DNA of 33,365 nucleotides, taken from IMG/VR virus record IMGVR_UViG_3300034010_000639, positions 1 to 33,365 of that record. One strand, 5' to 3'. Position 1 is the first letter of the stretch; each line of letters starts with the position of its first letter. The notes beneath the pieces were generated by a model, which saw nothing but the letters and a program-made list of their open reading frames with translations, ran no database searches and had not been told where the DNA came from. Positions 1-33,365 of this stretch are shown piece by piece. Made by a program: the position numbers and the translations under genes. Origin of the DNA: a virus.

Positions 1-2
1 AG

Positions 3-527
3 AGCATCCCGGATGAGGAAGCAGTTTACAATAACCGGAAATGGAATCTGCGAACTAGTATTAATGTAGAAAAAGTATCTGAAGCCTTGAGCTCCAGGCA
101 AGGAACAAGATTTTTGTTACTATTTGCGAACTATAAATTCCAACCGGCGATAGATAAGGTTTATGAATTTTTGAGAGTTGAAGATCTATTTGGTGATCGC
201 CTCAGCGAGATGGCCGACCAAACAGAGACATTAAAGTACCCTGACTACGACAGTCTAAATCAGCTAGAGTATTCGCTTCAAGAATTGAGGGCCGAGCGAA
301 GCCTTTCGACGGAGAAGTACATCAAAGACAACAACACTAACGCCCTCTTAATCACCCAGGACCTGATGGACAGGCGTGACAATGCTGAAAAGTGGTCCAA
401 ACTCTGTCAGGTTTTGACCTTCATTTTCTTTGTCTCTGGAAGCTTGCTTGGCATAATGAATCAATTGAGAATTCCGTCAAGCGCCGGAGTTAAGGAAGGA
501 GAGCAAGGTCGGGACGCTGACTGTTGA
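3..527 (+). CDS. Partial unknown protein with C-terminal membrane segment
   Basis: The frame is open from the left edge to a TGA at 525-527, so the N-terminus lies outside the window; the TTG at 87 is only the first start-like codon inside it. About 174 residues are visible. They are mostly polar and helical, with many charged residues, and end in one hydrophobic stretch (around LCQVLTFIFFVSGSLLG) that looks like a single membrane helix, followed by a short polar tail. The DNA is clearly more A+T-rich than the phage genes beside it and lies on the opposite strand, converging on the tail operon with only 16 bases between the stops. This suggests a lysogenic-conversion (moron) gene or the start of host DNA. 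I do not recognise the family and assign no function. Confidence 0.7.
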   Translation, partial: SIPDEEAVYNNRKWNLRTSINVEKVSEALSSRQGTRFLLLFANYKFQPAIDKVYEFLRVEDLFGDRLSEMADQTETLKYPDYDSLNQLEYSLQELRAERSLSTEKYIKDNNTNALLITQDLMDRRDNAEKWSKLCQVLTFIFFVSGSLLGIMNQLRIPSSAGVKEGEQGRDADC

Positions 528-543
528 GGCAATCACTTGTCAC

Positions 544-1659
544 TTACCCCAGCCAAATCTCGGGCGGTCGGCCAGCTGCTGTGATCGTACGGTAGTCACC
601 AGCGTTCACGATCTCGGGCTGAATGGTGAGGTCGCTCACTTCAACCGCCCCACCGTTGATCGAGGCGCCGGGCCAGATCATGATGGGGTTCGTAGCCACG
701 CTCAGGATTTTTGCCCGGGCCATGTTCGCTTCATAGTTGCCACCAAGGAAGCTGCGAATTGTGCCGCCACCTGTGGTCACGGTTAGGCTGAAGGTGCCCA
801 GGGTGTTCGCGTTGGCAGTTCCTCGACCACCCATGCGGCCGAACCGGTCGTACACCGCGATTTGAACCGTCGCGTTACCGCCGATCGCGCGGGCGCACCA
901 TAGCGCCAGGTTGCCCCCAGGGCCGTTGATCAGCCCCACAGGGCCACCCACTGCGCGCTCGATGTCCATCGCCGGCACACCGAGGAGCACCGTGCCTGCA
1001 GAGAGAGCAAAGATGTACGCGCCTTGGTCGTTCGGGTGAGTGTTGTCGGTCGTTTGACGGTCGTCCGGCGGCCAAGAGCCCAGCGTGTAAGTGGGAGCCA
1101 TCACTGTGCGGCGCAAAGGGCCATCCTTCAGGGCTTCGTCGGCAATGGCCAGGTGCAGTCCAACCATATGAGCTTCCTGGTTGCCGTCCATCGCGCCGTT
1201 TTGGAGGGTCTTGCCCATCACGATGAGCGGCCCGTAGTACTTGTTTTCCCGCAGCACCCGGAAGTACTCATTGAACATCGCGCGGGCAATAGCCACGTCG
1301 CCTGGAGTGTTGTAGTTCCCCTGCAGGATAACGATGGAGGGCTCACCTTGTTCCGCGCGGATCTGCGCGAGCTTCGCCGGAATCTCGGCCGCGAGCTGAT
1401 CGGGAGTCGCGCCCCCTGTGGAGTCACGTTCGTTGTCCCTTGCCACCTGGTTATCGATGCCGGTCGGGGCCGGGTTCTGCGTCCCTACCAGATCGATCTC
1501 GTAGCCGTAAACCGCGCAGATGCGCTTCAGCATCGTGCCGAAGAAGGTGCCAGTACTTCCTGCGGTGGAGTCGCCATGAATCCAGACGCGATCGGTGTAG
1601 TTGCGGCGGAGGAAGCCAGTGCCCAAGGTGCTAAGGGCCGAAGCGGACATATCCGCCAC
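544..1659 (-). CDS. Tail protein with SGNH/GDSL hydrolase domain
   Basis: The N-terminal two thirds look like an SGNH-family esterase: block I GDS at residues 29-31 (Ser31 nucleophile), a GN pair at 114-115 in the ILQGNYN stretch, and the C-terminal D-x-x-H at Asp205/His208 in the DNTHPND stretch. The last roughly 140 residues are beta-rich and Gly-rich and are probably a structural domain. As the last gene of the tail operon it likely forms part of a fibre or spike that removes acetyl or other ester groups from host surface glycans; that role is inferred from family and position. The GTG at 1659 lies 16 bases after the TAA of the gene before it; an ATG at 1650 is an alternative start. It ends in TAA at 544. 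Confidence 0.75.
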   Translation of the reverse strand: MADMSASALSTLGTGFLRRNYTDRVWIHGDSTAGSTGTFFGTMLKRICAVYGYEIDLVGTQNPAPTGIDNQVARDNERDSTGGATPDQLAAEIPAKLAQIRAEQGEPSIVILQGNYNTPGDVAIARAMFNEYFRVLRENKYYGPLIVMGKTLQNGAMDGNQEAHMVGLHLAIADEALKDGPLRRTVMAPTYTLGSWPPDDRQTTDNTHPNDQGAYIFALSAGTVLLGVPAMDIERAVGGPVGLINGPGGNLALWCARAIGGNATVQIAVYDRFGRMGGRGTANANTLGTFSLTVTTGGGTIRSFLGGNYEANMARAKILSVATNPIMIWPGASINGGAVEVSDLTIQPEIVNAGDYRTITAAGRPPEIWLG

Positions 1660-1675
1660 TGCCCCCCGGCCTGCC

Positions 1676-2419
1676 TTAGGTCAACCGCACCCAGGCCGAG
1701 CCGGTGCTCTGAATTGAGACCGCCTGCTGATCCGTGCCAATGGCCAGCGTGCCCGTGCCATCGATGGTGTCCGCGCCGTCCGCGACCACGTTCACGGTGT
1801 TGCCGCCTTGCCGCTTCACTGTGAGCACGCGCCCCGCGCCGTCACTGGCCGGAGGCAGGCTGATCGTTCTCACACCCGCTGAGGAGTTCACCACGATCGT
1901 GTAGTCATCCGGGGCCACGGTGATGTCCGCTGAGACAGTGCGAATCGGCAGCGTGATACCGCCCTGAAGCCCAATGGAGCGCGTCAGCAGGTTCACCGCC
2001 ACCACGTCTCCGCCCAGCGACCAGGAGCGCAAGGAGTCGAACCGGGCCAGGCCCACGCGCCCCGCATCGGTCACGCTGACGATGGCACCCGCAGAGGTCG
2101 AAACCCAGCCAAGGCAGACGGCGGTGCCTCCCACATCCGTGCTGGTGGCGGTGAAGGTCACCAGACCCTCCTCATCAATCCAGACGTAACGGATGGCATT
2201 GTCCGGGGCTATGGCCGTGCGGGCATCGAGAGTGACCAGGCCGGTCGCCCACATGGTGCCTGCGGCGATGTTGAGAGTCAGGCCGCTTCCAGCGGTCAAG
2301 CCAAGGCCAGATAGCACCCCACGCCCCGCCACACGGGCCAGGAGCGTTTCGAGCGCGTCCATCAGGCCATTCCAGGTGGCCACAGAGAACGAAGCCGGTG
2401 TAATGCGCGGGAGGCTCAC
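1676..2419 (-). CDS. Tail fibre / baseplate-associated protein
   Basis: This 247-residue protein has a C-terminal segment of a type common in phage tail fibres: the stretch from ADITVAPDDYTIVV through ISLPP, GRVLTVKR, ADTIDG to the closing STGSAWVRL. Earlier parts are Gly/Thr/Val-rich beta structure. I set the start at GTG 2419: it overlaps the preceding stop as GTGA and has a GGAGG ribosome site at 2424-2428, four bases upstream. The frame itself is open further, to a GTG at 2434, but that reading would place the ribosome site inside the gene. The product probably sits at the tail tip beside the SGNH protein. It could be a short fibre or a fibre-attachment adaptor; the sequence does not decide. 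Confidence 0.7.
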   Translation of the reverse strand: MSLPRITPASFSVATWNGLMDALETLLARVAGRGVLSGLGLTAGSGLTLNIAAGTMWATGLVTLDARTAIAPDNAIRYVWIDEEGLVTFTATSTDVGGTAVCLGWVSTSAGAIVSVTDAGRVGLARFDSLRSWSLGGDVVAVNLLTRSIGLQGGITLPIRTVSADITVAPDDYTIVVNSSAGVRTISLPPASDGAGRVLTVKRQGGNTVNVVADGADTIDGTGTLAIGTDQQAVSIQSTGSAWVRLT

Positions 2420-5400
2420 GAAACCTCCACCCACGTCTCGCCCAGGTCCGTACTCTCGAACCGGCGAACACCGTCAATCACGAAGACCAAGGTCTCGTGA
2501 GCATCACCTGCGAACTCTAAGCCGCCGCGCACTTCATCGGAGGCGGTGATGACGCCCAGGTCCTCGTAGCTCGCGGCCTTGTGCATCCGGCGATAGGCAC
2601 GGAAGGCGTCCGTGGCCCACACCACGGTGACTTCGTAGCCCATCGTCGGGTGCGTGGCAATCGCCACGGCAGATCCGCCCATCAGCGACACTGGCTCACC
2701 CCACGAGCGGCCATGGTCGCCGGAGAAGTGCTCTCGCACGGTGTCATCAAGGCAAAGAGCGACCTTGAGCTTCCCATCAGGGTGCCAGGCGACCTGAGCA
2801 TCAGTGACGCCCTCACCATCGTAAACCACAGCCTCATAACTGGCACCCTTGGCGTCGAAGACCCAAGAAGTCACCTGCGTCTCCCTCACAAAGACCGCGC
2901 ACACCTGGCCGAGCGCCATGCGGCACAAGTGGACCCCGGCGCCGACCTCAGCGGCGATCTCCTCGAGCTGCGCATAGAAGCCATGCCAGGGGCGGCCACT
3001 GGCCCAACTGCGCGCGCTGGTCTTCAGCCGCCATGTCAGGCCCTCCGAGCCGTCCACGGGCTCAGAGTGCTCCGTGAGGAACCAACCGGCCGGAGCCAAC
3101 GCATCTGCCGTCACCTTGGTGCCGCTGGGATTGTGCAGGTCGAGCTTCGAGCCGCTTGCGATGTACCGCCGAGGCTCCTGCACCCAGCTCAGCACCTCCA
3201 TGCCGTAGGTGCCCGTGTAGCCGAAGGTCGAGAGGTTCCTGGTCTTCGCCGGGAAGGTCGGCACGGGCGGCACCTCGGCCAGCGTGTTCACCAGCGCCAC
3301 CGGGAGCGTTCGTGGTGACACTGGCGGTAGCGGAAAGGCGATAGTGCCCCGGTCAATCGCGCCCACGCTCTGCCCTTCTTGGGAGTCAAACCGGGCCACC
3401 AGCTCTGCGGCTTCGCCATCGTTGTAGAACAGCCCCTCGGCCATCATGCGCATCGTGCGCAGTGCATCGATGATCGTGCTCTTGTAGCCGAGCGGCAACA
3501 CATCCGGGTGGAAAATCGTGCCGGAAACCGGGTCATGCCAGTCGAGGTTCGACCACCGAGGACCTGGCCCGTCCGCATACAGCCACGCAGCGTGCGCAGC
3601 GGTGTTCCAGACCAGCTCCGGCACCTCGGGCGAGGTAAGGAGCGTGATGTGTGGCAGGAGCACCGGATCTGCGTCGTCGATGATGTCGAACTCGCACCGG
3701 ATGCGCCTTGGAGTGCGGCCGGTGAGGAGTGAGAACAGGGTCGCCCGCTCCGGGTCGCCCATGATAAATCCTGAGATGCCGGTCGGTTGCAGGTCCGCGC
3801 CCTGGTCGCTGATGTAGAGCGCGCCGTGGTCTTGCGCCCAGTCGCCGGCATACTTCGCCTGCGGGCCAATGGGAAGGCGGTAGTCCTCGCCTTCCGTGGT
3901 GAAGCCGTCACCCGGCACCAGCTCGATGAGCTGACGCTCTCCGTCTCGCCCCACGGTGTACCACCGGGCCTCCGCGACATTCGTCGTCGTCCACCGGGCC
4001 TCGATCCGGTCGGCAAAGGCCGCCAGCAGATACGGGTAGTGATCGAAGTCCGCCACGTTCAGCTCGAAGGCGACGGTGGTGGCGTCCGGGTCGGGTGTGA
4101 GTTCGATGCCAGTGGGGCCAACATCGATGACGCAGTTCTCGCCGACGCCGTAAAGGGTGTCAGACCGCTCATCGAAGACAATCTCCTCGGGAAGCACCGA
4201 TTCCCTGACCTGGAAGCGGGAGACGCCGATCCAGTCGAGCCCATCCCGAACGCGCCCGGTGCCCGCGCCAAAGAAGTTGTCGAGGAAGGGCGTGTGGCCA
4301 CTCTCCTCCATCGGGCAGGAGATCATGTGGTTCTTGGTCTGGGCGTCCTCCTCTTCGGGCAAGGAGCCATGAGTGAGGTGCTGCATCCGCACCAGCCGGT
4401 GGTAGTCCTCATACGGCGCGGGGGCCGCGTCAATCAGCCAATCGAAACGGCCGTAAGCCAGCGACCAGAACGGGCTGGCGATGTAGTTCACATAGCGGAC
4501 CAGGGGCTCAAGGTGGTGGATGTAGCCTGCAAGCTGGGCGTTCTGGGTTAGGTTCTCGACCGTGTGAGGGAAGTAGACGGCCACCGATTCAACATCACTG
4601 TCCGTGTAGGCCGGGTCATCGTTACAAAGGGTCGCCGCGCTCGATGAGATGGCTTTGGCCCGCGTGGCCACCATCGGCGCGTAGACGGGAGTGCTCCACG
4701 GGTCCTCGATGACATGTGGCGCCGACCTTACGACCGAGAGCATCTGCGTGAAGGAAGGGTGGACCTCCTCGATGACTTCTTCATCCCCGCCAGGCTTCGG
4801 CGGCGTGTTCGGCCCCAGCTCCCACACCCGCTCCGATCTCGCCTCGGTCTTAGGGAACCCGAAGCGCAGCCACATGGCTGCGTAGTCATCGGGGATGACA
4901 CGCTTCACCTCGCGCGAGAGGTCGGGCACGAGCATGACGCGCCCGTTGCTCGACTCGCCCTCGAGGGACGCCGGTGCGGCCGCAGAGCCAGGCGGAATCG
5001 GACAGCCTGCACGGAGAGAAGCCGCGCTGGAATCGAGCGAGAGAAGGTCCCCCCACGTGCGATCAGCGACGACGATGCCGGAAGTTGAAAGGCCGAAGGG
5101 TGCCGTGCCGATAATCGGCTCCGTGATCGTGGGCAAAGTGACCGGTAAATCCTGCCAGCCGGTGCCGTCATCGAATCGCCAGCCGCCTCGCACCTCGTGC
5201 GTCATGCTGGCCGTGTGGTTGTAGTCACCAGGGACGCCGCCCGCCCCCGCCAGAGCGTTGCCGAACACGTCGGCCGGCACACCGCAAACCGGAATCCAAG
5301 ACGGCCCTAGCCCCGTGCCGTTGAACGTCGCGCCGCCAAGTGAGACCTGCAGGGAGCCGTTGGTCCAAATCTCGATGTCATCCACCAGCATCCGCCAGGT

Positions 5401-5739
5401 CGCGGCCACAGAAGGGTCGAGGGCGTACAGCTTCACCCCACGGAAGATCACCGAGATGGAGAGGAGCCACCCGCCCGCGCCAACGGAGCCGCTTTGGCTC
5501 CAGCCACCGAAGGGGGCGTTGGGGCCGTCGTAGAACAGCTGGTAGTTCCCGGTGCTGGTGCCCGCATCGATGGAGAGGAACACTCCTGCGTTTACGATGA
5601 GCTGGTTTGGGGTCGCACCCGTCACCAGGCGGGCCTCGCTGCTGGCGTTCGCGGTCGAGCCGCTGAGCGAGCAGGACACGTCGCTCACGAGGCCGAACTC
5701 CAGGGCCTCCCACTCGGCGATCTTCCCGGCAATCGGCAT
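2416..5739 (-). CDS. Large tail tip protein with C-terminal Asp-box repeats
   Basis: The protein has 1107 residues. The N-terminal third is beta-rich and resembles a carbohydrate-binding or jelly-roll module (Gly/Ser-rich strands, many Trp). The middle contains long unfamiliar segments. Near the C-terminus there are two Asp-box (BNR-type) motifs, SGDHGRSW at about residues 1006-1013 and STDLGETW at about 1096-1103, which suggest a sialidase-like beta-propeller. Such folds often bind or cut glycans; no catalytic set can be identified by eye. It starts at ATG 5739 in a TGATG overlap with the gene before it and ends at TGA 2416. By size and position it is a main tail-tip or central-fibre component and a candidate host-range determinant. 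The exact role is inferred. Confidence 0.7.
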   Translation of the reverse strand: MPIAGKIAEWEALEFGLVSDVSCSLSGSTANASSEARLVTGATPNQLIVNAGVFLSIDAGTSTGNYQLFYDGPNAPFGGWSQSGSVGAGGWLLSISVIFRGVKLYALDPSVAATWRMLVDDIEIWTNGSLQVSLGGATFNGTGLGPSWIPVCGVPADVFGNALAGAGGVPGDYNHTASMTHEVRGGWRFDDGTGWQDLPVTLPTITEPIIGTAPFGLSTSGIVVADRTWGDLLSLDSSAASLRAGCPIPPGSAAAPASLEGESSNGRVMLVPDLSREVKRVIPDDYAAMWLRFGFPKTEARSERVWELGPNTPPKPGGDEEVIEEVHPSFTQMLSVVRSAPHVIEDPWSTPVYAPMVATRAKAISSSAATLCNDDPAYTDSDVESVAVYFPHTVENLTQNAQLAGYIHHLEPLVRYVNYIASPFWSLAYGRFDWLIDAAPAPYEDYHRLVRMQHLTHGSLPEEEDAQTKNHMISCPMEESGHTPFLDNFFGAGTGRVRDGLDWIGVSRFQVRESVLPEEIVFDERSDTLYGVGENCVIDVGPTGIELTPDPDATTVAFELNVADFDHYPYLLAAFADRIEARWTTTNVAEARWYTVGRDGERQLIELVPGDGFTTEGEDYRLPIGPQAKYAGDWAQDHGALYISDQGADLQPTGISGFIMGDPERATLFSLLTGRTPRRIRCEFDIIDDADPVLLPHITLLTSPEVPELVWNTAAHAAWLYADGPGPRWSNLDWHDPVSGTIFHPDVLPLGYKSTIIDALRTMRMMAEGLFYNDGEAAELVARFDSQEGQSVGAIDRGTIAFPLPPVSPRTLPVALVNTLAEVPPVPTFPAKTRNLSTFGYTGTYGMEVLSWVQEPRRYIASGSKLDLHNPSGTKVTADALAPAGWFLTEHSEPVDGSEGLTWRLKTSARSWASGRPWHGFYAQLEEIAAEVGAGVHLCRMALGQVCAVFVRETQVTSWVFDAKGASYEAVVYDGEGVTDAQVAWHPDGKLKVALCLDDTVREHFSGDHGRSWGEPVSLMGGSAVAIATHPTMGYEVTVVWATDAFRAYRRMHKAASYEDLGVITASDEVRGGLEFAGDAHETLVFVIDGVRRFESTDLGETWVEVS

Positions 5740-6005
5740 CAGGGCCTCACAACATCAGGGCCGCCAACGCGGCTGTACCCCGGGACGAACCAGAACTTCC
5801 CCACGTCCGTGGTGAGAATGTTCACGCCGTCCACATCGGTCTCAAGCACACGGAGCTGCACGGACTCACGGGTGGCGAGCTGCGAAGCATCCACCGACCC
5901 TGCCACCCGCTGACGGGAGAGCACGCCATACGGGCTGAACTGCATCCGGCCATGCCGCTGAGCGGCGCGGTTCTGATCTCTTAGTTGCCTTGCTTCAGGT
6001 GTCAT
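5739..6005 (-). CDS. Small tail protein, unknown
   Basis: An 88-residue protein between two very large tail genes. It begins at ATG 6005 in a 4-base ATGA overlap with the preceding gene and ends in a TGATG overlap with the next, so it is almost certainly translated as part of the tail operon. The N-terminus is basic and Gln/Arg-rich; the rest has short beta-strand-like segments and ends in a Gly/Pro-rich tail (FWFVPGYSRVGGPDVVRP). No signal peptide or membrane helix is present. A role in tail tip or fibre assembly is inferred from position only. Confidence 0.7.
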   Translation of the reverse strand: MTPEARQLRDQNRAAQRHGRMQFSPYGVLSRQRVAGSVDASQLATRESVQLRVLETDVDGVNILTTDVGKFWFVPGYSRVGGPDVVRP

Positions 6006-8635
6006 TGCGCCTCTGGGAGGTATTCAGCTTCGGCCCACATGGGGGCCTCTTCAAAGTCGGTTGGGCCGACGTACTCAAGCGTGTAGAGCGCGCTCCACGT
6101 GTAGTCCCTGCGCTCGGTCTTCCCAAAGTCATCAGCGCCAGGAGTGGGCGGATTGTCGTGCTCAAGTTCAGGCGGGCAGGAGACGATTCTCCAGGCCCCG
6201 TAGGACACTGGGTCGCCCACTTCGATTCCCTGATCGATGTCATCAGCCGGGGCAGGGCCGATGATGGCCACCAGGTCATCCGGCCAGATGTCTGGTCCCC
6301 ACTCGCCCTCAACCGCCACCGACACCCGCATTCGGCCTTCTGCGTCGTAGTACCGCCGCGTGTACCGCGCGAGGCCATCAAGGGTGCTCGCCATGGCCGT
6401 CTCGCTGGCCGTGGTGCGGCGCATCCGGGTGCGAACCTCGTGACCAGGCCACGCAGGGTCCCACGCTCTTGGGTCAGGGGCGATGAAGGCCGCAATGGCG
6501 TCGGAGCCGTCACCGGTGCGCGTGCTCGAGTAACAAGCGAGGGCATTGAATGAACCCCGCTCGATGACCGGCTCGAACTGGTCAAAAATGCGGTACCGAC
6601 TCTCGGCCCACCTTTCTTCGTCGGTGGTCAGTTCGCTCGGCTCCGTGCTCAGATCGAGGTGGAAAACATGATCGAGGTCTTCCACCGACGTGTAGAGCTT
6701 CGAGAGCCGGCACACCCACATGCCGTCCTGGCGCATGATGTGCAGGTGCGGCTGGCCCTGGCGTCCGTAGTTCGAGCGCAGAGCCCGGAAGAGGTCTCCC
6801 ACAGTCGCATCGTCGTTCACGAGCTTCCAGTCGTCGCCACCCGAATCGCTCACCCCGTCCACGGTCATGCTGTCGAGTTCCGGATCGATGCTCAGTTCAG
6901 CGTCCGGGAATCCAGCACGCTTGAAGCCTTCCCGGAGAATCGCCCCGATCGTTCGGCGGCTCAGGGATTCAATCCCGGCCGCGCTTGTGTCATCCAGCTC
7001 GTGCCACAGATCCTCGACCAGCAGATCATCACTGACTAGGAGCGAGTGGCGCGGCTTGCGGACCATCATGTCATCCTCTTGCACCTGCACACCGCCTTCG
7101 ATGACCGGGCGGCGCCTTCGCACCGTGCCCTCGAACACGATCACGTCATCGATGGCCAGCTTCACCGTGCCGCCCATCGTCATCAGCTTCTTGTAGTCCT
7201 CCTTGATCGTGGGCGGGTCGGTCGCCGTGTCCAGCGTGGGCACCGTCACCAGGGCTTCCAGCACGCTCCCGGCCATCTCACTCGTGGCCTGCCAGGAGAG
7301 CTTGCGCCAGTTCTCGGACAGATCGATCTCCTCTGTTTCGGGAGTGACAATCCAGGGCGGCAACTCGAACTGCAGGGCGTAAAGCTCTGGGGTGTAGATG
7401 CCCGTCTGGCTGGGGCGAAGCCAGGTGCGCAGCGAGACCTGCCTGTTGGTGGCCGCGTTCCACGAAACCTCGGTGGTGGCCACGGCACCGGTCTCGGAGG
7501 TGTAGCCCGCGCCGGGAGTGGTGAGCGTGGCACTCTTGCAGAGCGTGGCCGGGAGCCCGACGCCCTCTGTTTGGCCGACGATGCCGAATGCGGTGGCCTT
7601 CGGGGCCAGCGGGCCAACTGCATGGCTCATCACCTCGGGCAGGGGCTCAGGGAGCGTTCTGACGCCGGTGGCCACATAGCGCACGGCCGCCATGCCGAAT
7701 GCCACCTGGTACTCCGTTCTGCGCACCCCGATGTAGACCGCAGATCCGTCCGTCTTGCGAGTCGCGCCAATTGAAGGGTCCGAGGGACAGGCGATACCCC
7801 ACCGCGAACACTCAATCAGGAAGGCCGAGCGAACCCCGGTGTCGGTATCGCTGGCAGTGGATTCACCGCCACCTCCGGCCTGGCTGAACACCACGCTGAT
7901 GTTCGACGCACCCCAGGGCACCACAGTGAGCTGGAAGGGTTGCCCGTGATCGATGCCACCGGCCGCGAACTCCAGCCGCTGAACATGCGACCATTCGGTG
8001 GCCGAACGACGCACCCAGAGCCACGCATAGCCAGATGCGTGCAGGCTGAGGAAGAACCGGCCCCCGAAGGCGATGCCCATGTACACATCCGCCCGGTCGC
8101 TCATGGTGCCAAGCGGCTGGATCAGGAGCGAGAAGCCTTCATTGGGCCGCATCGTGCGAGAAGTCCTCGCAACCCACGACAGATCGAACACTCCGGCCAC
8201 GTCGAGCCCTGAGAGCCACGAGTCCACCGAAGGCAGTGCCGCGATGGCCGCTAAGGGGTCCGGGCGCAGGGTCGCCCAAAGCACAGGAGCGGAGCCGAGG
8301 TCATCCCGCACCTGCTCGGCCAAAGCGCCGGCCGCGATGACCATCTGGTTGGAGCCCGATGCAGAGCGGAACCAGTCCGGCTCCCAATACGGGTCCTCCA
8401 TGAAAGTCGACCAAAGCGGCCCCGGCTGGAGCATGATGACGCCCGTGTTGGGCTCGAGCCACAGCCCGTTATCGACTGGATCGCCCGAGAGGTCCATGGC
8501 CAGCGGCCCCGGCTCCAGCTTCGTGGGGCCAGGGGCAGCACCCCGCAGCGCTTTCGATCGGCGGTGGAAGGCGAAGGCATCACGCCGCATCGAAGGCCGG
8601 GCGTAGTTTGCCGTGAGGGTTACGCGCGGGGGCAT
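6002..8635 (-). CDS. Tail hub / tail-tip structural protein
   Basis: An 877-residue protein coded directly after the tape measure. The first half is beta-rich with many Trp and Pro residues. The second half (from about residue 450) resembles baseplate hub proteins in overall character: a segment with a beta-barrel pattern around TMGGTVKLAIDDVIVFEGTV, followed by helices and a mixed region (VGDLFRALRSNYGRQGQP). This makes a distal-tail or hub component likely, one of the proteins on which the tape measure and tube are built. It starts at ATG 8635 in a TGATG overlap with the tape-measure stop and ends at TGA 6002, overlapping the next start. The hub assignment rests on gene order plus weak sequence resemblance. 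Confidence 0.65.
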   Translation of the reverse strand: MPPRVTLTANYARPSMRRDAFAFHRRSKALRGAAPGPTKLEPGPLAMDLSGDPVDNGLWLEPNTGVIMLQPGPLWSTFMEDPYWEPDWFRSASGSNQMVIAAGALAEQVRDDLGSAPVLWATLRPDPLAAIAALPSVDSWLSGLDVAGVFDLSWVARTSRTMRPNEGFSLLIQPLGTMSDRADVYMGIAFGGRFFLSLHASGYAWLWVRRSATEWSHVQRLEFAAGGIDHGQPFQLTVVPWGASNISVVFSQAGGGGESTASDTDTGVRSAFLIECSRWGIACPSDPSIGATRKTDGSAVYIGVRRTEYQVAFGMAAVRYVATGVRTLPEPLPEVMSHAVGPLAPKATAFGIVGQTEGVGLPATLCKSATLTTPGAGYTSETGAVATTEVSWNAATNRQVSLRTWLRPSQTGIYTPELYALQFELPPWIVTPETEEIDLSENWRKLSWQATSEMAGSVLEALVTVPTLDTATDPPTIKEDYKKLMTMGGTVKLAIDDVIVFEGTVRRRRPVIEGGVQVQEDDMMVRKPRHSLLVSDDLLVEDLWHELDDTSAAGIESLSRRTIGAILREGFKRAGFPDAELSIDPELDSMTVDGVSDSGGDDWKLVNDDATVGDLFRALRSNYGRQGQPHLHIMRQDGMWVCRLSKLYTSVEDLDHVFHLDLSTEPSELTTDEERWAESRYRIFDQFEPVIERGSFNALACYSSTRTGDGSDAIAAFIAPDPRAWDPAWPGHEVRTRMRRTTASETAMASTLDGLARYTRRYYDAEGRMRVSVAVEGEWGPDIWPDDLVAIIGPAPADDIDQGIEVGDPVSYGAWRIVSCPPELEHDNPPTPGADDFGKTERRDYTWSALYTLEYVGPTDFEEAPMWAEAEYLPEAQ

Positions 8636-10413
8636 CAGTACGCCGCCCCGTAGTTCAGCCTCGAGTTCGCTTCCGCGTTGGCCCGGTCAATGCTGGCGCG
8701 TCTGGGCGAAGTGCCACCACGGCGGCCCTGGGCGTTCCAGTTGGCCTGGCGATTGCGCTCCTGGCTGGCCATGCGCTCACTCTCACTCTGCTGGCGTCTC
8801 TGGATCATCTCCTGGCGCCGCGCCTCGGTGGCGAAAATGTCAGCGTCACCAGTCTCCATGAAGTACTGCGACCGGCTCATGCTTCGGCCCATCATCCGCT
8901 CCCGAGCGGCCTTGCGGATCTCGGCAAATCGCACCGGCCCCATGGTCCGTTCGGTTTCCTTATCGATCTCCTGCCGGAGCTGGGACCCGCTTTTGAACCC
9001 TCGACCGGCCAGGCCGTTCTCGATCTGGCCAAAGAGCGTGTCATCGTAGTTCAGCCCCGCCAGACGGCCAACGCCCTCCACGACTCCAGCGAGGGCCAAG
9101 GCACCGGCAACGAACACCCCACCGGCACCAGCGGCGGTGCCAAGCCCGCCCATTGCACCGGTTCCAGCAGAGCCAGCGCCAGGCACCCAGGTTCCTACCC
9201 CGGCCTGGCCCAGAGTGTCCTTGAACACAGAGGTACCAGCGGTGCGAGGCACGCGCCCACGTCGCATCCCGCCGATGAGCCCGCCACCCTGAGCGACCGT
9301 GGCGGCATTGCTCGAGGCAGCAAGTGCAGCCAGTGACCTGGCGGCGTTCCAAGAGGCCGCGATCTCAGCGATCTTGGCCACTTTCATCACACCCCACGTC
9401 GTCACCACACCGGCCCCGATCGTTTCCCAGTTGTTGATGAGGAATCGCCCGGCACCGACGACCCTGGGCATCTCGCGGGCGAGGTCCTTGACCGCTGGCG
9501 TCAGCTCCTTCCCAAGAGCAGGCATCAAGTCTTGCGAGATGGCGTTCTCCATCCGGGTCAGTGCAGCCGAGCCCTGCTCACCCACTTCGCCCAGCATCTT
9601 CACCGCGTCGGCCGACTCGCCAAACTGCAGGAGGGCGTTATTCACCTCATCGAAGGTCAGCGGGTTGGTTTGGCTGCCGATGCGGCCACCAAGGCCCGCC
9701 TGCTGGAGCACCCGGACCAGGTTCACGCCCTGCTCTTGCATGATGCGCAGCTCATCGCCCTGGAGCTTTCCGTAGTTCGCAATCTGGGTGTACTGCACGA
9801 GCGCCCTGGCCATGCCATCAGTGTCCGCGCCGGTTATGAAGCCAGTCGCGATGAAGGCCCGCATGGTGCGCATCAGCATCGCTGGGTCGAGATTGTTGGA
9901 GAGTTGCCGGAGCGAGGTCGAGACCTCCTTCAGCGGCAAGCCCAAAGTGTCGGAGAGCGCCCTGGTTTCGTTGAAGACCCTTCCGCCATCTTGAGCGCCG
10001 TAGCGGTAGCGGAACGAGCGCGCGAGACCCTGCTTCGCGTCGTAGGCTCGCACACCGTTGGCCACCAAGGCCGCCCCACCGGCCACTCCTAGTGCGCCGA
10101 CGCCAGTGCGCAGGTATCCGCCGATACCACCCTGACTCGCCATCGAGGCGATCTCTCGTTTGAGGTTCGAGACTGCACGCTGTGCGTCTCTAGCTGCCTG
10201 GGCTTGTTGCCGCGCGGCCTGCTTGGCGGCTCGGCCGGTGGCGTTGTAGGAGTCGGCCACCGCCTTGTTGCCGGCGACGACGGTGCGGGAAGTGGAGCGG
10301 GATTCGGCAGCGTTCTGACGCGCCACTCTTCGGAGGTCCTGAAGACCGCGCATCACGGTGGCCGCTTGGGCCAGCCTGGCGCGGATAATGACCTGGTTCT
10401 CGCTCACGCTCAC
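8635..10413 (-). CDS. Tail tape measure protein
   Basis: A 592-residue protein, mostly alpha-helical. It has a charged Ala/Arg/Gln-rich coiled-coil N-terminus (about residues 10-95), a Gly/Ala-rich hydrophobic segment (GVGALGVAGGAALVANG), and a tape-measure-like core around residues 130-270 (NETRALSDTLGLPLKEVSTS; then YGKLQGDELRIMQEQG). Further Ala/Gly-rich hydrophobic stretches follow, and an Arg/Gln-rich C-terminus. It sits immediately after the frameshifted tail chaperone, the standard place for this gene. The GTG start at 10413 overlaps the stop of the frameshift product as GTGA. It sets tail length and may pass through the host membrane at DNA entry. At under 600 residues it predicts a fairly short tail if length scales with the protein, as is known for lambda. 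Confidence 0.88.
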   Translation of the reverse strand: MSVSENQVIIRARLAQAATVMRGLQDLRRVARQNAAESRSTSRTVVAGNKAVADSYNATGRAAKQAARQQAQAARDAQRAVSNLKREIASMASQGGIGGYLRTGVGALGVAGGAALVANGVRAYDAKQGLARSFRYRYGAQDGGRVFNETRALSDTLGLPLKEVSTSLRQLSNNLDPAMLMRTMRAFIATGFITGADTDGMARALVQYTQIANYGKLQGDELRIMQEQGVNLVRVLQQAGLGGRIGSQTNPLTFDEVNNALLQFGESADAVKMLGEVGEQGSAALTRMENAISQDLMPALGKELTPAVKDLAREMPRVVGAGRFLINNWETIGAGVVTTWGVMKVAKIAEIAASWNAARSLAALAASSNAATVAQGGGLIGGMRRGRVPRTAGTSVFKDTLGQAGVGTWVPGAGSAGTGAMGGLGTAAGAGGVFVAGALALAGVVEGVGRLAGLNYDDTLFGQIENGLAGRGFKSGSQLRQEIDKETERTMGPVRFAEIRKAARERMMGRSMSRSQYFMETGDADIFATEARRQEMIQRRQQSESERMASQERNRQANWNAQGRRGGTSPRRASIDRANAEANSRLNYGAAY

Positions 10414-11176
10414 CGGTGGCGATTGCGGCGGGCGGCGTCAGCCTTGTTCTGCTTCTCGAGCTTGTTGGCCACGCTCTCTTCAGCCAGCTCGCGCTGATAG
10501 GCGACCCAGCACACCTCGAGCACTTGCTGAGGGGTCCAACCCTGGCGGAGCAGCACGCCAGGGTGTTGATTAGTAGCGGCCAGGGTCAGACGGATTAGGA
10601 GCCATCTGAGCTGGCCTCTTCCGAGTTTCCCCGGAATGATTCCATCAGCGGATTGGGCTTAGCATCAAGCGGCTCGGCATCCACGTTGGAGGCAGTCAGC
10701 GCAGCTTTGGCGATCAATGCCGCCTCACGGATGAGATTGGGATCGCCACCCTTGCGGTGGGCGGTCCGCAAGAGCCGGTAAACGTCATTCCAGTCGGCCA
10801 GGCCACCGACCGTCTTGGTGGCGGTCGAAAGGCCGAGAATCTCGTTAGCGACCATTTCGAGGTGAGCGAAGGCTGCTGGGTGCTTGAAAGCCATGCGCAC
10901 CACGTCGCTGATGTCAGGCGCATGTCCGCCTTCGGGCGGCACATAAGCCGCAAGGATGGCCCGCGCCGAAGCAACAACGAAGTCTGGCACCTTTACGCCA
11001 ATGGCAACACTCAAGTGGTCGGCAAGCTGTTCATCCTTCGTGGGCGTCGGGAAGAGGACAGCAAACTTATCCTCGAGCGAAACCCCAGCGGCGGACAAAT
11101 TGAACACTTCCCCGCCAACCTCAACAACGCGATCTTCTGGCTCTTGGCTGGCCAGCCTTGCGAACGGATTACTCAC
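10410..11176 (-). CDS. Tail assembly chaperone, -1 frameshift fusion (GT-like)
   Basis: The upstream 193-codon frame contains GGGAAAC at 10631-10625, placed exactly as G GGA AAC in frame. A -1 slip after Asn184 continues in the overlapping frame for 71 more codons to TGA 10412-10410, giving a 255-residue fusion. The extension reads LGRGQLRWLLIRLTLAA at its start, then GWTPQQVLEVCWVAYQ, and ends in a basic helix; this has no start codon of its own near the junction and looks like the T part of G/GT chaperones. The fusion product recruits tape measure and tail tube during tail assembly in lambda; the same role is inferred here. The stop overlaps the tape-measure GTG. The frameshift is read from sequence and has not been measured. 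Confidence 0.85.
10595..11176 (-). CDS. Tail assembly chaperone, unshifted product (G-like)
   Basis: A 193-residue, mostly helical acidic protein ending in the Ser/Glu-rich stretch NSEEASSDGS before TAA 10597-10595. It starts at GTG 11176 in a GTGA overlap with the tail tube gene. Its place between tail tube and tape measure, together with the in-frame slippery heptamer nine codons before the stop, identifies it as the short form of the tail chaperone pair. It acts in the cytoplasm during tail assembly and is not expected in the virion, as known for lambda G. There are no recognised catalytic motifs. Confidence 0.85.
   Translation of the reverse strand: MSNPFARLASQEPEDRVVEVGGEVFNLSAAGVSLEDKFAVLFPTPTKDEQLADHLSVAIGVKVPDFVVASARAILAAYVPPEGGHAPDISDVVRMAFKHPAAFAHLEMVANEILGLSTATKTVGGLADWNDVYRLLRTAHRKGGDPNLIREAALIAKAALTASNVDAEPLDAKPNPLMESFRGNSEEASSDGS
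10598..10631 (-). promoter_or_regulatory. Programmed -1 ribosomal frameshift site
   Basis: The slippery heptamer GGGAAAC occupies 10631-10625 on the minus strand and fits X XXY YYZ in the frame of the upstream gene. Six bases after it begins a possible stem-loop: about five pairs between 10616-10612 (GGCCA) and 10604-10600 (TGGCT), with a seven-base loop and one G-U pair. A stem at this distance is typical of stimulatory structures. The overlapping -1 frame is open for 71 codons. Lambda uses the closely related GGGAAAG. Confidence 0.85.
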
Positions 11177-11634
11177 AGGCCCGCCTGGACAATCGTCGGG
11201 ATTTCGCCGTACGCCATGACGTTCAGATCAATCGTGCCAGGGTTGCCGATGAAGTCCATGTCTGGGGTCGGCAGGATGCCCTTGTAGACCATCGTGAAGT
11301 TCGCGCCGGCATCAAGCTGGTTGTTCCCGGTGACAGTGACCTGCACAAGCGGCCCATTGTCCTGGAACTCCTCGAGCAGATTGCTGGGGAGCTTCAGATT
11401 GCCAGAGATGGTGATGGACGGGTTGTCTTTGAGGATTCGGTTCAATGCCGTGCGATCCTGGGCGCCACTAAAGTCGGCAAGCTCCTGGCCACCCGAGAAG
11501 CGCACAGAGTTCGCGCCAAAGGTGACGTCCGGGTTTGAGGGCAGGGAGGCCGGAAACTTTCCAACATCCGCGCCACAGAAGCGCATAGTGATGATGAACT
11601 CGTGAGAGGTCAGATAAACGGGGGCGACGGACAT
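11173..11634 (-). CDS. Major tail (tube) protein
   Basis: A 153-residue, beta-rich protein located just before the tail chaperone, where the tail tube gene lies in siphoviruses. Visible features are alternating strands (FIITMRFCGADVGKFP, VTFGANSVRFSGGQ, VQVTVTGNNQLDAGANFTMVYKG) and a closing strand near PGTIDLNVMAYGEIP. There are no Cys clusters or membrane helices. It starts at ATG 11634 and ends at TGA 11173, overlapping the next GTG. The protein would stack as rings to form the tail tube. I base this mainly on gene order and fold pattern; no single diagnostic motif was seen. Confidence 0.7.
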   Translation of the reverse strand: MSVAPVYLTSHEFIITMRFCGADVGKFPASLPSNPDVTFGANSVRFSGGQELADFSGAQDRTALNRILKDNPSITISGNLKLPSNLLEEFQDNGPLVQVTVTGNNQLDAGANFTMVYKGILPTPDMDFIGNPGTIDLNVMAYGEIPTIVQAGL

Positions 11635-11636
11635 TG

Positions 11637-12074
11637 CTAGCTCTGAGGCACCGCAAGCATCACGCGGTACTCAGTGACCAAGTGCCGAAAGATGCGGGAG
11701 CCGTCAACGTTCGTGCGCACGTTCTCACCAACCCGCTCACATACTAGCGTGTAGCCCTCACTCACGGCCTTCGCCTGGTGGAGCAGCTGCTCAATCCGAT
11801 TGGCCACCCCGTAGGGCGGAATCTCTCCGTTTGAAAAGCTGTAAACCATCAGCATTGCGTGACACTGATGGCGGTGCCCCTGAGCGTTGATGTCGTCCAT
11901 CTGCGGAATGTCGAAAGCGACGGCGGGGTACTCGGTCTGGCTCGGCGCAAGACGACCCGCATAGATGGCCGGGTCAGTGCCGTTCGGCATGTTGGCCACC
12001 AGGCTGAGAAGGGTCGCGTCACCGGAGAGGGTGCTGTAAACCCAACGTTCAATGGCCTGATGCTCACTTGCCAC
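11637..12074 (-). CDS. Tail terminator / completion protein
   Basis: A 145-residue protein of the size and pattern of minor tail completion proteins (DUF3168-like or gpU-like). An N-terminal helix (HQAIERWVYSTLSGDATLLSLV) is followed by YPAVAFDIPQ, a strand (CHAMLMVYSF), a helix (VANRIEQLLHQAKAV) and a final strand with FRHLVTEYRVML. It caps the tail tube before head joining; this role is inferred from the pattern and from its position between the gp10-like and tube genes. The GTG at 12074 overlaps the preceding gene by 11 bases. It ends in a TAG (11639-11637), which matters because it shows TAG working as an ordinary stop in this operon. Confidence 0.7.
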   Translation of the reverse strand: MASEHQAIERWVYSTLSGDATLLSLVANMPNGTDPAIYAGRLAPSQTEYPAVAFDIPQMDDINAQGHRHQCHAMLMVYSFSNGEIPPYGVANRIEQLLHQAKAVSEGYTLVCERVGENVRTNVDGSRIFRHLVTEYRVMLAVPQS

Positions 12075-12519
12075 GCTTCATAGCCCTCTTGATTCCTCGG
12101 TCCACTTCCTGGGGGAAGATGCGCGTCTCAAGCTGCCGTGCAGCGTGCTTCATGTAGAAGCGACCCGGGATGTGCAGGGTACCGCCATCCTTCAGCTCGC
12201 GCGTTGTGCCGTCCTCCACATGACGGGCGTACTCCGTGCCGGTCGAAATGATGCCTTCCCACGGGTCGCGGGGGCGCTCCGCCGTGGGAAATCCAGCCCC
12301 AGGGCGGAAGGCCGACGCACTCACGAATGAGCCCTTGCCATAGACGTAGCTGATGATGCTGTTTCTGAGGAGCCCCGTGTCCACCGGCGCGGCGATCTTC
12401 GCGGCCGTCTCGGCGCGGAACGTGGCAATTTGTACCGCGTTACGCAGCTCCTCATCGAGGTGATCCACCAGGCCATCAAGCTCCGGCACCTTCACTTCGA
12501 CGAACAGTTCAGGAATCAC
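12064..12519 (-). CDS. HK97 gp10-like head-tail / minor tail protein
   Basis: The motif AAKIAAPVDTGLLRNSI is the typical signature of HK97 gp10-like proteins. The rest (EYARHVEDGTTR, then PGRFYMKHAARQL) also fits that family, which acts at the head-tail junction or in tail completion. I choose GTG 12519 as start: it overlaps the previous stop as GTGA and has GGAGG five bases upstream. The frame is open further to GTG 12558, but that would add 13 residues overlapping the upstream gene. From 12519 the product has 151 residues. The C-terminus is strongly basic (RGIKRAMKRGK). Confidence 0.8.
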   Translation of the reverse strand: MIPELFVEVKVPELDGLVDHLDEELRNAVQIATFRAETAAKIAAPVDTGLLRNSIISYVYGKGSFVSASAFRPGAGFPTAERPRDPWEGIISTGTEYARHVEDGTTRELKDGGTLHIPGRFYMKHAARQLETRIFPQEVDRGIKRAMKRGK

Positions 12520-12875
12520 TGGAGCCTCCGGATGACGGCCCGCCCTGCGGTTTGCCACTCCTGCGGGTCGTCCACAGAGTCCACCTCGTAAACGATCCCA
12601 TTCACCTGCACTTGATCGGCCGGAGTGATGGTTACCGACTTCGGATAGGTGAGCTGGTAGCGTTGCCGCGCGATCGGTACCGGCTCGATGTCCGCTACCT
12701 CATCCCCTTCACGGTGCATTATGATGTGGCAGGGGTGCGCGGAAGACCAGGTATCCACGGTTTCCACGTGCCCTTCCGGCGTGGCGCTCGATGCGCGGGT
12801 GAGGAGCCGCAGCTCATCAGGGAGCGCGGTCTCCTGGGCGGCGCTCATCCAGGCCACATCACTCGCTGACAACAA
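12516..12875 (-). CDS. Head-tail connector / head closure protein
   Basis: A 119-residue protein with a beta-rich second half (RYQLTYPKSVTITPADQVQVNG, then YEVDSVDDPQEWQTAGRAVIRRL) like phage head-closure or stopper proteins, which form a ring between portal and tail. The TTG at 12875 is the likely start because GGAGG stands six bases upstream; this makes it overlap the previous gene by 17 bases. GTG 12857 and ATG 12848 are weaker alternatives. Its place between the adaptor-like gene and the gp10-like gene supports the call. Confidence 0.65.
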   Translation of the reverse strand: MLSASDVAWMSAAQETALPDELRLLTRASSATPEGHVETVDTWSSAHPCHIIMHREGDEVADIEPVPIARQRYQLTYPKSVTITPADQVQVNGIVYEVDSVDDPQEWQTAGRAVIRRLQ

Positions 12876-13233
12876 GGGAATCCTCCGCCAGCGTCAGTTC
12901 CAGGGGGACGCCAGAAACCCGGCGCCTTCGCGCCTTGTCGGCCCTTTCCTTATAGCCGTTCACTCGGTCGGTCAGGTCGAACTTCGACCCGTCGCGCTCG
13001 AACGTCACCTGCTGAGAGATCATGGCGGCCTTTCGCTCATAGATCATGGCTTCAGCCAGGTTGAGGTCCCACGTCGGCACCCAGGCGGTATCAGTGGGAG
13101 CGCGGCCCGCGCTGTCCGCCAGTTTGCACTGGCCGAGGAATGTCTCGACGTTCGCATTCGTCACCACCGGCTCTTGATCGGCGGCGGTGCGAAGCACAAG
13201 GAAGTCGCGGGCGGCGGTGAGGGTCACGCCCAC
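12859..13233 (-). CDS. Head-tail adaptor-like protein, tentative
   Basis: A 124-residue protein containing AEAMIYERKAAMISQQVTFE and a basic stretch (KERADKARRRR). It lies at the place of the head-tail adaptor that binds beneath the portal, first in the row of connector genes. The predicted secondary structure is mixed and helical. The start is GTG 13233 or GTG 13227; neither has a strong ribosome site. It ends at TGA 12859 inside the following gene. No family-specific motif was recognised, so the function is inferred from order only. Confidence 0.55.
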   Translation of the reverse strand: MGVTLTAARDFLVLRTAADQEPVVTNANVETFLGQCKLADSAGRAPTDTAWVPTWDLNLAEAMIYERKAAMISQQVTFERDGSKFDLTDRVNGYKERADKARRRRVSGVPLELTLAEDSLVVSE

Positions 13234-13263
13234 AGGTGGCGAGCGTGACCGCGAGAGGCAACG

Positions 13264-13560
13264 TCAGTTCACCATCTTCAACCTCTCATTCACGATTGCC
13301 AGTGCATGTGGCATCCCGACCTCACAGCAACCAGTCAGCTCCACCTGGCCCGCGTAGTCCACGGTGACACGGGCAGAGACCAAGATTGGCTTTCCGCACT
13401 TGCCAGGGCATTGGAAACCACAAAGCGCATCCTTCGCCGTTTGCTCTGCTAGCGCCTTGTTCATCTCTCCTGCCTTGAGATTTTTGGCAGCTAGAGATAT
13501 CTGATGGCGCTGTTGCTGGCTCTTGATGAGGGACGAGACGGTTCTATGCAGCTTATGCAT
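13264..13560 (-). CDS. Small Cys-containing protein, possibly zinc-binding
   Basis: A 98-residue protein with a basic helical N-terminus (HKLHRTVSSLIKSQQQRHQ) and a C-terminal half holding five Cys: CGFQCPGKCGKP followed later by GCCEVG. The arrangement (C-x3-C-x3-C, then CC) suggests a small metal-binding fold. It starts at ATG 13560. It is bounded upstream by a strong terminator and a 66-base gap, so it may have its own promoter or rely on readthrough. Downstream there are 30 bases to the adaptor-like gene. It is not a familiar structural gene. A regulatory or nucleic-acid-binding role is possible but unproven. Confidence 0.65.
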   Translation of the reverse strand: MHKLHRTVSSLIKSQQQRHQISLAAKNLKAGEMNKALAEQTAKDALCGFQCPGKCGKPILVSARVTVDYAGQVELTGCCEVGMPHALAIVNERLKMVN

Positions 13561-13626
13561 GCGCTAAGGTACGGCCGTCGCGCGGCCGATTAAGGGGTTT
13601 ATCGCCGCTTCTCGCACTATTTTCAG

Positions 13627-13660
13627 AAAAAAAATTGCCTCCCCGGACCAGTGGGGAGGC
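13627..13660 (-). terminator. Strong intrinsic terminator after head genes
   Basis: A perfect 8-base stem, arms 13637-13644 and 13653-13660 with an 8-base loop, is followed on the minus strand by AA and a run of eight T (13634-13627). It lies 29 bases after the stop of the last head gene and in front of the Cys-containing gene and the connector and tail genes. It would end or reduce leftward transcription from the head module. Confidence 0.88.
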
Positions 13661-13689
13661 TTGGAGATGAACACACGCTCGTGAGGAAG

Positions 13690-14022
13690 TTACGGTTGGG
13701 TTTCCTCCTCGCCATCCGTCTTGGCGGCTTCGGCGTCTGCGGCCTGCTGTGCAAGGACAACAAGCTCTTCCTTCTTCAGGGCCTTGAGTTCCTTCGGGTC
13801 GCGTCCTGCGGCCTCGAGGTGAGCAACAAGGTCAGTCTTGGTCATGCCAGCGAACTCGCTGGGCGTTTCAGAGTTGGTGGCCGGTACCCCCTTGACTTTC
13901 GGCTCGGGGGCTTCGGCGACCTCGGTGTATCCATCCTTCTTCAGGATGGCGGCCCGTTTCGCGTCCTGGGGGGAGTCCCCCAGGATCACGACGCGAGTAC
14001 CTTCTCGGTTCTTCAGCTTCAT
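13690..14022 (-). CDS. Small head-region protein with HeH/SAP-like C-terminus
   Basis: The true start is ATG 14022, two bases after the previous stop, giving 110 residues; the open frame runs further upstream but overlaps the preceding gene. The N-terminal part is short and basic (MKLKNREGTRVVILGDS). After a Pro/Glu-rich linker there is a helix-loop-helix unit, GMTKTDLVAHLEAAGRD followed by KALKKEELVVLAQQ, resembling the HeH/LEM/SAP-like DNA-binding hairpin found in some phage head and terminase-associated proteins. The tail is acidic. It is the last head gene before the terminator. It may be a head accessory or completion protein. Confidence 0.65.
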   Translation of the reverse strand: MKLKNREGTRVVILGDSPQDAKRAAILKKDGYTEVAEAPEPKVKGVPATNSETPSEFAGMTKTDLVAHLEAAGRDPKELKALKKEELVVLAQQAADAEAAKTDGEEETQP

Positions 14023-14024
14023 GG

Positions 14025-14405
14025 TCAGTTCACCGGAACCGCATGAAGGTCCACCTTTCCAGCGAGGGCGGTCGGTGTGCCGGAAGCTGTGAAAGTGAGC
14101 CAGTGCCCAACCGGCCAGTACGCACAGGCCTTGCCGTTCGCACCGGGGTTCAGCTTGTTGTTCAGACGCCCAGGCGTGGCCAAGCTTTGACCGTCCATGA
14201 GGTTGTCCGCAGAGATTGCCGTCGCAGCAGTGCCGGCGTCGAAGGTTTGCCCTGCGACTGCTCCAGTGATGCTCACCGAGGCAATGTCGATGATCAGAGG
14301 CGTGTCTCCGTCGTTCTGCACCGCCAGCATCCCGCCAGCGCCGGCTACTGCCTTCAGCGTGAACTGAAGCCGCCCCTCCGAGTAGTGATCGAAGAGCTTC
14401 CCCAT
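14025..14405 (-). CDS. Probable capsid decoration protein
   Basis: A 126-residue, beta-rich protein directly following the capsid gene, with TAATG overlap (start ATG 14405). It contains Gly/Ala-rich loops and strands such as LIIDIASVSITGAVAG and HWLTFTASGTPTALAG, and ends in VDLHAVPVN. Size, composition and position fit a head decoration (capsid-stabilising) protein. No sequence motif proves this. An unknown head-associated protein is the alternative. Confidence 0.6.
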   Translation of the reverse strand: MGKLFDHYSEGRLQFTLKAVAGAGGMLAVQNDGDTPLIIDIASVSITGAVAGQTFDAGTAATAISADNLMDGQSLATPGRLNNKLNPGANGKACAYWPVGHWLTFTASGTPTALAGKVDLHAVPVN

Positions 14406-15349
14406 TAGGCCACCAACACTCCGAAGTGGTATCGGGTCGAGGCATCCGGGTTCACCAGATTCGCCGGGTTCGGCTCAGCCCAGCCCAAGCGAATGATGAC
14501 CTGAAGGGCCGCCATGTTCTGCTGGGCAAGGTTGTAGAGGATCGAACCGTCAGGACGCTGGATCGTAGCCTCGGTGAGGATTCGGAATTCCATGTCCTCG
14601 CGGATGCTGTAGACAGCGTTCGCCCACTCTCCCGCAATCATCAACGCGCTCGCATCAGCAGCGCGAAGGTTCTTCTGGAAGTAATGAGGCACCCCATCAA
14701 GGTCGTAGTCAGCGGCTCCTTGCAACCCATTTCTCATCAAGATCGGCTGCTTGTTTTCGTCTCGCAACTGGCGCAACTTGCCCTTCATGGTCAAAAGGGA
14801 CACTGCGGCGGTCACGCCGTAGCCATCTTCTTCCACCTTCGACCAGACCCCATTCTCGCCAAGAATCGCGTCGTACAGGTCGCCACCGCCACCAGTGACA
14901 GTGCTGAGGTCCACATCGTTGCCAGCGGCCACCGCCTTTGTGACGATGCCTTCAGGCCAGCTTGCCGGTCGGTCAGTGCCGTAGAACACAGCACGATCCA
15001 CCTTCTGCATGATGGCTTGAATCAGGGCCGGGCGAGTTTGCCCCCACAGGTCGTAGTCAGCATCCGAAATGACCGTGCGGGGAACCGGCACGACCACAGC
15101 AATCTCTTCGGCGTTGACAAAGACGTTCGACCACACGGCTTGAGTCGTTTGCTGAAGACCGGTGTCGGAAGGGTTGATAAAGTACGCTTCGGGAAGCGTG
15201 CTGAGGACCGGCATGCGCAACTGCGCACGGGTCATGTTCGGGAGCCGCGTCGCAAGTTGCATAAAGATGCTGCGTTCGGCTACGGATTCGGCGATCTGCC
15301 TCGATACCTCTTCAGGAATGAGGGCGGAAGCTTCGTTTCTGCTAATCAT
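14405..15349 (-). CDS. Major capsid protein, HK97 fold
   Basis: A 314-residue capsid protein. Visible HK97-type features are an N-terminal helix and E-loop region (PNMTRAQLRMPVLSTLPEAYFI), the strand WSNVFVNAEEIAVVVPVPRTVISDADYDLW, a long spine helix (PALIQAIMQKVDRAVFYG) and a P-domain and A-domain closing with MEFRILTEA and AALQVIIRLGWAE. There is no N-terminal delta domain or separate protease gene; a scaffold gene lies directly upstream. ATG 15349 lies 12 bases after the scaffold stop and has no clear ribosome site, which is odd for the most abundant virion protein. It ends in TAA overlapping the next ATG. Confidence 0.88.
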   Translation of the reverse strand: MISRNEASALIPEEVSRQIAESVAERSIFMQLATRLPNMTRAQLRMPVLSTLPEAYFINPSDTGLQQTTQAVWSNVFVNAEEIAVVVPVPRTVISDADYDLWGQTRPALIQAIMQKVDRAVFYGTDRPASWPEGIVTKAVAAGNDVDLSTVTGGGGDLYDAILGENGVWSKVEEDGYGVTAAVSLLTMKGKLRQLRDENKQPILMRNGLQGAADYDLDGVPHYFQKNLRAADASALMIAGEWANAVYSIREDMEFRILTEATIQRPDGSILYNLAQQNMAALQVIIRLGWAEPNPANLVNPDASTRYHFGVLVA

Positions 15350-15361
15350 TTGGGTTAAGGG

Positions 15362-15946
15362 TTACTGGAGCCCTGCAGCACGCCGAATGAGTGCGTTCAT
15401 ATCGTCGGCTTTGGGCGGGTCTTGATTTCCGCGTCCCACGTCGCCGCTCCCTCTCGGAGCAGGCGTTTGAGTGGCAAACAGGTTCGGGTGAGCGAGCTTG
15501 ATCGCCTCCCAGTTCGGCTTGCCGTTCATGTCGAAGTGGCCCCCTTCCCGGGCGGCCAAGAATGCCAGTTGAGGGTCCGCACAACCTGCGGCCGGGGCTC
15601 CAGCAAGGAACTCCGCGCGTTGGTTGGCTTCGCTCAGTTGAGCCTGCAACTGTCCCAGTTGAGTCTCGATCTCAGAGCCCTTTTCAGCCTTCTTGGCAAG
15701 TTCTGCGACCTGCTTTTCGAGGGCCTGGCGCGAAGAGCGCTCGGACTGGAGTGCGGACTTGAGGCCCGATGTATTGCCATCGACCAAAGCCTTCTGGCTG
15801 TCGTCGAGGCCCTTGTACCAATCGTCGTAGCTCAGCGTGTTCGCCGGGGGGTCCTGAGTGCCGGTGCCAGCACCCGGGGCCGGGGGTGTCCCACCACCAG
15901 GCGCGCCGGGTGCGTTCCGGTATCGTCTGAGTGCATCTCGCAACAT
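15362..15946 (-). CDS. Scaffolding protein
   Basis: A 194-residue protein with the typical layout of phage scaffolds: a Pro/Gly-rich, disordered N-terminus (residues 11-36), a central coiled coil rich in Gln, Glu, Lys and Ala (about residues 60-115, for example SERSSRQALEKQVAELAKKA), and a short C-terminal segment ending in a helix (ADDMNALIRRAAGL). It lies between the MuF-like protein and the capsid, the usual place. It would guide procapsid assembly and leave or be degraded afterwards. The start is ATG 15946; 31 bases separate it from the previous stop. Confidence 0.85.
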   Translation of the reverse strand: MLRDALRRYRNAPGAPGGGTPPAPGAGTGTQDPPANTLSYDDWYKGLDDSQKALVDGNTSGLKSALQSERSSRQALEKQVAELAKKAEKGSEIETQLGQLQAQLSEANQRAEFLAGAPAAGCADPQLAFLAAREGGHFDMNGKPNWEAIKLAHPNLFATQTPAPRGSGDVGRGNQDPPKADDMNALIRRAAGLQ

Positions 15947-15977
15947 CGGAGGCCCTTGGGATGGGCCAGGGCGGGCG

Positions 15978-17024
15978 TCAACGCGCTACGAGCGAGCGAA
16001 GAGACCGCTCGCGCACTTGCGGCCCCCAGCGCGGATCTTCGAACTCGGCCACATAGTCAGCAAGTGCGAACTGTCCGGACTGATAGAGGTCGAACTTGCC
16101 AGGGCCGAGAATCTCGATCTGCTTGCCCTTCGAGAGCCGCGCGAACCGAGTGGGGCCGTCGCCGATTCCGTCCTCATCCACCACGCTGAACACCACAGCC
16201 GCCGCACACCGACACTGCGGGTGGCGATAGAAGGGCTGGTTCACGGAGTAGAGGCGGCCATGCAAGGCCCAGCACACCGGGCAGGTGCGAATGTCAAGGG
16301 CCGAGATGCGCCGGTATCCGACTGCGCCAAGCTGGGCGGCGTTGGCCTGATAGTTCACGAGCGCGGCGTCACGGTGGGCACTCACGATCTCCGTCCTGGC
16401 GATCACGTTGGCCTTCTGATTCAGCTCCCGGGCGGCGTTCACTACGTCGCTGGCGATCCCTGGCTCCTCGAGCCCCGTGCGCACCCTTCGGCGGATTGCG
16501 GCGGCCACCTTGCGCGGGTTCTGGCCTTGCCCCACGCCCTCAATCAGACTGTCCTGCACGGCCTGGCGAAGCTCCGCGGGATACCGACCCAGCAGATCCG
16601 CGAGCGGGCTTCCATCGCTCAGCCGACCCACCATGTTCTCGAGGGCGGCCACCGGGAGCCGGTTCCATTCGGTTGAGACCCGCAGCTTGTCCGGGTGGGC
16701 GGCATACGCGAAATCATAAGCGGCCGCGCCCGCCATCGCAACTGCCTCCGCCTGGGCGCCAGTAATCAGCGCGGTGGACAGGTCCGACACCTCGCCCATC
16801 TGGATGGCCACCTGGTCGAGAAGCCGCTGAAGGCGCTCGGAGCGAAGAAGCCACGAAACCGGAGCGTCCGTGCCCGATTCGGCCAAGGCATCAAGGAGAG
16901 TGAGGAGCTCGAGCAGCAGAACGTCTTCGAGGAGCTGATACGCCTGCTGCATCCCGAGGATGGCAACGGCTTCGCGCTCGATGATGCGCTGGCGATACTG
17001 GGCCGAGATCTCCTGAATAGTCAT
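15978..17024 (-). CDS. Minor head protein, MuF / SPP1 gp7-like
   Basis: A 348-residue protein. The C-terminal third carries the MuF head-morphogenesis domain: ART-E at 209-212 (VIARTEIVSAHR), then CPVCWALHG with Cys248, Cys251 and His255, and HPQCRC with His268, Cys271 and Cys273, a probable zinc site. The N-terminal part is helical and probably contacts the portal. It starts at ATG 17024 in a TGATG overlap with the portal gene. In relatives a few copies enter the procapsid with the portal and help DNA injection. After the domain there are about 70 residues with no recognised toxin or enzyme signature. Confidence 0.88.
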   Translation of the reverse strand: MTIQEISAQYRQRIIEREAVAILGMQQAYQLLEDVLLLELLTLLDALAESGTDAPVSWLLRSERLQRLLDQVAIQMGEVSDLSTALITGAQAEAVAMAGAAAYDFAYAAHPDKLRVSTEWNRLPVAALENMVGRLSDGSPLADLLGRYPAELRQAVQDSLIEGVGQGQNPRKVAAAIRRRVRTGLEEPGIASDVVNAARELNQKANVIARTEIVSAHRDAALVNYQANAAQLGAVGYRRISALDIRTCPVCWALHGRLYSVNQPFYRHPQCRCAAAVVFSVVDEDGIGDGPTRFARLSKGKQIEILGPGKFDLYQSGQFALADYVAEFEDPRWGPQVRERSLRSLVAR

Positions 17025-18370
17025 CAGGGCACTTCAGGGGCGCGGGTGAGCCGGGCGAAGGCACGCTCCTCGCGCTGGAGTGCGGCCTGTTCGGCCTCAG
17101 TGGCCAGCTTTTGCGCCTGGGCGGCATCCACGGAGAGGGCAAGCTGGAACACCATGGCCTTCGGCACCCCAAGACGGTCGAGCACAGCGCCAAGCTCCGC
17201 GCGCTCAAGCTCTGTGACCGGCGAAGTGTCGCGCCAGACCGCGTTCACCTCTTGGCCGGTGGCCGTGCCCACGATGTCCTCCCACACGTTGCCAAAGGTG
17301 ACCTGTCGGTCTTCCACCTTGGTCTGCAGCGGGCTCTCCGTCACTCGAAGGGCCGCGCCGCTCGGCACCTCGCCCTTCTGGCCGAAGAAGTAGGCCGGCA
17401 CCGAGGAAACCCGCGCCACTTCCATACGAGTGCTCTCGGCTACCGCAAGGTTCCCCTGGAACTCGCCACCAGGAAGCTGGCCAAAGTTCGCGTCCGGGTT
17501 GCCTGACACCCAGAGCTTTTGAGCAACCCAGGCTTGGTCTGGCTTGCCTGTTTCAGGGTTGATGGTCTGCTCAATCCCGGTGGCAAATCGCTGAGGATAG
17601 GCGCTGGCCTCCATGCCAACCACCAGGTCGTACAGAGACTTGTTCAGGAGGTCTTGCAAGGGGATGACGGGCTGGAGTTCCGAACGCCCAAACTCACCCG
17701 GCCCTGCGCCGTTTGCCCAATGGAACATAGGCACACGGCCAAAGGTGTGGAGTTGATTGGCTTCTTCGCCGTCTGCATCGAACGGGATCAGTGTGGCGTT
17801 GGCCAGGCCGCTGAGGGCATTCACCTTGTTCTGCGTAATGTATCGCTCCACACGGTTCTCGAAGTAGACCGTCACGCGGGTCCGGCGCTCATTCTTGGTG
17901 CCAACCTGCCACACCTTCACTGCGGCGATCATGCGCTCGGAGTCGCTGTCGTCGTAAACCGGGATGATCTGCCAAGGCCGCTGACGGAAGAGCCTTGGGC
18001 CTTCGTCCGTCTCCCACAGAATGGCGTAGGCGTCTCCGTAGAGCACAGCATCCCGGTGGATCTGGCGTTGCTTCGCATCGAACCGTGAAGCGGTCAAGAA
18101 CCGGGCAGCATTTTCCTCCACAGGGTCGAAGCTGTCCACGATTAGCCGCCCGGAGATCGTGTCCACCACGAGCGGGCAGAGATTGTCCGCAAGGTGCTGC
18201 AACGCACCCTGGAACCGCTCCCGGAACGCGCTCGAGACGTAGTTCATGGGGTGCTTGCCCGTGTAGTACTCGTCGGCCTTCTTATAGGTGAACACCCGGT
18301 TGGCAAGAGAGTCCACGCCGTCGCGGATCAGCGAGCCGTGTTCAAGTTGGGCGAGGGTGGCCGGGAGCAC
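17024..18370 (-). CDS. Portal protein, SPP1 gp6-like
   Basis: A 448-residue protein with the pattern of siphovirus portals: an N-terminal helical part with YYTGKHPMNYV, a repeated wing domain (VVDTISGRLIVDSF, DAVLYGDAYAILWETDEG, VTVYFENRVERYI), a core with the stem helix (LLNKSLYDLVVGMEASAYPQ) and the tunnel-loop region, ending in a long Ala/Glu-rich helix (AAQAQKLATEAEQAALQ). It forms the dodecameric DNA entry channel. I use GTG 18370 as start; it lies 31 bases after the TGA that closes the terminase remnant. The ribosome site for it is weak: GGGAGG lies about 20 bases upstream. Confidence 0.85.
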   Translation of the reverse strand: MLPATLAQLEHGSLIRDGVDSLANRVFTYKKADEYYTGKHPMNYVSSAFRERFQGALQHLADNLCPLVVDTISGRLIVDSFDPVEENAARFLTASRFDAKQRQIHRDAVLYGDAYAILWETDEGPRLFRQRPWQIIPVYDDSDSERMIAAVKVWQVGTKNERRTRVTVYFENRVERYITQNKVNALSGLANATLIPFDADGEEANQLHTFGRVPMFHWANGAGPGEFGRSELQPVIPLQDLLNKSLYDLVVGMEASAYPQRFATGIEQTINPETGKPDQAWVAQKLWVSGNPDANFGQLPGGEFQGNLAVAESTRMEVARVSSVPAYFFGQKGEVPSGAALRVTESPLQTKVEDRQVTFGNVWEDIVGTATGQEVNAVWRDTSPVTELERAELGAVLDRLGVPKAMVFQLALSVDAAQAQKLATEAEQAALQREERAFARLTRAPEVP

Positions 18371-18400
18371 GAGGCCGAGTGGCGAGAATGCCCTCCCAGG

Positions 18401-18523
18401 TCAATAGTTGGAGGAGACGACGCCCACCGACCTGGCCGGGAACAGATGCGTGAATCCCCACACCAGCGCGTCCAGGCGGTCGGGGCTCTTCATGCCCTTC
18501 CCGGGCTCCCACTCGCACATCTA
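18401..18523 (-). pseudogene. Amber codon and orphaned C-terminus of terminase
   Basis: The TAG at 18523-18521 is followed in the same frame by 39 codons to TGA 18403-18401. They begin MCEWEPGKGMKSPDRLDALVW and end in SSNY. This is the natural C-terminus of the large terminase: related enzymes carry a Gln or Glu in the LED-x-MC position, so a single CAG to TAG change explains the stop. Joined, the protein would have 434 positions. The piece has no ribosome site of its own, though the next codon is ATG. Confidence 0.85.
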
Positions 18524-19705
18524 GTCTTCGAGCTCCGCAAACACGCCCATGTGGTGCATCTTCTCCTGCTCGTAGAGGCTTGAGATCGGCTCCGCGCGCG
18601 CCTCCTTGGCGTGGCTGGCCCATACGAGCACCACAGGGATGGTCGGATCAATCGTGTGGATGGTGTGCTTCACCATGGCCCCGCCCTGGTTGGCTTCGGC
18701 CACGATCACATTCGCTCCGTGGTCGTGGTACGCCTTAACTGCCGCGACGGCCCATGTCTGCGGGGAGCCTTGGCAGCTCACGTCGTCTAGCACGATGCCG
18801 TGACCCTTGGCAGTGCGGCCGCACACCACAATCCCGTGCTCGGCTACGTCTTCTGATTTCTTGTCCGAGGCGCCGGGGTCCACAGCCACCGCGATCCTTA
18901 CGATCGGGTCCTTCTCGAAGGGCCTGGTGATTCGGCCTTCCTCGAGCCACGAGCGCCGCCACAGGGCTCCGGGGTTGTCGTCAAGCAGCTCGCCCTCGAG
19001 CTCCTGTCTTCCCAGCCGCGTGCCCTTATATCGTTCCTCGAGAGCCTGGATGAAAGACTTGGCTAGGTTGGCCTTGTTATCTTTCGTCGCACCTCGCGTG
19101 ATCACGACGCTGGGCAACTTCAGTGCATCCTTGAAGGTGGTCGTGGGCTTCGGCGTCGAGGCGATAGCGATCTGCGGATTCTCTCCCAGTCGGCAGCCAA
19201 ACACCAGGTTACTTAGGGCTTCGGGATACCGCCATGCAGCAACCTCATCCGCCACTGCTTTGTGGCATTGAGGGCCACGTAGCTGGTCAGGTTCCGCCGC
19301 TGAGAAGCAGAGCGCGGTGCTTCCGTTCGGCCAGGTCAGCCGGCGATCATTGGCATTCCACTTGGGGCGGAACCATGGTGGCGACCAGGCGAGAATGCCG
19401 GCCGGCCCTTTCACAATCACGTCTCGGTAGTCCGCAGCGGTGCGCGCTACGATGTGGATGATGGTGCCAGGCTTCTGAGCCCACTTGATCACCAGCTCGG
19501 CGATGGTACGGGTTTTGCCCCAACCACGGCCCGCCTGGATGACCCAGGCGAACCATGCTGCACTCGGAGCCTGCTGGTCAGGGCGACCCCAGAACTCCCA
19601 GTCGTAATGCAGAACCTCAAGCTCTTCTTCCGTGAGGTTTGCAAGGATGGCCGCCCTTTCAGCGGCCTTCAGCGAGGCGAGCCAGTCGCTCGTGAATCGT
19701 CTCAC
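18521..19705 (-). CDS. terL: Terminase large subunit, cut short by an amber codon
   Basis: The packaging motor and nuclease. Walker A is at residues 59-65 (GRGWGKT), Walker B is VADEVAAW with Asp153/Glu154, the coupling motif is STPKPT (183-188), and the RNase H-like nuclease shows Asp276 (VAVDPG) and Glu337 (VIVAEANQGG). GTG 19705 is supported by GGAGG six bases upstream; it overlaps the small-subunit gene by 47 bases. A TAG at 18523-18521 stops translation after residue 394, within a segment (FAELED*MCEWEPG) that is continuous in this family. The missing part is coded in frame just downstream and includes the SPDRLDALVW block, which should supply the third metal-binding acid. As written, nuclease function is expected to fail while ATPase motifs remain. 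Confidence 0.9.
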   Translation of the reverse strand: MRRFTSDWLASLKAAERAAILANLTEEELEVLHYDWEFWGRPDQQAPSAAWFAWVIQAGRGWGKTRTIAELVIKWAQKPGTIIHIVARTAADYRDVIVKGPAGILAWSPPWFRPKWNANDRRLTWPNGSTALCFSAAEPDQLRGPQCHKAVADEVAAWRYPEALSNLVFGCRLGENPQIAIASTPKPTTTFKDALKLPSVVITRGATKDNKANLAKSFIQALEERYKGTRLGRQELEGELLDDNPGALWRRSWLEEGRITRPFEKDPIVRIAVAVDPGASDKKSEDVAEHGIVVCGRTAKGHGIVLDDVSCQGSPQTWAVAAVKAYHDHGANVIVAEANQGGAMVKHTIHTIDPTIPVVLVWASHAKEARAEPISSLYEQEKMHHMGVFAELED

Positions 19706-20276
19706 GCAAGGCCTCCGCTCGGCCCATGGTCATTCCTGCTTCTGCATTGCTAAGCCCGTAGGAATCCCGCTCCATGCGCACTACGCGCTCGATGGTGCCC
19801 GCCAGCGTGCTGAGGTGGCCGGTCAGGCTATCCCCACTTCCGAGCTTCAGAACCACCATCGCTTCGATACGCTCCTCTTGGTTCCCGTTCAGGTACTGCT
19901 CGACCAGGTCCAGCACTCGATCTACATTGAGCCTGAGCCGCAACGTGAGGCTCCTGTGGCTGGCAATGATGTCCACCTGTCTCTGGGCCGCTCTCTCGAC
20001 CACCGCCGGCTTGCCATGAACTTTGTTCACATCCTGTTCACAAGATGCGCCGTGTTCACTTTCTTGTTCACTAGCGTCGAGTTCAGCGAGCTTCGCCGCG
20101 CGGATGCGCTTAACCCGATCCGTGGGGTCCTTCACCCAGCCTTCGCGGGTGATTCGGTTCTGAATCGTGGAGCGGTGCTTGATGCCATGCAGGTCGCAAA
20201 GAGCCTGGAGCGTGTACGCCCCAGTCTCATAGTCGGCCCTGATCCTCTGCCAATCGGGTTTGGCTCGAGTGCCCAT
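19659..20276 (-). CDS. Terminase small subunit-like HTH protein
   Basis: The start is ATG 20276 (MGTRAKPDW) in a TGATG overlap with the gene before, giving 205 residues; the open frame upstream only shadows that gene. Residues 8-45 hold a helix-turn-helix of the type seen in small terminases (RADYETGAYTLQALCDLHG, then KHRSTIQNRITREGW). An acidic linker and a long C-terminal helical region with ERVVRMERDSYGLSNAEAG follow, likely the oligomerisation part. It lies just before the large subunit and would recognise the pac or cos site. Similar HTH proteins also occur as non-terminase regulators, but the place makes the terminase role the best reading. Confidence 0.8.
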   Translation of the reverse strand: MGTRAKPDWQRIRADYETGAYTLQALCDLHGIKHRSTIQNRITREGWVKDPTDRVKRIRAAKLAELDASEQESEHGASCEQDVNKVHGKPAVVERAAQRQVDIIASHRSLTLRLRLNVDRVLDLVEQYLNGNQEERIEAMVVLKLGSGDSLTGHLSTLAGTIERVVRMERDSYGLSNAEAGMTMGRAEALRETIHERLARLAEGR

Positions 20277-20632
20277 CAGAGCTTGACTTCGATCACGCCG
20301 TGGAAGTGGTTGCCGTACCGATCGTCGTTCACCTGCACCGGCACGGAAGTCTGCACATCGATCTCTTGTGCCCACTCGAACATCTTGAGATCAGGGATGC
20401 CATCGAGGTGCACAACGGCTCGGGCGAAGGGCTTCTCACCAATCTCGGATTGGTTTAGCGAGACAAGGATGTCAAACGGGCCAGGGAGCGGTAAGGCCCT
20501 CGCGTAGTAGCCTTCGCCTGGCAGATCGTACACCCGATCCACCGTGCCTGTCTTGGTGTAGCCGATCTTGAAGATCAGCAGGTTGATGAAGGCGCGGAAT
20601 CGGTAGTCACCGCGGATGCGGACGCTGGCCAT
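20276..20632 (-). CDS. Conserved-looking phage protein, unknown
   Basis: A 118-residue protein, alternating strands throughout, with a basic N-terminus (MASVRIRGDYRFRAF) and an ending VNDDRYGNHFHGVIEVKL. It is coupled to the small terminase gene (TGATG). It starts at ATG 20632, the first gene of the leftward packaging and structural block, and faces a small plus-strand frame across 27 bases. A TTGACA hexamer lies 29 bases upstream on the minus strand (20666-20661), but I see no convincing -10 box. No family was recognised. Confidence 0.65.
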   Translation of the reverse strand: MASVRIRGDYRFRAFINLLIFKIGYTKTGTVDRVYDLPGEGYYARALPLPGPFDILVSLNQSEIGEKPFARAVVHLDGIPDLKMFEWAQEIDVQTSVPVQVNDDRYGNHFHGVIEVKL

Positions 20633-20659
20633 GAAGGCTGGTGGGAAACTTCTTTACCT

Positions 20660-20911
20660 GTGTCAACAAAGCGGGCAGCATGGGCGTCTGTACAAGATAT
20701 GGAGCGCCAAATCCAAGTGAACGATCAGGTGGTTCACACCGCGTCAGGCCAGCACTACTATGTTGAAAGGGTGGTTGGGGACAATGTTTACTGCCGAGCA
20801 GTGGGAGACCGACAGCCAGATATGCCGGAAGTAGCGACGTTCAGCGCGCATGACCTGCGTACAGCTATGGCTGCCCGTAACCAAATCATCGCAGATTCGC
20901 CAGGTCAGTAG
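20660..20911 (+). CDS. Small plus-strand protein, weakly DUF2158-like
   Basis: A frame of 83 codons from GTG 20660, or 70 from ATG 20699, ending in TAG 20909-20911. The core VNDQVVHTASGQHYYVERVVGDNVYCRAVG resembles the short beta-barrel of DUF2158/YodC-like proteins (a V-x-L-x-SGG-x-x-MTV-type pattern followed by a CRW-like strand), though conserved residues are only partly met. Neither start has a clear ribosome site. It stands alone on the plus strand between leftward modules. It could be a chance open frame. Confidence 0.4.
   Translation: MSTKRAAWASVQDMERQIQVNDQVVHTASGQHYYVERVVGDNVYCRAVGDRQPDMPEVATFSAHDLRTAMAARNQIIADSPGQ
20661..20668. repeat. TRTCAACA intergenic motif, copy 1
   Basis: TGTCAACA stands between the divergent starts near 20632 and 20660. 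The minus-strand reading contains a TTGACA hexamer (20666-20661), so it may be part of a promoter or an operator. The same octamer family recurs at 21716, 30841 and 30885. Confidence 0.4.
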
Positions 20912-21026
20912 CAACCTATCTGTGCCCTGCACTCATTCCGGCCCCTCCCAGATAGTGGCCGCCGGCCAGTGCACTTTAAGTATTGGCTGGCAGTATGCCA
21001 GCTGGGCGCGGAAGGGGCCAGCCCTC

Positions 21027-21248
21027 TTAACGGTTGGCCCAGCGAGCCATGGCCGCCTTCTTGGCAATAGCCTTTCGCTCTTCACTGGAGAGCTTCGCCG
21101 CGCGAGCCTTGCCACCCTTCAATCCACCGAGTCTCCCAAGGCTGACTGCAGCAGGATTCTTTAGTGGAACCCCCTCGCATTGCAACGGTTCTGCGATCCG
21201 TCGGGGTTTCCCCGAAGACTTGGACATGGGCAGCGGTTGTGGCATCAA
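21027..21248 (-). CDS. Small basic GRxGGxKGG-type protein
   Basis: A 73-residue, very basic protein. Its second half, AAVSLGRLGGLKGGKARAAK and then LSSEERKAIAKKAAMARW, is a pattern seen in many short phage and chromosomal proteins of unknown function; a nucleic-acid-binding role is often supposed from the charge. It starts at ATG 21248 (or the next codon, also ATG) and ends in TAA 21029-21027. It lies apart from its neighbours, with 115 bases on the left and 214 on the right, so it is likely a single-gene transcript. Confidence 0.75.
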   Translation of the reverse strand: MMPQPLPMSKSSGKPRRIAEPLQCEGVPLKNPAAVSLGRLGGLKGGKARAAKLSSEERKAIAKKAAMARWANR

Positions 21249-21361
21249 TGAACGGACATCTAAAACCGCTAAATGGTCTCAGCCTTCTTGCCTGGCTGAG
21301 AACCTGTAGGCACGATGAACCCTCCGCCTCATGCTTGAGCGGTCTAGGACTTTGGGACCTT

Positions 21362-21388
21362 TTAGCAGTCTCGCGGCTACTCTGCTAA
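21362..21388. repeat. 7-base inverted repeat in gene-free gap
   Basis: TTAGCAG (21362-21368) and CTGCTAA (21382-21388) form a perfect inverted repeat with a 13-base G+C-rich spacer. It lies in the 214-base gap upstream of both the basic protein (minus) and the 48-residue plus-strand gene, so it could be an operator or a hairpin in a leader. There is no T-run on either side, which argues against a terminator. I see nothing else of note in 21249-21462. Confidence 0.4.
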
Positions 21389-21462
21389 TCGACTCGCGTC
21401 TTGAATGGGCGGGCATGGGGCCCTAGTCGAAAAGAACCCCGTCTGCCCAGCGAGAAAAAAAA

Positions 21463-21609
21463 ATGCGTGATAACAATCACCGCAACCGTTCGGCCATCAC
21501 TGGCCGGTTCGTCAACGACGCCGCCGCTGCTCGGTGGCCCAAGACCACGGTTCGGGAAACCATCAAGCCCGAAACTAAACTCCGTCCGAAGCCTGATACG
21601 AAGAAGTAA
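21463..21609 (+). CDS. 48-residue RSAxTGRFV-type protein
   Basis: ATG 21463 to TAA 21609 codes for a basic 48-residue protein with RSAITGRFV near the N-terminus, AAARWPKTTVRETIK in the middle and a Lys/Pro-rich end. This motif order (R-S-A-x-T/S-G-R-F-V ... P-x-T-T-V-x-E) occurs in a widespread group of tiny bacterial and phage proteins of unknown function. The ribosome site is poor: the start follows CGAG and a run of A. It is followed by a hairpin that may end the transcript. Confidence 0.7.
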   Translation: MRDNNHRNRSAITGRFVNDAAAARWPKTTVRETIKPETKLRPKPDTKK

Positions 21610-21626
21610 CAGGCCTTAGGCTCGAC

Positions 21627-21650
21627 TGGGGTCTGTTCGCGCAGGCCCCA
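21627..21650 (+). terminator. Hairpin after the 48-residue gene
   Basis: A 9-pair stem (arms 21627-21635 and 21642-21650, one G-U pair) encloses a six-base loop, 18 bases after the stop codon. The following sequence has only a weak T-run (TTTT about ten bases on), so termination may be partial. Right of it, 21651-21775 holds an ATTGCAAT palindrome and two CAAC-containing motifs but no gene. Confidence 0.5.
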
Positions 21651-21703
21651 ATTCCTGGGTTTTGGTCGTTGAAACCAGAGCTACTATTGCAATTACGTTT
21701 GTG

Positions 21704-21724
21704 GATTGTCAACGGTATCAACAA
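21704..21724. repeat. TRTCAACA intergenic motif, copy 2, with half copy
   Basis: GATTGTCAAC (21704-21713) is followed two bases later by TATCAACA (21716-21723). The pair repeats the two sequence forms found at both ends of the repressor control region (GATTTATCAACA and GATTTGTCAACA). It lies in the gap between the plus-strand small gene and the end of the holin gene. Confidence 0.4.
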
Positions 21725-21775
21725 TTCGTGCCCAATTGGCAGGAAAAACAAGGCGCGACTCGAGTCCAATTCTGA

Positions 21776-22273
21776 TCATCCCGAACGCAGGTCTTTGACG
21801 GCTTTGCCCTCTGCTTTCTTCAACCACTTCCCGAGCTGGCCGAGGACCGGGAGGTCCATCTGAGCGGAGTTGATCAGCACGGAGCGCGCTTCATGCAGGA
21901 TGAGGATCGAGAGAACCGTGAGCATCGCTCCGGCCACACCGTCACGCTTCAGGGTCGGAGTGAGCGCGGCGGCCTGGCTGACGCCCCAGATCACCGCGTA
22001 AACGGCCAGGATCGAGCACGAGTACCCCACCATCTTAGCCACCGTTCGACGGAAGAGGATGTTGCCGTCGAACTTCCCTGCGTACCATGCGGCCGCGGCT
22101 CCGGTCACCAGATCCAGCAGGAGCAGGGCCACCATGACAATGCCGCCCACCACCACACTCTCGGAAGGCATGAGTGAAGCCAGGCCGCCGAGGGTGATGG
22201 CCGCCACCAGCTCCGTGGGGCCAGCGATCAGCGCCTTCTTGGTGGCTGCGAGCACTTGTGGGTAAGTGATCAT
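21776..22273 (-). CDS. Holin, phage_holin_4 / TcdE-like
   Basis: The start is ATG 22273 in a 4-base ATGA overlap with the amidase, giving 165 residues; the open frame further upstream is a shadow. It has about three to four hydrophobic segments: ELVAAITLGGLASLM, VVVGGIVMVALLLLDLVTG, MVGYSCSILAVYAVIWGVS and AMLTVLSILIL. The LLLDLVTGAAAAWYAGKF stretch followed by FRRTVAKMVGY matches the phage_holin_4 pattern. The C-terminus is charged. It would form lesions in the inner membrane at the time of lysis so that the coupled amidase reaches the wall. No spanin gene is recognised nearby. Confidence 0.82.
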   Translation of the reverse strand: MITYPQVLAATKKALIAGPTELVAAITLGGLASLMPSESVVVGGIVMVALLLLDLVTGAAAAWYAGKFDGNILFRRTVAKMVGYSCSILAVYAVIWGVSQAAALTPTLKRDGVAGAMLTVLSILILHEARSVLINSAQMDLPVLGQLGKWLKKAEGKAVKDLRSG

Positions 22274-22818
22274 CCGTCCCAGCCCACCTTTTGAAATGCG
22301 CCCCACAGAACAAGCCCGCGAACATGGTTTCTGCAGAATGCAGTGAACGACCACCCACGAGGGTCATTCTTGCGCCCAGGCGAGACCAGGCGGTGTGTGG
22401 AGATGTGGGTGATGGTGCTGATTGCCTTCTGCAGCTCCTTGATCAGCCACGCGGCCGACTCTTCCTGAGCCTTGGTCACTTGCTCCTGGCCATCATTCCA
22501 GTTCGCGAACGCGATGCCGATGGTGTAACCGTTGCACAGCTTGCCCATCCATCCGACCGACCTTCCCGCGTGCCACGCACTTCGAGAAGTCGGCACACAC
22601 TTGAAGATGGTTCCATCCCGCTCGATGATGTAGTGGTAGCTGGACAGCACCGTTGCCTTGCGAAGCCAGGCGATGGAGGACAGAGCCGAAGCACCGGCAG
22701 TGGAGTGCATGATGATCCCTGTAATCGGCTTCTTTCGCTTGCTCGACTTCAGCTCTTTCGTGAGCGGGATAATGGTGGGCATCAGAGACACGCTGGCGAG
22801 CGTGCCCCTGATCGTCAA
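22270..22818 (-). CDS. Endolysin, N-acetylmuramoyl-L-alanine amidase (Amidase_2)
   Basis: A zinc amidase of the AmpD/T7 lysozyme type, cleaving the bond between muramic acid and L-Ala. Counting from TTG 22818, the zinc ligands are His38 (IIMHSTAG), His142 (STHRLVSPGRKNDP) and Asp152, with the catalytic Lys150 in the same motif. Other family marks are YHYII at 61-65 and WHAGRS at 82-87. Neither TTG 22818 nor ATG 22782 has a strong ribosome site; the ATG would remove 12 residues and keep the whole domain. The extended, basic C-terminus after the domain has no recognised wall-binding repeat. There is no signal peptide, so export needs the holin. Confidence 0.88.
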   Translation of the reverse strand: MTIRGTLASVSLMPTIIPLTKELKSSKRKKPITGIIMHSTAGASALSSIAWLRKATVLSSYHYIIERDGTIFKCVPTSRSAWHAGRSVGWMGKLCNGYTIGIAFANWNDGQEQVTKAQEESAAWLIKELQKAISTITHISTHRLVSPGRKNDPRGWSFTAFCRNHVRGLVLWGAFQKVGWDG

Positions 22819-22830
22819 TCTCGAAGTGTT

Positions 22831-23067
22831 TTAGGACGGATACTCAATCCGCACAATCACTTCAACCCCAAGAATCATGTCGTAGTCGATGCGCCTGCCC
22901 ACAACTACGAACTCCGCTCCATTCCTTAGGTTTATCCGGTCGCCAACGGCTGGAACGAATGTCCACTTTTGTGTCTCAGATGCTTCACCAGAAGCCTCAT
23001 CGACGAACTTAAAGTAGTGCTCATCAGGATTGTGTCCTAGTAACGAATCGATGAACTTTCTGCCCAT
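22831..23067 (-). CDS. Small unknown protein next to lysis genes
   Basis: A 78-residue acidic protein from ATG 23067 to TAA 22833-22831. The C-terminal half is beta-rich (WTFVPAVGDRINLRNGAEFVVVGRRID, closing GVEVIVRIEYPS) and may be a small barrel. There are 12 bases to the amidase TTG and 23 bases after the TAG of the gene before it. No family is recognised. It could belong to the lysis transcript. Confidence 0.6.
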   Translation of the reverse strand: MGRKFIDSLLGHNPDEHYFKFVDEASGEASETQKWTFVPAVGDRINLRNGAEFVVVGRRIDYDMILGVEVIVRIEYPS

Positions 23068-23090
23068 GGCTCTAAATGTACCGTGCGTTC

Positions 23091-23420
23091 CTATGAACCG
23101 TTGTTTTGCAGGAGCCAGGCCGCGGCCTTCCAGTCGATCACTGGCTCCGTCTTAGTGGTCTCGATGGTCGAGCCATCAGTGGCCCGGCGCCTGGTCACGG
23201 TCACCACGTCGCGCGGCTGAGAGGCCTTCTGCACGGCTGCAAGGCAGCGGAGTCGAAACTCCGCCTCTGCCCGCTTGCACTTCATCTGGAAGTCCGGGTC
23301 TTCCCTGATGAACGTGGCCACCTCGGCGAAAGGCACCTGAGCGAAGTTGGCCGCATGGATGCGACTGAGCCCCGCCCGGAGGCCCTGCAGCACCCAATCA
23401 ATCTGCTCGTCGGTGAGCAA
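23091..23420 (-). CDS. Small helical protein, possibly terminase-small-like
   Basis: A 109-residue protein. The pattern FIREDPDFQMKCKRAEAEFRLRCLAAVQKA, a mid-region of charged residues, and the ending DWKAAAWLLQ resembles short HTH proteins found as small terminase-like or packaging-associated factors. TTG 23420 is well supported: AAGGAGG lies six bases upstream. It overlaps the end of the methyltransferase gene by 23 bases. It ends in TAG (23093-23091), a second normal use of amber as stop. Since another small terminase candidate sits next to terL, its role is open. Confidence 0.6.
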   Translation of the reverse strand: MLTDEQIDWVLQGLRAGLSRIHAANFAQVPFAEVATFIREDPDFQMKCKRAEAEFRLRCLAAVQKASQPRDVVTVTRRRATDGSTIETTKTEPVIDWKAAAWLLQNNGS

Positions 23421-24729
23421 GGACAGCCTCCTTACCAGTCGCCGCTTCCCATCGCCTTAGAGCCACGTCGACAAACACCGGTTGCAGTTCCATAGCACGG
23501 CACTTCCGCTGGAGGTTCTCCGCTGCCATCAGCTGCGAGCCAGATCCGCTGAACAGCTCGAGCACGATGTCCCCCGGAAGGGTGTGCGTCCGCATCGGAA
23601 TCATGAATAGCTCGAGAGGCTTCTGAGTCGGGTGCTCATTGCCAGAGACCGTTTTCCGGCCGTCGTGGTCGACAAACCAGACCGACTTCGGGCGATCGGC
23701 ATTTGCATCCGCCATTCGAGGCTTGTTTCCGCGCCTCCAGCCGTGCATACAGGGCTCGTGCTGATAGTGATACATGCAGTAGGTGATCACCGGAACAGGC
23801 TTCACCCATATCACGCACTGATGGAACAGCACGCCCAGCTCTTCCCACAGCTTTTCGATGATGCCCCGCCTGGTTTCAGCGTGCCACACGTACCACCCAG
23901 CGTTTGCGTCGGTGTGGGCAATAGCGTTTTCGAAGACCTGCCGCAAGAAAGCCGGTGCCTCCTTGCTACTGATCTCATTGTAGAGGTGGCTCCAGTCCTT
24001 CCCTTCTCCCGGGCGATTGTCGCCGTCGTAGTCCACGAAGTACGGCGGGTCGGTGGCAAAGAGCTGCGCCTTCTCGCCGGCCATCAGGAGGGCCACATCC
24101 TCGGGGCTTGCTGAGTCACCGCACATGATGCGGTGTTCGCCGCACTCCCAGATGTCACCGCGCTGAACTCGCAGGTCCGTGATCTCTTCAGGGGCAAGGG
24201 GCTCGGCGTCCACCACCTCCTGCTCCACCAACGGTGACGCGCGAAGCATCTCGGCCAGGTCGTCATCATTGTAGGCTGTGAAGGCCATCAGATCCGAGAT
24301 CCGCAGGTCCGCGAGGAGCTTCGACAAGATCTCATTGTCATTGGAGCCAAGCTCCGAGGTGCGGTTATCGGCGATGGCGAAGGCCGTGGCTTCTTCCTCG
24401 CTCAGGTGATCGATGTTGATGATGGGGACCTGCCAGTCTCCGTCTCGCTCGATCACTCCGGACGGAGGCTTCTCTTCCTGCGTTTTGAGCTCTCTAAGGG
24501 CCTTGAGCACGTGGTTGCCCGCATAGACCGTGCCACCGCGAACGCGCATGGCTCCGTTGAATCCAAAACGACTAAGGGAGGTTGCAATGGCATCCACCGC
24601 GCCACGGCGATAGTTGCCAGGCCACTCTGAAAGAGAGGCGAGAGGGACAAGCTGAATGTGTTGCGTCGTGTCCACATTCTCATATAAAAGCCGATCTCCT
24701 TCATTTGTGACCATGGCGCGAGAGCGCAT
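23398..24729 (-). CDS. ParB-domain / DNA methyltransferase fusion
   Basis: A 443-residue fusion. The N-terminal part (about residues 25-125) is a ParB-like nuclease-type domain (LVPLASLSEWPGNYR, then YAGNHVLKAL and AFAIADNRTSELG). The C-terminal part is an N6/N4 DNA methyltransferase of beta order: DPPY at 227-230, HPTQKP at 366-371, and the SAM-binding ELFSGSGS at 391-398. Such fusions are common in phages. It would modify adenine or cytosine in phage DNA, perhaps against host restriction or to regulate; no paired restriction enzyme is present. The start is ATG 24729, overlapping the sigma-like gene by 29 bases; ATG 24714 is an alternative. Confidence 0.88.
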   Translation of the reverse strand: MRSRAMVTNEGDRLLYENVDTTQHIQLVPLASLSEWPGNYRRGAVDAIATSLSRFGFNGAMRVRGGTVYAGNHVLKALRELKTQEEKPPSGVIERDGDWQVPIINIDHLSEEEATAFAIADNRTSELGSNDNEILSKLLADLRISDLMAFTAYNDDDLAEMLRASPLVEQEVVDAEPLAPEEITDLRVQRGDIWECGEHRIMCGDSASPEDVALLMAGEKAQLFATDPPYFVDYDGDNRPGEGKDWSHLYNEISSKEAPAFLRQVFENAIAHTDANAGWYVWHAETRRGIIEKLWEELGVLFHQCVIWVKPVPVITYCMYHYQHEPCMHGWRRGNKPRMADANADRPKSVWFVDHDGRKTVSGNEHPTQKPLELFMIPMRTHTLPGDIVLELFSGSGSQLMAAENLQRKCRAMELQPVFVDVALRRWEAATGKEAVLAHRRAD

Positions 24730-25336
24730 AGTCCAGCTGCCAATCCGCGGGTAGCGGCCCTACGAATCGCCGGCCGCGCACTGCCGCTTCAGGGCTTTGC
24801 TCGTGAGCAAGCCGGATCACGGCCTGGGCCGTCTTCCAGCCCTTGTTGATGGCCTGCTTCGAGATGTCAGCGAGGTGTGCGGCCGTCGCGTGGTCGGTTT
24901 CCATGAGCACGACGACCACACCCCGTCGCTCAGCTTCAGTCAGGTAGGGCCACACCGATCGGAGCACGCCAGGATCGAGCGGATCTTCGCAGCTGCTGGT
25001 CGCTGCCACAACCGCCTGTTCGATGACCTCATCCGCCATCGGTTCTGCCCGGCGCCGCAGTGCCGAGTCCTTTACGTGGCCAAGGTGCCGAGGCACCACC
25101 ATCCGCACGAAGGCCGCCACCGATTCGCCCTTTGCGGGATCGAACTCTCTGATCGCGCGAACGGCCGCGATCTGTGCCTCTTGGAAAATATCGCCTCGCT
25201 CAAGCCCGGGAATATGCCACTCATCGGCGATGCCCTTCAGCATCTTTCGCATCGCCTCGAGCGCACGTTCTTCCGCTTCCCGGTCGCCGCGGGCGGCACG
25301 GTCCACCCACATCCTGAGCATGGCGCTGTCGCTCAT
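24701..25336 (-). CDS. Sigma-70-like RNA polymerase factor
   Basis: A 211-residue protein. Residues about 40-100 match sigma-70 region 2: a helix ending IPGLERGDIFQEAQIAAVRA, then FDPAKGESVAAFVRMVVPRH with the pattern that binds core polymerase and the -10 element. Residues about 130-170 look like region 4, LTEAERRGVVVVLM followed by the helix-turn-helix ATAAHLADISKQAINKGWKTA. It lies in the early or middle block between the replication genes and the methyltransferase and starts in a TGATG overlap (ATG 25336). It may redirect host polymerase to late promoters. A repurposed sigma-like DNA-binding regulator is the alternative. Confidence 0.75.
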   Translation of the reverse strand: MSDSAMLRMWVDRAARGDREAEERALEAMRKMLKGIADEWHIPGLERGDIFQEAQIAAVRAIREFDPAKGESVAAFVRMVVPRHLGHVKDSALRRRAEPMADEVIEQAVVAATSSCEDPLDPGVLRSVWPYLTEAERRGVVVVLMETDHATAAHLADISKQAINKGWKTAQAVIRLAHEQSPEAAVRGRRFVGPLPADWQLDYALSRHGHK

Positions 25337-25827
25337 CAGCTCACCTCGCGTTCAACTTGAGGAGCCCCGAAGACCTTCAGGCTTCTCAGCTTCTCGATCT
25401 GCTGGGCAGTGGCTGTCCGCTCGGGCGCAGGAAGGGCGTCAGGCACCTTAGCCATGAGTTCCCTTCGCGCATCCTCGACTCGATCCGGCGGGCACTTGAT
25501 GAACGTGATGATTCCTGGTCCGGTGCCACCACCATCATCCAGCACCCGGGAAACCGTCACGAACTCACGCGACCGGCGAGCTTCAATCTTGCCCAGGAAC
25601 TCGCCCGGAGTCGGGAACCACGGCTCTGATCGGGCAAGAAACCCATTCACCGCAGCGACCAGCTCACGCGGCTCCAAGGGATACCGCTCCTTCCGCATTG
25701 GTTCGAGGGCTCGGCGATAAGCATCCACCCAGTCCCTGGCAGCTTCCGGCGACGTCGGACCACCCTTCAGCACCGACATGCGGCGAATGCACGACGCCAC
25801 AGCGGAGGTGAATTGGTCGTCAGTCAC
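25336..25827 (-). CDS. Replication-associated protein, helicase-loader-like
   Basis: A 163-residue protein. The central EPWFPTPGEFLGKIEA with preceding helices resembles the FPTPGEF block in phage proteins that load or regulate the replicative helicase (lambda P-like group and relatives). It directly follows the DUF1376 replication protein and overlaps it by four bases (ATGA/GTGA type junction, stop 25824-25826). The resemblance is short, so the function is a guess supported by location. The C-terminal part is helical and charged. Confidence 0.6.
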   Translation of the reverse strand: MTDDQFTSAVASCIRRMSVLKGGPTSPEAARDWVDAYRRALEPMRKERYPLEPRELVAAVNGFLARSEPWFPTPGEFLGKIEARRSREFVTVSRVLDDGGGTGPGIITFIKCPPDRVEDARRELMAKVPDALPAPERTATAQQIEKLRSLKVFGAPQVEREVS

Positions 25828-26753
25828 GCCGTGCCTCCCGTCAGGCCCTGGGTCATGATGCGGATATCCTCAGCCGGGTCGCCCCAGCCACTTCGAGCCC
25901 CACTGCCAGGCGGCCCCCAGCGATACTTGTCAGCTTCGGCAAGGAGCGACTGCACATTGCTAAACACATCGGAGTAGCCGAGTCTCGGCTTGTGCATCAC
26001 GCACCACACGAGCAGTTGGGTGGCTTTGCGCTCGCCGCAGAACTCCACCAGTTTCAGGATCGAGCTCGCCTTCCCGATGTGCCTCCGAATCATCGGCGGG
26101 GTTGGCAAAGGCTGATCGCCAGCTTCGGCCACTGCCGTCATGATCCGCTCGACCATCGGGTACGGGTTTTCCCGCCCTGCCTCAGATTCGATAGCCTCTG
26201 GCTCTTGCAGCTCACTGGGCTCAGAGCGCAGAACCTCCAGGTCAATCACGTTGCTGGAGGCTGCATCGTCAGATGCGCCACTTGCGTTAGCAAGTGAATA
26301 ATCTGAATCTGTATCTGAATGGCTACCGATTCGCTCTACCGTTTCGCTAGCGTTCGCTAGGATTTCGCCAATACTCTCTTCTGGCTCGGGAGTGGCTTTC
26401 GCTCTGGCCTTTGCTTTCGCCTTGCCACCCAACGCGCCTACCTCACGGCACTTCGCGACCTTAGCGAGCACTGCTTCGCGCTCGTCGTCAAGCCGCTTGT
26501 TCTTGCGCCGGCCTCCATGCTTCGGGAAGCAATGCTCGAAGAACTCGGCGAACTGAGCCCACTCTTCGGCTTCACACCGAAGAAGCCTTGAGCACAGTTC
26601 GGGCTCTGCCGGGATGCTGCCCTTCTCCCACTGTGCATCCAGCAGGGCCTGGTAAATGCCTCGCGCTGCAAATGACATCAGGCGCACCGTTTCTGATGAA
26701 TCCCAGTCCCGCAAGAAGTGCGGCCGGTAGGAGAGCACGTCTCGGTTAGCCAC
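25824..26753 (-). CDS. DUF1376-type phage replication protein
   Basis: A 309-residue protein. Residues 1-95 fit DUF1376: RPHFLRDWDSSETVRLMSF, AARGIYQALLDAQWEKGSIP and the following region with RRKNKRLDDER, as in winged-helix replication initiators. A low-complexity Lys/Ala and then acidic linker (about 105-200) separates it from a C-terminal helical domain with GKASSILKLVEFCG and TQLLVWCVMHKP. Proteins of this layout act in place of lambda O or host DnaA or DnaD, binding the phage origin and recruiting helicase. GTG 26753 has an AGGAGG site about ten bases upstream. An origin may lie in the linker-coding part, but I see no clear iteron array. Confidence 0.75.
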   Translation of the reverse strand: MANRDVLSYRPHFLRDWDSSETVRLMSFAARGIYQALLDAQWEKGSIPAEPELCSRLLRCEAEEWAQFAEFFEHCFPKHGGRRKNKRLDDEREAVLAKVAKCREVGALGGKAKAKARAKATPEPEESIGEILANASETVERIGSHSDTDSDYSLANASGASDDAASSNVIDLEVLRSEPSELQEPEAIESEAGRENPYPMVERIMTAVAEAGDQPLPTPPMIRRHIGKASSILKLVEFCGERKATQLLVWCVMHKPRLGYSDVFSNVQSLLAEADKYRWGPPGSGARSGWGDPAEDIRIMTQGLTGGTA

Positions 26754-26982
26754 CGAACATGCCCTCCTGCTTCACCTGTGGCTTCGACCTGACGGCCTGC
26801 CTGAGTACGTGCAGCGCCCTGGTCTCCTCAGCCCTGGCGTGTTGTCGCTCTCGCTCGCCCATGAGCTTCCTGGCGGAAACGTCTCGGGCATCAGCGGCGC
26901 GAACGTAGACCACGGCGGCCTCTACGATGTCAGCAGCTTCCGGCCACTGCGCCCTCAGTTGAGCAATGCGGTCAGGACCCAT
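26746..26982 (-). CDS. Small helical protein, unknown
   Basis: A 78-residue, charged, Ala/Arg/Glu-rich protein that is probably a coiled coil (DARDVSARKLMGERERQHARAEE spans its centre). I choose ATG 26982 over GTG 26985 because a GAGG site is six bases before it. It overlaps both neighbours (11 bases with the DUF3850 gene, eight bases with the replication gene), so it is in the same transcript. No family is recognised. Confidence 0.6.
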   Translation of the reverse strand: MGPDRIAQLRAQWPEAADIVEAAVVYVRAADARDVSARKLMGERERQHARAEETRALHVLRQAVRSKPQVKQEGMFGG

Positions 26983-27439
26983 CACACACCTCGATCACTT
27001 CGTATCGCACATGTCCGCCATGCGGCAAGACAATGCACTTAACCGGGGCTTGCTTCCCGGTCGCTTCTTCAAGAACGAAGACTTCGCCGGGAGGCAGTGT
27101 GCATTCATGATCCAGCCACCCAAAACTAAACTTGTGACCTACTTTCAGAGTGAATCCTTCAAATGTGCCCGAGAACTTTGGTATGGGCCAAGGGAATTGA
27201 ATATCATCAATCCCAAGCACAACGAAGCCAGGTTGTAAGCCATAGCCGCCATGAAGGATGTGCGTGATCTTCGCTTTCAGCCGACCACCCAACTCACCGA
27301 AGACACAGCTGTTTTCAACCAGCTCGATCTCATCCCCAACCTTGAAGCCTCGGTCGTTGTATCGGACCTCGTACTTCTTGAGCCCAAGCTGGACATCTCG
27401 GAAGTGACCAGGCTCGCACTTCAGCTCGTGACGATTCAC
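26972..27439 (-). CDS. DUF3850 (ASCH/PUA-like) domain protein
   Basis: A 155-residue protein. The N-terminus matches DUF3850: HELKCEPGHFRDVQLGLKKYE, then VRYNDRGFKVGDEIEL, and HILHGGYGLQPGFVVLGI. These proteins have the ASCH fold, which in relatives binds RNA or modified nucleotides. The C-terminal 60 residues (from about FPWPIPKFSGTF) form an additional beta-rich segment. GTG 27439 overlaps the upstream stop as GTGA. In a phage such a gene is usually accessory; its substrate is unknown. Confidence 0.8.
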   Translation of the reverse strand: MNRHELKCEPGHFRDVQLGLKKYEVRYNDRGFKVGDEIELVENSCVFGELGGRLKAKITHILHGGYGLQPGFVVLGIDDIQFPWPIPKFSGTFEGFTLKVGHKFSFGWLDHECTLPPGEVFVLEEATGKQAPVKCIVLPHGGHVRYEVIEVCDGS

Positions 27440-27876
27440 GAACTCACCTCCGGGATGATGACGATCTCCAAGAACCCAGGCCCCGTCGTGGGCATGGGAA
27501 GGAACTCCACCTTGTCACTAAGCACGTTCTTGTGCGTATCGTCCTTGATGACGCCCGCATCACTGAGCCCATCAATGGCAGGCTTTGCAGCCGCCCTCGC
27601 GTTGTCCCGGTCACGCGGGCAGTACGGCTTGTCCTTCGTCGGCATCAACTTGCCCACGTTGCTGCTCCAGGAGCGGCCAGGCGGGCAGTATCGATACACG
27701 ATGTGGAATCGCTCGTGGTTTCGGTTATGGTGACCAGTTCGAACGCCCAAGTACGCCCACTGCTTCCTCATGGAGGCGGCCGCATTCCTTCGCGGCCAAG
27801 GTGAGGCACCAACTGCTGGCTTCATCGCCTGGGTCGGCAGTGATCCCCGGATCACGATGGGATCAAGGGTCTTCAC
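27436..27876 (-). CDS. RusA-like Holliday junction resolvase
   Basis: A 146-residue protein. The RusA signature is visible: D-x-D-N at Asp89/Asp91 (CPRDRDNARAAAK), then IDGLSDAGVIKDD with Asp112/Asp113 and a later Lys (DKVEF). This places the acidic metal-binding residues and a nearby Lys as in RusA, though the spacing before the Lys is slightly longer than in E. coli RusA. It would cut branched DNA made in replication and recombination before packaging. GTG 27876 overlaps the stop upstream as GTGA. Confidence 0.75.
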   Translation of the reverse strand: MKTLDPIVIRGSLPTQAMKPAVGASPWPRRNAAASMRKQWAYLGVRTGHHNRNHERFHIVYRYCPPGRSWSSNVGKLMPTKDKPYCPRDRDNARAAAKPAIDGLSDAGVIKDDTHKNVLSDKVEFLPMPTTGPGFLEIVIIPEVSS

Positions 27877-28319
27877 AGCTCGCCCCCTGCGCTTACGTAT
27901 TCATAGATGGCTTGGTCCAGATCGGGCCAACCATTCCACTCGATAACTTCCGGCGCATAGCTGGCAGCCTCTCTGATGGCCGCGCCCCAGTTTTGTGCAT
28001 CTGTAAGGTGGCTGTAGTAGCTCACAAGGCTAACGGGGCGGCAGATATTCGGCCCCATGAGGGTCACCTGCGCGCTGCCGTATCCTGGCCAGTCCGCCAG
28101 CGCTCCTTCTTTCCCTAGCTCCTCATCAGTCGCATCCCTCTTGTGATAGATGCGCTTGCACCTAGCGTGCGCAAATGCTTCACCTTGCTTACCACCGCTG
28201 GCTTCAGCCCACTGACTGCACATGTTTGCCTTAGCCTTTGAAGGAGTTGGCGCCCAGATTTCCAGGTGAGTTCCAGCCAGGTAGATGTCCCCTTCGAGCC
28301 AACAGTCGTAAAGCTTCAC
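27873..28319 (-). CDS. Unknown early protein
   Basis: A 148-residue protein with many Trp and Tyr residues and an N-terminal strand region (MKLYDCWLEGDIYLAGTH), a helix (SKAKANMCSQWAEAS), and a C-terminal AIYEYVSAGGEL. GTG 28319 overlaps the ParB-like gene's stop as GTGA, and its own stop overlaps the RusA-like gene. No domain is recognised. The middle contains EELGKEGALADWPGYG and no apparent catalytic motif. Confidence 0.6.
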   Translation of the reverse strand: MKLYDCWLEGDIYLAGTHLEIWAPTPSKAKANMCSQWAEASGGKQGEAFAHARCKRIYHKRDATDEELGKEGALADWPGYGSAQVTLMGPNICRPVSLVSYYSHLTDAQNWGAAIREAASYAPEVIEWNGWPDLDQAIYEYVSAGGEL

Positions 28320-29761
28320 GCCGCACCTTCCTTCTTGCGGTTCTGGGGCAGGTCAGCCCACAGTTGTTCAGCACGCCCTCGAGCATCGAGGTACGCACCA
28401 TCACCACTGAGCGCGTAGTACGCCTCTTGAATCGCGGTGTCAGGTTGGATTTCGCGTCCGGCCATTGGCCAGTCCTTGCACGCTAGTTCTTCATGGCAAG
28501 CACGCCAAACAAGGAAGGCGAGGAGCGCCCTGCGGTTCTCCGGTTCTGTACACCCCGGCTCGTACTCACGAGCATTAGCGACCCCCAAGAATTCAGGCAA
28601 GCTCATACTGCGTTTGTCCTGAATCCTCGGCCCAGCAGGTGTGCTGACGCGCCACAGGATGTAGTCGAGTGCCTCGAAGCACTTCTCCACATCGACCTCA
28701 CCGAATTCGCGGATCTCGCCAGCGAGTTCAAGAAGAAGCTCAAACCGAATGAAGTTCTCCTTCTTGCAAGCGGCAAGGTACTCCCGTCGCTGGGCGGCTT
28801 TCGGATCCGCTCCGTCTTCGCCGTTGGCGCCTGGGAGCTTCACATAGAAGACCTCACCCACCACGTAATGAGCTGACCCAGCTCCTGCCACCACCTTGGT
28901 GTAGCCAGGTGATCGTTCAGGGTCGTAATGTTCACCCCGAATCGTCGGTTTGCTCCAGTCGACCTGAATGAGCGGAAGCTGGTTCTCCTCAGCAAACCGC
29001 TCGGCGAACATGGCTTGCTTGTGATCGAAGCAGGTCCGGTTCTGGCATCGGGGCGGCTCATCGCCCCCGAATAGGTCGGTCTGGCTGGCCGTGTTATGCT
29101 GGCACCCGTGGCAGGAAGGTCGATCTCCCATCGGCTCGGAGATGTCGAACTTGGCTGTGTGCAAGAGTACGGCCTGGGAGTTCAGATAGCTCCGAAGCTT
29201 GGCCGGTGTCTCTGGCCCACTCCAACCTCGCGCGTACTCCAGCACCTTGTTCTGGTCTGCTTCAGGGAGTCGGCAAGCGATCTCGTACCATCCGAGCGGG
29301 AACTCCTTCGCCCGCAGCGACTCCTGCAAGGAGCCAGTGAGGCCGAGCAGTTTGCGCCGGCGAGAAACCCAATCAGCAGAGCGGCCGAGTCGGTCGGCAA
29401 TCGCCTGGTCAGTGCCATAGAAGCGGGAGAGCCCTTCGATGGCCTCGACCTCTTCGATCGGCTCCACGTCGGTGCGCTGGATGTTCTCCGTCAGGGCCGC
29501 CTCGATGGCCTCCTGGTCGGACATCTCCTTCACGATGGCCGGGATTCGGTCGGCCCCAGCAATGATGGCCGCGCGGGTTCGTCGAGATCCACACACCACC
29601 TCAAGCTGGCCAGCTACTTCCCGCACGAGCACGGGCTGTAGGAGCCCCTGCTTCCGAATTGATTCGGCCAGCTCACGCAGGCTCTCATCACTTGCGGTTC
29701 GGCGCGGGTTGTAAGGCGCCAGCACGAGTTCTGTCGGCTGGAGATATTCGAGGGCGCTCAC
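28316..29761 (-). CDS. ParB/Spo0J-like protein with Cys-rich segment
   Basis: A 481-residue protein. Residues 1-110 are a ParB N-domain with LAPYNPRRTASDESLRELAESI, the CTP-binding GSRRTRAAIIAG, and LTENIQRTDVEPIEEVEAI. The following HTH domain contains DQAIADRLGRSADWVSRRRKLL. Then comes a Cys-containing segment (CHGCQHNTAS ... CQNRTCFDHKQ, about residues 218-250), probably a zinc-binding knuckle, and a long C-terminal region of no known kind. There is no ParA gene nearby, so plasmid-style partition is unlikely; in phages such proteins may act in regulation or DNA modification. GTG 29761 overlaps the preceding stop as GTGA. Confidence 0.8.
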   Translation of the reverse strand: MSALEYLQPTELVLAPYNPRRTASDESLRELAESIRKQGLLQPVLVREVAGQLEVVCGSRRTRAAIIAGADRIPAIVKEMSDQEAIEAALTENIQRTDVEPIEEVEAIEGLSRFYGTDQAIADRLGRSADWVSRRRKLLGLTGSLQESLRAKEFPLGWYEIACRLPEADQNKVLEYARGWSGPETPAKLRSYLNSQAVLLHTAKFDISEPMGDRPSCHGCQHNTASQTDLFGGDEPPRCQNRTCFDHKQAMFAERFAEENQLPLIQVDWSKPTIRGEHYDPERSPGYTKVVAGAGSAHYVVGEVFYVKLPGANGEDGADPKAAQRREYLAACKKENFIRFELLLELAGEIREFGEVDVEKCFEALDYILWRVSTPAGPRIQDKRSMSLPEFLGVANAREYEPGCTEPENRRALLAFLVWRACHEELACKDWPMAGREIQPDTAIQEAYYALSGDGAYLDARGRAEQLWADLPQNRKKEGAA

Positions 29762-30330
29762 GAGGCTTCCTCCGAACTGGGAAGCTTCATCGTGATGTGA
29801 GTCGTGTTGCCGCGTTGTTCAACCTCAGTTATGCCGAACAGGCTCTTCTGGCCAGATCTGCAGGATTCAATGAACTTGTGGATGTTCGGCATCCAGACGC
29901 CGAATCGCTGGACCACCGCGTTGAACTCCTCGAGGTCGTGCCCGACCAGCGAGAATCGCCACTCGCCCTCCACGAGCTTCGCTCGAAGGTGGCACAGTTC
30001 GTGGAACATCAGCGCGGCGCGTTGGTCTTCCTCCAGCGTTTCCCAGCCTTGCTCCCAGACGGTGATGATGATCCGCTGCGGCACAGGCTCACCATCCAGC
30101 TCATCCATCCCCATAAGGAAGGAACTGAGCCCCGAGAGAACTCGGATGCGCGCGAGACACGGCATGCCCTTCTCCGTCTCTGATTCGGCGACGAAGAGAA
30201 CCGAGGTGCTCTGCAGGAGCTTCTGGTACAGCTCATCGTGTTCACGAAAGCGCGAGAACTGATCCTCTTGCTCGAGCAGCTTCATGGCTACGCGTAGCGG
30301 GCTGGTGGCCAGCTTGTAGACCTGGCTCAA
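29758..30330 (-). CDS. Putative phage metallopeptidase
   Basis: A 190-residue protein with HELCH at residues 110-114 (zinc-binding His110, catalytic Glu111, His114) and a downstream GHDLEEF with His131 as third ligand; this fits the putative phage metallopeptidase family. A Phe/Gln-rich N-terminus contains no signal peptide, so it acts in the cytoplasm. The TTG at 30330 overlaps the preceding stop as TTGA. The target is unknown; cleavage of host regulators or the repressor is conceivable. It could also be an inactive binding protein. Confidence 0.75.
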   Translation of the reverse strand: MSQVYKLATSPLRVAMKLLEQEDQFSRFREHDELYQKLLQSTSVLFVAESETEKGMPCLARIRVLSGLSSFLMGMDELDGEPVPQRIIITVWEQGWETLEEDQRAALMFHELCHLRAKLVEGEWRFSLVGHDLEEFNAVVQRFGVWMPNIHKFIESCRSGQKSLFGITEVEQRGNTTHITMKLPSSEEAS

Positions 30331-30560
30331 GCCGCCACCTCATTGACCAAATTCAGGCCCATGATCTGACGGATCACCAGGCGATGGGTGCGGTAGGCGG
30401 CGATGGCTCGGCGCACTCGGCAGCGCGGCCATTCCTTGTTCTCGCGGAGTTCCGATTCGAGTGCTCCGACCACAGACCAGTGGACTTCGTTTAGAGGCTT
30501 CCAATCCAAAAGGACGCCCACGATGGTGGCGTCACGCTTGTCTTGCTTCAGGGTGTTCAT
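30327..30560 (-). CDS. Small basic protein, faintly ProQ/FinO-like
   Basis: A 77-residue protein. It contains DWKPLNEVHWSVVGALESEL and RCRVRRAIAAYRTHRLVIRQ, which follows the order KPL - helix - RRAL-x-AY - YL of the ProQ/FinO RNA-chaperone core, but it is shorter than that domain and lacks several usual residues. ATG 30560 overlaps the HTH gene's stop (TGATG). It is second in the leftward early operon. Unknown function is the safe call. Confidence 0.6.
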   Translation of the reverse strand: MNTLKQDKRDATIVGVLLDWKPLNEVHWSVVGALESELRENKEWPRCRVRRAIAAYRTHRLVIRQIMGLNLVNEVAA

Positions 30561-30853
30561 CAGCTTTGGGTGGCCGCACTCTCAACGGCCGCCTGTTGCC
30601 CAGGTTCGGCCTCAGGTACCATCGGGTCAGCGTGCGCTCCGATTGTCTCTGAGAGGGGTGTCACTTCCGGCCTGGTAGTCGTTGTGGGCTCCAGGCCATT
30701 TTCTTGCTCAAACTGGCTCACGAGGCGGTAGAGATAAGCCTTGCTCATGCCGTGTCGCTTCGCGATCTGCTCCGGCGAGTTCTGCTTCCTGTGCGCCTTG
30801 GCGGCCAGATATTCAGCCACTGCCGGGTGAGTTGAAGATTTATCAACAGTCAC
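30560..30853 (-). CDS. Small HTH protein, first leftward early gene
   Basis: A 97-residue protein. Residues about 8-55 hold a helix-turn-helix of the transposase/MerR-like type (NSPEQIAKRHGMSKAYLYRL), followed by a Pro/Thr/Glu-rich disordered tail. GTG 30853 is the first start left of the repressor's control region, so the gene is placed like Cro or another early regulator in lambdoid phages; this is inference. The ribosome site is weak (AAAGG, 12 bases off). It could also bind DNA at the origin. Confidence 0.65.
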   Translation of the reverse strand: MTVDKSSTHPAVAEYLAAKAHRKQNSPEQIAKRHGMSKAYLYRLVSQFEQENGLEPTTTTRPEVTPLSETIGAHADPMVPEAEPGQQAAVESAATQS

Positions 30854-30859
30854 AACAGC

Positions 30860-30890
30860 ACAGTACCTTTACTAGTAGAGGATTTGTCAA
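30860..30890 (-). promoter_or_regulatory. Candidate leftward early promoter
   Basis: TTGACA at 30890-30885 on the minus strand matches the -35 consensus. TACTGT at 30865-30860 may be a -10 box after 19 bases, a long spacer; GGTACT at 17 bases is the other reading. The start point would then fall almost on the GTG at 30853, giving a near-leaderless message. The palindrome lies between the two boxes. Confidence 0.45.
30866..30881. promoter_or_regulatory. Candidate repressor operator palindrome
   Basis: CCTTTACTAGTAGAGG is a 16-base inverted repeat with one mismatched pair and a perfect TACTAGTA centre. It lies in the 38-base gap between the repressor ATG and the divergent HTH gene, inside the spacer of the candidate leftward promoter, where bound repressor would block polymerase. 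Confidence 0.6.
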
Positions 30891-30891
30891 C

Positions 30892-31617
30892 ATGTCAGAT
30901 AAAATGTGCCGTATGCTCCTCGCCATGGCCCGGACCAGCGAGGCTGAACGCCTTCTGCGACTGCTTTCTGAACGCGACCTGAGCCAGTCATGGCTGGCCA
31001 GGCGATTGGGCATCTCGCCCCAGCGGCTCAACCTGTACGTGAATGGCCAGCGGCAGCCGACTGACGATCGTTTCTGGGAAAAGGCTGAGGCCGTGATCAC
31101 TTCCGGAGCAACCGCCACCCCTGCCGCAAGCGCAAGCATCCTCGACCGCCCGCGCATCCCGGTCACCTTCGAGCCACAGCCGATGCGCTACGCTGGTGAG
31201 GTGCCGGCAGGGGACTGGGGAGATCCACTAGCGAGCGAGGACTTCATCGAGGTGGACCCTGCGCTGTTTCACTCCAAACGGTACGCCGCCAAGGTGGTAG
31301 GGCCGAGCTGCTACCCTGCCCTGCACCCTGGCGACCTCGTGATCTGGCATCACGACGAATCACCGCCCTACGGGATGCTGGTCCTGGCACAAAGAAAGGA
31401 GGACCATGCCTGCACGGTCAAGGTCCTCGATTGGGATGCTGAAGCGAATCAGCCAGTGTTGCGGCCGGTGAACCCGGACCATGAGCCCGCAGGCTCAGAA
31501 GGTGGGTGGGTGGCAATCGCGCGCTTGGTCGCAGTGATCAGGAAGATCGACGGCCTGGAGATGCGGTGGTATCTGCCCGAGGGAATCCGGCCGAGGCACT
31601 TGACGCTGCTCAGTTGA
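30892..31617 (+). CDS. CI/LexA-type prophage repressor (HTH + S24)
   Basis: A 241-residue repressor. Residues 14-70 form an HTH domain (LSERDLSQSWLARRLGISPQ, then RLNLYVNGQRQPTD). The C-terminal S24 domain has a likely self-cleavage site Ala101-Gly102 (RYAGEVPAG), the nucleophile Ser139 in VVGPSCYPALHPGD and Lys177 in CTVKVLDWD; the Ser-to-Lys distance of 38 agrees with LexA and UmuD. RecA-stimulated self-cleavage and SOS induction are therefore expected. ATG 30892 has AGAGGA nine bases upstream; the frame is open further upstream through the divergent gene, but without support. It represses the leftward early operon and probably controls itself. Confidence 0.88.
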   Translation: MSDKMCRMLLAMARTSEAERLLRLLSERDLSQSWLARRLGISPQRLNLYVNGQRQPTDDRFWEKAEAVITSGATATPAASASILDRPRIPVTFEPQPMRYAGEVPAGDWGDPLASEDFIEVDPALFHSKRYAAKVVGPSCYPALHPGDLVIWHHDESPPYGMLVLAQRKEDHACTVKVLDWDAEANQPVLRPVNPDHEPAGSEGGWVAIARLVAVIRKIDGLEMRWYLPEGIRPRHLTLLS

Positions 31618-31643
31618 CTTCATCTTAATCGCCTAAACTCCTC

Positions 31644-31666
31644 CCTTAGACAGTGACAGTCTTAGG
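31644..31666. terminator. Imperfect hairpin between convergent genes
   Basis: CCTTAGAC (31644-31651) and GTCTTAGG (31659-31666) can pair except for one T-T mismatch, with a 7-base loop. It lies in the 63-base gap between the repressor stop and the end of the SecB-like gene. A T-run follows only at some distance on the plus strand (TCTTT), so it is a weak, possibly two-way terminator. Confidence 0.35.
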
Positions 31667-31680
31667 TCGGCGTCTTTGTG

Positions 31681-32196
31681 CTACGAATGGGGCGCACCAT
31701 CTGCTGGGCCGCTTGAATCTTGAATGTGCAAGTCGACTTCATCGGTCGAATCTTCCACTTCAATGACCAGTGGCGGGATGATATGCGTTGGAAGCGTTGG
31801 GGCCATGATCTGAGCCCGAGAAGTAATTGATGCGCAGAGCTCACGAAAATATGGTCTGGTGAGAAGAGTCAGTTGTCGAATCTGGAACTCATCGATGAAC
31901 TCAGCGAGGACTTCAGCCTCGTCGACATTCCGCGGACGAACTACGACGCTGAACTCAGCCGAGACAAACAGGATCGCCTTCTCAGGATCGGAGGCTGAAT
32001 GGTATTGCGCGATGAACTGCTGGAACAGGTGGAATGAGTCACCTTTGGCCTCTGACCTGACTTGAGTATTGACTTCAGGCGTACCAGCAAAGGTCCACTC
32101 GACCGACTCGCTGAAGCAACTCGCCATCAAGTTTTTCAGCATGACGTTGGATATAGAGGCCTCGGAGAGAACCTTGTTGTACCGTGCTGGATCCAT
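31681..32196 (-). CDS. SecB-like chaperone
   Basis: A 171-residue protein near the usual SecB length (about 155). Several parts follow the SecB pattern: a first strand region with ISNVMLKNLMASCF, a central strand AILFVSAEFSVVVRP, then a helix AEVLAEFIDEFQIRQL, and the closing block LLTRPYFRELCASITSRAQI with LPTHIIPPLVIE, comparable with SecB's PYARE-x-x-S-x-L and the LPP-like end. SecB keeps clients unfolded; SecB-like genes beside antitoxins protect these from degradation. ATG 32196 follows a possible extended -10 (TGCCATAAT). It ends in TAG. The G+C content is lower than in the phage core. Confidence 0.7.
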   Translation of the reverse strand: MDPARYNKVLSEASISNVMLKNLMASCFSESVEWTFAGTPEVNTQVRSEAKGDSFHLFQQFIAQYHSASDPEKAILFVSAEFSVVVRPRNVDEAEVLAEFIDEFQIRQLTLLTRPYFRELCASITSRAQIMAPTLPTHIIPPLVIEVEDSTDEVDLHIQDSSGPADGAPHS

Positions 32197-32536
32197 TCCG
32201 TGGTCTTATTATGGCAGAAGCCCGATCCGAAGATCGGGCTTCTGCTTTGCGTGAACCAGTGGTTTGCTTCGCTCCTTTGTCAGGAGGCGGCAAGCAACCG
32301 TACTGGTCTATCCATGAAGAAATGAATGAGCCCGTCATTTCCTCCAAGTCGGCCAGCGCTTCTTCGACCGAGGAGCCATATGCTCGCAACCCACATTTTC
32401 CGAACGCTGGAGCGTATGCCACGTATGGCGCGGTTGATCCGACCAGCGACCCCTCACCCGTAACGATCTGGTACGGAAGGGCTGCCAGCGCGGGGAACGA
32501 GCTGCGATCCATCTCAACCAATTGTCGGCTGCACAT
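32075..32536 (-). CDS. HicB-like antitoxin with C-terminal extension
   Basis: A 153-residue protein. Residues about 36-88 fit the HicB partial RNase H fold: PYVAYAPAFGKCGLRAYGSS, VEEALADLEEMTGSFISSWI and DQYGCLPPPDK (the GxTxEEA and G-x-x-x-P pattern). About 65 residues follow, basic at first and ending DLCWYA, and overlap the SecB-like gene by 122 bases in another frame. There is no HTH or ribbon-helix-helix seen. ATG 32536 has AAGGAAG five bases upstream. A perfect hairpin lies inside the extension's code. The extension may be a chaperone-dependence tail, or a readthrough into DNA that once was a terminator. Confidence 0.65.
   Translation of the reverse strand: MCSRQLVEMDRSSFPALAALPYQIVTGEGSLVGSTAPYVAYAPAFGKCGLRAYGSSVEEALADLEEMTGSFISSWIDQYGCLPPPDKGAKQTTGSRKAEARSSDRASAIIRPRNGSSTVQQGSLRGLYIQRHAEKLDGELLQRVGRVDLCWYA
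32214..32245. repeat. Perfect 14-base-pair hairpin, tetraloop
   Basis: Arms GCAGAAGCCCGATC (32214-32227) and its exact complement (32232-32245) enclose CGAA on the plus strand, which reads C(UUCG)G on the minus RNA, a very stable tetraloop. It lies within the HicB-like frame and 18 bases before the SecB-like ATG. It looks like a terminator stem, but the T-run is short (TTT) on the plus side and absent on the minus side. It may act as attenuator between the two genes. Confidence 0.75.
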
Positions 32537-32589
32537 ACAAACTTCCTTACTCCGAAACTAGTAACATACCTGCGCGAAAGGGCCTTTAG

Positions 32590-32940
32590 CTAGTCCGACC
32601 CATACTCAATGCAGGCTGTGATGTACTTGACGACGTCGTCGACGTAGTGTTCCTTGACCCAATTCCCATTCTTGATCACTACTGAGATTTCGCGCCCAAC
32701 ACCTAACGCCCATTTGACCTCCGGGCCGACATCCCAGTCGTCCGGGTTTTTGATGCCGTATTTATCGAAATTATTCAAAATCTTATATATATGGCTGCCC
32801 TTGCTTGGGATGCGCACATCTTTGGCGATGGCAGGGTGAGTGAGCAAGGTCTCCATTTCAACCCTAGAAATTCCGGTACACTTTTTTCCGCGCAACTTCA
32901 AATAGAGGTCATGCGCCGCGCCTTTGTAACCTCCACCCAT
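32590..32940 (-). CDS. Unknown 116-residue protein upstream of HicB-like gene
   Basis: A small protein from ATG 32940 to TAG 32592-32590, 53 bases before the HicB-like start. The DNA is A+T-richer than the phage core. Visible parts are an N-terminal Gly/Lys stretch (MGGGYKGAAHDLYLKLRGKK), an ME-x-LLTHPAIA helix, IPSKGSHIYKIL, a strand block VKWALGVGREISVVIKNG, and a final helix WVKEHYVDDVVKYITACIEYG. It stands where a toxin gene would be in a hicA-hicB order, and KGSH recalls the HicA catalytic-His stretch, but the rest is not HicA-like. Toxin function is only a hypothesis. Confidence 0.6.
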   Translation of the reverse strand: MGGGYKGAAHDLYLKLRGKKCTGISRVEMETLLTHPAIAKDVRIPSKGSHIYKILNNFDKYGIKNPDDWDVGPEVKWALGVGREISVVIKNGNWVKEHYVDDVVKYITACIEYGSD

Positions 32941-33118
32941 CTTTCAGCAGATGGTACCCGGGGGAACTCAGCCTATCTCCCGCAGAATCTAGCCTGCCTG
33001 CCAAGCTGAAATGAGGCCCTCACACCTGTCCGGGCTTGGCTTGAGGCCCCGGCACTTGACCTCTCCGCTCTAGACCACCAAGGGCCTGCACGACTCGCCT
33101 CTCCTGGAGGGAGGTTCG

Positions 33119-33147
33119 GCCCCTCTACGGAGGGGCTTCTTGCTTTT
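33119..33147 (+). terminator. Plus-strand intrinsic terminator, source unknown
   Basis: GCCCCTC (33119-33125) and GAGGGGC (33130-33136) form a perfect 7-pair stem with a TACG loop, followed by TTCTTGCTTTT. The orientation suits a plus-strand transcript, yet no plus-strand gene lies in 32941-33118. That stretch is G+C-rich and has further short complementary parts (for example CCGGG at about 33028 and CCCGG about 33047), so a small structured RNA is possible. Confidence 0.55.
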
Positions 33148-33149
33148 GG

Positions 33150-33365
33150 TTAGAAGCCGTCCGTGCTGGGCGGCGAAGGTTCATACCCCTGTCGGCGCTC
33201 CTCATCATGCAAAGCGCGGTCTGCGCGGCCAAGCACATTGCACACCTCCATGTACTGATCGCGCCACTTCCTGTCCGCCTCCATCGCTGATAATGAGCAC
33301 ATGCTTAGGGTGCGCAGCCGCACTCTCTCAGGATCACCCTGAAGAAGCCATTGGCGCTCACTGTC
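33150..33365 (-). CDS. Partial protein, C-terminal end only
   Basis: A minus-strand frame open from the right edge to TAA 33152-33150, giving 71 residues with no need for a start inside the window. It reads RQWLLQGDPERVRLRTLSM, then MEADRKWRDQYMEVCNVLG, RADRALHDEERRQGYEPS and ends STDGF. It is charged and helical with a Pro/Ser-rich tail and looks like a real coding end by composition. Unknown family; probably another leftward early or accessory phage gene. Its 3' end is two dozen bases from the plus-strand terminator. Confidence 0.6.
   Translation of the reverse strand, partial: DSERQWLLQGDPERVRLRTLSMCSLSAMEADRKWRDQYMEVCNVLGRADRALHDEERRQGYEPSPPSTDGF

Follow-up and report, generated by a model that had tools for sequence, protein, structure and literature searches.

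An amber codon in a phage large terminase gene, probably a nonsense change private to one record

In the 33,365-nucleotide stretch of viral DNA analysed here (the window), the gene for the large terminase (TerL) meets an in-frame TAG shortly before its conserved end block. This raises the question of whether the codon is read through, marks the natural end of a shorter or divided protein, or interrupts a gene that is otherwise normal. Our analysis makes it very likely that a nonsense change private to a single record has produced the TAG, reflecting either a dead-end phage or prophage genotype or an error in the consensus, and that no new mechanism is needed to account for it.

The amber codon and the frame beyond it

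The minus strand reads GAG CTC GAA GAC TAG ATG TGC GAG TGG across the site, with the TAG at 18523-18521. Under genetic code 11 the TerL open reading frame occupies 18521-19705, encodes 394 amino acids and stops at this TAG; if the TAG is taken as a residue, the frame adds 39 codons (MCEWEPGKGMKSPDRLDALVWGFTHLFPARSVGVVSSNY) up to a TGA at 18403-18401. A check of the open reading frame and its translation found the TAG, its continuation, the TGA and every coordinate and peptide of the original prediction to be exact. The read-through product matches the Pfam domains Terminase_6N (E 1e-19) and Terminase_6C (E 5e-11), and as the latter match spans residues 274-419 it crosses the stop at codon 395. 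Since three relatives with 80-83% identity go on for 40 amino acids in the same frame, and all 88 of the relatives described below align across the stop, the in-frame continuation is evidently not a product of chance. The protein shares with other TerLs both domains (PF03237, PF17289), the invariant motifs and a place between the small terminase and the portal; the allele in the window differs from them in ending 40 residues early, the full TerL elsewhere in the phage population having 434 residues.

Table 1. Coordinates and properties of the features discussed. Positions are those of the window unless a locus or contig is named.
Feature	Position	Strand	Remarks
In-frame TAG	18521..18523	-	TerL codon 395; the near-identical contigs L090 and L091 have CAG
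TerL residues 1-394	18524..19705	-	ATPase domain and the greater part of the RNase H-like nuclease domain; predicted first codon GTG
Conserved C-terminal block, untranslated owing to the TAG	18401..18520	-	39 codons and TGA; invariant S407, P408, R410, D412
Terminase small subunit, intact	19659..20282	-	phrog_1206, E 3.3e-18
Portal protein, intact, predicted start	17024..18370	-	phrog_104, E 1.6e-64
Repressor-like gene	30682-31617
L090 (IMGVR_UViG_3300028429_000378)			7,565 bp; gap-free end-to-end alignment; differs from the window only at 18523
L091 (IMGVR_UViG_3300031787_002599)			8,875 bp; gap-free end-to-end alignment; differs from the window at 18523 and 10440
CUA tRNA of L029	L029:2335-2409		ARAGORN; Rfam tRNA, 53 bits; about 590 bp upstream of TerL
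TerL of the L029 contig	12068-13333	-	in-frame TAG in the N-terminal region
Tail sheath of the L029 phage	L108:2575-4011	-	in-frame TAG at codon 24, in a homologue-aligned region
Portal of the L029 phage	L108:10435-12486	-	in-frame TAGs at codons 184 and 279, in homologue-aligned regions

Codon 395 and the C-terminal block in relatives

The read-through TerL protein, used as a query, yielded 80 IMG/VR loci and eight loci from bacterial or archaeal genomes. The codon aligned with the TAG encodes glutamine (CAG or CAA) in 68 of these 88 relatives and glutamate in the remaining 20; it is a stop in none. Two loci, L090 and L091, have 100% protein identity to the read-through TerL, and both carry CAG at codon 395; the further difference between L091 and the window, GCC versus GCT at 10440, is a silent one for the small reading frame that we infer at that position. 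The loss of a glutamine codon that had been proposed, CAG to TAG, is therefore seen directly, as a C to T change on the coding strand that is private to the window's record among the records found by searches that may have passed over some very close ones. The original prediction had named two outcomes that would speak against it. The first, CAG at this position, is indeed seen, though the samples concerned are other ones containing this phage; functional relatives that end at LED with no conserved block after it did not appear, all 88 aligning past the codon. When the tail protein and the ParB-like protein served as queries, no further near-identical contigs were found, so that the known cover extends over 10313-21452; searches of phage and plasmid collections gave no protein match of at least 60% identity and no long DNA match. 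Among the TerL genes of relatives, those at L061:2024-4129 (+) and L089:891-2444 (+) carry in-frame intein-like inserts, which start with Cys and end with HN before a Cys; the insert of L061 lies inside the nuclease domain.

The end block beyond the TAG was expected to be conserved and to carry an acidic residue, and an alignment of 28 sequences bears this out: all four residues listed for it in Table 1 are invariant, the Asp among them. The Walker A region (G59 R60 G61, G63 K64 T65) is likewise invariant, as befits an ATPase domain, and so are D276, E337 and D412, the mapping of the sequence on to solved TerLs covering the ATPase part only. An AlphaFold model of TerL (mean pLDDT 86.5) places the last confident helix at residues 409-421, and Foldseek matches the model to the solved TerLs of phages D6E, Sf6, T4 (gp17) and HK97. 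In the TerL of phage G20c the metal-binding residues D294, D347 and D429 have been described as indispensable for catalysis (PMC5389553). The counterpart of D429 in the window's TerL may be D412 or D409. The nuclease domain is complete to its last acidic residue in the read-through frame and in the sister records, and incomplete in the 394-residue product. With the invariant residues and the last helix lost, and given the indispensable acidic residues of G20c, we infer that the 394-residue product should lack nuclease activity.

TAG as a stop in the window and as a sense codon in a relative

TAG stops are present at 11637, 23091, 31681 and 32590 of the window, and those at 11637 and 23091 align with the TAA and TGA stops of relatives, indicating that TAG is a true stop in the window. 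Neither ARAGORN nor Rfam found a tRNA in the window, which may be incomplete, and the three close relatives lack a CUA tRNA. Among conserved genes with relatives, TerL alone contains an in-frame TAG, where recoding would be marked by several. The earlier case against general TAG recoding is upheld by the stop alignment, and together with the lack of a tRNA in the window this leads us to reject such recoding here. Phages that read TAG as glutamine (translation table 15; for example Crassvirales, PMC11210395) do resemble the window in that a late gene contains an in-frame TAG; the window differs from them in its single such TAG, its use of TAG as a stop, its lack of a CUA tRNA and the CAG of its sister records. 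A CUA suppressor tRNA is found in about half of TAG-recoded phages (375/715; PMC11210395).

A more distant member of the same TerL family presents a contrasting picture. The record IMGVR_UViG_3300036715_002805 (34,606 bp, 63% GC; loci L029, L108 and L109) encodes its own CUA tRNA, which ARAGORN labels tRNA-Pyl from the anticodon alone, and pairs it with in-frame TAGs in TerL, the tail sheath and the portal (Table 1) and with more in a head protease and a tail protein, within the parts matched by PHROGs. Many of the TAGs in an open reading frame list made with TAG as glutamine precede the probable start codons or belong to spurious frames, and they were counted only within aligned homologous regions. 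TAG ends just one of 45 mechanically selected open reading frames in this record, versus 13 of 41 in the window. On these sequence features the L029 phage appears to be genuinely TAG-recoded, and it displays what TAG recoding looks like within this TerL family; none of it is seen in the window.

Mutation, error or readthrough

The suggestion that the TAG is suppressed or read through does not fare well against this evidence. A CUA tRNA supplied by the host or by a missing part of the phage could insert a residue and give full-length TerL, and the L029 phage provides a precedent in the family, but the lack of such a tRNA in the window and the close relatives, the fact that TAG ordinarily acts as a stop, and the CAG of the sister records make this quite improbable. 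We give still less credence to a conditional switch, in which CAG and TAG versions would co-circulate in a single phage population and TerL would reach full length only where the host or stage provides a CUA tRNA; tRNA-dependent completion of this kind may happen in the L029 phage. It is equally hard to credit that the TerL is naturally short, or is split with the end block translated by a restart at the ATG directly 3' of the TAG. That ATG is suitably placed, but it corresponds to an ordinary Met following Gln or Glu in many relatives, every one of which is a single continuous chain, and the sister records have no stop; the one-chain relatives and the CAG records lead us to reject a split or reinitiated TerL.

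The private nonsense change that we favor can be understood in two ways. We propose that the window represents a probably temperate, tailed phage, the rest of whose population makes a normal TerL of 434 residues; the temperate lifestyle is suggested by the repressor-like gene and by weak matches to integrases found in two relatives. Were the base real, translation would stop after residue 394, leaving the RNase H-like domain without its last helix and D412, and the genotype would be unable to cut and package its own DNA unaided, which would make it either an uninduced prophage or a dead-end genome. Otherwise the TAG would be a consensus error. The chance that a real mutation has produced a defective phage or prophage genotype in the sample, one without TerL nuclease function, is in our estimate just under even: the change is a clean C-to-T transition and a silent prophage of a probably temperate phage could carry it, but comparable genes show no further decay and no integrase was found in the window. 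A consensus or sequencing error in the window's record we would put at nearly the same chance, considering that the sole difference from L090 over 7,565 bp looks lethal and falls in an essential gene, and that the codon is a sense codon in all the other records, but also that a single-base error would be uncommon if the consensus was assembled at good depth. In the head and packaging genes, a stop would result from 3.2% of single-base changes of any kind and from 4.7% of C-to-T or G-to-A changes, and the probability of at least one nonsense change among the two observed differences is roughly 6-9%; one nonsense change in two differences is thus unremarkable and requires no special process.

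Amber (nonsense) alleles of essential phage genes are a staple of classical phage genetics. The window resembles them in that a single base turns CAG into TAG in an essential gene whose sister alleles are intact, and differs in coming from a metagenomic record, known as sequence only, in which an error is about as likely as a mutation. The finding matters little beyond annotation. It would be wrong to cite the record as an example of a recoded phage or of a naturally short terminase; it offers a clean example of near-identical contigs from other samples resolving a suspicious stop.

Three contigs from related phages (G003, G004 and G005; TerL identity 79-83%) also served for comparison with the open reading frames of the window. 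TerL is the only gene of the window that ends early relative to all three, each of which reaches its TGA 40 amino acids later. Where another gene has a full-length relative, its end point is nearly always the same or a few residues off; the few larger differences (9-24 amino acids) concern genes that are weakly conserved or matched in part, and they do not resemble truncations. A decaying prophage with multiple broken genes is not seen among the genes comparable with these contigs.

Several other features of the window were observed. Two ParB-like proteins are encoded at 23398-24729 (-) and 28316-29761 (-), of which one is a fusion with a DNA methyltransferase (phrog_498, E 1.7e-104). At the left end, positions 1-540 are unmatched at the DNA level by the three related contigs; similarity to G005 begins at 541, and G005 carries a tRNA-Arg (TCT) at 63-138, near the junction with window position 541, which is perhaps an attachment site. 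An in-frame slippery heptamer, GGGAAAC, occurs at 10625-10631 (-), at the end of the open reading frame 10595-11176, and at the identical position in G004 and G005. The -1 frame after it adds 71 amino acids just before the tape-measure gene, an arrangement that looks like the programmed frameshift of tail chaperones of the lambda gpG/gpGT type.
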